DNA of 64,000 bases from Acorus gramineus (Eukaryota; Streptophyta; Magnoliopsida; Acorales; Acoraceae): the NCBI GenBank assembly GCA_030737835.1, contig JAUJYN010000018.1:1054001-1118000 (forward strand), in the 5' to 3' direction. The notes beneath the pieces are model-generated. The model was not told the DNA's origin and did no database searches. It was given only the letters and a program-made list of their open reading frames with translations. Positions 1 through 64,000 of this stretch are shown here, piece by piece (positions within the stretch are counted from its first letter, which is position 1; each line of letters starts with the position of its first letter). A program made the position numbers and the translations under genes.

Positions 1-1390
1 GACATCCTTCCGCGTGAGGCGGGTCAAAGGGACGGCTATCTTTGAGAAACCCTCGACAAACCTCCGATAATAACCCGCCAAACCCAAAAAGCTCAGATCT
101 CACTGGGGTTCGACGTTCGCCGCCAATTCGACACGGCGAGCGTCTTATCCGGGTCCACAGATATGCCCTCATCGGAAATCACGTGACCGAGGAAGGCCAC
201 ATGCTCCAACCAGAACTCGCACTTCCTGAACTTGGCGAACAACTGATGTCGGGCTAAAGTCTCCAAGACAGTGCGAAGATGGTCAGCGTGCTCCTCAAGA
301 CTCCTCGAGTACACCAGAATATCATCGATGAAGACCACCACAAAGGAGTCAAGGAAGGGCCGAAACACCGGCTCATCAGATCCATGAAGGTCGCCGGCTC
401 ATTCGTCAACCCAAACAGTAGTACTTGGAACTTGTAGTGCCCATAACGGGTACGAAAGGCTGTCTTTATCCGACTCTCGGATCTTCAGCTGATAGTAGCC
501 CGAATAGAGATCGATCTTTGAAAGGACACGCGCACCCTAGAGCTGGTCAAACAGATCGTCAATCCGCTGTAAGGGGTACTTGTTCTTCATGGTCTGCTTG
601 TTCAACTGCCTGTAATCAATATAAAGACGCAACGAGCCGTCCCTCTTCTGAACGAACTAAACAGGGGCTCCCCACGGAGAGACACTCGAATGTGCGAACC
701 CCTTCTCGAGCAACTCTTCCAGCTGCTCCTTGAGCACCTTCATCTCTGCTGGGGCCATCCGGTACGGAGCCCTCAAGATCGGCTCGGTCCCTGGAATTAG
801 ATTAATCTCAAACTCGGTCGCGCGATCCAGCGGTAGACCCAGAAGATCATAAAAAAAAACCTCTTGATATTCTGCCACGATCAGAGTCTGACTGATATCT
901 GCTCGTAGTGGTGCATCCTCCTCAGCAATGTATGCCAGAAAACCCTCGCATCCTCCCTGAAGGAGTCCCCATGCCTGGATGGACGTTACGAACCCCAAAG
1001 GGGCTATGTCCCGATCGCCCGCAAACTGGAAAGATCTCTGACCAGGGATGTGGAAGGACACTGACTTTGCAAAACAATCGATATTGTCGTGGCTAGCAGA
1101 GAGCTAATCCATTCCCAGGATGGCGTCGAAGTCTATCATGGTGAGCTTGACCAACTCCAATGAAAACTCACGCTCCGCAATCACCACGGTACACCCCTGA
1201 TAAACAGAACGGAGGAGAATACATTCTCTGACCGGCAATGATATCTTCAGCATAGCATCAAGAGGGGCCGACACCACGCCCATCCGTCTCGCAAAAACGA
1301 GAGACACGAATGAGTGAGTGGCCCCAGAATCAAATAGCTTATAAGTAGGAAGCTGGGAGATTAGAACAATACCTCGGACAACGCTACCCG
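1..1390 (-). pseudogene. pol of chromovirus A (protease and reverse transcriptase, partial)
   Basis: This is the front part of a Ty3/gypsy pol polyprotein, read right to left and running off the window start. The aspartic protease motif DSGATHSF lies near 1345-1320, and the rest of the protease continues to about 1104, ending in DFDAILGMD. Reverse transcriptase follows from about 1061, with the N-terminal block LLEKGFAHSSVSPWGAPV near 660-710 and the catalytic FIDDILVYS near 300-330. The block FLGHVIS-GISVDP near 150-180 leads into the connection domain. In-frame stops and frame changes (for example at about 657 and 400-560) show it is not functional. The order matches Tekay/Del-type chromoviruses. 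It is the only element here with protease and N-terminal reverse transcriptase still present, so it represents the parental layout lost in elements C and F. Confidence 0.9.
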
Positions 1391-2743
1391 AAGCCTGCGC
1401 CTCCTCGACTGTAAGTGCTGCAACATGACCCTGAACAAGCTACGGCTGAGGAGCAGGGGCACGCCTCGCAGGCTGCACTGGCTTCCTCCTCTGGTCAATC
1501 CAGCCACCCTGTGGCTGTTGTTGCTGATGCTGTGGCTGTTGCTGCTGGCGTGGCTGCTGCTGCTGCGGCTGCTGTCGAGGCACAAGAGGTCGGCCAGCAT
1601 GGGGGCAATCACAGGCAATATGTCCGACCTGATGACAATGGTAACAACGTCGCGTTTCCAGTTGCCTAGCCTAAAATGGAACGGCAGCAATGGGTGCAGG
1701 ACCCCGCACTGGCACCACATCGACTAGAGTAGCAGCGGCCGCTGGTCGATCAAAGCGGGGCCGCTTGTTCTTGCGACGTCCCTGGTCCTAGCTCCTGGGG
1801 GACCTCTGATCCGCAGAAGGGGTTTGAATCCCTTAGGGAACCCCAAGGTCTCGCTCGACTGTCCTCGCACGAGACACCAGGTCTGAGTACCTTGAGAACG
1901 CCTGAGAGGTGACGTGCACCCTGATGGTGCTGTTGAGACCCATCTCGAACCGATGGCATCGCATCTCCTCATCCATCACTAAGGCGGGGGTGAACTGAGA
2001 AAGCCTTGTGAAACGTGTAGAGTAATCAGTGACTGATATGGAGCTCTGCGTCAGCTGCTCGAACTCTCGCATTACGATCTGACGTGTCGAAAACGGGAAG
2101 TACTCCTCCAAGAAGTAACTCGGAAATCTGGCCCATAGAAGTCACCCCACACCCTCAGGGATGTCCATCGATCGGGTAGCCCACCAGTTGGCGGCGCTAC
2201 CCTTCAACATGAAAGTCGCCAGTGAGATACGTTGGTGGTCGGTGCAGTGCATGGTCGATCTCCATCAACCAACGCTCGGGGGCAAGGGGATCCGTCGACA
2301 AGCCATGGAACTCGGGAGGTTGAAGCTTTAAAAAGGCGGTGAGGCCGGTCTGATGCACACGTGCCGCAGCCTCTAGCTCCCCCTCCCTCCCACGGGATCC
2401 TGAATTCCCTCTACTAGAATTTCCATCAGTACAGGGGGTACCTCAGGCACCACCGGTAGATCGGCTACCAAGGTACCTGCGGGACTGCCTCGCGGGCCGC
2501 CCGCAGCTCCTAGATCTCTAGCGCCTGCTCAGCCAACACCCTAGTCTAGGCCTCCAATGCTCTAGTCTGAGTCTCTAGTAGATCTGCTATACGAGCATAA
2601 GCATGCTCCCATGCAGGAGGCTCCTGCGCTGGTCCTGGCCCAATAGCCGAGGACCCTTCAGTAGACTCCTCGCCGTTGGTAGGTTCAAAAATTTCTGAGG
2701 CCAAAGGGGGACCACGTCCACGCATCCGTCTGCGAGGAGGCAT
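1391..2743 (-). pseudogene. gag of chromovirus A (capsid and CCHC nucleocapsid, broken)
   Basis: This is the structural Gag gene of element A, which would form the virus-like particle. Translation would start at 2743 with MPPRRRMRGRG. The capsid core (EEYFPFSTRQIVMREFEQL) lies at about 2111-1833 and ends in VERDLGV. A CCHC zinc knuckle, CYHCHQVGHIACDC, lies near 1645-1600 and is followed by a Gln-rich stretch caused by CAG-type repeats at 1500-1590. Frame changes between 2546 and 2111 and again before the knuckle break the frame. The start MPP-R-RGR is shared with the gag genes of elements C and F, so all three belong to one family. Confidence 0.88.
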
Positions 2744-2838
2744 ATCAACAACCTAATAAACAGATATTAGGATCAGAATACTCGTATAGAAATCCTAGGA
2801 CTCATCTCTAAGACAACAATTGGCTCTGACAGGACCAG

Positions 2839-2850
2839 GCTCTAATACCA
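2839..2850 (-). other. primer binding site of chromovirus A (tRNA-Met initiator)
   Basis: On the minus strand this reads TGGTATTAGAGC, one mismatch from the plant initiator-tRNA-Met primer site TGGTATCAGAGC. It lies a few bases inside the LTR end at 2856, where minus-strand DNA synthesis would begin. It fixes the orientation of element A as minus. Confidence 0.85.
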
Positions 2851-4244
2851 ACTTTTGTCACGCCCCAGGGTGGCCGTCCCCGATACGTGGCAAATATATA
2901 TAATATCAACAGTCCATACATGAGATCAATAAAAGACTCTACACAACATCAAAGGTAATAACGCAATTAACAAGGTAGCTGACATAATATATATACATAT
3001 AGCGGAAGCTTAAACGACTAAGTCTGTAATTCAAAGACATATTACAGACCAGAATACATAATCAACTATCCTGTGAGAGCCAATATAAAACAAAGACATC
3101 AACATACAAGTACTGTGCCCAAGCACGAGTAACAATACATACAAGGAAAAAGGGGGATGCTGATGGCCTCTCACTCGCAAGACCCAAAATGCGAACGCTG
3201 CTCTGCTACTGGTGCTACGCCTCGGGGAGCTCCTCCTTCAGATCCGACTCAGCGACAACTGGAGGAAAAATATGCGAGAGGTGAGCCACAAGCTCAGTGA
3301 ATGGTACAATACACGCAACACAACTCATATTAACCTTTAAAATCATTAAAGTCCCTAAGATGGGAGTAACTGCACAAATTGGTGGGTCGTAGCGACGCCG
3401 ACCCACCACACCCTCACCCTCACCCTTTAGAGGTGACATAGGACTTTTGGGAGAGATTAGACTGCTCTACACCCTTGGTCCACCGGTAGCCCTTTCCCCG
3501 GGTAGCCTCTACCTGGTATACTCCCATGATCAGTACGTTCCCGAACGCATCGGTAGTACCTACGGATGGGAGCCCTCTGTCAGGACAGCTTTTTCAACGC
3601 CGGATAGTTCCTACACGGATCCAACGAAGGGAAGAAAACAATCTACACTCGCAGATACGATCCTCTTGGATCCGTCGACACCGGTTACTAAACACCGATA
3701 AGGTAACGAATTCTCAAGAATTCCCTCCAGGGCGCATAACTCAGATGCGGGGAAAAACATATTATTCATAGTGACAATTGCCAAGTATGACCCCCATAAG
3801 TGGTCATACACTTGCCTAAACTCATTAGGCAAGATTTAAGGCTTAACTTAAGCATATAACATGGATAATAAATACAAGGAATTCATCATGGAAGCATTTA
3901 AATAATATAATAACAAGGTTATAATATTTTCTAAGGCATGCTTACACTTATGCTTTTCATAGATAGCTAAGGGTATACTTAGGCAAGGTCGGGGTGCATG
4001 TAGGAATCAAATGTTATCCTAACATGGGACATGATGCATGAACAAGCATTGGTCCCTACACATGATACTAGGATGTATAACCCTAACATGTTAGGTCTAA
4101 CATGACATGGATGCAACCTAGCAAGCCCAATAATAACATATACATGCAAATATGGTTAATATGCAGTTATGATGCCCCATGGGAGGGCAATGCACGTCTA
4201 CGTGCATCGAATGCCTCCCAACTGGGTTGGATCGACCCACTCAC

Positions 4245-4280
4245 CGCAACCCGGGTCGTTGCATGACCATTCGCCAAGAT
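4245..4280 (-). other. 36-nt microexon-like cassette in LTR A
   Basis: On the minus strand this block is preceded by CTCACC, a pyrimidine-rich stretch and CTTGCAG, and followed by GTGAGTGG. The spacing between AG and GT is exactly 36 nt, as in LTRs B, C, D and F. One frame through the block joins without a stop to the segment after the second acceptor (minus strand from 3258), which encodes AESDLKEELPEA and then a stop. Splicing is inferred, not shown. Confidence 0.5.
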
Positions 4281-4994
4281 CTGCAAGACAAGGGCATTCA
4301 ATATGGTGAGTATAGCTACACAAAAACACTTAAAATTAACTAGAAATGCCTAAGGCATAGACATGCACGCATACGGGTCCGCACGCATGCAAGTACGCAC
4401 GTATGCGCGCGTGTCCAAGTGCCCCAGCACCCACCCGCACCCTCAGGCTGCCACACGTGTGGCCCCGCACCCGTACGCACGCATAAGCACGCGCGCACGC
4501 ACCCCCGCACCCCTTGCAGCACTACCGCGCGCTTAGACGCGCTGCCGCGCGTGCGCACACTCTCGCGCACGCCTTCGCGCACTGCCCGCCCGCGCGAGTG
4601 CCCCGCGCGCACGCTCGCACGTTTGCACGTGCGCGTGCGCGCCGGCCAGCACGCCTGACTGCGAGCGCCACCACCCCTCTACGCGCGCGTCTGCGCACGC
4701 ACTCGCGCAGATAGCTCCGCGCGCGCGCCTAGACCTCTCCCATCCTCTCCACTGCCCTCACACACACCCTAACCCACATACATAGCATGCATGACCACCC
4801 TAACAGCCCTAACAACCATTAAAACAAAGATAAGGGAGGAGGAGAGCTTACCAAAGGAGGGGAAAGAAAAGGGGAGGTATTCGGGTGCTCTTGGCGCACC
4901 AAAACCACCGCAACCGCCACCACCAACACCACTACCTCCTCAGCCACTCCACAAGCCTTACTTGGCTGAAAATCAGGGGCAAAGGGAGCATGAG

Positions 4995-5108
4995 AGGGAG
5001 CCTAAGAGAAGGGAATCAACAACCACAACTACAACACACATACACACACACAGGGAGCCTAAGAGAAGGGAATCAACAACCACAACTACAACACACATAC
5101 ACACACAC
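4995..5108. repeat. tandem duplication, 2 x 57 bp, with (CA)n
   Basis: Two adjacent 57-bp copies begin AGGGAGCCTAAGAG at 4995 and 5052 and end in a CA-repeat. They lie inside LTR A and look like replication slippage. The Thr/His-rich reading frames across them are by-products of the repeat. Confidence 0.9.
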
Positions 5109-5694
5109 AGAAACACACACCTTTGTGTGCCCCTTCTCATTCACTACTCCTCCTCTTGTGCTTCTTTTTCTTCAAATCAGCACACACACAAAACAGAGAG
5201 GGATAGGGAGGCGTGAGAGGGAGTGAAAGAGAGAGAGAGGGAGCAAAAATGTTCCAATGGGGGGGGGGGTGTGATGAGAAGGGAAAAAAAGTGGAGGTAA
5301 AGACAACCTAAAACCACCCTCTAATACCAGAAGTAACCAAAGGATTTCTTAACTCTTAAGCAAGGAGGGGTAAGGTTACCCAAGGTGACCATAACCACCA
5401 AAATATCCCAACACTATTCCACTAAACAAACCAGTAATGACCGAAACCCGGATACGGTTTGGAACTACATAATTTTTAAAATGTTACTGGAATTCAATGA
5501 AATTTTTATGGGTAGTACTAAATGGTACCAGGACCTATAATATGCAGTTAGATTTTAAATCGGAGTACTCGAACTCACGCAGATAGCTAAAAGTCCAAAA
5601 TTTTAGCGGCTCCGATAAAAAAAAAAAAAATTGGAAAATGGCCAGAAATTACGCAAATGTGACCAAAAAGCTAAAAAGTGACACATATATAACA

Positions 5695-7383
5695 CCCAGC
5701 GGGTTGTACTCTCCACCCAAATAAAGAAGTGATAAAAAGAAAAAAGCCAGAGGGACCTAGAAAGTAGGACATATGCTAGACTGGGACAATTCTAAATATT
5801 GCATTGAGGGAGATATTACTCCCCATTCACCCCCCACCCTTTTTTTTTTGCTGTGGAGTTTTGGAATTAGACTACGTTTGCTTGGAAAGGTAAAATTTCG
5901 ACAAAAGGTAGACCTTTTCCCATGTTTACAACAGCACACACTCACATGAGTTCATTTAAAAAGTTGTCTGTCCAAAGGAAGCATATTTGACTTGATTCCT
6001 GGTGCATTCATGGATTTTTCAGCATGTTTAGAATAATATGATCAAGCATTTGAGAACCACGAACTTGAGAAATCGACACCTAGAGTTAATACTTTTCAAA
6101 TACAATCCTGGTTTGGGCGTGAGTGACCACAAGGGCCCCCTTTTCAGAGACTTAATGGCATCTTTTACTTAAGAAAATTGAAAACATTGCCCTCTTACAT
6201 AAATGAACAAATTGAAGAATTAAAATGCTCCCTTATGTTACCCACACTTATGCATAAGATTGTATTTTCCTTTTCCAGACACTTAGGCATTCAATTTCCT
6301 TGAAATATCACAATTGACTCCCCATACTAAAAGAAAATTGCCCCCATTACTTTCATTTCATACCCTTCCACACACACTTGAAAAGGAAAATTACCCCACT
6401 CTCACACACATCTGAGATTCTTTTTCATTCTCACATATTCTCCACTTAGAGTCACTTAGGCTCCCTCCTTTGTATGCCGGACATGGCTTCTCACCCCTTT
6501 TTCCTTGCTTATTTTTTTTATTACGGTAGATGGGTTATAGCCCTTAACAATTCAAGCAAGAGGGGCTTGAAAGTCAGTGCAGAGGCACAATCCGGACAGA
6601 CTTAACACTTGGTCCATGGAAAGAATGTTTTTACAGGTTTTGAAGGTTGAACAAACACTCACAAAGACTTTCAGCAGCAGCAGACAGATAGCAGGACCAG
6701 GAAATTGCCCCAGGCAGGGGGCGGCTACTGAAAACAAGCCGTCGGATGTCAAGCGGCTACTCCCAACATGGCGGCCCAACTCCTTTCAAGGTTAAAACCC
6801 CCAGTCAAGGGGTGGCTAAACAAACTAGCCGCCTGACCCTGGGCGGCTAGTCAGAACTAGCCGCCCCTCACCTGCTGCCCCACCTATTCCTATCAGTCCA
6901 GATTCAATCAACTCTTAGACCTTTGTAAGACTTGTCAAATATTTTCATCCAAAACATGTACATACACATTCCATACACGTACACAATCCCAAAACCTATA
7001 TAAATACGAATCAAATAGCAACAAAAACAAAAATCACATACCAAACCATGCATTTATACACCAATTTCGTCCACCCATGACACCAAATCAATATGAAACC
7101 ATTCACCACACATACATATACACACACATTGACCAAACTAAATCCAAGCAACTATTATCAAGAACTAGAAATCCATGTCCACATACATAAACCATCTACA
7201 AACTAAAGAAAGACATAGATTATTCATTAACAAAAAATGTGCACACCTAAATGAAAATAGAAGAGTATTGCTCAAACTAAAACATATAAAAGGAAGATAA
7301 AGTCCATCCAAGGCTTCAAATCCTGAAGTCTTGGGCTGTGCATCACCAAAATAATCACCTGAGCCAAAAGAAAAGAAGAAAGC
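5695..7383. other. non-coding stretch between elements A and B
   Basis: No protein-coding exon is recognised here. The stretch is AT-rich with homopolymers (for example T runs near 5840) and includes the hairpin cluster at 6717-6867. Short ORFs on both strands have no recognisable domain. The text around 6550-6900 resembles LTR U3/R sequence of the solo LTR J type (shared GGCGGCTA/TAGCCGCC motifs), so part of it may be a decayed LTR. No target-duplicated boundary was found. Confidence 0.4.
6717..6867. repeat. cluster of GGCGGCTA / TAGCCGCC inverted motifs
   Basis: GGCGGCTACT, AGCCGTC, GCGGCTACT, GGCGGCC, CTAGCCGCC, GGCGGCTAG and CTAGCCGCC occur within 150 bp in both orientations, so several stable hairpins could form. 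The same motif pair recurs in solo LTR J near 27178-27230 and 28448-28505. Its role is unknown. Confidence 0.7.
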
Positions 7384-7578
7384 ATGAATTTTTGCATACA
7401 TACAATTCTTCTACAAAAACGAAGACACCAAAGCTATATGTTGGAGTATCATTGTCTGCGAAAGGCTGGGCCAAGGGAGGAGCATCCTAGCCTGGCGGAG
7501 AAGGAGGCGGTGGCTGATGAGAGGACTGGACTTTTGGAGCGTCCGGAGCAGCAAGAGTCTCCCTCATCGAAGAAGTAG
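7384..7578 (+). other. open reading frame of unknown origin left of element B
   Basis: A 64-codon frame rich in Glu, Arg and Lys ends EQQESPSSKK. It differs in composition from the flanking AT-rich DNA and from the integrase sequence that starts near 7617. No domain is recognised. It could be a captured piece of a host exon, a remnant of another element, or chance; low confidence that it is a real gene. Confidence 0.15.
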
Positions 7579-7616
7579 CCCTCGCATATATCCCACGACT
7601 CCCACCCGCCGGAAGA

Positions 7617-8310
7617 GACTGCTGACAGCCTACAACAACAGCTACCACTCGAGTATCAGGATGGCTCCTTACGAGGCGCTCTATGGCCGCAGCTGCAGGT
7701 CCCCCTTGTGTTGGGACGAGGTCGGGGAGCGCCAGTTGGGGGACCAGAGATCATTCCCCAGACCTCAAAGATGGTGAAGACGATTCGCGAGCGTATCCGA
7801 GTCGCTCAGAGCCGTCAGAAGAGCTACGCCGATCGTTGTCGTCGTGAGCTCGCCTTCGAGGTTGGTGACCATGTCTTCTTGAAGGTGTCCCCGATGAAGG
7901 GCATCTTCCATTTCGGTGTGCGGGGCAAGATGAGTCCGCGTTTCATTGGGCCGTTCCTCAGAGTTGGGGAGGTGGCCTATCGCATAGCTCTGCCCCCACA
8001 GCTGGCTCAGGCCCATGACGTCTTCCATGTCTCACAGCTGAGGTGTTATGTCCACGATCCTGCTCACGTCATCCTGTTCGAGCCGCTCGTCTTCGAGCCA
8101 GACTTGTCATTCGTCGAGCCGCTTGTCTTCGAGCCAGACTTGTCATTCGTCGAGCAGCCGATTGAGATCATGGACCGCCGCGAGAAGAGGCTCCGCACCA
8201 AGACCGTCCAGTTGGTCAAGGTGCGATGGCAGCACCGTTCCGGTGTCGAGGCCACTTGGGAGCTCGAGGACGCCATGCGTGACGCGTATCCGCATCTTTT
8301 CCCTTCTTAG
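7617..8310 (+). pseudogene. integrase C-terminus and chromodomain of chromovirus B
   Basis: This is the 3' end of a Ty3/gypsy pol. It begins inside the integrase core with AYNNSYHSSIRMAPYEALYG, which normally follows the catalytic Glu, and continues through the C-terminal block (DRCRRELAFEVGDHVFLKV, PRFIGPF, YRIALPPQLAQAHDVFHVS). It ends with a chromodomain-like tail (VKVRWQHRSGVEATWE) and a stop at 8310. The tail is thought to steer insertion towards particular chromatin in chromoviruses. A frame change near 7700-7780 separates the first block from the 200-codon remainder. Everything upstream of the integrase C-terminus, including gag, reverse transcriptase and the 5' LTR, is missing, so B is 5'-truncated. 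The polypurine tract and 3' LTR follow directly. Confidence 0.93.
8080..8151 (+). repeat. 36-bp in-frame tandem duplication in the B integrase tail
   Basis: Two copies of a 36-bp unit starting GAGCCGCTCGTCTTCGAG (8080-8115 and 8116-8151) add 12 residues, duplicating EPLVFEPDLSFV. Elements C and F have a single copy at the matching place, so this is a private change in B. Confidence 0.95.
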
Positions 8311-8344
8311 ATGTTCTTGTATTTATTTTGAGGACAAAATTTCC

Positions 8345-8358
8345 TAAGGGGGGGAGAA
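8345..8358 (+). other. polypurine tract of chromovirus B
   Basis: TAAGGGGGGGAGAA sits immediately before the LTR start at 8359. It would prime plus-strand DNA synthesis. The equivalent tracts in C (15351) and F (51872) are nearly identical. Confidence 0.9.
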
Positions 8359-9193
8359 TGTTATATATGTGTCACTTTTATCCTTCTGGTAACCATTGGA
8401 CCATTCTGGCAGTTTTTTAACTTTTTCATTTTTCGATCGGAACCGCTAAAATTTTGGACTTTTAGCTATCATCCTGAGTTTGAGGACTCCGATTGAAAAT
8501 CTAACTGCATATTATGTGTCCTGCTGCCATTTCAAGCCACTCACGAAAATTTCATCGAATTCCGGTAACGTTTCAGAATTTCATAGTTCCGAAGCGTATC
8601 CGGGTTTTGACCGTGCGAAAAGTCATTGGGAGACTTTACTTGGTCAATGTGGGCCCATGACTTGGTCAACTCGTTTGTCTTCTAGTGTGGTTGGGTTGAC
8701 CCAAGTCAAAGTGCACCTAAACCTAGCCTAAACCAAGCCTAAACCTAATTAGGGCTAAGTTGAGTGGGTGTGTGTGTGTGTGTGGTGTGTGTGTGTGAGT
8801 GCTTTAAGTGGGCGCCCATGTATAGTTCCCCCTCCCCTATTCATCATCTTCTCCACCAAAACCTCTCTCTCCCTTCTCTTTAAAATCCCCATATGACCTA
8901 GTAGAAGGTATTGAATCAAGAAACCCTAGAAGGAGAAAAGGAAGGTGAGGACCCGATCTATCTTCCTATGGTCTTGGACCTTCATTTCCCCTTGTTTTTC
9001 CTCTTCTAATGGACCCTCTTCTCCTCTGTTTTCACCCCCTCTTTGGCTGAGTGGAGATCTTGGTGGTGGTGATCTTGGAGGTGGCAAATCGGTGCGCGAA
9101 GAGCACCTGATCTCCTTCCCTTCCCTTCCTCTCCTTTGGGTGAGTTTCCTTTCCGTCCATTCTTGTTTAGATGCATGTTTAGGAGGTGTTTTT
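8359..9193 (+). repeat. LTR of chromovirus B, left part (interrupted by element C)
   Basis: It starts TGTTATATATGTGTCAC right after the polypurine tract. It runs through a GT-repeat and a splice-donor-like GGGTGAGT (GT at 9140-9141) up to the insertion site of element C. The sequence resumes at 18821, so the unbroken LTR would be about 2.76 kb. This is the 3' LTR of B. Confidence 0.93.
8766..8797 (+). repeat. (GT)n microsatellite
   Basis: A GT-repeat with one interruption lies in the U3 part of LTR B. It is not present in this form in LTRs C or D, so it is a recent expansion. Confidence 0.9.
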
Positions 9194-12100
9194 TGTTATA
9201 TATGTGTCACTTTTAACCTGCTGGTAACCGTTGGAGCATTCTGGCAGTTTTTAATTTTTTTCGGTTTTCGATCGGAACCGCTAATTTTTTGGACTGTTAG
9301 CTATCGTCCTGAGTTAGAGGACTCCGATTGGAAATCTAACTGCATATTTGGTGTCCTGGTGCCATTTTAGGCCTCTCACAAAAATTTCGTCGAATTCCGG
9401 TAACGTTTCCAAAATTTCGCAGTTTCGGGGCGTATCTGGGTTTTTAAGTCGCTCACTATATATATGTGTGATCTAATTTCGAAATCACTATTCATCATCC
9501 CTACCAAGTGATTTCTCTCTCTCCCCTCTCTCCTTTTCTCACTTTTGAGCCCCCTAGAGCCCTCAAACCTAAAAACCTAAAACCTAGGAAGTCCCGATCT
9601 ACACCCCGGTGGTTTCAAATCTCGATTCCGGCGAGATTTGCCCCTCCGTCCCCCCTCTCTTCTCCTCTGTTTTGGGCTGTTTTGGAGGTGGGAGTAGATC
9701 CGGGCGGTGGAAGCCTTTGGGGAAAGGTTTCGGCGCGCGGAGAGCGTCCGGACTTCCCTTCCTCCCCTTGGTAACTATTTCCCCTCTTTTCTTGTTTAGA
9801 TGGATGCTAGGAGGTGGGTTTTGGGGTTGGGTGGAGGTCGGCGGCTGTGGGTGGCCGTCGGAGGGCGGTGGAGGTAGAGGTGCTCGGGTAAGGGTGTGGG
9901 GTGGTCTCGGGCTGGCAGGCTGCTGTCTCGGGCAGGGCAGCAACGCAGGGCAGCAGGCGCAGTGGCTGGCGCTCGGGTGGCGGGCGTGCGCGTGTGCGTG
10001 CGCTCGGGTGGCGCTGGGGGCCAGCAGGGCTGGGCAGGCTGGGTAGGACTAGCCGAGTAGGCTGGGAGCTGGCGCACCAGTTGCCGGGCGCGCGAGCGCG
10101 TGCGCGCGGGCGCGCGCGCGGGCGTGCGCTCGGGGGGGGGGGTGCAGGGGGAGGCATGCGGGTAGGCAGGCTGTGGGCTGTGCCCGCGGGCAGGCCGGGC
10201 TGGCAGGCTGGGCGCGCAGGCGAGCAGGGCAGGAGGTGCTCGGGCATCAGGCGAGCAGTGCGGGCGTGCAGGTGAACGGTGCTCGGGCCACTCGGCGACG
10301 CGTGCAGGCAGGCAACGAGGGCAGCAGCGTGGGCATGCTGGCAGGCGCGCTGGGCGCGTGTTGCGCGTGCGTGCGCGTGGGCGCTGGGTGAGGGTCCCGG
10401 GTGCTGGGCGCTGAGCACTGGGAGCTGGTCGCGGATACCGGGTGTGCTGGGCGAGGGTGCTGAGCGCTGGGCGCTGGGCGCCGAAGTGGTGTATGCGCGC
10501 GGGGCGCTGGGTTGAGGCGCAGTCGTGCGCGCGGTGAGGAGGGTAGAGGTTGGTGGTGCGCGCGGGGTGCGCGCGGAGCGAGGTGGTGCGCGCGGGGTGC
10601 GTGCGGGGTGCTCGCGGGCCAGCGCGAGGCGTGCGGGGTGTGCGCGGGCGGCTGCGCTGGGGCGCAGGGGGCGCGCGGTGCACCAGGGAGGTTCGGCGGT
10701 GCGCGGGGTGCGTTGGCTGAGGCGCGGCGGTGCACCCGGGCGGCCGTGCGGGTGGTTGCCGGGGGTGCTCGGGCTAGCGTGCGTGCGGGTCGTATGCACG
10801 TTTGCCGAGTATTAGGTGTTTAGTTGTGGGTTTTGTATGTTTGGGTATTTTAGAGTATTTATGTATTGTTCTCACCATATTGAATGTCTGTCTTGCAGAT
10901 CCGGACGGACGGTCGCGCGACGACCCAGATACCGGTGAGTGGGACAATCCAACCCAGTAGAGAGGCGTTATACGCACTTGGGCGTATACCGACCTCTCCT
11001 GGGGCACCATGGATGTATATTAACCTGCAGTAATATGTAATCCATGCTTGCATGATTTAAATGTAGAATGCATGCTACCCTAGACTTTGCATGTTAGGGA
11101 CTTGCACCCTTAGGATAGGTGTAAGAGCCATGCACCATGCCCCCTGTTTTCATGATAGGAAACCTCGGCCTATGCATGCGTCCTACTAGTTTATTTATTA
11201 AATTAAATGCTAGTGTATGTTAATTCGCATGCCTTAGATAATATTATAGGGAGGAGCCTTGCGAGGTCAACATTGAGACCCGTGTTAGGGTACTCCGTGT
11301 TCCTTGTTTGGTTGTCGGGATGTCCTGTATCGGGACCTCATGCTGCCCTCCCAAGGTTTCTAGTCCCAATAATATTATATGTAATGTTGTATGATTAGTA
11401 TGATTATTAGCATGTTAGTGAATATTATAGGGGAGGGCCTTGCGAGGACAGCGGTGAGACCCGGGTTAGGGTACTCCGTGTTCCTTGTTTGGTTGTCGGG
11501 GTATCCTATATCGGGAACTCACGCCGCCCTCCCGAGTTCTTTCCCCCAATGATATTACAACCTTGCTTTTATTGTTCATGATCCCCGCATCTTGGTTATG
11601 CGCGCTGGAGGAACTCTGAAGAGTTCATGACATTTGAGTTGTAGAGATGTGTTGTCGGCGGATCCGAGTGGATCATATGCGTATGGATAGGCTGTTCTGT
11701 TCTCTTCGTTGGATCCGGTAGAGACTACCCCAGCGTTAGAAAGGCCGTCCTTCAGAGGACCCACATCAGTAGGCGCCTCCCGATATTTGTGACGGACTGT
11801 GCTGAAGTTGTGGGTGGGACCAAGCGGCCTACGGAGTGGAGGAGAGACTATCGGTGGACCAAGGGTGACCAACAGCCTAGTCAGTCCCAAAATCCTATGT
11901 CACCTGTGGTAGGGTGAGGGTGAGGGTGTAGTGGGTTGGCGATGAGCGACCTACTGGATTTGTGGTTGGATGATTATCAGTCCCAATAGCCTATGTCACC
12001 CATTGATGGGTGAGGGTGAGGGTGTGGTGGTTCGGCGAGGTACGAACCACTGGATTATGTTGTTATGTCTTAGAGGCTGGATAAATAATGGAATTGTGGT

Positions 12101-12575
12101 AAATATTGTCTGTGATGCATGGGTTGTGCTGTTCACTGAGCGTGTGGCTCACCCCTCGCATATGTTTTTCCCCAGTGGTCACTGAGCCTGAGCTAGAGCC
12201 GGAGCAGCAGTTGGAGCTTTCCGAGGGATTCCTTCAATAGCGGAGCAGCGCCACGTTCCGCGAGTGCCAGAGGTTATCAACATCCCTTCTTGACTGTATG
12301 TATTTTATTTTCGTGCTTGGCACGCGTTTGTATATATTCACTTGTGTTGTGTATATTGGTTCTCACAGGACAGATGATTGAGTATCGAGTCTGTAGTATG
12401 TTTATTTACAGATTCAGTCTTTTGCTTCCGCATTTGGTGTATATATCATGTCAGCACTTTGTTCCTGTGTGTCATTCTGGCTGTTTGTGTATGATATATT
12501 ATTGACCTCCTGTGTAGTTCTGATATTATATATACACTTGCCGCGTCCCGGGGACGGCCGCCCTGGGGCGTGACA
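9194..12575 (+). repeat. 5' LTR of element C (3.4 kb)
   Basis: It starts TGTTATATATGTG and ends GGGGCGTGACA. A TATA-like CTATATATATG near 9456 lies only about 260 bp in, so U3 is short and the transcribed part about 3 kb. Regions in order: conserved U3; pyrimidine-rich leader (9500-9560); donor-like GT at 9771; very GC-rich stretch (9820-10800); acceptor and 36-nt cassette (10899-10934); TACGCACTTGGGCGTATA inverted repeat near 10970; a tandem block repeated at about 11243 and 11425 (GTACTCCGTGTTCCTTGTTTGG); GAGGGTGAGGGTG blocks near 11915 and 12012; second acceptor at 12174-12175; then the R/U5 end. The long Ala/Pro/Arg frames in the GC-rich part occur on both strands and are not taken as genes. 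Confidence 0.95.
10899..10934 (+). other. 36-nt microexon-like cassette in the 5' LTR of C
   Basis: It is bounded by GTCTTGCAG upstream and GTGAGTGG downstream, with a branch-point-like CTCACC about 24 nt before the AG. The frame reading DPDGRSRDDPDT across the block joins in frame to the segment after the acceptor at 12175, which reads VTEPELEPEQQLELSEGFLQ and then stops. The upstream donor in this copy is GTAACT, weaker than the GTAAGC of the 3' LTR. Splicing is inferred. Confidence 0.55.
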
Positions 12576-12580
12576 AAAGT

Positions 12581-12592
12581 TGGTATCAGAGC
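12581..12592 (+). other. primer binding site of element C (tRNA-Met initiator)
   Basis: TGGTATCAGAGC lies five bases after the LTR end and is the standard plant initiator-tRNA-Met site. It fixes the plus orientation and the LTR boundary. Confidence 0.95.
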
Positions 12593-12694
12593 CTGGTCCT
12601 GTCAGAGCCAATAGTCCTCCTTTCGTAGAGATGAGTCCTAGGATTTCTATACGAGTATTCTGATCCTAGTGTCTGGTTTTCTTAGGGTGCTGAT

Positions 12695-13828
12695 ATGCCT
12701 CCTCACATAGGACGGCGCGGACGAGGTCCCTCTCGGTCTTTGGAGGTTTCCGGACCTACCAGAGACGAGGATGCTATGGGAGAGTCCTTGGCGCAGGAGC
12801 CTCCTGCTTGGGAGCGTGCTTTCGCTCGGTTGGCTGATTTGGTGGAGACACAGACGCGGATGTTGGCAGAGCAGGCTAGAGAGATTCAGGAGCTGAGGCG
12901 ACCCGCGAGGCAGTTCCGCAGGTCCCCTTGGTGGCAGATCCGCCTGTGGTACCCGATGTACCCCCAGTTCCGGTGGCGATTCCGGCGGTAGGAGTCCAGG
13001 GTCCCCTGCAGAGGGAGGAGGAGCTAGAGGCGGCAGCGCGAGTGCAGCAGAGCGGCCTCAACGCCTTTCTGAAGCTCCACCCTCCCGAGTTCCATGGGCA
13101 GACGCAGATCCTCTTGCGCCAGAGCGTTGGTTGAGGGAGGTGGACACGATCTTCGCGGCCATGCTTTGCACTGATCGCCAGCGAGTCCCCCTGGCCAGCT
13201 TTATGCTGAAGGGTAACGCCGCCGACTGGTGGGCTACCCGAGTGGTGGACATCCCAGAGGGAGTGGAGCAGCTTTCTTGGGCGGGTTTCCGGAGGCATTT
13301 TCTGGACGAGTATTTCCCGTTCTCGACGAGCCAGATGGTGATGCGGGAGTTTGAGCAGTTGGCGCAGGGCTCCATGTCGGTTGCTGACTACTCTACGAGC
13401 TTTACGAGGCTGTCCAGATTCGCTCCAGCATTGGTGATGGACGAGGAGTCGAGGTGCCGTCGATTCGAGCTCGGTCTCAGCAGCGCTATCCGGTGCACGT
13501 CACCGCCCACGCTTTCACGAGGTACTCCGACTTAGTGTCTCGGGCGAAGACCGTCGAGAGAGACCTCGGGATCCAGGTGCGGGCTCCGACCCCTTCTTCA
13601 GATCAGAGTCCTTCCGGGAGTCGGGACCAGGGGCAGCGCAAGAGGAAGAGGCCCCGCTTCGATCAGTCAGCGGCTGCCTCTCCTCCAGCTGATGCGGTGC
13701 CAGGGTGGGACCCAGCACCCATTGCAGCAGTGCCCATCCAGTCCATGCAGCCGGAGAAGCGGCGCTGTTTTCATTGTCAGCGCATCGGGCATATCAGATA
13801 CCATTGCCCTGATGCTGGCCGACCCTGA
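12695..13828 (+). pseudogene. gag of element C (frameshifted)
   Basis: Gag starts at 12695 with MPPHIGRRGRG. The N-terminal region includes a probable coiled coil (ADLVETQTRMLAEQAREIQEL). A capsid domain follows at about 13050-13500 (LCTDRQRVPLASFMLKGNAADWW and MREFEQLAQGSMSVADYS). The CCHC knuckle CFHCQRIGHIRYHC lies at about 13768-13809, ending in PDAGRP and a stop at 13828. The frame changes near 12920, 13100 and 13490, so this copy makes no full Gag. The homologous frame continues past the stop (13829-14010) with a Gln-rich tail and AALTAEEVQPSG, the join to protease in element A. Here protease is absent and unrelated sequence begins near 14020. Confidence 0.93.
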
Positions 13829-14019
13829 GTGCCACCTCAGCAGCCGCAGTTCTTACAGCAGCAGCTTCTGGGCCAGCAGCCAGAGCAGCCGGCGAGGCGT
13901 GCTCCTGCTCCTCAGCCGCGGTTGGTCCAGGGCAGAGTTGCAGCACTTACGGCCGAGGAGGTGCAGCCTTCGGGTATCATGGTTCGAGGTATTATCTTGT
14001 GTTCTCAACTCTCTAGTAT

Positions 14020-14735
14020 AGGATATATGTGGGTGTGTGTTTGGTTGCTGTTATGCAAGTGTGTGTGGTATTGATGAGCGAGTGTCAAGAGCGGTTGTTT
14101 GGGTTAAGGAAGCCGGGTTATAGCGTCCTGGCAGAGAATTCCCATCAGTAGGTACCACCGATGCAGTCGGAGGGGTACTGATTGGGAGTATGCAGGTAGG
14201 GGGCTACCCGGGGATAGATTATGGAATGGTGTCGCGGGCGTGGGATCGCTCTCCCCTTCGTCAGTTTCGTGTAGTACAGCCCCGGCGTTAGACAGGCTCG
14301 CGGTCAGAGGACCAGGCGAGCTACGGAGCGGAGAGGCTACCGGTGGACCAGGGGTAGAGAGCAGTCTAAGTCTCTCCCAAAGTCCCAAAATGTCTCCTTT
14401 CGGGAGTGAGGGTGTGGATGAGGCGAAGACGGGTGGCTCGTGACCCAATTTCTGTTGGACCATTCCCAATGATGTTGGGTGGTCTTGTAGGGATGTTGAA
14501 GGACATCGTTAGGTGATCATCTAGAGGTAGATGATCCGGAGGGGTTAGTGGTGTTCTTTAAAATGATGTCTTCTTTTAGTGTTCCTTTCTGGATTAAGGG
14601 GCCTTGTGAGGTCGGCGTTGAAACCCGGGCTAGGGTACTTCGTGTTCCTTGTTTGGTTGTCGGGGTATCCTATATCGGGATTTCATGGTGCCCTCCCGAG
14701 GTTTCTTTCCCAGGTAAGGGATGCCATAGAAGCAT
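14020..14735 (+). mobile_element. captured LTR-derived segment inside element C
   Basis: About 715 bp between gag and the pol remnant match LTR sequence, not pol. 14110-14540 resembles the middle of the E/G-type LTR (compare 45830-46330: CATCCGTAGGTACCACC, GCAGTCTAAGTCTC, GGGAGTGAGGGTG and the TAGATGATCC block). 14590-14700 resembles the GTGTTCCTTGTTTGGTTGTCGG block of the B/C/D LTRs. The two blocks are in the opposite order to that in an LTR, so the segment was rearranged on capture. Element F holds the same segment between the same flanks (52536-53305). Confidence 0.85.
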
Positions 14736-15085
14736 CAGATAGATGAGAGATCGAGTGCGAGTTTGGTTAGAGGTTAAGGCCTTTGGGCTGAGTGATTTCT
14801 GGTGAAGGCATATCTGTGGACCCGAGCAAGACGCTCGTCGCGTCAAATTGGCGCCGACCGTCGAACCCCGTAGGGATTCGGAGCTTCCCGAGTTTAGCAG
14901 GTTATTGTAGGAAGCTTGACGAGGGACTCTCGAAGATAGCTGTTCCTCTTAATCGCCTTACTCGGAAGGATGTCCGGTTCGAGTGGTCCCCGTCTTGCGA
15001 GGAGAGCTTCCTGGAGTTTTATCGGAGGCTCACCTCAGCGCCAATTCTTACCTCTCCGTCTTGGAGTGGTGGGTTCGCAGTTGGG
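14736..15085 (+). pseudogene. reverse transcriptase / RNase H junction remnant of element C
   Basis: Only the end of reverse transcriptase and the connection to RNase H remain. The block GEGISVDPSKTLVASNWRRPSNP is at about 14804-14870, followed by FPSLAGYCRKL, KIAVPLNRLTRKDVRFEWS and RRLTSAPILTSPS. It breaks at about 15080 just where RNase H would begin, and chromodomain-side sequence follows. The catalytic aspartates are absent, so no polymerase activity is possible. Confidence 0.9.
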
Positions 15086-15089
15086 TAAA

Positions 15090-15320
15090 GGTGTGTCCAC
15101 GATCCTGCTCACGTCATCCTGTTCGAGCCGCTCGTCTCTGAGCCGGACAGTCATTCGTGGAGCAGTCGATTGAGATCATGGACCGTTGCGTGAGGAGGCT
15201 CTGCGCCAAGACCGTTCAGTTGGTCGAGGTGCGATGGCAGCACCGTTACGGTGTCGAGGACACTTGAGAGCTCAAGGATGCCAGGTGTGACGCGTATCCG
15301 CATTTTTTCCCCTCCTAGAT
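15090..15320 (+). pseudogene. chromodomain-side integrase tail remnant of element C
   Basis: The sequence resumes at the CVHDPAHVILFEPLV block and continues with the QLVEVRWQHRYGVEDT chromodomain core to a stop before the polypurine tract. RNase H and the integrase zinc-binding and catalytic domains are deleted between this and the preceding remnant. A TGA and frame changes are present. Confidence 0.88.
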
Positions 15321-15350
15321 GTTTTTGCATATTTTGAGGACAAAATTTCC

Positions 15351-15364
15351 TAAGGGGGGAAGAA
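15351..15364 (+). other. polypurine tract of element C
   Basis: TAAGGGGGGAAGAA directly precedes the 3' LTR at 15365. Confidence 0.9.
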
Positions 15365-18300
15365 TGTTATATATGTGTCACTTTTAACCTGCTGGTAACC
15401 GTTGGAGCATTCTGGCAGTTTTTCATTTTTTTTCAGTTTTCGATCGGAACCGCTAATTTTTGGACTGTTAGCTATCGTCCTGAGCTAGAGGACTCCGATT
15501 GGAAATCTAACTGCATATTTGGTGTCCTGCTACCGTTTTAGGCCTCTCACGAAAATTTTGTCGAATTCCGGTAACGTTTCCAAAATTTCACAGTTTCGGG
15601 GCGTATCTGGGTTTTTAAGTCGCTCGCTATATATCGGTGTGATCTAATTTCGAAATCACTATTCATCATCCCTACCAAGTGATTTCTCTCTCTCCCCTCT
15701 CTCCTTTTCTCACTTTTGAGCCCCCTAGACCCCTCAAACCCGAAAACCCAAAACCTAGGAAGTGTAGATCGGGTCCGATCTACACCCCGGTGGTTTCAAA
15801 TCCCAATTCCGGCGAGATTTGCCCCTCCGTCCGCCCTCTCTTCTCCTCTGTTTTGGCCCATTTCAGAGGTGGGAGTAGATCCGGGCGGTGGAAGCCTAAG
15901 GAGAAAGGTTTCGGCGCGCGGAGAGCGTCCGGACTTCCCTTCCTCCCCTTGGTAAGCCCTATTTCCCCTCTTTTCTTGTTTAGATGGATGTTAGGAGGTG
16001 GGTTTTGGGGTTGGGTGGAGGTCGACGGCTGTGGGTGGCCGTCGGAGGGCTGTGGAGGTGGTCGGAGGTCGGTGGGTGGTGGTAGAGGTGCTCGGGTAAG
16101 GGTGGGGGGTGGTCTCGGGCTGGCAGGCTGCTGTCTCGGGCAGGGCAGTAGGCGCAGCGGCTGGCGCTGGGGGCCAGCAGGGCTGGGCGAGCGTGCGCTC
16201 GGGTGGCGCTGGGGGCCAGCTGGGCTGGGCAGGCTGGGTAGGACTAGCCGGGTAGGCTGGGAGCAGGCACACCAATTGCCGGGCGCTCGAGCGCGTGCGC
16301 GCGGGCGCGCGTGCGGGCGTGCGCTCTGGGGGGGTGCAGGGGGAGGCATGATGGTAGGCAGGCTGTGGGCTGTGCGCGCGGGCAGGCCGGGCTGGCAGGC
16401 TGGGCGCGCAGGCGAGCAGGGCAGGAGGTGCTCGAGCATCAGGCGAGCAGTGCCGGGCGTGCAGGTGAACGGTGCTCGGGCCACTCGGCGACGCGTGCAG
16501 GCAGGCAACGCGGCCAGCAGCGTGGGCATGCTGGCAGGCGCGCTGGGCGCGTGTTGCGCGTCCGTGCGCGTGGGCGCTGGGTGAGGGTCCCGGGTGCTGG
16601 GCACTGAGCGCTGGGAGCTGGTCGCGGATACCGGGTGTGCTGGGCGAGGGTGCTGAGCGCTGGGCGCAGGGGCGCTGGGCGCTGGGCACCGCAGTGGAGT
16701 ATGCGCGCGGGGCGCTGGGTTGAGGCGCAGTCGTGCGCGCGGTGAGGAGGGTAGAGGTTGGTGGTGCGCGCGGGGTGCGCGCGGAGCGAGGTGGTGCGCG
16801 CGGGGTGCATGCGGGGCGAGGCGCTGCGCGCGGGGCGTGCGGGGTGCTCGCGGGCCAGCGCGAGGCGTGCGGGGTGTGCGCGGGCGGCTGCGCTGGGGCG
16901 CAGGGGGCGCGCGGTGCACCCGGGCGGTTCGGCGGTGCGCGGGGTGCGTTGGATGAGGCGCGGCGGTGCACCCGGGCGGCCGTGCGGGTGGTTGCCGGGG
17001 GTGCTCGGGCTAGCGTGCGTGCGGGTCGTATGCACGTTTGCCCGAGTATTAGGTGTTTAGTTGTGGGTTTTGTATGTTTGGGTATTTTAGAGTATTTATG
17101 TATTGTTCTCACCATATTGAATGTCTGTCTTGCAGATCCGGACGGACGGTCGCCCGACGACCCAGATACCGGTGAGTGGGACAATCCAACCCAGTAGAGA
17201 GGCGTTATACGCATTTGGGTGTATACCGACCTCTCCTGGGGCACCATGGATGTATATTAACCTGCAGTAATATATAATCCATGCTTGCATGATTTAAATG
17301 TAGAATGCATGCTACCCTAGTCTTTGCATATTAGGGACTTGCACCCTTAGGATATGTGTATGAGCCATGCACCATGTCCCCTGTTTTCATGCTAGGAAAC
17401 CTCGGCCTATGCATGCGTCCTACTAGCTTATTTATTAAATTAAATGATAGTGTATGTTAAACCGCATGCCTTAGATAATATTATAGGGAGGAGCCTTGCG
17501 AGGTCAACATTGAGACCCGTGTTAGGGTACTCCGTGTTCCTTGTTTGGTTGTCGGGATGTCCTGTATCGGGACCTCATGCTGCCCTCCCAAGGTTTCTAG
17601 TCCCAATAATATTATATGTAATGTTGTATGATTAGTATGATTATTAGCATGTTAGTGAATATTATAGGGGAGGGGCCTTGCGAGGACAGCGGTGAGACCC
17701 GGGTTAGGGTACTCCGTGTTCCTTGTTTGGTTGTCGGGGTATCCTATATCGGGAACTCACGCCGCCCTCCCGAGTTCTTTCCCCCAATGATATTACAACC
17801 TTGCTTTTATTGTTCATCTTCCCCGCATCTTGGTTATGCGCCCTGGAGGAACTCTGAAGAGTTCATGGCATTTGAGTTGTAGAGATGTGTTGTTGGCGGA
17901 TCCGAGTGGATCATATGCGTATGGATAGGCTGTTCTGTTCTCTTCGTTGGATCCGGTAGAGACTACCCCAGCGTTAGAAAGGCCGTCCTTCGGAGGACCC
18001 ACATCAGTAGGCGCCTCCCGATTTTTGTGACGGACTGTGCTGAAGTTGTGGGTGGAGACCAAGCGGCCTACGGAGTGGAGGAGAGACTATCGGTGGACCA
18101 AGGGTGACCAACAGCCTAGTCAGTCCCAAAATCCTATGTCACCCGTGGTAGGGTGAGGGTGAGGGTGTAGTGGGTTGGCGATGAGCGATCTACTGGATTT
18201 GTGGTTGGATGATTATCAGTCCCAATAGCCTATGTCACCCATTGATGGGTGAGGGTGAGGGTGTGGTGGTTCGGCGAGGTACGAACCACTGGATTATGTT

Positions 18301-18815
18301 GTTATGTCTTAGAGGCTGGATAAATAATGGAATTGTGGTAAATATTGTCTGTGATGCATGGGTTGTGTTGTTCACTGAGCGTGTGGCTCACCCCTCGCAT
18401 ATGTTTTTCCCCAGTGGTCACTGAGCCTGAGCTAGAGCCGGAGCAGCAGTTGGAGCTTTCCGAGGGATTCCTTCAGTAGCGGAGCAGCGCCACGTCCCGC
18501 GAGTGCCAGAGGTTATCAGCATCCCTTCTTGACTGTTTGTATTGTGTTATCGTGCTTGGCACGCGTCTGTATGTATTCAGTCGTATTGGTGTATATTGGC
18601 TCTCACAGGACAGATGATTGAGTATCGAGTCTGTAGTACGTTTATTTACAGATTCAGTCTTTTGCTTCCGCATTTGGTGTATATATCATGTCAGCCTTTT
18701 GTTGCATGTGTGTCATTCTGGTTGTTTGTGTATGATATATATTATTGACCTCCTGTGTAGATTCTGATATTATATATACACTTGCCGCGTACCGGGGAGC
18801 GCCCGGGGCGTGACA
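15365..18815 (+). repeat. 3' LTR of element C (3.45 kb)
   Basis: It matches the 5' LTR along its whole length and has the same ordered blocks. It starts TGTTATATATGTG and ends GGGGCGTGACA, then TTTTT. Differences seen by eye include the TATA region (CTATATATCGG at 15628 against CTATATATATG), extra GC-rich sequence near 16050-16080 and 16660, and a shortened end (ACCGGGGAGCGCCCGGGG). Donor GTAAGC is at 15952, the cassette at 17136-17171 and the second acceptor at 18413-18414. Confidence 0.95.
17136..17171 (+). other. 36-nt microexon-like cassette in the 3' LTR of C
   Basis: It has the same length and flanks as the 5' LTR copy (GTCTTGCAG before, GTGAGTGG after, CTCACC branch-like motif). The clean donor TTGGTAAGC lies at 15951-15956, so the inferred introns are 15952-17135 and 17172-18414. 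Confidence 0.55.
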
Positions 18816-18820
18816 TTTTT

Positions 18821-20744
18821 GGGTGTGGAAGGTGAGCATGAGTGGTTGGGGTGAGGGAGGGCTGAGGGAGGTGTTTGTGCCGGCTCAGGCAGTGCGGGCT
18901 CCTCGACGCGTGCGCGCAGGCAGGCAGGCAGGAAGGCAGGGTAGGCAGGCTGGCAGGACACGCGCGCATGCGCGCAGGCGTGCGTGCGGGTGCTGCGCGC
19001 TGGGCGCCGTGCGGGGGCGTGCGCGCGGAACGCTGCGCAGAGGCGCAGTGCGTGCTTTGCGCGCGGTGAGGCGAGCGGGTGTGCGGGCGGGGTACTGCGC
19101 GGGGGTGCAGTGCTTGCGGGTGTGCGCGCGAGGTGCTGCGCTGGGGCGCAGTGCGCGCGGGTGCATTCGGGGCTGGACGCGCGGTGCGCACGAGCGCACA
19201 CGTGCGTGCGCCCGAGCGTGCGGTGTGTCTGGGCGCGCGGGCTGGGCGCAGCAGCATGTTTGGGCGTGCGGGCAGGGGCTCGGCAGCGTGACCGGGCATG
19301 CGGGCAGGGGGCTCGGCAGTGCGTCTGGGTGCGCGGGCTGGGGTGCGGCTGTGCGCCCGGGGCGGGTGGCCGTGCGTATGGCTGCCCGGGGGTTCGGGAG
19401 TGAGTCGGGGTGCTCGGACTCGCGTGCGTACGGGCCATATGTACGCTTGTCCGAGTGTTGGTATTTTTAGCGTATTTTTGTATGTATTGTGTATTTTTAC
19501 TCACCGTGTTTAATACCCTGTCTTGCAGATCTTGACGGACGGTCACGCGATGACCCGGGTATTGGTGAGTGGGGCACCATAGTTTAATATTAACTTGTAT
19601 AATATGTAATGTATGCAAGCATGATTGTTTTATAGTATGCATGCCGCCCTAGATCTTGTATGTTAGGGACTTACACCCTTAGGATATGTGTAAGAGCCAT
19701 GCATCCTGATACCATATTTTCATGCTAGGAAGCCTTGACCTATGCATGTATCCCATTAGTTTAAATTATTTTAAATCAAATGTGAACTTATGGTTATTAG
19801 CATGCCTTAGAGAATATTATAACCGATGGTTATAATATATGGTTCCCCGCATCTTAGTTATGCGCCCTGGAGGAATTCTGAAGAATTCATGACATTAGAG
19901 TTGATGAGATGTGTTGCCGACGGATCCAAGTGGATCGTATACGTGTGGATAGGCTGTTTCTTTTCCCTTCGTTGGATCCGTATAGAGACTGCCCCAGCGT
20001 TAGACAGGCCGTCCTGACAGAGGGCTCCCATCAGTAGGCACCTCCTGATTTGGGTTCGGACTGTGCTGAATTGTGGGAGTAGACCAGGCGGCCTACGGAG
20101 TGGAGGAGAGACTATCGGTGGACCAAGGGTGATTAACAGCCTAGTCAGTCCCAATAGACCATGTCACCTATTGGAGGGTGAGGGTGAGGGTGTAGTGGGT
20201 CGGCGATGTAGCGACCCACTGGATTGTGTAGTTCCTGCCACTTTGAGGCTTTGAATAATTATTTGTGGTTAATATGAATTGTGATGCATGGGTTGTGCTA
20301 TTCACTGAGCGTGTGGCTCACCCCTCGCATATATTTTTCTCCAGTTATCACTGAGTCGGATCTGAAGGAGGAGCTCCCCGAGGGACTTCATCAGTAGCGG
20401 AGTAGCGCCATATTCCCGCGAGTGTTAGAGGCTATCAGCACCCCTTTTTTATTGTATGTATTATATTTCCGTGCTTGGGCACCTATGTGTATTATATTTG
20501 GATGTATTTGTGTATATTGGCTCTCACAGGACAGTTGATTATGTATCGAGTCTGTAATATATTTTTGAATTACAGACTCAGTCTTTTAGCTTCCGCTATT
20601 TGTGTATATATCATGTCAGCCTTGCTTTTGTCTGTGTTGTCATTTTAGCTGTTGTTTAGAGTATGTTATTGACCTCCTGTATAGACTGCTGATATCATGT
20701 ATACACTTGCCGCGTCTCGGGGACGGCCGCCCTGGGGCGTGACA
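18821..20744 (+). repeat. LTR of chromovirus B, right part
   Basis: This continues the LTR broken at 9193, starting GGGTGTGGAAGG and ending CCTGGGGCGTGACA at 20744. It has the GC-rich part (18900-19440), the 36-nt cassette (19529-19564), one GAGGGTGAGGGTG block (20176) and the second acceptor at 20343-20344. The downstream flank is coding-like minus-strand sequence, so B inserted into, or recombined with, the antisense ORF at 20745. Confidence 0.93.
19529..19564 (+). other. 36-nt microexon-like cassette in LTR B
   Basis: It is bounded by CTGTCTTGCAG and GTGAGTGG, with CTCACC 24-28 nt upstream of the AG. Joined to the segment after 20344, the frame continues as VITESDLKEELPEGLHQ and then stops. 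Element C lies inside the matching upstream intron (donor GT at 9140-9141). Confidence 0.5.
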
Positions 20745-22740
20745 CAAAGATTGTAGATGACGGCTTGCTGATCTCGCGATTCCTGTGTCAAAACTTCAAC
20801 TCGCTTCTCCGCATTTTACACCCGCAAGGATAGCTTGGCATGGTCGAAGGATTGGGAGAGCTTTAGATCAAGAAGTTCTCTCACTCTCTTCTCGACGGCG
20901 ACAGCGGCAGCACAAGCTTGGGCAGTAGACAAGTCACGACAAATAGAGGATTCAGCCAGTTCCACAGCTAGGCGAGCTTGATTCACAGATGCGATGTGCT
21001 CCTCAGCAGCCTTCAGCTGCGCCTCTCTACGCTAAACAAGCTCTTGCATCGCCCTCAAGAGACCTTTAGGAGGACAGAGTTCTGAAATATAAATTATCAT
21101 AACATTGAAAAAGAAACTCAAAAGAATAAATCAAGTTACTTACATTGTAAAAGCTCCAGCCAAGCCGAATGAAGAGCGCCTCACTTGTAACCCGGGGAGC
21201 GCTGTCTAGGTCATCGTCAAGAAGACACCTGAGCTGAGCACAGGCAATCTCCTTGTTGGCACGCCCAGCTAAAGGACCACCCGAAGGAGCGTAGGCCGAA
21301 GCCACCATAGTAGAACCTCTATGGGGGCTGAACGGGGGACATCAGCTGCTACGGCAGAAGAAGGAGAAGCCTCTGACACTTCAACGGAGGGTACGTCGGA
21401 ACGAGAAGGAATTTGGAGGCGACCACAGTCCAAACTACTAGGGGCATCCTTGGTGAGAGCACTGCGGAGGATGTGGTCTCCACTGCAATGGCTGGAGGCA
21501 CCTCCGATGAAATAATAAGAGGAGGTGCAAACTCAATCGCCACAACTGGGTTAACCCCTGGTGAAGCAGTCGAAGGGGGTGCGGCCTGTACCACCTCAGC
21601 TGGAGACGGCTCAACACCAGCCAAGTCGACTCTCGGGACATTGGAGCGAGAAGTTGTGACCACTTCGACTTCTGGAGAAGAGGGAACCACTACCGCCTCT
21701 AGCAACTAGCCGACGGTAGGATTTGGTAGACATCCCTCTTCACCAGAAGGTAGAGTAGGCCCCACTTCTTGCTCGGCCGCAGCACTTACGGGTAGATCGA
21801 CCAGACTCTCAGAAAGAGAAGCTAGAGGTACAACTGACGAAGCAATTGCTCCACCTTCCGCCTCTCCAGCCATTGAGAATGTGCGAGAGACCTTAAACCT
21901 TGGCTTTGAGGGAAGCATCGTCCTCGGCCTCTTCTTTGAAATGGAGGCAGATTTGGCCTTAGGGGCAGCAAGTTGCTCAGCCACCTCGTTGTTGATAGTA
22001 GGAGAAGGATCGGAAGGTGCGCCAATCTCTGATGATGTACCAGCAGCCATCAAAGAAGAGCCAGTAGCCCTTGAAGCAGGGAGGTGAAGGATTTTGCGAA
22101 AATCCTTTTCTTCCAGCTCTTGGGCCCGAGCAATTTGATCGAACTTCACCACTGATGGGTCCGGGGTCACGTGCTCGAAGTCATCTAAAAGAAGAAGATA
22201 AAATTCATCAGTCAAGCCGAAGGAGGCAAAGATAAAAAAAAAATTTACCGCTTTTACGCTTACCCAGACTCATCGGACACAAGGTGGAAGGAACCTTAGG
22301 TTCTTCATGCGGACCAGGGGTTGAAAACTCCCAAAAGTCAGACAGCCCAACGAGACACTCCTCTCTCCATCCACTGTCAGAAGAGGAAAGTTTCTCCATG
22401 AGAGGAACCGCATCTTTTCTGGCACGGAGGTAGAAAGCGTGCTCTGACTTCCTCAGGTCATACATATGGTAGATGTCATCTACCCCGAGGTTGAGGCACA
22501 GTGAATGGTTGATGGCAACAACGCACATCAGAACTCTAAACAGGTTAGGAGAACATTGTGTCGGATGAAGCTTAAACCAACACATAAAATCCTTAACCAG
22601 TTTGGGCAGAGGAAAAGAAAGGGAACTTCTCAGTATTTGAGAAGGGTACATATAGAGCTTGTCATGATCTTGAGCTTTCATGTCGACTAAGAATTTGTAA
22701 GGAGTGGGTGTGATGGTAATGGAATTAGGGATGGACAGAG
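20745..22740 (-). pseudogene. Transposase_28-like antisense ORF of a Tat-type element, copy 1
   Basis: It is read right to left. An N-terminal domain (about 22720-22270) has the plant gypsy-type 'Transposase_28' signature: FPLPKLVKDFMCWFKLHPTQ followed by PNLFRVLMCVVAINHSL. A short intron is likely at about 22190-22264 (GTAAGC to CTTTTAG). A long low-complexity Ser/Pro/Ala/Val region follows (22190-21340), with one in-frame TAG at about 21706. A second likely intron (GTAAGT to TTTCAG, about 21140-21080) leads to an Ala/Glu/Leu-rich coiled coil (VELAESSICRD, EKRVRELLDLKL) cut off by LTR B at 20744. Related Tat/Retand elements carry such an ORF antisense between pol and the 3' LTR; its function is not known. 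A stop just after a possible upstream start (MDIVQKL) and other breaks mark it as decayed. Confidence 0.7.
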
Positions 22741-23420
22741 AAGTTCACAGCTTCTGAACGATGTCCATGGATGTGGTGACGACAATGGAGAAAATGAGAA
22801 GAATTGAGTGAGAGTTGAAGACAAAAAGAGAATTTGTTCTTTTTTGTATTCTCTCTCCTCTCCTTGGGGGCCGATGTTTACTTTAAAGGGAAGGTTCCTC
22901 ATCGAAAACCCCCCATGATCATGATGAAGGCACAAAAATCAAGATCGTTGAAGATATGTAGCCAAAATCTTCTACAGAGATCGAGGACAGCTAACGTGGA
23001 TGTCGAGGCTTTAGTTTTGACAGACATGCAGCTGACGTGGCAGGTTTACTGCGCACTTATCTCAAGCTTTCCACGTGGCATCATAATAACTCGGGTCGTC
23101 ATGAAGATCTTGGTGACCGGATCGAATAGACGCGACCAGGCAAGTCCTGCTCATTGATCTATTGCAAGGCACTTCAACTCGCTCATCACAAATTTGCCTG
23201 TTTGTCTAGCGCAGAATGTAGTGATGAAAATCGAGGAGCCTGGGTTTGCGATGGTAACGACACGAGAAGGGGAACGTACAACGTGAAGATAAGTTTATGT
23301 TCATTTTGAAATTGACCAAGTACGCAAGTAAATAAGATAAGAGCAAGGTTGAACCAAAAAGTAATTTTTTATTCATTGACTAGATAAATATTACATAAAA
23401 AAAAATCCTATCTAGGATAA
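22741..23420. other. spacer between the two antisense ORF copies
   Basis: No gene is recognised. 22830-22935 is probably untranslated leader or promoter of copy 1 (CT-rich on the minus strand), and 23330-23415 is AT-rich, as expected after the stop of copy 2. A duplicated theme (GCTGACGTGGCAG, CCACGTGGCAT near 23030-23080) resembles 26555-26585 beside copy 2, so the spacer and copy 2's upstream region may be homologous. Confidence 0.4.
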
Positions 23421-23691
23421 TCATCCCTCTGCTCTATCTCCTGCTCGGTTCTTCCCGCGGTATCTCCTCTCCCTTGCAACTTGATGAAGTGCGGGAAGCT
23501 CCTCGTTGCTCATCTCTCTAAAACCACGCGAGTGGTCAGCATAGCCCAGGCGGTATCCACTGATGAACTCCAGGAGATGTTCTTCCTCGTCGCCCGCACA
23601 AGCTTCACGAAGGTCTCGCATCTGACGATTCAGGGAAATAAAGGCAGCGTCTTTTGAGGCTTACAAGTTCCTCGATGAACCAGCCAGAGGG

Positions 23692-25351
23692 AGATCTGTT
23701 GGGAAAAATTAAATCCCTACTGGCAAGATCCATCGATCGAGGTATAGATCGGATAACAAAAAAAATTTATTAAATCTTTTTCATGTAAACCCTACGAGGC
23801 AGAATTAGGATTTACCTTTAGAACTCAGATCAGAGTTCTACTGAAGTGGAAGATCAGATCAAAAAGACGACAACGGATCGCACGATCGGAACCTTCAGAT
23901 CTTCTACCGTATGTCCTTCCTATGTTGTAGATTAGCGGCGGAGTGTAGTCTCCTTCTTGCTTCGAACGGCAGCTGCGAACCCCTTCACTCTCTCTCTCTC
24001 TCCTTTCCTCACCTTTTCTAGATCCAGAAATCCTAAAGGGTTTCCAGGGTTAGGGTTTTGATTTCGGCAGAAATCATATGTCTTGAGAGAGAGAGGAAGC
24101 CACATATTTATAGGCTAGGGCAAGGACCTAAAGGAGAAATCAGTAATTGGCTCCTATGGGTCTGGGTACCATAATTCAACCTAGAATTAAAAACAAAAGC
24201 CCGTAAGTCATAATTCAATCCACTAAAGAATTATAACCGCACTCAAATATACTAATCTCAAAATAATATTTCGAGCTTCTTATATTATATGCTTAATATC
24301 TCCCCACACTAAGATTCCAATACTCATTATGAAATAATAATTACTGACAATATTATTTCACAACATCTTATTTTCCTTGAGATCTGCCGCTTAACTTATT
24401 TGACATGTCAGATAGTTAAATCCACCGGCCGGGTTAGACATGACCAAAACTTATAAGTATCCTCAAGAGATTATCATCAATCTCCTATAGGAGACGTGGA
24501 TTCCGTCAATAGCAAATATTCATCATACAAGTATTATTGTCACCCAACTCACCAAGTCTATTGATCCATAGGAGAATCTCACTCTTTAATGAATCAAAAT
24601 GACAAATAACAAATGCACATGTCTAAGAACCATTTTAGGATTAAGAGCATAAGAAATCATAATAAACATAGGGTGTAAATTATTTTATCTAGTCAGTACA
24701 AAATAATTACCCCAACTTGGTCCGTTCAATACACACAAGGTGTACTACCTAAGAACCATTTTAGGATTAAGAGCATAAGAAATCATAATAAACATAGGGT
24801 GTAAATTATTTTATCTAGTCAGTACAAAATAATTACCCAACTTGGTCCGTTCAATACACACAAGGTGTACTACCTAAGAACCATTTTAGGATTAAGAGCA
24901 TAAGAAATCATAATAAACATGGGGTGTAAATTATTTTATCTAGTCAGTACAAAATAATTACCCCAACTTGGTCCGTTCAATACACACAAGGTGTACTAGC
25001 ACAATCACCCAAAAAACCTATGAACAGGTCTTTAATAGTCAAGATAGACTATGTAAGATGAATTGCACTACAACCTTTATCCAATGGAATGTCCAAGTCC
25101 ATCTAAAGTTGTGAACCTAAAATTATAATTCACAGGGAACCGATAATCTGATCTTCCGTGTGTAAGCCGAACTCTACACACTAGATTATTTATAGTGTAA
25201 ATTAAAGGATTAAATTAAAACAAGCACAATATTTCAAACAATATAATGCAAGCATTTACCAATAATAATTCTCATCAAAATGCTAAGACCATCTTAATAA
25301 TAGAGTTTGTTACATAAGTCATGGCTTTTAGGACATTACTCTAACAAGATC
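23692..25351 (+). mobile_element. solo LTR K with AGATC target duplication
   Basis: A 1650-bp sequence from TGTTGGGAAAAATT (23697) to TTACTCTAACA (25346) is bounded by AGATC at 23692-23696 and 25347-25351. It has TG/CA ends, a TATA-like CATATTTATAGG near 24102 and AT-rich downstream sequence, and no coding interior, as expected of a solo LTR. Removing it and one AGATC restores continuity of the minus-strand ORF. The superfamily cannot be decided without an interior; the sequence style resembles copia LTRs. Confidence 0.9.
24623..24998 (+). repeat. three tandem copies of a ~125-bp unit in LTR K
   Basis: Copies begin CTAAGAACCATTTTAGG at 24623, 24749 and 24874 (spacing 126 and 125) and end near GGTGTACTA. 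They are nearly identical, so the array expanded recently. Confidence 0.95.
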
Positions 25352-25484
25352 GACATCCAGAAGATGATCTTCCGGAGTAGGAGCAGCATGTGCACCAGCG
25401 CCTGGGATCACCGGAGACACCACGGGCAAAGAATCGATATTTAAGTCACTAGTGGGAGGAGCAATACCCCTAGAGGTGTGGGCT

Positions 25485-25529
25485 GAAGAAGGAAGAAGAA
25501 GAAGAAGAAAAAGAAGAAGAAGAAGAAGG
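25485..25529 (+). repeat. (GAA)n microsatellite
   Basis: A GAA-repeat with a few interruptions, read as poly-Ser or poly-Phe on the minus strand inside antisense ORF copy 2. Confidence 0.9.
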
Positions 25530-26712
25530 TGACGGACATGGTGAGACGGAGGGCGGCGGTGAAGAAATAAGTTCCACCGGTTGGGCAATGGAATATGATC
25601 CAGAACCCAACCGGAGGAGCCTCTGCAAACCTCGCCACAATCCACCCCATGGAGCAGAGGGAGAGGGAACCGAACGAAGGCCATCGACAGACTCAACCAC
25701 ATCGGCAAGAAACGTCACAACCGGCGACGCACGTCTCGGTTCCTCCAATTCAAGAGGCTCCAACCATAATCGATTCGGATACTCCATCACCCGGGAGTTA
25801 TCACCCATTTTCACCTCCTTTATATCCAGCCTAGGGGCATCCACCTTTGGCTTCTAGGGATGACACAGGTAGTGACGCGATGAGTCCCAGCCGTCTGGCA
25901 TCCAAGGACCCCAGACCCAGATTCGGCGATCCTGCCAGTCGAAGATGTCACCTCGGGACATGGCAAGGACCAACTCTGGTGCCCTGGCCTGGTGGGAGAT
26001 GTAGAAGGATGGGAACTGACCAGAAGTTGAAGCATTGACCTAGTAAATCCAGCAGATCTCAGGAAGGCTAAGCTTAACTCCCATCCTCTCTCCCAACGCG
26101 ACCACACACATCAGGATGCTGTACACATTGGGGACTACCAAGATGGGGTGGAGGCCAAAGAAATCAAAAAACTTTGCCACCAAATGTGGCAGAGGGAGAG
26201 AGAGACCCCCCATCCTTGAAATAACTTGGATGGAGGAGAACAGTGTTAGGGTAGAGAGCAGGGACTTCGTCCTCAGCTAGTTCCTCCACTACATAGTCCA
26301 AGGAGATGCCCAACTCTCTATGAAGAGTTATAGTAACAGTGATTTTATCCATGGAGTTTTCAAGATTCAAGGGAAAAAATGAGATGGGATGAGATGGCAC
26401 ATCCCATCTTGCCCTTATATATTGTTGAAGAGACGCTTCGAAAAGACAACAGCACTTATTCGCTGTGGATATCGAGGTGTAATCAATGCCTCGAACATGA
26501 GTTTCACGAAATCCGAGACACTGACGTTTGGATTTTCCAAAAGAAGATTATGGGAGGCCACGTGCCATTAAAGCTGACACAGTAAATCAGTCGTCAAATC
26601 CTCGACAGATCAAAAAATCCCGAGTTGACAGACGACCGTATCTTTGACCTCCCAAAAGGCGGAGGCGAGGTGATTTTTCCTAATCTCTTGCTCTCTCGAC
26701 AATTCAAAAGAA

Positions 26713-26947
26713 CAGGAGAGGGGGCATCTATGGAGGTAAAAATCCACACCATGTTAGAAAATGACACTTGTCATGCCAAGACGGATATGGGCCAAGTCAC
26801 TTAGAGCCCACAGATCCAGATCCTAGCTATCATGATGACATTCCCGAGCATGCTGGCACAACTAGATCCGGTGTCTAGTCAGACAGTTAGACACCTCGTT
26901 GGTAAATATCACCTCAAGTAGTTAAGGCACGATCAGGTTAGAGGCCT
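26713..26947 (+). repeat. polypurine tract and start of a Tat-like LTR
   Basis: AGGAGAGGGGGCA at 26713-26725 looks like a plus-strand polypurine tract, and LTR-like sequence follows until solo LTR J cuts in at 26948. The LTR text resumes at 29582. A tract on the plus strand with the Transposase_28-like ORFs on the minus strand is the layout reported for antisense ORFs of Tat elements. The exact first base of this LTR is uncertain. Confidence 0.5.
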
Positions 26948-29586
26948 TGTAACGACTATGGTTTTCCTAGTCGTTTCTTGATTTTTGTGCATTGGTTCAT
27001 AATCCTATAGGGTTTTGGAGTACTTATATATCTCCAATTTCAGAAGTTAAGGTATGGTTAGAATTCTTGTTTTGTTGGCTTTCCAATGCTTTTTACAGAT
27101 CATGAATCAGATGAGCATCGATCAAGTTATAGTCATTTTTGTGTCTTATATGCAGTTGGCCTCAGAAAACTGTCTAGAGGTGGCTACTTGAAAGTAGCCG
27201 TCTCTCCCCTGATGGCTCAATATAAGTAGCCGTCGGACACCTGCGCGTAGAAGTGCAGAAATTGAGGGGTTTGATAGAACTGTCGTATAGATTTGATTAT
27301 TTTCTTGGGGGGCAAGTCATGCACGTGTTTTCTCCTATAAATAGCCAACTTTGGATGACCTAGGACCCCATTTGAAAACCTAATTTGAGTCCTCTCTCTC
27401 TCTCTCTTATTTTATCAAGCCCTAAAAGGGGGTCTTTTGGGTGATTTTTGAAAGAAAATCCTTTGAGGATTAAGGTGGGTCCCTCTACTTCATTTTTTTC
27501 ATGATAATTAATATTTTTAATTGCTGCTAATCACCAATGCTGGGTTCATCCCGAGGTGATTCGAACTCACCTTTCATCCCGAGGTGGTTTTAAGGGTTTC
27601 CTTCTTTATTATTTCATGGTTTCTATGTGATATTGATTTATTTTGGATCTTGATGTTATGTTAATCCGCTGATGATGTTTTTAAGATATTTTACAAGATT
27701 ACACACTGCTTTGGAATATTTATACATAGATCGTGGTTAGGGTTATTATTTTTTAAGATAGAAAGTATGTTTAGGGTTTCTAATGCCTTGTTTTGGGTAC
27801 CACCTTGCATGAACCGGAACCTCATGTGTTTTCATCGCTGTTTTGACGAGTTTTATCATAGATCCATGTTATTTATTTGTATTTATTAGATCGGTGGTTT
27901 TCAAAGTTTTTCAGATGGATCATGTGAGCATTTGATGCACAATTCAGGGCTTTTCATGGATCTAGGGTTAGGAAGACGTGATCTTCGTATTAGATTTATT
28001 TATATCATAGATCTTGCTATCGTTATGATGTTTTCTGGTTTACGTATTCAGATTTCATGATTTATGATTTGAGTTTTGTTGATTAAATCTATATTTGAAT
28101 AGAAATCATGCCTAGCTCTACACAAACTCCACATGCATGATAGAAATATGTCTTAGGACACTTTATATCATTTGATCTACTATTATATAATATGGTAATA
28201 CTACTTTGAGGTATGAAAGTATATGGTGTTAATATCACCATTTTTCAAATTGTGTTATAGAGATTTCATCATTTTCCAATATTTTGATTTATCATCGAAT
28301 TGATCATTTAGGGGATCAAATTTAAATGTTTTCAATGTGTTTTTATCTGTATTTCTTTATGAGAGAGTGTAGGTACGGGTTTTTGAATGTTTGGGTGGGA
28401 AGTCGGGGTCATTAGGGGCATATTTGCTGTTTTGGGTCTGTCGGGGGGTGGCTACTTGAAAGTAGCCGTCGGAGGCCTGGCGGCTAGTTTTGAGTAGCCG
28501 TCGAAGGCCTGGCAGCTAAGTTTGATCTGGTTCATTTGTATGAATACCCTTAGGAGCAGTAGATTTCGTTAGCTTTCTTGTTAATTCAGTCGTCTTGCAT
28601 AGGATCAAAGGTGAGTGGGTTTAGTCTCCTATGTAGTTTTTGAAAGATTTTTTGACATGTCATGATGATTTAAATTAATATTTCATGTATAAAACTCAAG
28701 CATGTCATATTATATAGGCAGATGCTTTATTACATATTGTGTTGAAAATATTTAACTCTTAAATATGTCGCATGCATATGTTTTGGAACGAATATAAGTG
28801 TTGATCATGCATGCATCGCATTGCCTAGGTGGCACAGCCTAGGTGGCTCAATCTAGGTGACTATGGTTCATAATGGACCAAAGTCTAGGTGACGTGTCTC
28901 TAAGTGACATGATTTCCTGAGCGAAATCCTTATGGCTAGGTGCCTTGGAAGACGGGCATGTGTGTCCGTTGCATTCATGTGCATCATGTATTTGGACAGG
29001 ATTTGATGATACCATACATTTGAAATGATAATTTTATTATGTTATGGTTATTGGAATATCATTTTATTGAAGTTGTAAATATCATTTTATTGTATATTGC
29101 GAATATTTTTTTATGATATCTTATTAAAGATTATTATTTTTTGACATACTGTATTAATGGGACCTAAAGGTCCATTCGCTAAGCGTGTGGTTGCTCACCC
29201 CTCCTTTTTCCCATCTTTCAGATTAAAGGCTTAGATTGGTAGATCTTGTGTAGCTGCGAACGAGATCATGGGTGCAAGAATGTTAGACTTGCTTGGTCAA
29301 AGGGCTTGATCAATTTTGTTGGCATTTAGTTGGCCCATCTTCCTAGTAACTATGATTATGGCAAGTTGTATATCTTTATGTATAAGTTATATCCAGTCAC
29401 ATTGGGAGTATTGTTGAAATCTTAGATGTTTTGGTATCTTTGAAGAAAAAAATTTATTTTAGTATTATCTATTATATCTCTGGATAAAAGAAAAAAAAAT
29501 AGAACTCTGAGATTTGAGGAATTAGTTAACGCAACTGGATCTTATGCTCTAAAAGGGAGTCGTGGATTCGGGGGCGTTACAGGCTT
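26943..29586 (+). mobile_element. solo LTR J (2.6 kb) with near-perfect target duplication
   Basis: It runs from TGTAACGACTATGG (26948) to GGGGGCGTTACA (29581), with inverted ends TGTAACG/CGTTACA. The flanks GGCCT (26943-26947) and GGCTT (29582-29586) differ at one base. The wording near 27080-27140 (TTTCCAATGCTTTTTACAG and a GATGAGCATCGATCAAGTTA block) is typical of gypsy LTRs. It carries two hairpin clusters with GGCTACTTGAAAGTAGCC (27182, 28452), and a leader with CTCTCTCTCTCT near 27393. No coding interior remains. Confidence 0.85.
27178..28505 (+). repeat. paired GTGGCTACTTGAAAGTAGCCGTC hairpins in LTR J (two sites)
   Basis: At about 27178-27230 and 28447-28505 the LTR contains short perfect inverted repeats of GGCTACTT/AAGTAGCC followed by further AGTAGCCGTC copies. 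The motif is the same as in the cluster at 6717-6867, 20 kb away. Confidence 0.75.
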
Positions 29587-30076
29587 GGTCAGACGACCTT
29601 ACTCCTCGCGAACGAGCAGAAGAGACACGACCATGCAAGAGGTCTGGTCGGACGATCTTTCACCTCGCAGAAATATTCGAAGATGTAACAGATGAACGAA
29701 CAGGACAAAGAGCCACGAGCAGAGCCAAAGAAACGATCAAAAGGCTATAAACGCCTATAACTGTCAGACGGATTGTTAGGGCCCATTAATTGCGCAACGT
29801 GAATAATTAGTGGGCACGACGTGCCTCATTAACACATGGGGGTTTCTACCAAAATCGCCCACTAAGTGTTAAATGGAGAGGCGGTTATAACAGCCAAAAG
29901 ATAGTGGAAGCGGCAATCTAGCCAGGGTGACCTTATAAAGAGGAAAGTAACTCAAACAGCTAAGGCATCGAAAACAACCTGATTAACTACTTTGATGCAA
30001 CGAAAATTTAAGTGAGTTTTGTATTTTATCCCTGACTGATACATCTCTTCGGAGGGCCTTTGGCTGACACCTAATC
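29582..30076 (+). repeat. Tat-like LTR, middle part
   Basis: This continues the LTR broken by J. It has a TATA-like TTATAAAG at 29933-29940 and ends CGGAGGGCCTTTGGCTGACACC near 30050-30071, wording typical of the U5 side of Tat-lineage LTRs. LTR D interrupts at 30077. The 62-codon frame at 29562-29750 spans the J boundary and is not taken as a gene. Confidence 0.55.
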
Positions 30077-33000
30077 TGTTATATATGTGTCACTTTTTAG
30101 CCTGCTGGTAACCGTTGGAGCATTTCTGGCAGTTTTAAATTTTTTAGTGTTTTTCGATCGGAACCGCATAATTTCAGACTGTTAGCTATCGTCTGAGCTA
30201 GAGGACTCCGATTGAAAATCTAACTGCATATTTGGTGTCCTGGTGCCATTTTAGACCTCTCACGAAAATTTCATCGAATTCTGGCATCGTTTGCAAAAAT
30301 TTCGCAGTTCCGGGGCGTATCCGGGTTTTTAAGTCGCACATTACATAAATGGAATCTAAAAATTTGAAATCACTATTCATCATCCCCGACCTTGAGCTCT
30401 CTCTCTCCTCTCCTCCGTTTTTCTTCCGTTTGAGCCCCCTCCACCCCTCGAAATCGAAAACCCAAAGCACGGGAAGTGTAGATCGGGTCCCGATCTACGC
30501 TCCGGTGTCTTCAAATCCGAATTCCGACGATCCTAGCCTCCCCGACCTCCCCTTTTCGTCCTCTGATTTGGCCCATTCCGAGGGACAAGCTAGATCGGGG
30601 CGTGAGAAGGCTTTTGGGAAGGGTTTCGGCGCGTGGAGATCCACCGGACGCCTCTTCCTCCCCTCGGTAAGCCTCCTTTCCCCCTTATTTCTTGTCTAGA
30701 TGATTGCTAGGGGAGGGTTTTGGGGTTGGGAGGTGGTTGGTGGCAGTGGAGGTGGTCGGAGGGCGGTCGGAAGTGGTTGGAGGGTGGTCGGTGGTCAAGG
30801 GAGAGGTGGTGGTGGCGCTCGGGCAGTGGCAGGTCGTCCGGGCCAAGCAGCAGCAGCAGCAGCAGCCCAGGCGGCGCCAGGTCGGGTGCGCGCGGGCAGG
30901 CGCGCGTGCGTGCGAGGGCGCGCGGGCCTGGTGCAGGGTGCTGGCCGGTGCTGGGCGAGCAGAGGCCGGTGCTGGGCGAGCTGGGCGGCTGATGCGCGTG
31001 GAGCAGGTCGCGCGGGTGCGCGGATGGCGTGCGCGAGGCCGTGGCGTGCGCGTGGCCGTGGCTGAGGGTGCGGATGGCGTGCGCGAGGCCGTGGCGTGCG
31101 CGAGGTCGTGGCTGGGGGTGCGGATGGCGTGCGCGGAGGCGGCGGCGAGGCCGTGGCGGTGCGCGGAGGCCGCGGCGAGGCCGTGGCGGTGCGCGGAGGG
31201 CGCGGTGAGGCCGCGGTGGTGCGCGCGAGGCGCGGCGAGGTGCGCGCGAGGCGCGGCGAGGTGGGCGAGGTGGCGGAGGTGTGCGCGGGGTGCGCGCGGG
31301 GCGAGGCGCTGCGCGCGGGGGCGCGCGGGGTGCTCGCGGGCCGGCGCGAAGCGTGCGGGGTGCGCGGGCTGAAGCGCGGCGGTGCACCCGGGCGGTCGGG
31401 TGGCCGTGCGGATGGTTGCCGAAGTGCTCGGGCTAACGTGCGTGCTGGTCGTGTGCACGTTTGCCCGAGTGTTAGGTGTTTGTTGTGGGTTTTGGGTATT
31501 TATTTGTGTATTTAATAATATTTGTGGATTTATACTTACCCAGTTAATACCCTGTCTTGCAGATCCCGACGGACGGTCGCGCGTCGACCCGAGTTCCGGT
31601 GAGTGGGACAATCCAACCCAGTAGAGAGGTGTTATACGCACTTGGGCGTATACCGACCTCTCCTGGGGCGTCATGGATAAATATTAACCTGCAATGATAT
31701 GTATATCATGCGAGCATGATTAAACTGTAGAATGCATGTTACCCTAGACTCTGCATGTTAGGGACTTGCACCCTTAGGATGTGTATGAGCCATGCAGCAT
31801 GTCCCCTGGTTCCATGTTAGGAAGCCCGGCCGATGCATGTGCCCTACTAGTTTATTTATTTGATTAAATGCTAGTATTTGTTTACAATGCATGTTATAGT
31901 GAATATTATAGGGGAGGGGCCTTGCGAGGACAGCGGTGAGACCCGGGTTAGGGTACACCGTGTTCCTTGTTTGGTTGTCGGGGTGTCCTATAATGGGAAC
32001 TCACGCTGCCCTCCCGAGTTTCTTTCCCCCAATGATATTCCACCCTGTTATAACCTTATGCATGTTCCCCGCATCGTAGTTATGCGCCCTGGTGGGTTCT
32101 GAGGAATTCAGAACATTAGTGTTGTTATAATGTGCCGTCTGCGGATCCAAGTGGATCATATGCGATGGTTAGGCTGTTCTGTTCCCTTCGTTGGATCCGG
32201 TAGAGACTACCCCAACGTTAGACAGGGCCTTCCTGACAGAGGGCTCCCATTAGTAGGCACCTCCTGATTTTGGACGGACTGTGCTGAATGTGGGAGTAGA
32301 CCAGGCGGCCTACGGAGTGGAGGAGAGCCTATCGGTGGACCAAGGGTGACCAACAGCCTAGTCAGTCCCAAAATCCTGTGTCACCCATTGAAGGGTGAGG
32401 GTGAGGGTGTAGCGGGTTGGCGGAAGCGACCCGTTGGTTTTTGGTGCAGTTAGTCCCAATATCCTGTGTCACCCATTGATGGGTGAGGGTGAGGGTGTGG
32501 CGGGTTGGCGGAAGCGACCCGCTGGTTATGTGTAGTCAGTCCCAAAATCCTATGTCACCCGTGGTAGGGTGAGGGTGAGGGTGTAGTGGGTTGGCGATGA
32601 GCGACCTACTGGATTTGTGAATGGATTATTATCAGTCCCAATAACCTATGTCACCCATTGATGGGTGAGGGTGAGGGTGTGGTGGTTCGGCGAAGTACGA
32701 ATCACTGGATCATGTTGTTATGTCTTAGAGGCTGGATAAATAATGGAATTGTGGTAAATATTGTCTGTGATGCATGGGTTGTGCCGTTCACTGAGCGTGT
32801 GGCTCACCCCTCGCACAATATTTTTTCTTCAGTGTCATCTGAGTCGGATCTGGAGGAGGAGCTCCCCGAGGGACTTCATCAGTAGCGGAGTAGCGCCACG
32901 TCCCGCGAGTTGCAGAGACTATCAGCATCCTTTGTACCAGTATGTATTATTTTCCGTGCTTGGGCACGCGTTTGTGTTGTATTTGGATCTCTTTGTATGT

Positions 33001-33224
33001 ATATTGGCTCTCACAGGACATGTGATTATGTATGGAGTCTGTAGTGTATTTTGATTACAGATTCAGTCTTAGTTATCCGCATTTGGTGTATATATATCCT
33101 GTCAGCCTTGCTTTTGTTGTCTGTGTGTCATTTTGGCTGCTTGTGTATGATATTATTGACCTCTTGAGTAGATTCTGATATATATATACACTTGCCGCGT
33201 CCCGGGGACGCCTGGGGCGTGACA
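30077..33224 (+). mobile_element. solo LTR D of the chromovirus family (3.1 kb)
   Basis: It starts TGTTATATATGTG and ends GGGGCGTGACA, with the same block order as LTR C: donor TCGGTAAGC (GT at 30667), GC-rich part (30700-31400), cassette 31563-31598, inverted TACGCACTTGGGCGTATA near 31635, and four GAGGGTGAGGGTG blocks (32394-32680) against two in C. The second acceptor TTTTTCTTCAG ends at 32832. The flanks TAATC and TGGCT do not match, so the target duplication was lost or the LTR arose by recombination between elements. It lies within the Tat-like LTR. Confidence 0.93.
31563..31598 (+). other. 36-nt microexon-like cassette in LTR D
   Basis: It is bounded by CTGTCTTGCAG and GTGAGTGG, with a branch-like CTTACC upstream. 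The frame DPDGRSRVDPSS joins in phase to VSSESDLEEELPEGLHQ and a stop after the acceptor at 32832. Confidence 0.55.
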
Positions 33225-33345
33225 TGGCTGGCACTACACTGGTGTCACCCTGATTTCTTTGTGAGTGCAGGATCCATCTCCATTTGGGTCCGAGTTCGTG
33301 AATGAAGGCTCCGAAGACCAATAGTTTAACTGAAGGAAAAAATAT
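33225..33345 (+). repeat. Tat-like LTR end or start of interior
   Basis: TGGCTGGCACTACACTGGTGTCACC and a following GTGAGTGCAGGATC stretch continue the Tat-like wording cut at 30076. The far boundary is not clear; the sequence becomes AT-rich and featureless after about 33345. Confidence 0.4.
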
Positions 33346-33540
33346 CACCCTCAAGTATATATGCAAAAAACTCATTTTTAGTTGTACCATATCACTTTGA
33401 TGTTTCATTTTAAATTTTACAAATGATTTATTTTATCATTATTAGAATTTTTATTATATCATTTATGTATATATAATATGATATATTATATCATATATAA
33501 ATGGATTGAAAAAAGAATTTAAAATATTTTTTTTATTTAT

Positions 33541-33578
33541 ACGCACATCGTGCGTGGGAAAGACTAATTTTTACTAGT
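33541..33578 (+). other. possible Helitron-like 3' terminus
   Basis: A perfect short hairpin ACGCACATCGTGCGT (33541-33555) is followed by CTAG and T at 33574-33578. This resembles the hairpin-plus-CTRR end of Helitrons, but the 18-nt distance is longer than usual and no 5' TC end is identified in the AT-rich sequence to the left. Confidence 0.3.
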
Positions 33579-34135
33579 TTAATTTAATTAGGTTTAAATT
33601 TTTTTAAGAAGGAGGGCCATGAACTAATATTTTAATTGACATAAATTTTCTTTTAAGAAATAAATATTCTCAAGATTCGGTTAGATCGTGGTATTCCAAA
33701 ATAAGGATCACAAATATTTAATTCCCCCAAAATTAATAATAAAATCCAATCAATGTTGGATCTTATTTTTAAATCTTAGTATCCTCACTATTTAGGGTTT
33801 TTTATTTTTAAGTCTTCATAAATCATATGATTTAGGGATCGATCCATCACTTCTTCATATAATTTAGGGATATGTCTCTCTCATGAAGTAAAAAAAAACG
33901 TATCATTTAAATATAAGGACTAAAACCCAAATACAAAAAAGTGAAAGATCGATCCTTAAATCCTATAATTTATGAATTATGAAGACTTAAAATCCATCAC
34001 ACGTGAATTCCCTGTATTAAATCTTATCTAACAATTGAATGTTTCCAAACAAGTCGCCCACTAATTAGGATCAACTTAAAAAAAAAAAAAAAAAAAGAAC
34101 AGAATAACAAACGTATATGCAAAGCTTGCTAACTC

Positions 34136-34144
34136 CTATAAATA
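34136..34144 (+). promoter_or_regulatory. TATA box of the methionine gamma-lyase gene
   Basis: CTATAAATA lies 69 bp before the start codon at 34213, which would give a short 5' leader of about 40 nt. A run of A (34077-34096) lies just upstream. Confidence 0.7.
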
Positions 34145-34212
34145 AAATCCAATCTCCACCACCATCTCCCATCCAAAAAAAAAGAAAAACCAATCCTTCC
34201 GCAACACCATCA

Positions 34213-37200
34213 ATGGCGTCCGAAACCCAAACCATCCCGAACCCCCACATCAACAAACGGACCTCCGACGAAGACCCAGACCCGACCTCCCGCAAGAAGA
34301 AACCCACCATCCCCATGATCTCCTCCGACCCGGCGGAGGCCCTGGCGAACGTCCGTCACGAGTTCGGCGAACACGGAGGGGTGAACATGTCGATCGAGGC
34401 CTCGGCGACCTTCACAGTGATGGAACCTGAGACCATGTCCCGCATGTTCATGGGCGAGCTCGGCCCGGACCGCGACTTCTTCATCTACAGCCGCCACTTC
34501 AACCCGACCGTCCTCAACCTCGGCCGCCAGATGGCCGCCTTGGAGGGGACGGAGGCCGCCTACTGCACGTCGAGCGGGATGTCGGCGATCGCTTCGGTCC
34601 TCCTCCAGATCTGCGGCGCGGGAGGACACGTGGTGGCCTCCAAGTGCCTCTACGGGGGGACCCACGCGTTGTTGAAGCACTTCTTGCCGAGGACGTGTAA
34701 CATAACGGCGACGTTTGTGGACGCGGGGGACGCGAAGGAGGTGGTGGGGGCGATTAAGGAGGGGGTGACGAAGGTGGTTTATTTGGAGACGGTTTCGAAT
34801 CCGACGTTGGCCGTGGCGGATGTGAGGGGGGTTTGTGAGGCGGTGTGGGGGAGGGGGGTTAAGGTTGTGGTCGATAACACCTTTACGCCTATGGTGGTGT
34901 CGCCGGCGAAACTTGGGGCGGATGTCGTCGTGCATAGCATCTCCAAGTACATCAGCGGTGGCGCTGACGTCATCGCAGGTATGTCTTCTTCTTTCTTCCA
35001 CTCTTTCTCTCTCTCTTCTGTGTTGTCTGTCCCTGTCTCTTCTTGTGTTTTGTTTTGTTGTGGGTTCACGAGTTGGATGTGTGTGTGTTTTTGACGGGTT
35101 TAGAATCTTTTTAGCTTTTTTTTTTTTTTTTAATAAAAGTTGGAATGGTTGATTCGGAGGTTCGGAATCTTGATGAGATGCATGCGAGGAACACTTCTTT
35201 TTGTTTTAACTTTTTAATTATTATTGTTGTTGTTAGAATAAAAAAAAAAAATTCTTGTTATTATATTAGAGGAGTCAAAGGACTCTATTTATAGATACAT
35301 AAAGGAAACCCTAAAATACAAATAAAGAATATAAAAAAATTAGGAAACTATTATTCTTGCTTGTTTTTTTTTTATTGGTATATTATTACTGTTGTTGTTG
35401 TTGTTGTTGTTGTTAGCTTTTAATGTGATTGGGTTTTACCGATGAGTCATGGTTCTAACAAATAAAATTAGGAAATGAAATCCTAACACTTTTTGTTTTT
35501 CTTCGATGTGGGTGGTTAACAGATCAGTTTTTCCTGCCAATTTTTTTTGTTTGGGAGCCACAACCGGCCCCATTTTTCAATCCTAATTTTTATTGGAGTA
35601 TATTCGAAATAAGTTTAAAATTAGAACTGATTAAAATATTTTTTTTCTTTTGCCATGAAAAAAATCAATTGTTAAGGGATGTGCTTTCTTATATGTTGCA
35701 TTTTAAGATTCTCTACAAATAAACCTGATAAGTTATTTGGTATAATGGCTCCAATAGGATGATACAAAGTTTAACTTATAACTTCACTTCTGGTGCTAGA
35801 CAGATTGGGCCAACATGGACCGAAACAAATAGGGAGTCAAGGCCCTTTAAAATCAGCCCGGGTCCAATAGAGCTTCTTACTTCTTTTTCTTTACCTTCCT
35901 TCAACAATGATCAAACCCGGGTAAAGCCCTACTAGTGGGATCTTTATCAAGAGGCACCATATATCCAGTCAGTGGAGTTAGAGCTGATAAACGAATCAAG
36001 CCGTTCGGGCTCGGTTTGGGCTCGGGCTCGGTTCGGGCTCGGCTCTATTAAAGCTCGTTCAGGCTCGTTCAATTAGACAAATGAGCGAGCTTGAACAATT
36101 TTTAAAGCTCGGTTAGACTCGGGACATGGATCGAGCTTCATTTTGTGTTCAAACTCGACTCATTTGTGTTATAAAAAACTTAGTTGAAATTTGATTCAAC
36201 TCTTTTATAAAATCAGAACATTAAATCAATACAAAGTTATGCTCGTTTAGGCTCATGAACTTGACTCATTTAGGTTAAAATTTTACTTTCAACCCCTAAA
36301 AAACATAAAATGAATAAGAATGCTAGGCTCCTTGAGGCTGGTGAGTTCGGCTCAACTCGACTTGTTTATAAACGAGACGAGCTTGAACATGTTGGCTCGT
36401 TCAGCTCGTTTATCACCCCTAATTGGAGTACACACGCATCCCATGTAATCTCTACTATAAGTGTGTGTGTACATATTTTGATTTGTGTTTCTATGTGGAA
36501 TTTAAATTTTACAACATGCACAATTTGGTCTGCTTATATATATGTATTATACAAATGCTTTGGTTATTGAATTATGCTGAATTTATGGGTTAGCTCTCTC
36601 ATTTTCTTCGAGTTTAAATTCATACAGGGAAATGAACCAAAGGATATTAATCCTTCTAATCAATACAATGATTGTAGATGTGATTTTCCGTAGTTTTCCT
36701 TCACTTTCTTCTTGTCAAGTTGTCATATGCACATTTTAATTGTTGCCCATCCCAAGTTATATAATACTTGTTGCCTGGTATGCATCAGCATGGAGGACAG
36801 TGTGCATTCTGTTGGAACATGATCTTGTTTCATGATTAGGAAATTCTATATTTATTGATTGATTTGATATAGTAAGGTCTTGTGTATCGGTGGTATTCTA
36901 AGGTGGATTTTCATTGCATCTCAAGATCACCAGAAAAATGTGAAAATTGATTTATGTTTTTTTAATTATTATTTAAAGATTTGTGCCTCATCTACTTCCT
37001 TTATTGAGAAATGGTGCTATTTGACTTCCAAATCTCGGTTACGAGCAATTCAAATTAATGAAAGTTGAAAAAATGGGGATGTACCAAATTTCACCAATTT
37101 GGAGTAATTTAGTGGGATTTTGAGAATTCCGATGAATTTCATTATGATTTTTAATTAATAACATAATAAAAAAATTACAATTCATATCCTTTTATACAAA

Positions 37201-38021
37201 CCTTGGTGAAATACAGATCAAATGGAAAAAAAATTATATGTACTGAACAAGAAATAATTATAGAAAACTATTAGGGAAAATGGAATGCGGGTCCTTCGAA
37301 CTGTCAGATATAAACCAATTTAATTTTAGTTCGCTTCAAATTTTTAATCTTTATAAATTGATTTCAATACATGACTTCACAATGTATGATGCGTTTGTTG
37401 AAAGACCCAAGTGACCAATGTGCTGACGAAACAGGTGCAATCTGCGGCCCGGCGGACCTGGTGAACTCGATGATGGACCTGCACCACGGGTCTCTGATGC
37501 TGCTTGGCCCGACCATGAACCCGAAAGTGGCATTCGAGATCTCGGAGAGGCTCCCCCACCTGGGCCTCCGCATGAAGGAGCACTGCCACCGGGCCCAGGT
37601 CTACGCGACCCGCATGAAGAAGATGGGCGTCAAGGTTATCTACCCGGGCCTGGACGACCACCCGCACCACGCCCTCCTCAAGTCGATGTCGAACAACGAC
37701 TATGGCTTCGGCGGGATCCTATGCGTCGACATGGGGACCGAAGAGCGCGCCAACCGTCTGATGCACCACCTACAGAATGGGACGCAGTTTGGGCTGATGG
37801 CGGTGAGCCTAGGCTACTACGAGACGCTCATGTCTTGCTCTGGGAGCAGCACGAGCAGTGAATTGAGCGTCCATGAGAGAGAGGTGGCTGGGATTCCACC
37901 AGGACTTATCAGGATGTCCATTGGGTACAGCGGGTCGCTCGAACAGCGATGGTTGCAGTTCGAGCGGGCCTTGGTCAGGATGCAACAGAATGCCAATCTT
38001 TTTGGGTCCAAGGCCCACTAG
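34213..38021 (+). CDS. MGL: methionine gamma-lyase (two exons: 34213-34978 and 37435-38021)
   Basis: This pyridoxal-phosphate enzyme splits L-methionine to methanethiol, 2-oxobutanoate and ammonia in the cytosol, feeding isoleucine synthesis and removing excess methionine. Joining the exons gives 450 residues, the usual plant length. A variable charged N-terminus of about 50 residues precedes the conserved fold. Visible active-site features are YSRHFNPT (Tyr92, Arg94, phosphate binding), CLYGGTHALL (Tyr147), Asp221 in VVDNTF (pyridine nitrogen) and Lys245 in HSISKYISGG (cofactor lysine). As in other plant enzymes, Gly stands where bacterial enzymes have the active-site Cys after the YG motif. 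The C-terminal domain has GSLMLLGPTMNPKVAFE and SLGYYETLMSCSGSSTSSE. The splice codon is Gly (phase 1). I chose the ATG at 34213 because the in-frame ATG at 34117 lies upstream of the TATA box. No break is seen; exons are GC-rich, unlike their AT-rich surroundings. Cystathionine gamma-synthase is a less likely alternative. Confidence 0.95.
35232..35460 (+). repeat. possible small LTR-like insertion in the MGL intron
   Basis: It has inverted ends TGTTAGAA and TTCTAACA, a TATA-like CTATTTATAGATAC near 35284-35297 and a TTG microsatellite (35391-35416). No matching 5-bp flanks were found (GTTGT against AATAA), so it may be chance or an eroded copy. Confidence 0.3.
35971..36429 (+). mobile_element. 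hAT-type MITE in the MGL intron, with 8-bp target duplication
   Basis: The 443-bp element (35979-36421) starts TAGAGCTGATAAACGA and ends TCGTTTATCACCCCTA, imperfect inverted repeats. It is bordered by AGTGGAGT (35971-35978) and ATTGGAGT (36422-36429), which match at seven of eight bases, the duplication length of hAT transposons. The interior is rich in GGGCTCGGGCTCGG and GCTCGTTCAGGCTCGTT words and encodes no transposase. Confidence 0.8.
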
Positions 38022-38876
38022 ATGTTTTGGTTTCTCTTCCTCCTGATAGTGATGAGAGTAATAGTCAGTGTGTATCTTTGGGCTGACTTTTGGATTTTCA
38101 TTGGTGTGTGTGTGTGTGTGGATTCTCATGGATTTATGGTTTTATTTATAGTAAACTTGAATATGAATATCGGAATCTTTATATGGAATCTTGTAGTTCC
38201 ATTTTGCTAGTGATATATATTTGTCGTTAACAAAGCAAGTAAATTTTTATAGCTTTTACTATATTTTGTGGATGAAAAATGTAAATTTTTATGGCTTTTG
38301 ATGGGTCCGTCACGTGAGTTTCGCCGCTGCTTTGGAGAAGTAACGAGAGACGGCAAACATTCTTTCCTTTTTCTTTTTTTTATTGGGGATGTTTTGATTA
38401 ATTGATTTGGCCCATACATTCAATTCAATAGGATGATTTTGTTGGGCTGGGGAAGCTTTTGGATTTGATAAGTGGAAAATGATACACTCAGTCACATTTA
38501 TCAATCAAAACTCAGATCTCAAGAATTTTTTTTTTTTTAAATAGTAAATATCATCTAATGAGATATATGATTTGATAAAAAATGCATGTCACTTAATTTC
38601 AAGTTTAATGAATATATTTTTAATAAGTGTAAGAAAAAATTTAATAAAGTATATACATCATCTAATGAGGTATATGCTTTACTAAGTCTGTAACGAAGTA
38701 TATAGGTCTGTGTTTTGGATTGAAAAAAAAAAAACTGTGTGTAGCAGCACTCTTTGATTAATTGATTTGGCCCTGCAACCAACCTATTCAATAAAATGAT
38801 TTTAACCACCCAAAAAAAGAGAAAAAAAAATGATTTTGTTGAGCCACTGTTTATAAATTTCAGACTCCCCCGCCCA
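38022..38876 (+). other. 3' flank of MGL, AT-rich, with a short duplicated block
   Basis: The first ~180 bp probably hold the 3' untranslated region; a GT-repeat is at 38105-38120. TTGATTAATTGATTTGGCCC followed by a TGATTTTGTTG-GGC/GAGC block occurs twice (about 38393-38460 and 38754-38850), a degenerate duplication. No other gene is seen. Confidence 0.55.
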
Positions 38877-39985
38877 CATCTTTTGAGTGACCAAACCTTT
38901 TGGTGTCTCTCAATTTTCATTTTCATTTCCTTGTTGATATTCAATCTCATTGTGGGATTAACATGCTTCACAACTATCTAAACACTAAAAAAAAAAAAAA
39001 ATGTACTACATATATTGATATGCATATACACAGACAAAAACATTAGATATATTTGTGATATAACAATAAAACAAGACACACTTATTTAACATCTTATTTA
39101 ACATATTATACCACTTACATCTTTTGAGTGATCAAACATTTTTTTATCTTTTTGTGCCTTCGGATTTGTCGTGCCTACCGTGTTGTACTCATTAACGTGT
39201 TGTGTCGAAACGACGTGTTATAAGGCTAGTCCGGCACAGCCCATATACCTTAATGTGTCATTCTACGTCATATCAATAATGTCTCGTGCTGTGTTGGTTT
39301 CTTAACATGCATGCGATGTTGATCAGGCCTGTTTTACACCTCTAGTTTAATCTCATATATCTCGTTAGCGTCATACGCTCACATTAAAAAAAAATTATAT
39401 CTCGCTAGAAATTTTTTTCCATCCTAGGTCGGCTTATCTCTACATCTTTTGAGTGACCCAACCTTCTTGTGTCTCTTCATTTTCATTTTCATTTTCATTT
39501 GCTTGTTGTTAAACAATCTCATTCTAGAAAACACGCTTCACAAATATCCAAGCACACAAAATATATATAAATGTATTGCATATGCATATGCATATATACA
39601 GACAAAATATTATATATATTTGATATAATAATAAGATAAGACATTTATTTAATATATTATACTACCTACATCTTTTAAGTGACCAAACCTTTGTGTGTCT
39701 TTTGTGCCTCTGGAATTGTTGTGTCTACCATGCTGTGTTCACTAATGTGTTGTGTCGAAACGGTTCAACGTGCTATAAGGCTGGCCCGTCACAATCCATA
39801 TACATTAACGTGTAATGCTGGGCTATGTCAATAACGTGTCGTGCTGTGTGTGTATCGGCCTGGCTGGTTTTACACCTCTAATTGTTATACACTATTTTTT
39901 TCACCTCCAATCCTAGTCTCATACACCTCATTAGCGCTCACAATAACAAAATTTATATCTCGCTAGAAATGTTTTTACATTTTCA
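38877..39985 (+). repeat. degenerate tandem duplication, two units of ~566 bp
   Basis: Unit 1 starts CATCTTTTGAGTGACCAAACC at about 38877 and unit 2 starts CATCTTTTGAGTGACCCAACC at about 39443. Each also has the shared inner blocks ATATGCATATACACAGACAAAA, an internal second CATCTTTTGAGTGA/CATCTTTTAAGTGA, and GTGTTGTGTCGAAACG followed by TATAAGGCT. Many substitutions separate the units, so the duplication is old. No coding potential. Confidence 0.8.
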
Positions 39986-40101
39986 ATAAAAGAACCTATA
40001 TAATTCATTAGAGTATATATATACTTCATTTAAAACATCTCATTAAATGAGATTCACAATTTATAAAAAAGTCAAAATAAGTGAGCATTAAAATTAGAAC
40101 T

Positions 40102-40387
40102 TGTTGTGAATATAGTGGATAACCACCACTTCTCCAAGCCATAACCTCCCCCACTCTTCAACTCCATAACCCCCACTATTAATCACCCCACTATCTACCC
40201 CCTCACCTCTATAGACTTGTAACTCTCCCTTTTGTGATTCCTCCATGCACCCTATAAATAGAGGATAGAGGGGTTTCTCATGTATTCCACAAAACCAACA
40301 ATTGAAGAATAAACACCTCTCTACTTCTCTATTTGCTTGTGTATTTTGCTTATGTATTTATATTCAACTTAGTTTATCACACGTTAT
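40102..40387 (+). repeat. 5' LTR of copia element H (~285 bp)
   Basis: It starts TGTTGTGAATATAGTGG after an AC-rich flank and ends near TTTATCACA before GTTATCAGTACGACG, the primer-site-like stretch. TATA box CCTATAAATAGAGG is at about 40250. The 3' LTR copy (58596 onward, interrupted) agrees. The exact end is uncertain by a few bases because the 3' partner is incomplete. Confidence 0.85.
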
Positions 40388-41142
40388 CAGTACGACGACG
40401 CTCTAGTTTACTTCGTCAAAGAGGTTTGTATTTTAGTGAGTTCATGATGTTCAAATCATCATGATTTCATTTTGTTTACAAAATGATTGGATGTCAACAG
40501 TACCCGGTTTGTGATATTTTTTCATGTGATTTTTTGAAAAGTATGCACTATTTACTCGTGTAATTGTTCACAATTTCTTACATGAAAATTTTATTAGTTT
40601 TCATTTCATAATGAGATTTGAAAAGAAAAAAAATTTAGTGTTACGGGTACTAAATATTATTCCTCCTGGACATTGTATGATCTTATACTTCATGTTATCA
40701 TTATTATTATTACTGTGAATGATACAGCTCATGTTAATAATGCAAGCACACATGCAGCTATATACTTATATATTCTACAGGTTGGTGTAGGCTCTCCCAC
40801 ATTCATAGTAGCATGTATTAATTGTAGTTGAGAAAGGAAAGTGACAAGAATTACAAATTTCAAAGCACAGGAGCTTGTAGCACATTCTTCATTTTCTTCA
40901 TGAAATATATTACTTTGCCCAATCTGTTCCATATTCATATATATGTAAAAAAAAAAAAAAAAATTGGCTGAGATGATTAAAATTTGTAGCTTAAATTTTT
41001 TTTCTGTTTGACTATGGAATTATATTTTGATGTTTCACTTATTACTTAGATTTGTGTTAACATCAGTCCTTATTCCTTGTATCAATTAATTTGATATTTA
41101 TAAACATCTAATTTGATATTCATTTTAATGTTACAATGTCAT

Positions 41143-41480
41143 GTGTCCTTATAGGACCATACAAAAATTGTATTTAAATGGATCCCTGAATGACCATGTA
41201 GAAGTTATGAATAATATGTCCCAATAAGACCATGAAAATTTTATTTTATCCTTGGAGGATAAAATAAAATTTTATTACATGGATCCTTGGAGGATCATGT
41301 GAAAGATATGATTAGAATGTGTCCCTGAAGGACTGTATAATTTTTATCCCTGAAGGATATATATACACAAATCATAATTGCTTGTGTCCCTGTAGGACCA
41401 AACAAAAATTATATGATATATTTTTCGGGTCCTTGAAGGACCAAATAAGAAAAAAGATCCATGTATCCTAGCAGGAACAT
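41143..41480 (+). repeat. array of ~10 degenerate TCC-CTGAAGGAC palindromes in the H leader
   Basis: Motifs such as GTCCTTATAGGACCAT, TCCTTGGAGGAT, TCCCTGAAGGAC, TCCCTGTAGGACC and TCCTTGAAGGACC recur every 25-50 bp. Each is an imperfect inverted repeat that could form a small hairpin in the leader RNA. No long coding frame crosses the array. Confidence 0.75.
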
Positions 41481-41499
41481 GTAAATTATTATTAGATTT

Positions 41500-42402
41500 C
41501 ACCATCATCATCACAATGAAGAGGATTTAAAGATTAATATCTCATTGACAAAGGTCCACCGGCCATTATGCCTCAAATATGGTCCAGATGTAGCAATATT
41601 GAGAGCATCAATTTTATATATTCTCATTGCCGAACAACGATTTTTTTAAAAATACCATGTAACTCAACTCAATGGCATAGCATCATTACCCGAAGGAAAT
41701 GCATTTTATTTTATGTTCGCCATGGAAGTTGTGGTCATGAATGATGAGATAATGATTTATATAGTTGAAAGCACAACAATCATAAAGTTTGTAAAATATC
41801 TCAAATCACTAAAAGTGGTTTGCTGTTAAACTAAAGCATAATTGAAAGGAAAAGGGTTGCAGAACAAACCCCTAACACAAGGAAAATGATTGTTATTTAT
41901 TTGGTGCTTAAAAATATGGTCACGTACCTGATGTACGATCAGACTTTTATAATTTTTATAATTTTTCTTTGTTACCTAAAATGCATTTTTCTTATTTTTA
42001 TATTTATCTTATTTATTTCATTTTTTATTTTACAAGAATGGCTATGGTTGGTGACATCTGTCTAGCAGACAGTGCTACAACACATGATCCTACGGAATAA
42101 ACAATATTTCTCGACATTGACATTAATCAATACAAATGTTAATACCATTTCTGATACTACAAAATTAATTGAAGGCTCCGGAAGAGCAAATATAATTATT
42201 ACTAAGAGATACAAAATTTTGTATTAATGATGCATTATATTCAGCAAGATCCAGAAGAAATCTGCTAAGTTTTAAAGATGTTCGTCTTAATGGATATCAT
42301 ATTGAGACTATTAGTGAAAATAATATGGAGTATTTATGCATTACTTCAATTGTTTCAGGCCAAAAACATATATAAGAGAAACTTCATGCTTTCTCATCCG
42401 GG
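41500..42402 (+). pseudogene. degenerate gag end and protease of element H
   Basis: A decayed nucleocapsid (DCYLFG and KYGHVPD fragments at about 41888-41935) stands where a CCHC knuckle is expected. The aspartic protease signature GDICLADSATTH follows at 42050-42085, then YSARSRRNLLSFKDVRLNGYHIET at about 42238-42309. Stops and frame changes break it. A full gag upstream is not recognisable, so gag is deleted or heavily decayed. Confidence 0.75.
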
Positions 42403-43311
42403 TTGTATTATACAACCATAAAAACAATTGAATCATATGCTGTAACGAACCAGAAGTTCTATGATTCAGATATTTTTACACTTTGGCATGATTGTCTAGG
42501 GCATCCAGGATCTACAATGATGCGTCGAATAATTGATAATTCATTTGGGCATTCGTTAAAGAACCAGAAGATTCTTTTACCTAATCACTATCAATGCACT
42601 TCATGCTCACAAGGAAAATTGATAGTCAGACCATCCCCTAAAAAAGTCAATGTTGAGTCACCAACATTTTTGCAAAGAATCCAAGGGGATATATGTGGCC
42701 CAATCCACCCCCCATATGGACCATTCAAGTATTTTATGGTATTGATAGACGCATCTGCTAGATGGTCGCATGTTTGTCTATTATCCACTCGGAATGCTGC
42801 ATTTGCAAGACTACTTGCTCAGATAATCCGATTACAGTCTCATTTTTTGGATTATCCTATCAAGTCAATACGCCTTGATGGAGCTGGTGAATTCACATCG
42901 AATTTTTTTTAATGACTATTGTATGCCGCATGGCATCGATGTTGAACACTCTGTTGTTCAAGTGCACACCCAAAATGGATTAGTTGAATCATTTATTAAA
43001 CATATTCAGCTAATTGCACGTCCTATGCTTTTGAGGATAAAAGATATCTTGTAGGCTTTGATTCTCCTATTATAAGATATCTTGAACCATTGACAGGGGA
43101 TGTTTTTACCACTCGATTTGTGGATTGTCATTTTGATGAGACAATATTCCCATCGTTAGGGGGAGAATATCCGTCGCCAGAAGAACGATGTGAACTTACA
43201 TGGCAAACTCCATCTTTGTCTCATCTTGATCCTCGCACTAATCAATGTGAAACTGAAGTGCAAAGAATCACCCATCTCCAAAGAATTGTGCATCAATTGC
43301 CAGATGCATTC
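42403..43311 (+). pseudogene. integrase of element H (frame-broken)
   Basis: GAG-pre-integrase with the zinc-binding HHCC finger (FTLWHDCLGHPGS, then CTSCSQGK) is followed by the catalytic core: first Asp in QRIQGDICGPI, second Asp in RLDGAGEFTS. After a frame change near 42905 comes the catalytic Glu in HTQNGLVESF. The linker ITHLQRIVHQLPDAF at about 43265-43311 is typical of Ale copia and is interrupted in the middle of DAF-T by LTR E. A stop near 43054 and the frame change make it non-functional. Confidence 0.92.
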
Positions 43312-46300
43312 TGTTATGCCTGTGTCATTTGGAGCCATTTCGGTTAAGCCTTGGTCACTTCTGGGTCATTCAGGGCCTTTTTGTTTTTTTTTATTAGAGC
43401 CGCTAAAATTTTTTGCTTTTAGCCACCTGCGCGAGTTAGAGTACTCTGATTGGAAATCTAACTGTATATTATGGGTCCTGGTACCGTTTAGTACTACCCA
43501 TAAAAATTTCATCAAATTCCGGTAACGTTTTGAAAAATATGCAGTTCCGAATCGCATCCGGGTTTTGAGAGTTCCTGGTGGGTCGAATAGTGTGAGATAT
43601 TTTGGGGATGTGGTGACCCTTGGTAACCTTACCCCCACCTTGCTTAGGGGTGAAGAAACCTTTGGTTATTTGTTATGTGAGTGGGTGAGCCTAACCCTAA
43701 CCTCACCCCCCCTTAAGGTCACCCCTAGGCACTATTTGGGCATGAAAAAGACCTTTTTGCCCTCTCTCTCTCTCCCCCTCTCTCCCAACTCGTGGAACAC
43801 TTTTCCTCCCTCTCTTATGGCTCTCTTTCTCCCCAAGTGTTTGGTTTTATGCCAAGGAGAAGAAGATGGAGCAAGAAGAGGAGGTGCAAGCACAAGAAGG
43901 TGAGTTTGTGCATGTGTTGTTGTTGTTGTGGTTTCTCCTCTCTCAAGCACCCTCTCATGTCTTTCCCCCCCTGATTTGCAGCCAAAGAAGGCTGAGGAGG
44001 GCTGTGGAGGTGGTGGTAGTGGTGGTGGTGGTCGCGGGAGCATCGAGGGCCCCCGAATCTCCCCCTTTCATTCCCCCTCCCTAGGTAAGCTCTTCCCCTT
44101 CTTTTCTTGGTTTTTCATGGCTTAGGGGGTTGTTGGGAGGTCATGCATGCTAGGTAATTGGTTTAGGGTGAGTGAGAAGTGTGGGGGAGGGGTTAAAAGG
44201 GGTTAAAAGGGGTTAAGGATGGCTGGGCGTGCGCAGGAGTCTATCTGCGTGCGTGCAGAAGGGCACTGGCAGGCGCAAGCGGGCGTGTAGGCGCGCGGGT
44301 GCGCGCGGACGCTGGCAGCGAGCGGGGTGTGCGAAGGATGTGTGCGCGAGTGCGCGCTAGCCTGCGCGCGCGCGGGGCAGTGCGCCTGGGCGTGTGTCTG
44401 GGCTGGGTGCCAGTGTGTGCGCACGCGTGCGTGCGCGTGCTGGGGCATGCGTGGGGCTGCCCAGGGGCTCGGGTAGGTGCTGGGGCACTTGGGCATGCGT
44501 GCGTACGCGCGTGCTCGCATGCGTGCGAGCCCGTATGCGTGCACGTCTAAGTCTTTTGTAACTCTAGTGATTTCTAAGTGTTAAATTGTGATGTTACTCA
44601 CCAAATTTGATGCCCTTACCTTGCAGATCTCATCGGATGGGATGCGCGAGGTCCCGGGTTGCGGTGAGTGGTTCGATCCAATCCCCCCCCCCTCGGGATG
44701 CGCTCGACGTGCGTAGTCGCGCGTCGCGCATCGATGGGGCCCCCTAGCTATACTACTTGTGTAGATAAGTAGTATGGCCATGCTTAAGCTATAATATGTA
44801 GATATCTTGCATGCTAGGCTTATATACATGTATTGTATTCATGTATGAATGATTGTGTTGCATGAGCCCCTCTAGTATGGGCATGTATTTTTGGTAATGT
44901 GTATGGATGTATAGAATATGGCATGCCTTAGGTAGTATTGTAATACTACTCCCACCATATTAATTGGAATATCCAGCATGAATAAGTCTGGGTTAATAAC
45001 GGGCACCTGCCTAATATTCCCTTGCGATAAGACTCGAGGATGTGGTGTAGTTGTTGCGCCCATGCTAATGGGGCAAAGCTATGACCAGCTTCATGAGATG
45101 ATGATCTCTCTTGCCCTCTCCCTCTGAACGAACTGAGTAAGTAGATGCGATTTCCTACTCGACTCAGGTTCGTTTGGAATATTGGCATGCACCTGTTAGT
45201 GCGCGAGATCGCGTTTGACCCTTTCTTTTAAGTTGGCGATATCCAACGCATGCTTAAGTTAGGCCTTGTGTGCTTATGTGATTAATGACCATGTATGCAT
45301 GTTGTATGATTTATTATGATGTAAATCCATGTTAGGGAGTGTCCCTATAATTATTAGATAATTGTGCATATGGTTCATGCACATAGCTAGATATAATTCT
45401 CCTAGATATATTTATATGCGCATGTTAAAAACTGATAGGCCTATCTGAAATAGGCGTGGGTATGACCCGCTGTTGGGTTGTACCTTATTAGTTAGAGCGC
45501 TGGCGATGTAATCTCCCCCGTGCATCCGAGCGATGCACTCGTTTGGAATTCAGGAGAATTCATTATCTTATCGGTTTGTTAAGCCGGTAGTTGTGGCATT
45601 AAGCTAGGCCTACCCATGCTAGGCGTGTATATGAACCGCCTGTTGGGTTATGTGCCTTGGGATTATTTCTGCGTGAGAGCAGAGGCAACCCCCCCCCCCC
45701 TTGTGTCCGAGCGACGCAACTGTGTGGGAGTAAAATAGTGTTCGATATCATCGATATGTGATTATCGAGAGTAGTTGCTTTCCATGGGTTCGCTTTGCGA
45801 ACATGAAATGTTTACTCCCAATGTCGTCCGTGTTGAAGAGGCCCGGGTTGTAGCTGTCCTGACAGAGGGCTCCCATCCGTAGGTACCACCAATGCGTTCG
45901 GGGGCGTACTGATCGTGGGAGTGTACCAGGTAGAGGCTACCCAGGAGAGGGTTAACGAATGATATTGCGAGCGTGGAATCGTTCTCCCCTTAGTTGGATC
46001 CAATGTAGGAACTTCTCGGTGTTGGAAAAGCTGTCCTGACAGAGGGATCCAATGTAGGAACTTCCCGGCGTTCGGAAGCGTACTGATCGTGGGAGTATAC
46101 CAGGTAGTGACTACCCGGGGAAAGGGCTACCGGTGGACCAAGGGTGTAGAGCAGTCTAAGTCTCTTCCAAAAGTCCCAAGAGTCTCCCTCCGGGAGTGAG
46201 GGTGAGGATGAGGTGAAGACATGTCGCCGCGTGACCCATTCGTTGTTCGTCCGTTCCCAAAGTGTTGGGTCCGGTTGCGTATCGATGTTCAAAGACATCG

Positions 46301-47093
46301 TTGGGCAGTTATCCCGATGTAGATGATCCAGTAGCGTTGTGTAGACCAGTAATTCCGGGTCTCTTCGACCAACGGTATGGTCTCTCCCCAAGAGACCCAA
46401 GAGTCTCCCTCCGGGAGTGAGGGTGAGGGTGAGGTTGGTGATTCAGTAGTGTCGTGTGGACCAGTAATTCCGCGTCTCTTCGACCAACGGTATGGTCTCT
46501 CCCCAAAAGTCCCAAGAGTCTTCCTCCGGGAGTGAGGGTGAGGGTGAGGTTGGTCGCGCCGTCGCGTGGCTTTGTTATCCATTGGGTTTCTACCCATGTT
46601 TTCCTTGAGAGGAAATTGTTTGAGTATTGAGCTATTGTATGGTGATTGGTTTCTAGCCACTCACTGAGCTTGTAGCTCACCCCTCGCATATTGTTCCTTT
46701 TCAGGGGCAGTGTTGGGCGTGGAGCTGGAGCTTCCCTGTGGCGTGGTCTTATGGGCGTGGAGTGTTCTTCCGGCGGGCAGCGAGTGCAAGGCTATCAGCA
46801 GTCCTAGAGTTATTTTGATGTATTGTAAATCGTGCATGTGGCACATGTTGTATTTTATTTGGTCTAGACTTGGCTCTCACAAGACATTGATTGTGTATTC
46901 GAGTCTGTAATAATGTTTTTGATTTACAGACATTGTTTATATATTATGCTTCCGCTTTTCAGTCAGTTATCATTATCCTTGCTTTGCCACCTTGTGTGTT
47001 GTTGTTGGAGTCTCTATTGACCTCAGGCATTGATAGCTGATATTCCATTATTGCCACGTCTCGGGGACGGCCGCCCTGGGTCGTGACACATTT
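43307..47093 (+). mobile_element. solo LTR E (3.8 kb) in copia H, near-perfect target duplication
   Basis: The LTR at 43312-47088 starts TGTTATGCCTGTGTCATTTGG and ends CCGCCCTGGGTCGTGACA. The flanks CATTC (43307-43311) and CATTT (47089-47093) differ at one base. Its ends and U3 core (CGCTAAAATTTT, GGAAATCTAACTG, TTCCGGTAACGTTTTG) are related to the chromovirus LTRs, but the first 60 bp and the middle differ. Donor TAGGTAAGC is near 44083, the cassette at 44627-44663 and the acceptor CCTTTTCAG ends at 46704. A GGGAGTGAGGGTGAGG block is repeated three times (46190-46550). No interior remains. Confidence 0.9.
44627..44663 (+). other. microexon-like cassette in LTR E (37 nt)
   Basis: It is bounded by CTTACCTTGCAG and GTGAGTGG, with a branch-like CTCACC upstream. 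At 37 nt it is one base longer than in the A-D/F copies. Sequence is only partly alike (GAT-CTC, GGATGGGATGCGCGA), but the position and splice signals correspond. Confidence 0.45.
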
Positions 47094-48766
47094 AATGATG
47101 CAGCAAAAGTGATGAAATCACATATTGCAGCTGCTGATATTAGGAAAAACTGTTAATATGCCGGCTAATGAATCAACAAAAACACGCCTGAAGCATGGAA
47201 GACCTATAGACTCAAAAGATTCAACTCCCCGAAGGAGAAAAACAATGAAGAATAATTCTCTAGAAGAGTATGAAACATTTGAAAGACCCACAATAATAAC
47301 TCCTACAGAGGAAGAAGCCCCTGAAGTGACACAAGTCCCCGAAGAGACTGACGTCCCTAAAGTGACGCTCGTGCATGAAGAACAAGTACAAGGAAATGAA
47401 GAAATTTTCATAAATTATGCAAATTCACAAATATTGTGGGATCGAAAGCAAGTGCTTGTTGATGATATATTCTCATTTACAGTAGCTATAGAAATCATTT
47501 CAGAAAATGATTTAGAACCACGTTTAGTGGATGAATGCAAACGAAAAAATTGTTGGCCATAATGGAAAGCTGCTATATTCAAACAGAATTGGATTCACTT
47601 GCAAAACACCAAGTATTTGGACTAGTAGTCCTAACCCCTGAAGGTGTTAAACCAGTAGGATGTAAATGGGTGTATGCGAGAAAACGAAATGAAAGAAACG
47701 AGATTGTTAGATACAAGGCTCATCTTGTGGCACAGGGTTTCTTGCACAGACCTGGGATAGATTTTGAAGAGACATATTCTCCTTTGATGGACACAATCAC
47801 ATTTCGGTATTTAATTAGTCTTGTAGTTTCAAAAGAACTTGACATGAATCTAATGGATGTGGTTACTGCATATTTATATGGAAAATTAGATACCGACATT
47901 TATATGAAAGTTCCTGAAGGACTAAAATGCCTAAAGCAAAACCACAAAACATGTACTCAATCAAGCTAAGACGATCCTTGTATGGATTAAAGCAATCTGG
48001 ACGAATGTGGTATAACCGTCTTAGTGAGTACTTAATAAAAGAAGGATATGTCAATGATCCAATATGCCCCTGTGTATTTATTAAGAAAACAGAACTCGGA
48101 TTTGCCATTATTGCAATATATGTTGATGATATTAATCTAATTGGGACTCCTGAAGAGCTCAAAAGGCTTCCGAATATCTGAAAAAGGAGTTTGAAATGAA
48201 AGATCTTGGAAAAACAAGATCAAATGTTGATGATATTGTCTCGGCTTGCAGATTGAGCAAAGTTCAAATGGGATACTTGTTCATCAAACAACATATGTTG
48301 AAAAAATCTTGAAGCGTTTTAATATGGACAAATGTCATCCATTAAGTACTCCTATGGTAGTAAGGTTACTTGACCCAAAGAAAGACCCTTTTCGTCCAAA
48401 AGAAGATACTGAAAATCTTCTTGGTCGTGAAGTACCATATCTTAGTGCAATTGGTGCCTTATTATATTTGGTCAAATGCACTAGACCTGACATTGCATTT
48501 TCAGTTAATTTATTGGCCAGATTTAGCTCTGCACCAACTTGAAGGAATTGGAATGGTGTGAAGCACATTTTTCGTTATCTTCGTGGAACGTCAGACATGG
48601 GTCTATTCTATGCAAAGGATTCCAATAATAATGCACAACTAAAGGGTTATGTAGATTCAAGATGCCTTTCAGATCCTCACAAGGCTCGCTCACAAACAGG
48701 CTATGTATTCACATGTGGTGGTACAACAATCTCTTGGCCATCTACGAAACAGACTTTGGTTGCCAC
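47089..48766 (+). pseudogene. reverse transcriptase of copia element H
   Basis: It resumes the frame cut by LTR E (TFNDAAKVMKSHI) and passes through an acidic linker (47140-47540). The copia reverse transcriptase follows with WVYARKRNERNEIVRYKAHLVAQGF, MDVVTAYLYGKLDTDIYM, LRRSLYGLKQSGRMWYNRL and the catalytic YVDD at 48119-48130. Then come PLSTPMVVR, YLSAIGALLYLVKCTRPDI and the start of RNase H (HIFRYLRGTSDMGLFY, SRSQTGY-like ARSQTGYVFTCGG). Frame changes near 47550, 47925, 48180, 48245 and 48540 disable it. It is interrupted at 48766 by element F; the frame continues at 57947. Confidence 0.93.
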
Positions 48767-51700
48767 GTCACGCCCCAGAGCCGGGACCCCGGGACGCGGC
48801 AAGTGTATATATGATATCAGTAAACAGGAGTTCAATAACATACTCGCACAACAGCTAAAATGACAACAAAAGCAGGGCTGACATGATATATACACCAAAA
48901 GCGGAAGCTAAAAGACTGAATCTGTAATTCAAAGACATATTACAGACTCGATACATAATCAACTGTCCTGTGAGAGCCAATATATACAAAGACATCCAAA
49001 TACAATACAAACGCGTGCCCAAGCACGGAATATAATACATACAAGCAAAAGGGATGCTGATAGCCTCTGATACTCGCGGGACGTGGCGCTACTCCGCTAC
49101 TGATGAAGTCCCTCGGGGAGCTCTTCCTCCAGATCCGACTCAGATGACACTGGAGAAAATATTATGCGAGGGGTGAGCCACACGCTCAGTGAACAGCACA
49201 ACCCATGCCCCACAATTTATATTAACCACCAGATAATATTAACCCACAATCACATTATTAAAAGCCACAAAATGGCAACAGCTATACAGGCCAGTGGGTC
49301 GCTATCGCCAACCCACTACACCCTCACCCTCACCCCTCAATATGGTGACATAGGATATTGGGACTGACTAGCCTGATAAACATCCATACACAATCATACA
49401 CCCTCACCCTCACCCCTCAATAGGTGACATAGGATATTGTCACTGACTAGGCTGATGGTCGCCCTTGGTCCACCGATAGTCTCTCCCCACTCCGTAGGCT
49501 GTTTGGCCACTCCCACATTCAGCACAGTCCGTCCCAAATCAGGAGGTGCCTACTGATGGGAGCCCCTGCACGGGACAGTCTCTCTACGCCGGGGCAGTCT
49601 CTAAAGGATCCAACGAAGGGAACAGATCAGCCTATCCATCGCATATGATCCACTCGGATCCGCTGACAAACACATCTCAACAACTCTAATGTCATGAATT
49701 CTTCAGAATTCCTCCAGCGCGCATAACCAAGATGCGGGGAACATGTATAATGATAATAATAGCAAGGTGACAATATTATTGGGAAAAGAAACCTTGGGAG
49801 GGCAGCACGAGGTCCCGACATAGGACATCCCGACAACCAAACAAGGAACACGGAGTACCCTAGCCCGGGTCTCAATGTTGACCTCGCAAGGCCCTCCCCC
49901 CCCCCCCCCTATAATATTATCTAAGGCATGCAATTAAACATATTCTAGCATTTAATTTAACAATTTAAACTAGTAGGACACATGCATAGGCCGAGGCTTC
50001 CTAGCATGATAACAAGGTGACAGGATGCACGGCTCTTACACAACCTAAGGGTGCAAATCCCTAACATACAAGTCTAGGGTTACATTTTTCATGCTTGCAT
50101 GGATTTCACATTACAACAAGTTAATATAATCCATGGTGCCCCAGGGGAGGACGGTACACGCCCAAGTGCGTATACGCCTCCCTACTGGGTTGGATTGTCC
50201 CACTCACAGATAGTCGGGTTGTCGCGCGACCGTCCGTCAAGATCTGGAAGATAGGGTAATCAAATCGGTGAGTAAAATACACAAATAAATCCACAAATAC
50301 ATTAAAATACACAACACTCGGACAAGCGTACATACTGCTTGTACGCACGCGAGCCTGAGCACCCCAACTCATTCCCGAATCCCCCGGGCAGCCGCACGCA
50401 CGGCCACACCGCCCCGGGTGCACAGCCGAGCCCCGGCCCGCGCCCCCAGACCTCCTGCCGAGTCCAGCCCACAAGCCCGGACACCCTGCCGAGACCTCCC
50501 TGGTGCACCGCGCGCCCACTACGCCCCAGCGCAGCAACTCGCGCGCACACCCGCACGTCCCGCGCCCCATCGCCTCTCCCCGCGCGCACCCCGCGCGCAC
50601 CACCCGCTCGCATCACCCGCTCGCACCACCCGCTCGTCCAGCCCCGGGTGCACCTGTGCGCACTGCGCCCCAGCGCAGCACCCGCGCACCACCCGCTCAC
50701 CACGCTCCCCTGCGCAGCGCTCCACGCGCACGCCGCGCACTGTGCCCAGTGCGCCCGACCGCACGCGCCCAGCGAGCCCAACAGCACGCGCCCAGCGCGC
50801 TTGCCCACAGCTCGCCCGCCTGCGCCTGCCTGCCTGCGCCTGACCGCCTGCGCCTGCCTGCCTGTGCGCGCTGCTGCCCGCATGCGCCTGAACCGAGCTC
50901 CGCCCGCATTCGCGCCCTTGTGCACGCCCCTGCTGCCCTGCCAGCACTGCCTGCCTGCCCCCTGCCTGCTGCCAGCCTGCCCGAGACAGCCCACCACCAC
51001 TCCAACGGCCACCAACGGCCTCCAACCGCCACCAACGGCCACCCACAGCCACCCCAACTCAAAAACATCATCCTAACAAGCATCTAAACAAGAAAGGAAG
51101 GAAAGAAAGCCTTACCCAAGGAAGGAAAGGAAGGGAAGGGGAGTTCGGTTGCTCTCCGCGCACCAAAACGCTTCTCCAAAGGCCTCCACCACCAAGCACT
51201 CCTTCCACCCTCAAAGGGGCTGAAATCAGAGGAGAAAAGAGGGGATTAGAGGGGGTCAAACTCGTCGGAACTCGAATCCGAGACCACCCATGGATAGATC
51301 GGGATGAGATCTAACCTTTCTCTTCTTTGAGCTTTTAATTTTGACCTCTCTAGCTAGATCAAAATCAAGAAAAAGAGAGAGAAATCAAATTGGAGAAGAA
51401 GATGAATAGTGGGGGGAGATATTTTTAGCTCACTTAAATATAATCCCCACAATTAGATTAGCCTAACTAGGTTTAATTAGGGCTTAAGAAAGGATTAGTG
51501 AGGGATAAGTGAGATTTGACTTGGGTCAACTCAACCACAAATAAAAACAAAAGGGGTTGACCAAGTCCATGGGCCCACTTTGACCAAGTCCACTCTCCCA
51601 ATGACTTCTCGCTCGGTCAAAACCCGGATACGCCCCGAAACTGTGAAATTCTGAAACGTTACCGGAATTCGATGAAATTTTCGTGAGCGGCTTGGAATGG

Positions 51701-51871
51701 CACCAGGACACATAATATGTAGTTAGATTTTCAATCGGAGCCCTCAATCTCAGGGCGATAGCTAACAGCCCGAAATTTTAGCGGTTCCGATCGAAAAACG
51801 AAAAAAAAATCGAAAAACTGCAAGAATGTCCCAACGGTTACCAGAAGGTTAAAAGTGACACATATATAACA
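48767..51871 (-). repeat. 3' LTR of element F (3.1 kb)
   Basis: This is the reverse complement of the chromovirus LTR, ending at 51871 with ACACATATATAACA next to the polypurine tract. It has the GC-rich part (50340-51060), cassette 50208-50243 and CCCTCACCCTCACCCC blocks. In this copy the first acceptor reads CTTCCAG instead of CTTGCAG, so AG is kept. Confidence 0.93.
50208..50243 (-). other. 36-nt microexon-like cassette, left LTR of F
   Basis: It has the same 36-nt spacing on the minus strand. The following donor has changed from GTGAGT with preceding CG to TGTGAGTGG (still GTGAGT), and the acceptor is CTTCCAG. Confidence 0.45.
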
Positions 51872-51885
51872 TTCTTCCCCCCTTA
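51872..51885 (-). other. polypurine tract of element F
   Basis: On the minus strand CTAAGGGGGGAAGAA precedes the LTR, matching those of B and C. Confidence 0.9.
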
Positions 51886-51899
51886 GGAAATTTTGTCCT

Positions 51900-52165
51900 C
51901 AAAATTATACAAAAACATCTAGGAAGGGAAGAGATGCGGATACGCGTCACGCAAGGCATCCTCGAGCTCTCAAGGGGCCTTGGCACCGGAACGGTGCTGC
52001 CATCGCACCTTGACCAATTGGACGGTCTTGGTGCGGAGCCCTTTCTCACGGCGGTCCATGATCTCAATTGGCTGCTCCACGAATGACAAGTCCAGCTCGA
52101 AGACGAGCGGCTCGAACGGGATGACGTGAGCAGGATCATGGACGCAACACACACCCAACCGCGAT
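51900..52165 (-). pseudogene. chromodomain-side integrase tail remnant of element F
   Basis: On the minus strand CVHDPAHVIPFEPLVFELDLSFVEQPIEIMD is followed by KTVQLVKVRWQHRSGAK and the end of the chromodomain. Integrase zinc-binding and catalytic parts are absent, as in element C. The frame breaks near 51975. Confidence 0.9.
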
Positions 52166-52535
52166 GCCTCAGAGCAACCTGCGAACCCACCCCTCCCAGA
52201 CGGAAGGGTAAGAACTGGCACTGAGGTGAGCCTTCGCTTAAACTCCAGGAAGCTCTCCTCGCAAGACGGGGACCGTTCGAACCGGACATCCTTCCAAGCG
52301 AGGCGGTTAGGAGGTACAGCTATCTTCGAGAAACCCTCGACAGACCTCCCGCAACAACCCGCCAAGCACAGGAAGCTCCCAATCTCTGCAGGGTTCGACG
52401 GTCAACGCCAAATTGACACAGCGAGCAACTTGACCGGGTCCACAGATATGCCCTCGCCGGAAAATCACGTGGCCCAGAAAAACCATACGCTCCAACCAAA
52501 CCCGCACTTAATCCACCATCAGCTGATGCTTCCAG
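52166..52535 (-). pseudogene. reverse transcriptase / RNase H junction remnant of element F
   Basis: The remnant starts near 52530 with sequence matching the [16 protein letters not shown] region of element A, then KIAVPPNRLAWKDVRFERS and KRRLTSVPVLTLPS. It ends a few residues into RNase H (GFAGCSEASRLGVCC) before the chromodomain-side join. It keeps slightly more RNase H start than C, but the join to VHDPAHV is at the same place. Confidence 0.88.
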
Positions 52536-53305
52536 GGTACTCCTTGACTGGGAAAAGAAACCTCGGGAGAGCAGCATGAGGTCCCGACATAGGATACCCC
52601 GACAACCAAACAAGGAACTCGAAGTACCCTAGCCCGGGTCTCAACGCTGACCTCACACGGCCCCTTAAACCAGAAAAGGAACACTAGAAGAAGACATCAC
52701 CCTTAAAGAACACCACCAACCGCACTTGATCATCTACATCTAGATAATCACTCACCGATATCCTTCAACATCCATCACAAGACCGGACCCAACATCCGTG
52801 GGAACGGTCGAACAACAATTGGGTCACGAGGTGACGCGTCTTCGCCTCATCCACACCCTCACTCCTAAAAGGAGACATTTTGGGACTTTGGGAGAGACTT
52901 AGACTGCTCTACACCCCTGGTCCACCGGTAGCCTCTCCTCCACACCGTAGGCCGCCTGGTCCGCTCCCACAATTCAGCACAGTCCAAACCCAAATCAGGA
53001 GGTGCCTACTGATGGGAGCCCTCTGTCAGGAAGGCCTCTCTAACGCTGAGGAGTCCCTACACGGATCCAACGAAAGGGAGAACGATTCCACGCTCGCGAC
53101 ATTATTCCTTAATCTTCTTCCGGGTAGCCTCTACCTGGTATACTCCCATGATCAGTACCCCTCCGACTGCATCGGTGGTACCTACGGATGGGAGCCTTCT
53201 GCCAGGACGGCTACAACCCGATCTCCTCAACTCGAACAACCACACTCATTACCCGCTCATCGAGATATTACACACATGCTTAACAGCAACCAACACACAT
53301 ATATT
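52536..53305 (-). mobile_element. captured LTR-derived segment inside element F
   Basis: About 770 bp of LTR-like sequence correspond block for block to 14020-14735 of element C, in the same order relative to gag and pol. On the minus strand they hold CATCCGTAGGTACCACC, the GTCTAAGTCTCTCCCAAAG block, the TAGATGATC block and finally the GTTCCTTGTTTGGTTGTCGG block. The 328-codon plus-strand frame at 52880-53866 crosses this segment and gag antisense and is not a gene. Confidence 0.85.
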
Positions 53306-54613
53306 TATAGGGAGCTAGGGAAACAAAACATTACCTCGAACCATGACACCCGGAACTTGTGCCTCCTCGGCCGAAAGAGCTGCAACTCTGCCCTGAACAA
53401 ATTGCGGCTGAGGAGCAGGGGCACGCCTCGCCGGCTGCACTGGCTACTGACGCTGAGGCTGCACGCGGGGTCGACCAGCATCTGGGCAATTATACGAGAT
53501 ATGCCCGATGCGCTGACAATGGTAACAGCGCCGCGTCTCTGGCCGCCAGGACTGGATCCCACACTGGCACCACATCAGCTGGAGGAGAGGCAGCCGCTAA
53601 CTGATCAAAACGGGGCCTCCTCCTCTTGCGCTGTCCCTGGTCCTGGCTCCTGGGAGGACTCTGATCTGCAGAAGGGGTCGGAACCCTCACGAGGATCCCG
53701 AGGTCTCGCTCGACTGTCTTCGCTCGAGACACCAAGTCTGAGAACCTCGAGAAAGCCTGGGAGGAGACATGCACCCGAATGGCGCTGCAGAGACCAAGCT
53801 CGAAACGACGGCACCGCGTCTCTTCGTCCATCACCAAGGCTAGAGCGAATCTGGATAGCCTCGTGAAGCGCGTGGAGTAATCAGCGACAGACATAGAGCC
53901 CTGAGTCAGCTGTTCGAACTCCTGCATCACGATCTGCCGCGCCGAGAACGGGAAGTACTCCTCCAAGAAATACCTCCGGAATCCCGCCCATGAAAGCTGC
54001 TCCAATCCTTCGGGGATGTCCACCACTCGGGTAGCCCACCAGTCAGCAGCGCTACCCTTCAGCATGAAGGTGGCAAGGGAGACTCGCTGGCGATCCGTGC
54101 AATGCATAGTCGAGAAGATCATATCCACCTCCATCAACCATCGCTCTGGAGCAAGAGGATCCGCCAACTGGCCGTAGAACTCGGGAGGGTGGAGCTTTAG
54201 AAAGGCTGCGAGGCCACTCTGCTGCACCCGCGCTGCAGCCTCCAGCTCCACCTCCCTCGCCAGGGGATCCTGAACTCTCACCGCCGGAACCGCCACGGGG
54301 ATTGGGGGTACTTCGGGTACCACAGGCGGATCTGCCACCAAGGGGACCTGTGGAACTGCATCACGGGCCACCCTCAGCTCCTGAATCTCCCGCGCCTGCT
54401 CTACCAACACTCTGGTCTGGGCCTCCAGTGCCCTGGTCTGAGTCTCCACTAAATCCGCTATCCGAGCGAACGCACGTTCCCATGCGGGAGGCTCCTGCGC
54501 CGATCCTGGCCTCACAGCCGTGGACTCTCCAGTAGCATCCTCGCCTCTAGTAGGTCCGAAAACCTCCAAAGGTCGAGAGGACCATGTCCGCACCGTCCTC
54601 CACGAGGAGGCAT
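53306..54613 (-). pseudogene. gag of element F
   Basis: The start codon is at 54613 (MPPRGGRCGHG). After a frame change near 54590, an open frame of about 360 codons runs to 53490. It has the coiled-coil-like ADLVETQTRALEAQTRVLVEQ, the capsid domain (HCTDRQRVSLATFMLKGSAADWW, VMQEFEQLTQGSMSVADYS) and a basic tail. A second frame change near 53550 precedes the CCHC knuckle (CYHCQRIGHISYNC) and the end AALSAEEAQVPGVMVRG near 53331. It is the best-preserved gag in the window. Confidence 0.93.
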
Positions 54614-54716
54614 ATCAGCAACCTAAGAAAACCAGACACTAGGATCAGAATACTCATATAGAAATCCTAGGACTCATCTCTACGAAAAGAAGACCATTGG
54701 CTCTGACAGGACCAGG

Positions 54717-54728
54717 CTCTGATACCAC
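54717..54728 (-). other. primer binding site of element F (tRNA-Met initiator)
   Basis: The minus strand reads TGGTATCAGAGC, a perfect plant initiator-tRNA-Met site five bases from the LTR end at 54734. Confidence 0.95.
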
Positions 54729-54733
54729 CTTTT

Positions 54734-57700
54734 TGTCACGCCCCAGGGCGGCCGCTCCCGGGACGCGGCAAGTGTATATATGATATCAGTATAAACAGGA
54801 GTTCAATAACATACTCACACAACAACTAAAATGACAACAAAAGCAGGGCTGACATGATATATACACCAATAGCGGAAGCTAAAGACTGAATCTGTAATTC
54901 AAAGACATATTACAGACTCGATACATAATCAACTGTCCTGTGAGAGCCAATATATACAAAGACATCCAAATACAATACAAACGCGTGCCCAAGCATGGAA
55001 TATAATACATACAAGCAAAAGGGATGCTGATAGCCTCTGATACTCGCGGGACGTGGCGCTACTCCGCTACTGATGAAGTCCCTCGGGGAGCTCTTCCTCC
55101 AGATCCGACTCAGATGACACTGGAGAAAATATTATGCGAGGGGTGAGCCACACGCTCAGTGAACAGCACAACCCATGCCCCACAATTTATATTAACCACC
55201 AGATAATATTAACCCACAATCACATTATTAAAAGCCACAAAATGGCAACAGCTATACAGGCCAGTGGGTCGCTATCGCCAACCCACTACACCCTCACCCT
55301 CACCCCTCAATATGTGACATAGGATATTGGGACTGACTAGCCTGATAAATCCATACACAACCATACACCCTCACCCTCACCCCTCAATAGGTGACATAGG
55401 ATATTGGGACTAACAATCCAGTGGGTCGCTACATCGCCAACCCACTACACCCTCACCCTCACCCTCACCCCTCAATATGGTGACATAGGATATTGGGACT
55501 GACTAGGCTGATGGTCGCCCTTGGTCCACCGATAGTCTCTCCCCACTCCGTAGGCTGTTCGGCCACTCCCACATTCAGCATAGTCCGTCCCAAATCAGGA
55601 GGTGCCTACTGATGGGAGCCCCTTCACGGGACAATCTCTCTACGCCGGGGCAGTCTCTAAAGGATCCAACGAAGGGAACATATTAGCCTAACCATCGCAT
55701 ATGATCCACTCGGATCCGCTGACAAACACATCTCAACAACTCTAATGTCATGAATTCTTCAGAATTCCTCCAGCGCATAACCAAGATGCGGGGAACATGT
55801 ATAATATAATAATAGCAAGGTGAGAATATTATTGGGAAAAGAAACCTTGGGAGGGCAGCACGAGGTCCCGACATAGGACATCCCGACAACCAAACAAGGA
55901 ACACGGAGTACCCTAGCCCGGGTCTCAATGTTGACCTCGCAAGGCCCCCCCCTATAATATTATCTAAGGCATGCAATTAAACATATTCTAGCATTTAATT
56001 TAACAATTTAAACTAGTAGGACACATGCATAGGCCGAGGCTTACCTAGCATGATAACAAGGTGACAGGATGCACGGCTCTTACACAACCTAAGGGTGCAA
56101 GTCCCTACATACAAGTCTAGGGTGGCATGCATTCTACATTTTTCATGCTTGCATGGATTTCACATTACAACAAGTTAATATAATCCATGGTGCCCCAGGG
56201 GAGGACGGTACACGCCCAAGTGCGTATACGCCTCCCTACTGGGTTGGATTGTCCCACTCACCGATAGTCGGGTCGTCGTGCGACCGTCCGTCAAGATCTG
56301 CAAGATAGGGTAATCAAATCGGTGAGTAAAATACACAAATAAATCCACAAATACATTAAAATACACAACACTCGGACAAGCGTACATACGGCCTGTACGC
56401 ACGCGAGTCCGAGCACCCCGACTCACTCCCGAGCCCCCCGGGCAGCCGCACGCACGGCCACCCACCCCGGGCGCACAGCCGAGCCCCGACCTGCGCCCCT
56501 AGATGCCCTGTCGAGCCCAGCCCGCATGTCCGGACACCCTGTCGAGACCTCCCGGGTGCACCGCGCGCCCACTGCACCCCAGCGCAGCAACCCCCGCGCA
56601 CACCCGCACGTCCCGCGCCCCATCGCCTCGCCCCGCGCGCACCCCGCGCGCACCACCCGCTCGCATCACCCGCTCGCACCACCCGCTCGTCCAGCCCCGG
56701 GTGCACCCGTGCACACTGCGCCCCAGCGCAGCACCCGCGCCCCTGCGCGGCGCTCCGTGCGCACGCCGCGCACTGCGCCCGGCGCGCCTGACTGCACGCG
56801 TCCAGCGAGCCCGTCAGCACGCGCCCAGCGCGCCTGCCCGCAGCTCGCCCACCTACGCCTGCCTGCCTGCGCCTGACCGCCTGCGCCTGCCTGCGCGCGC
56901 TGCTGCCCGCATGTGCCCGAACCAAACTCCGCCCGCGCGCAAGCCCGCGCGCAAGCCCGCGCGTGCGCCCACGTGCACGCCCCTGCTGCCCTGCCAACAC
57001 TGCCTGCGCTGCCCCCTGCCTGCCTACCAGCCTACCTGAACCATCCCTCCACCACTCCCACGGCCTCCAACCGCCTCCAACCACCTCCAACCGCCGCCGA
57101 CAGCCACCCACAGCCACCCCAACTCAAAAACATCATCCTAACAAGCATCTAAACAAGAAAGGAAGGAAAGAAAGCCTTACCCAAGGAAGGAAAGGAAGGG
57201 AAGGGGAGTTCGGTTGCTCTCCGCGCATCGAAACGCTTCTCCAAAGGCCTCCACCACCAAGCACTCCTTCCACCCTCAAAGGGGCTGAAATCAGAGGAGA
57301 AAGAGGGGATTAGAGGGGGTCAAACTCGTCGGAACTCGAAACCGAGACCCCCCATGGATAGTTCGGGATGAGATCTAACCTTTCTCTTCTTTGTGCTTTT
57401 GATTTTGACCTCTCTAGCTAGATCAAAACCAAGAAAAAGAGAGAGCGGGAGAGAGAAATTAAATCGGAGAAGGAGATAAATAGTGGGGAGATATTTTAGC
57501 TCACTTATATTTAATCCCCACAATTAGATTAGCCTAACTAGGCTTAATTAGGGCTAAGAGAGGATTAGTGAGGGTTTAAGTGAGTTTTGACTTGGGTCAA
57601 CTCAACCACAAATAAAAACAAAACGGTTTGACCAAGTCTATGGGTCCACTTTGACCAAGTCCACTCTCCCAATGACTTCTCGCTTGGTTAAAACCCGGAT

Positions 57701-57946
57701 ACGCCCCGGAATTGCTAAATTCTGAAACGTTACCGGAATTCGACGAAATTTTCGTGAGCGGCTTGGAATGGCACCAGGGCACATAATATGCAGTTAGATT
57801 TTCAATCGGAGCCCTCAATCTTTGGGCGATAGCTAACAGCCCAAAATTTTAGCGGTTCCGATCGAAAAACGAAGAAAAAAAAAATCGAAAAACTGTCAGA
57901 ATGGTCCAACGGTTACCAGATGGTTAAAAGTGACACATATATAACA
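54734..57946 (-). repeat. 5' LTR of element F (3.2 kb)
   Basis: The minus strand starts TGTTATATATGTGTCAC at 57946 and ends GGGCGTGACA at 54734. Splice-like signals: donor CCTTGGGTAAG (GT at 57180/57179), cassette 56262-56297, second acceptor CTCCAG (55120-55121). It closely resembles the left LTR but has one more CCCTCACCCTCACCC block (55365-55470) and a shorter C-run (55946). Confidence 0.95.
56262..56297 (-). other. 36-nt microexon-like cassette, right LTR of F
   Basis: On the minus strand CTATCTTGCAG precedes and GTGAGTGG follows. The frame DLDGRSHDDPTI joins in phase to VSSESDLEEELPEGLHQ and a stop after the acceptor at 55120. Confidence 0.55.
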
Positions 57947-58360
57947 GCCACGTCTTCTAACCACTATGAGATTCTTGCACTCCACGAAGCAAGCCAGGAA
58001 TGCGTGTGGGTAAGATCTTTGGTTCATCATTTTCGTACTGCATGCGAACTATCTCTTATTATAGATGTTCCAACAACTTTATATGAAGACAATGCAGCAT
58101 GCATTGCTCAAATTAAAGGGGGATATATCAAGGGTGATAGAACGAAGCATATTTGTCTAAAATTCTTTTACACTCATGAGCTCCAGCAGAGACATGAACA
58201 AAATGTCCAAAATGTTGATGTTCAATAAATTCAGTCAAAGGACAATCTTGCAGATTTGTTCACTAAAGCTTTGTCGACATCAACATTCAAGAAACTGGTG
58301 TATGAAATTGGGATGTGACGAGTTTGCGACCAGAATTCTTGAAATCTTGTATTTATGAGG
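57947..58360 (+). pseudogene. RNase H end of copia element H
   Basis: It resumes at the ATSSNHYEILALHEASQECVW block of copia RNase H and passes LYEDNAACIAQIKGGYIKGDRTKHI, with the catalytic-type Asp in EDNAA. It ends in LADLFTKALST-like sequence (58245-58280, frame-shifted) and TFKKLVYEIGM. It follows directly from 48762 once element F and one GCCAC are removed. Confidence 0.9.
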
Positions 58361-58583
58361 GGGTAGTAATTTTTGATGACATTTTGTGAACTGTACTCTT
58401 TTTCCTTCACCTAGGTTTTGTCCCATTGGGTTTTCCTGGCAAGGTTTTAATGAGGCAGTGTCAAACGCATACACCATTATACGATTAAGTTACATTGTAC
58501 TCTTTTTCCTTCGCTTTGGTTTTTTTCCCATTGGGTTTTCCAAGAAAGGTTTTAATGAGGCAATTATCTTAGCGTGGTGGTCA

Positions 58584-58595
58584 TCCAAGGGGGAG
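58584..58595 (+). other. polypurine tract of element H
   Basis: TCCAAGGGGGAG stands immediately before the 3' LTR start TGTTGTGATTATAGTGG at 58596. Confidence 0.85.
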
Positions 58596-58623
58596 TGTTG
58601 TGATTATAGTGGATAACCACCAC
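58596..58623 (+). repeat. 3' LTR of copia H, first 28 bp
   Basis: TGTTGTGATTATAGTGGATAACCACCAC matches the 5' LTR start and is cut by solo LTR G. It continues at 62370-62516. Confidence 0.92.
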
Positions 58624-61600
58624 TGTTATGCCTGTGTCATTTGGAGCCTTATTTTTCGATCGGAGTCGCTAAAATTTTGGCTTTTAGCCACCTGCAGGAG
58701 TTGGAGCGCTGTGATTGAAAATTTGGCTACATAATTTTTCTCCTAGAAGTTATTTATTTCCGTTTTGGTATTTGGATTTAATTTTGTTAAAATCCAAGAT
58801 GAAGAGGTTTAAATATGATTTTATCATGAGATGCTCAGTTTTGAGTTAGCTTTCGTACAAAAATTGAATTAGAACAATTGGATTCATGTAGTAAAAGTTA
58901 TGGGTATTTTTCCAAGTATACCCCGGGGATGAAAAATTCTGGCAGCAGCCCTGTTCAATGTTTAGATCTCATTTCGGAATAGCTGGAGGGATTATTTGAT
59001 CTTGGCATAAACATGAAAGTTGTAGATAATCTTCTTGGCTTTCCAAAGGATTTTGAATTGTGCAATTCGGAGCTATATCGTGGAAGTTATGGCTGTTCTA
59101 GTGAAGCCCGTCCAGAATTTCTAGTCAGGGACGATTTGGTCTTGTCCCCCCCCCCCCACCAACTCACTTTATCTCCATTTAAAACCCCCCTTTTGTGGAA
59201 ACCTCTCACTCCCTCTCACTCTCGTCTCCCTCTCCCTCTCTGTTTTTTTGGTTGTGTGTGTGTTGTTAATGGAGGAAAGGATGAAGAAGAAGCTCAAGAA
59301 AGAGTGAGAAAGGGTGAGAAAAGGTGAGCATGTGTTGTTGTTGTTTCTCTTCTCTCAATCCCCTTCTCATGCCCTTGCACCCCTGTTTTTTGCCAAGAAG
59401 GGCTGGTGGAGAGGCCGAAGAGATGGTGGTAGTGGTGGTGGTGGTTGAGGTGGTCGTGGGTGTGTCGATAACCCCGCATCTCCCCATTTCGCTCCCCCTG
59501 TTTCGGTAAGGCAGCTCACTGTCTTTTAAAGATCTCAGTGAATCTAATAATTAGAGGCATATTTTTAGGATTATGTCTTCTTATGATTTGATCAGCTATG
59601 TGTCTAGATGTTATATATGAAATTTGGGGTCATTATGATATCTGTGGTGTAAGTTAGAACCAGTTTTGCAAGACATGTCCAGATTCGCGTAGGAATTGAC
59701 CTGCTTTGGGAAATGATTTGTTTCGGGCTTGTAGAGGCAAAATTAGGTTCTAATGTCTTCATGGATTATGATCCCAGCATATCATAGAATGTGCATGATT
59801 TTAATTCATAATTTTTGAAAGTGTAGTGGGTGCTGTGAAGACCAATTAGTAGGGCTGGTTGCAGCAGGTTTATCAGTTTTGCTTGGTTGAGTGTCAAGGA
59901 GTTGGTTGCATGTGTCTTGGGTGATAATATGGAAGTATCAGGGGTTAGGGTCTTCATGAAGTAAGCTTATATGTGTGATAGGAGGTTCCATAATTTAATT
60001 ATGGATCATTGGTTGTGTTTTGCAAATCTCGTATACCGGACGCGCGGCAATCCGGGTATTGGTGAGTGGTTTGATCCAATCCCCCCCCTCTCGAGATGCG
60101 CTCGACGCGCGTAGACCCACGTTGCGCATCGATGGGGCCCCCTAGCTATACTACTTGTGTAGATAAGTAGTATGGTCATGCTTAAGCTATAATATGTAGA
60201 TATCTTGCATGCTAAGCTTATATACATGTATTGTATTCATGTATGAATGATTGTGTTGCATGAGCCCCTCTAGTATGGGCATATATTTTTGGTAATGTGT
60301 ATGGATGTATAGAATATGGCATGCCTTAGGTAGTATTGTAATACTACTCCCACCATATTAATTGGAATATTCAGTATAATTAAGTCTGGGTTAATAACGG
60401 GCACCTGCCTAATATTCCCTTGCGATAAGACTCGAGGGCGTGGTGTAGTTGTTGCGCCCATGCTAATGGGGCAAAGCTATGACCAGCTTCATGAGATGAT
60501 GATCTCTCTCGCCCTCTCCCTCTGAACGAACTGAGTAAGTAGATGCGATTTCCTACTAGACTCAGGTTCGTTTGGAATATTGGCATGCACCTATTAGTGC
60601 GCGAGATCGCGCTTGACCCTTTCTTTTAAGTTGGTGATATCCAACGCATGTTTAAGTTAGGCCTTGTGTGCTTATGTGATTAATGACCATGTATGCATGT
60701 TGTATGATTTATTATGATGTAAATCCATGTTAGGGAGTGTCCCTATAATTATTAGATTATTGTGCATATGGTTCATGCACATAGCTAGATATAAAATTCT
60801 CCTGGATATATTTATATGCGCATGTTAAAAACTGATAGGCCTATCTGAAATAGGCGTGGGTATGACCCGCTGTCGGGTTGTACCTTATTAGTTAGAGCGC
60901 TAGCGATGTAATCGCCCCGTGCATCCGAGCGATGCACTCGTTTTGAATTCAGGAGAATTCATTATCTTATCGGATTGTTAAACCGGTAGTGGGGCATTAA
61001 GCTAGGCCTACCCGTGCTAGGCGTGTATATGAACCGCCTGTTGGGTTATGTGCCTTGGGATTATTTCTACGTGAGAGCAGAGGCAACCCCCTTTGTGTCT
61101 GAGCGACGCAACGGTGTGGGAATACAGTAGTATTCGATATCTCGATAAGTGATTATCGAGAGTAGTTGTTTTCCATTGGGTTCGCTTTGCGAACATAGAA
61201 TGTTTACTCCCAATGTCGTCCGTGTTGAAGAGGCCCGGGTTGTAGCTGTCCTGACAGAGGGCTCCCATCCGTAGGTACCACCGATGCGTTCGGGAGCGTA
61301 CTGATCGTGGGAGTGTACCAGGTAGAGGCTACCCGAGAGAGGGCTAACGAATGATATTGCGAGCGTGGAATCGTTCTCCCCTTCGTTGGATCCGATGTAG
61401 GAACTTCCCGACGTTGGAAAAACTTGTCCTGACAGAGGGCTCCCATCCGTAGGTACCACCGAGGCGTTCGGAAGCGTACTGATCGTGGGAGTATACCAGG
61501 TAGTGACTACCCGGGGAAAGGGCTACCGGTGGACCAAGGGTGTAGAGCAGTCTAAGTCTCTTCCAAAAGTCCCAAGAGTCTCCCTCCGAGAGTGAGGGTG

Positions 61601-62374
61601 AGGATGAGGTGAAGACACATCGCCTCGTGACCCATTCGTTGTTCGTCCGTTCCCATAGTTGTTGGGTCCGGTCTCGTATCGATGTTCAAAGCCATCGTTG
61701 GGCAGTTATCTTGAGGTTGATGATCTAGTAGTGTTGCGTGGACCAGTAATCCCGGGTCTCCTCGACCAACGGTATGGTCTCTCCCTAAAAGTCCCAAGAG
61801 TCTCCCTCCGAGAGTGAGGGTGAGGGTGAGGTTGGTCGCGCCGCCGCGTGACCTTGTTATCCATTGGGTTTCTACCCATATTTTCCTTGAAAGGAAATTG
61901 CTTTAGTATTGAACTGTTGTATGGTGATTGGTTTCCAGCCACTCACTGAGCTTGTAGCTCACCCCTCGCATACTGTTTCTTTTCAGGGGCAGTGTTGGGC
62001 GTGGAGCTGGAGCTTTCTAGTGGCGTGGTCTTATGGGAGTGGAGCGTTCTTCCGGCAGGTGGCGAGTGCGAGGCTGTCAGCAGTCCTAGAGTCATTGTAT
62101 ATATTGTAAATCGTGCATGTGGCACAGGTTGTATTTTCTTTGGTCTAGACTTGGCTCTCACAGGACAGTGATTGTGTATTCGAGTCTGTAATAATGTTTT
62201 TGGTTTACAGACATTGTTTATGTATTATGTTTCCGCTTTTCAGTTAGTTATCATTATCCTTGCTTTGCCACCTTGTATGTTGTTGTTGGAGTGTTTATTG
62301 ACCTCAGGTATTGATAGCTGATATTTTATTATTGCCACGTCCCGGGGACGGCTGCCCTGGGGCGTGACAACCAC
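58619..62374 (+). mobile_element. solo LTR G (3.7 kb) in the H 3' LTR, ACCAC target duplication
   Basis: The LTR at 58624-62369 starts TGTTATGCCTGTGTCATTTGG and ends GCCCTGGGGCGTGACA, with ACCAC at 58619-58623 and 62370-62374. From about 60060 to the end it is very close to LTR E (for example 60120-60600 against 44720-45190). Its first 1.4 kb is quite different (a CAAGATGAAGAGGTTTAAATATG stretch and a long AT-rich part), so E and G share an R/U5 half but have different front halves. The first acceptor has decayed (TGCAAATC at 60021), while the second (TTCTTTTCAG, 61985) is intact. Confidence 0.93.
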
Positions 62375-62516
62375 TCCTCCAAGCCATAACCTTCTCCACT
62401 CTTCAACTCCATAACCCCCACTATTAATCACCCCACTATCTACCCCCTCATCTCTATAGACTTGTAACTCTCCCTTTTGGGATTTCTCCATGCACCCTAC
62501 AAATAGAGGGGTTTCT
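62370..62516 (+). repeat. 3' LTR of copia H, continued (cut again by LTR I)
   Basis: AACCACTCCTCCAAGCC onward matches 40133-40275 of the 5' LTR. The TATA box has changed to CCTACAAATAGAGG. It is interrupted at 62517 by another TGTTATGCCTG-type LTR; the rest is not seen before the window ends. Confidence 0.9.
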
Positions 62517-62655
62517 TGTTATGCCTGTTTCATTTGGAGCGCTCTCTTTGAAAATTTGGGTACATAATTTTTTTTCTTGAAGTTATGTATTTTCAATTTG
62601 GTATTTGGATTTGATTTTGTTAAAATCCAAGATGATGAGGTTTAAATATGAGATT
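62517..62655 (+). repeat. LTR I, left fragment (E/G type)
   Basis: It starts TGTTATGCCTGTTTCATTTGG and follows the front half of LTR G (TTGAAAATTTGG, AAAATCCAAGATGATGAGG) with an early deletion. It then stops abruptly at a T-run where minus-strand LTR sequence begins. Confidence 0.8.
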
Positions 62656-63599
62656 TTTTTCCTGCCCTGCCTGCCTGCGCGCCCAGCCTACCCGAGCCAA
62701 CCTACCACCCTGCCCGAGCCACTCCACCACCTCTCTCCGGCCACCAATGGCCTCCAACAGCCACCAACAGCCACCAGCACTCAAAACCACCCTCCTAACA
62801 TGCATCTAAGCAAGAAAAGGAAGGAAAAAGAGCTTACCCAAGGAAGGAAAGGAAGGAAGGGAAGTTCGGTTGCTCTCCGCGCATCGAAACACCTCCACCA
62901 AGGCCACCACCACCAAGGTCTCCCTCAGCCCTAAAAACAGATGAAATCAGAGGAGAAAAGAGGCGTGAGAAGGGGTCACGCATGTGGGAACTCGAATCCG
63001 AGACCACCGGAAGGTAGATCGGGAGCTCACCTATCTTTTCTCTTCTTAGGGTTTTTGGTTTCAACCTCAAGAACTAGGTCAAAAGAAGGTTTTAAAGAGA
63101 GGGAGAGAGAGAAAATCAATCGGGGAAGATGATGAATAGTGGGGGAAGATATTTTAGCTTCACTTATATATAATCCCCACACTTAGATTAGGCTAAGCTA
63201 GGTTAATTAGGGTTTAAGCTAGCATTAGGGAGGCTTAAGTGTGGTTTGACCCTAGTCAACCCAACCACACTAAAATCCAAACATATTTGACCAAGTCATG
63301 GGGCCCACTTTGACCAAGTCAAGTCTCCCAATGACTTCTCGCTCGGTCAAAACCCGGATACGCTTCGGAACTACAAAATTCTGAAACGTTACCGGAATTC
63401 AATGAAACTTTCATGAGTGGCTTGGAATGTCACCAGGACACATAATATGCAAGTAGATTTTCAATCGGAGTCCTCAAACTCAGGACGATAGCTAACAGCC
63501 CGAAATTTTAGCGGTTCCGATCGAAAAATGAAAAAACTCAAAAACTGCCAGAATGTCCCAAATGGTTACCAGAAGATTAAAAGTGACACATATGTAACA
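62656..63599 (-). repeat. LTR L, front half of a chromovirus LTR (truncated)
   Basis: On the minus strand it starts TGTTACATATGTGTCAC at 63599, has the U3 core and leader, and reaches the beginning of the GC-rich stretch, where it is cut at 62656. A donor-like GTAAGC is near 62835 (minus). No target duplication was found. Confidence 0.85.
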
Positions 63600-63810
63600 A
63601 TAAATATCTCCTCTCTCTCTCTTCCCCTCTCACCCCCACGTTGACTGCATTTCTTGTCTGTCTTTCTCTCTTGCAAAGCCCCCCCATGTGTTTGATTAAA
63701 GTCCTCAAAGAGAAGAGATGGTGGAGGAGGAGGTGCAAGTGAATCTTGGTGTAGGTTTTGTTGTTGTTGTTTGTTCCCCTCTCTCTCAAGCACCCTTTAC
63801 ATGGATCTTC
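63600..63810 (+). repeat. LTR I, further fragment
   Basis: CT-rich leader followed by GAGGAGGAGGTGCAAGTG and TTGTTGTTGTTTGTTCC, matching LTR E at about 43780-43960. It is probably the continuation of the LTR starting at 62517, separated by fragment L. Confidence 0.6.
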
Positions 63811-63974
63811 TGTCACGCCCCAGGGCGGCCGTCCTCGGGACGCGGCAAGTGTATATATGATATCAGCAGTCTATACAGGAGGTCAATAATATACTCTAAA
63901 CAACACCAAAAATGACAACACAGACAAAAGCAAGGCTGACATGATATATATACACAAATAGCGGAAGCTAAAAG
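63811..63974 (-). repeat. LTR M, end of a minus-strand chromovirus LTR
   Basis: TGTCACGCCCCAGGGCGGCCG (the reverse complement of the LTR end) starts at 63811 and continues to AGCGGAAGCTAAAAG, where LTR N begins. Confidence 0.9.
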
Positions 63975-64000
63975 TGTTATATATGTGTCACTTTTAACCT
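63975..64000 (+). repeat. LTR N, first 26 bp of another plus-strand chromovirus LTR
   Basis: TGTTATATATGTGTCACTTT matches the starts of LTRs B, C and D; it runs off the window. It is nested in LTR M. Confidence 0.85.

Follow-up and report, generated by a model that had tools for sequence, protein, structure and literature searches.

Long Ty3/gypsy LTRs in Acorus gramineus appear to be split by two introns flanking a ~36-nt non-coding microexon, with three solo LTRs probably derived from spliced RNA

Introduction

A retroelement needs one RNA to serve as both message and genome. According to the excerpts of two reports on which we draw, the end of gag in the barley Ty1/copia element BARE1 holds a facultative intron of 104 nt (PMC3735527), and Ogre, a Ty3/gypsy element of the Tat lineage, carries an intron between its gag-prot and RT ORFs (PMC6317226). 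The main text of PMC3059260 makes no mention of splicing, introns or untranslated regions. In the literature searched, which consisted mostly of titles and abstracts, no example emerged of an intron contained entirely within a plant LTR. Among retroviruses, HTLV, BLV and the foamy viruses have their major splice donor in the R region of the LTR; only the donor is located in R, and the acceptors lie downstream. Known plant elements divide the roles of message and genome by splicing in coding sequence, whereas the sites described here apparently lie inside the LTR, the part of the element that is copied twice in each round of transposition. Because LTRs are usually viewed as promoter and terminator DNA, introns within them could escape annotation.

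Results

The window, a 64,000-nt stretch of the A. gramineus genome (contig JAUJYN010000018.1), contains LTRs of 2839-3777 nt (seven LTRs), in keeping with the long LTRs of the chromovirus Tekay/Del clade; most LTRs of beet Tekay elements measure ~2.6-3.0 kb, and the clade is further marked by a 5-bp TSD, a tRNA-Met PBS near the 5' LTR and a PPT (excerpts of PMC3605345). All three marks were found: the TSD of element C is TTTTT, a G-rich tract precedes the LTR, and a PBS-like TGGTATCAGAGC stands 4-5 nt past it. This PBS-like sequence presumably matches tRNA-Met. A further trait of the clade is a chromodomain at the end of the integrase; the only Pfam match of the ORF at 7579-8307 is PF24626 (SH3_Tf2-1), and PF00385 is carried by several of the homologs listed for it. 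The internal regions of elements C and F measure only ~2.8 kb. At gathering score the window contains no Rfam match, and a search of viral_contigs did not confirm any relative of the pol ORF. Upstream of B, the pol ORF terminates with YPHLFPS and a stop ahead of the PPT; splicing from pol into the LTR was considered and dropped, since the three stretches inspected showed no conserved donor. The best listed protein matches of a host gene, methionine gamma-lyase, are at 79-80%.

As can be seen in Table 1, an AG/36 nt/GT block is present at all seven positions given for it in the preliminary description, four on the + and three on the - strand, and in each of these LTRs it is followed directly by GTGAGTGG. 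The predicted intron 1 ends in CTTGCAG in six of the seven and in CTTCCAG in F5. A branch-like CTCAC or CTTAC precedes the exon in all seven, starting 28-30 nt upstream of it. The proposed conserved upstream donor (donor 1) reads GTAAGC or GTAAGG in C3, D, F and A, GTAACT in C5 and GTGAGT in B; a second acceptor with its own CTCACC motif is found in all seven, and the coordinates proposed for the C3 junctions, 15951/17136 and 17171/18415, are exact.

The claim of a length of exactly 36 nt holds for the seven named LTRs, but not for their relatives. The E1 LTR, absent from the earlier list, has the same splice-like signals around 37 nt, and a pattern search of the window plus the following 50 kb gave 15 blocks, of which 11 measure 36 nt, one (E1) 37 nt and three 39 nt; one further genomic copy, L049, has 35 nt. 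Among copies, the branch-like motif varies at its N (CTCAC, CTTAC, CTAAC), and donor 1 depends on the family, with GTAAG in some and GTGAG in others. With GT...AG ends, a YTNAY branch site and a pyrimidine tract, the LTRs display the features of U2-type introns. This match to splice grammar is real, but the LTRs are related by descent and were chosen for their signals. Within the same LTR, between 2 and 10 other GT sites match better than donor 1. Intron 1 of B is split into two parts by the insertion of element C (9194-18815).

Table 1. Window positions of the LTR features; all introns are predicted
Feature	Position	Strand	Remarks
LTR C5, 5' LTR of element C	9194..12575	+	TGTTATATATG...GGGGCGTGACA, then PBS-like TTGGTATCAGAGCC
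C5 exon 1	9487..9770	+	ends CCCTTG/GTAACT; putative start, from TATATATA and CACTATTCATC
C5 intron 1, 1128 nt	9771..10898	+	GC 0.71; last 100 nt, GC 0.36
C5 microexon, 36 nt	10899..10934	+	block read at this site
C5 intron 2, 1241 nt	10935..12175	+	GTGAGT...TTTTTCCCCAG
C5 exon 3, LTR portion	12176..12575	+	
C3 intron 1	15952..17135	+	CCCTTG/GTAAGC...TTGCAG
C3 microexon, 36 nt	17136..17171	+	
C3 intron 2	17172..18414	+	
B intron 1, first part	9140..9193	+	TTTGG/GTGAGT
B intron 1, second part	18816..19528	+	terminus TCTTGCAG
B microexon, 36 nt	19529..19564	+	intron 2, 19565-20344
D intron 1, 896 nt	30667..31562	+	CCCTCG/GTAAGC
D microexon, 36 nt	31563..31598	+	
D intron 2, 1234 nt	31599..32832	+	
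F5 microexon, 36 nt	50208..50243	-	intron 1, 50244-51115; intron 2, 49150-50207
F3 microexon, 36 nt	56262..56297	-	intron 1, 56298-57180; intron 2, 55120-56261
A microexon, 36 nt	4245..4280	-	intron 1, 4281-4851; intron 2, 3259-4244
E1 microexon, 37 nt	44627..44663	+	intron 1, 44085-44626 (CCCTAG/GTAAGC); intron 2, 44664-46704

When the same genome was searched for the junction, three LTRs elsewhere proved to lack exactly the predicted intron 1, the segment matching intron 1 of C5 being precisely absent. Three of the 40 scored rows run gapless from exon 1 into the microexon, 36 end at the exon edge, and one overruns it by 2 bases, its donor being mutated there. The breakpoints of the three coincide, within 2 nt, with the donor and acceptor of C5, C3 and D. 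All are solo LTRs with distinct and perfect 5-bp TSDs (GATAG, CTTGG and GCAGC), they are 83-86% identical to one another, and each retains intron 2, in one case with ATGAGT at donor 2. A pattern search of the fetched copies showed exon-1/microexon junctions in L045, L046 and L048, with L055 showing the same place as L045; the pattern also matches ordinary acceptors, and its other rows are not junctions. The absence of intron 1 is most likely explained by reverse transcription of spliced RNA, and because exactly that segment is lacking from three genomic LTRs, splicing of intron 1 is strongly supported by evidence beyond what was visible in the preliminary description. We consider this exact loss the strongest evidence that the sites matter, above any count of conserved columns.

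Conservation of the signals favors splice sites, though more weakly than at first sight. Part of the invariance of 13 of 13 signal columns follows from the search itself, since the pattern that recovered copies from beyond the window required CAG and GTGAG. Five signal columns outside that pattern (the C, T, A and C of CTNAC and the last T of GTGAGT) are invariant in nine representatives, as are 54 of the 193 other columns. The same nine show invariance at 14 of 36 columns in the microexon body and 24 of 75 in intron 2; a 10-row set adds B, which aligns poorly past donor 2. Intron 2 is itself well conserved among the non-E families (41/75 columns, seven representatives), a point against the two-intron reading.

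The comparison of AG/GT positions with their surroundings, proposed in the preliminary description, came out both ways in a signal-masked control of 22 new places selected without the signals (one of 23, the end of L056 with 99 columns, was excluded; the places at 105087 and 108786 are two halves of one exon split by an LTR). Over all 22, signal letters were kept no better than flanks (222/279, 0.80, versus 3640/4307, 0.85), whereas they did better in the 13 undisrupted places, with CAG in 13/13, GTGAGT in 10/13 and an exact CTNAC in 10/13, the remaining three CTNAC motifs being offset by one letter in the alignment. The other nine places are interrupted, deleted, replaced or intron-less. At 60025, E2 has GTGAGT and lacks the AG before the exon, and in two further E-type places the sequence ahead of donor 2 is replaced or deleted. 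Of the 20 LTR ends examined for acceptor 2 (below), five show no microexon within 4.2 kb.

What points to intron 2 is its signals. Acceptor 2 is present in all 20 LTR ends that hold the region (21 are listed; the one at 63811 is a fragment without it), with CAG in 20/20 and only T or C at 140/140 tract letters, and just past its AG exon 3 differs between the E and non-E families. No junction of microexon and exon 3 with intron 2 removed was found in the ~300 kb of genomic sequence examined, and the acceptor-2 pattern CACTGAGCNTGTNGCTCACCCC had no exact match in viral_contigs and genome_contigs, neither of which is a plant collection. A candidate third intron within exon 3 (GTATGTATT...CTCACAG) was dropped, as it is not conserved in the E family.

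If spliced as predicted, the C5 leader would shrink from 3203 nt with 57 ATGs to 834 nt with six, all of them in exon 3; the 2369 nt removed fits the earlier proposal that ~2 kb of leader is lost before gag. The description of this leader as GC-rich suits intron 1 (GC 0.61-0.71) but not intron 2 (0.44-0.50). Other LTRs have ATGs between LTR position 291 and donor 1 (two in F, five in A and eight in E1) and in the microexon (two each in A and E1). A genomic role for unspliced RNA, also proposed, accords with the 15 of 15 blocks in 114 kb that are preceded by intron-1 sequence, but that role would not be exclusive, given that the three intron-less LTRs imply reverse transcription of RNA lacking intron 1. 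The 38 C/D copies are unusable as evidence here, their probes containing intron-1 sequence.

Discussion

We propose, with a probability of roughly 0.8, that these long Ty3/gypsy LTRs are split by two introns around a non-coding microexon of ~36 nt, and that the three solo LTRs arose from spliced RNA. An alternative that we consider unlikely is that intron 1 alone works; donor 2 and acceptor 2 would then be relics or have a regulatory role, and what looks like a 36-nt exon would simply open a long second exon. It would account for the retention of intron 2 in all three processed LTRs, one with an altered donor 2, for ATGAGT at donor 2 in 4 of the 23 new places, and for the lack of an intron-2 junction in the sequence examined; however, GTGAGTGG recurs in families down to 48% pairwise identity (among copies partly selected for it), GTGAGT mostly stays where the upstream signals are lost (17/23 new places overall), and acceptor 2 persists with its pure T/C tract, whereas the adjoining exon is replaced from one family to another. 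That the intron-1-less LTRs are instead ordinary DNA deletions, and the motifs not splice sites, seems very improbable: intron 1 does lie within GC-rich sequence, its length ranges from ~685 to 1414 nt among 36 copies with indels common, and imprecise deletions occur in L017, in L047 and at 8150 of L043, but three copies, 83-86% alike, share endpoints at GT and AG, with an overlap of just 1 nt (G).

We attach no more credence to the idea that the whole block is conserved as a DNA or RNA element, such as a promoter, packaging or methylation signal, that happens to resemble a pair of splice sites. The invariant columns in the microexon body and intron 2 are compatible with it, as is the failure of signal letters to outlast their flanks over all 22 unselected places, yet the variation obeys splice grammar (N in CTNAC, A/G at donor 1 +3, a tract of T and C only) and intron 1 is exactly absent from three copies. 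It is just as doubtful that a small protein encoded in the LTR has its C-terminal end in the microexon and exon 3. In D and F3 an in-phase reading can be made (...DGRSR.. + V(S/V)(S/T)E...LPEGLHQ, then a stop), from which C deviates by a 12-nt in-frame insertion; against this, the E exon is 37 or 39 nt and its exon 3 is different, A has an internal stop, and the exon-1 frame is not conserved, with no ATG in C or D. A coding microexon was rejected, as lengths of 36, 37 and 39 nt are not all multiples of 3 and there is no conserved frame; its varying length makes coding unlikely.

Under the two-intron reading, a TATA/CACTATTCATC element within the LTR, which in C lies ~280 nt upstream of donor 1, would mark the start of transcription, and U2-type splicing would join exon 1, microexon and exon 3, removing ~2.4 kb of leader and most upstream ATGs before gag. 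The start site and the function of the split leader are our suggestions. Spliced RNA would mainly be translated, and intron-containing RNA would likely serve mainly as genome. The separation would leak, because RNA lacking intron 1 appears to have entered reverse transcription and given new insertions. More tentatively, and with rather less than even confidence, we suggest that this lineage has incorporated a leader split into three exons into its LTR, that splicing sorts translatable from genomic RNA, and that the intron-1-less solo LTRs are fossils of the leak. If so, each round of reverse transcription would rewrite the split leader in both LTRs; R would be ~2.9 kb long, and strand transfer would therefore keep or lose the introns according to the length that strong-stop DNA has reached when the jump occurs. 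LTR splice sites could also supply ready donors and acceptors beside host genes. Intron-less solo LTRs offer a genomic record of spliced RNA that requires no expression data, and the test is applicable to any assembled genome.

The proposed introns are confined to the LTR, unlike the internal coding introns of the Ogre, BARE or EVADE type. As far as the excerpts of the relevant reports go, the likeness to BARE1 is that the RNA of a plant LTR retrotransposon is partly spliced into pools with different fates (PMC3735527), although in BARE1 the intron belongs to the gag region and introduces a stop codon, whereas the LTR introns are apparently non-coding. Ogre is likewise a Ty3/gypsy element with RNA spliced only in part (PMC6317226), but its intron is internal, between two ORFs, and not in the LTR. 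The short-GAG splicing of EVADE/ATCOPIA93 makes separate RNAs from one element (PMC12786077), and splicing is also named for CRR and Bagy-2 (PMC3735527); in these three it affects coding sequence or makes an env message, and no pair of LTR introns is described in the excerpts. Like HTLV, BLV and the foamy viruses, the LTRs studied here would have a splice site inside the R part, but they differ in that a single LTR holds the predicted donor 1, acceptor 1, donor 2 and acceptor 2.

Arrangement and length of the microexon block

In each of these Ty3/gypsy LTRs the predicted order is exon 1, donor 1, intron 1, acceptor 1, microexon, donor 2, intron 2, acceptor 2 and exon 3. The preliminary description had placed an AG/36 nt/GT block in seven positions, and we found it at all seven, each time on the sense strand of its LTR. 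Its claim of an exact length held for 11 of the 15 blocks found by pattern in 114 kb (the window and the next 50 kb of contig) and failed for four, one of 37 nt and three of 39 nt; a copy fetched later (L049) has 35 nt between the sites. LTR E1, absent from that description, has 37 nt between its sites, where ACTCACC is followed by CTTGCAG/ATC...GCG/GTGAGTGG; its upstream donor is CCCTAG/GTAAGC, its acceptor 2 is the same as in the other LTRs, and it is distant from them, with an identity around the site of 58% to C5 and 71% to A. Three E relatives in the next 50 kb have 39 nt and end TAAG/GTGAG. The length of the microexon drifts and its frame is not kept, and the surrounding signals stay. 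In the E-type copy L043 donor 2 is retained next to another exon, which may have been exchanged.

Complete LTRs start with TGTTATATATG and end with GGGGCGTGAC. Element C (9194-18815), with the duplication TTTTT on either side, is nested within LTR B (8359-20744), at a point in the predicted intron 1 of B. The internal regions of C (2.8 kb between C5 and C3; 12576-15364) and F (~2.8 kb; 51872-54732) hold gag and one end of pol, and both elements are probably non-autonomous. Two further copies, L011 and L019, are mosaic LTRs with a D-type microexon and a C-type exon 3, reflecting within-LTR recombination between families.

Features in the window and in further genomic copies (positions above 64 kb follow the 114-kb numbering)
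Feature	Position	Strand	Remarks
LTR A	2856-5694	minus	
LTR B, two parts	8359-9193 and 18816-20744		split by insertion of element C
LTR C5	9194-12575		5' LTR of element C
Short hairpin-like inverted repeat	12380-12420 and equivalent place elsewhere		GAGTCTGTAAT...ATTACAGACTC, near LTR 3' end; in C, D, F, A, B, partial in E; both arms changed
Stretch resembling LTR intron 2	14597-14706		within internal region of element C
LTR C3	15365-18815		3' LTR of element C
LTR D	30077-33224		
Methionine gamma-lyase-like host gene	34108-38021	plus	multi-exon; closest listed proteins match at 79-80%
LTR E1	43312-47088		
Further candidate intron in E1 leader, upstream	43900-43981		82 nt, AAG/GTGAGT...TGATTTGCAG/CCAAAG; acceptor-like end TGATTTTCAG/CCAAG common to A (near 4966) and Eb
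LTR F (two LTRs)	54733-57946 and 48766-51871	minus	
L043, E-type LTR	160-420	minus	unrelated sequence in place of microexon and preceding stretch, ending GTTAG/GTGAGTGG
Disrupted place	105087, 108786 (L044 ~1060 and 4786)		single exon split in two by an inserted LTR; E-type LTR element inside microexon of another E LTR
Disrupted place	L047 and 102179		deletions
Disrupted place	60025 and 94264		stretch preceding donor 2 altered or replaced; CAA in place of expected CAG at 60025
Disrupted place	L045, L046, L048		three intron-1-less LTRs
L045	C7:1405025 to 1407309		complete LTR; junction ...CCCTCG/ATCTTGACGG; GATAG on both flanks
L046	C69		complete LTR; junction ...TCCTTG/ATCTCGACGG; CTTGG on both flanks
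L048	C8		complete LTR; junction ...CCCTTG/ATCTTGACGG; GCAGC on both flanks

Conservation of the predicted splice signals

An alignment of 14 copies, the most distant pair sharing 48% identity, shows no variation in GTGAGTGG, in the AG or in the four fixed letters of the branch-like motif CTNAC; its N is C, T or A, and CTAAC also occurs in L053. Among nine representatives, 13/13 signal columns are invariant versus 54/193 others (Fisher p 1.9e-7); with B added the counts are 13/13 and 36/193 (p 2.0e-9), and in the non-E families alone 13/13 and 81/192 (p 2.5e-5). These p-values overstate the case, because copies outside the window were found by a pattern requiring CAG and GTGAG, those within it had been picked for their signals in the preliminary description, and all copies share descent. 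Five of the 13 signal columns were left free by the pattern, namely the four fixed letters of CTNAC and the final T of GTGAGT; none of them varies in the nine representatives.

Donor 1 differs by family (GTAAGC, GTAAGG, GTGAGC or GTGAGT, with A or G at +3; C5 has GTAACT) and is not outstanding by consensus count, with 2 to 10 higher-scoring GT sites within the same LTR. For donor 2, no GT site scores higher in C5, C3, D and F3; one does in A, two in E1 and four in F5. Among 38 copies of types C and D, retrieved because they closely resemble the probes, GTAAGC stands at donor 1 in 34, GTAACT in one and GTAGGC in one, and the site was not found in two; donor 2 was GTGAGT in 36 and ATGAGT in two, and acceptor 2 was found in 37. 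A search not requiring CAG recovered acceptor 2 at all 20 LTR ends holding the region, each with CAG, and the seven preceding columns were T or C in 140/140 letters; in eight representatives, invariant columns number 31 in the 44 that close the intron and 13 in the 36 that open the exon (p = 2.1e-3). A microexon-like block lay within 4.2 kb at 15 of these 20 ends (one with CAA) and was absent at five.

As a control, the signals were masked in 15 probe blocks and every match was collected from 14 DNA records (114 kb, L055+L056, L039, L046-L054, L058 and L060), the 38 C and D copies being left out. At 23 new places donor 2 was GTGAGT in 17, ATGAGT in four (two of them both LTRs of one element) and interrupted in two. 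Where 120 or more columns aligned, which was the case at 22 places, the consensus was matched by 222/279 signal letters and the best probe by 3640/4307 flank letters; by raw count over these unselected places, then, the sites are not better kept than their surroundings. They are in the 13 places that remain when nine disrupted ones (Table) are set apart: CAG is present in 13/13, GTGAGT in 10/13 and exact CTNAC in 10/13 (a one-letter alignment shift in the other three), and 150/157 signal letters fit, the three shifted branch reads left out, at a flank identity of 78-97%. The counts at undisrupted versus disrupted places indicate that the signals are kept in intact copies and lost in decayed ones.

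Genomic LTRs that lack intron 1

A query joining the exon-1 end, microexon and exon-3 start of D (127 nt) was searched against the whole 398.6-Mb genome. Among the best 40 rows scored, three cross the exon-1/microexon junction ungapped, 36 stop at the exon edge and one (L047) runs two letters past it, its donor mutated. The three (L045, L046 and L048) are intron-1-less and, as scoring covered the best 40 candidates, set a lower bound for D-like copies of this kind. Alignment with C5, C3 and D, which carry the intron, puts their breaks no more than 2 nt from donor and acceptor. Given their own flanking duplications, they are solo LTRs; pairwise they are 83-86% alike, and all retain intron 2, with ATGAGT as donor 2 in L048.

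The 5-bp duplications, together with LTRs complete to both ends, suggest that intron-1-less RNA was copied into cDNA and integrated by the element itself. Three DNA deletions sharing these ends would be improbable: the length of intron 1 ranges from about 685 to 1414 nt among 36 copies, and where deletions were seen, in L017, L047 and L043, they were imprecise. Intron 2 is a predicted intron, read from its signals; a microexon/exon-3 junction was not seen in about 300 kb examined.

A proposed role for the LTR introns

Splicing itself we infer from DNA, in which the signals and the exact absence of intron 1 from three insertions are directly seen. Transcription may start at CACTATTCATC, about 280 nt upstream of donor 1 in C, with a TATA-like box ~30 nt above it in C and F and a weaker one in D and B. 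Assuming this start and the gag ATG read at 12693, the C5 leader would measure 3203 nt unspliced, with 57 ATGs, and 834 nt once spliced, with six, all in exon 3; C5 intron 2 holds 42 ATGs versus 22.6 predicted by composition. A clean rule of ATG removal is opposed by ATGs between LTR position 291 and donor 1 (two in F, five in A, eight in E1) and in the microexons of A and E1 (two each). The GC content of intron 1 is 0.61-0.71, that of its last 100 nt 0.35-0.41, the latter reminiscent of the U-richness towards which plant introns tend, according to excerpts of PMC3735527.

The likely outcome would be two RNAs, a short one that is translated and one that keeps the introns and normally serves as genome. 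The earlier proposal that unspliced RNA serves as genome agrees with the intron-1 sequence that precedes 15/15 blocks in the 114 kb, but a strict split between message and genome is opposed by the intron-1-less RNA that appears to have been reverse-transcribed at least three times.

Comparison with known elements

Elements C and F contain a Ty3-type gag (PF03732), and an ORF upstream of B has a Tf2-1-like SH3 domain, with chromodomains in several listed homologs. LTR length, TSD, PBS and PPT fit Tekay-clade chromoviruses in the beet description excerpted from PMC3605345, a putative assignment made by these features. Our literature search found no intron wholly within any plant LTR. Spliced plant LTR elements are known, among them BARE, EVADE, Ogre, CRR and Bagy-2 (PMC3735527, PMC6317226, PMC12786077); as far as the excerpts of these sources go, splicing there takes place in or between coding parts or for env, whereas the introns predicted here lie wholly within the LTR.
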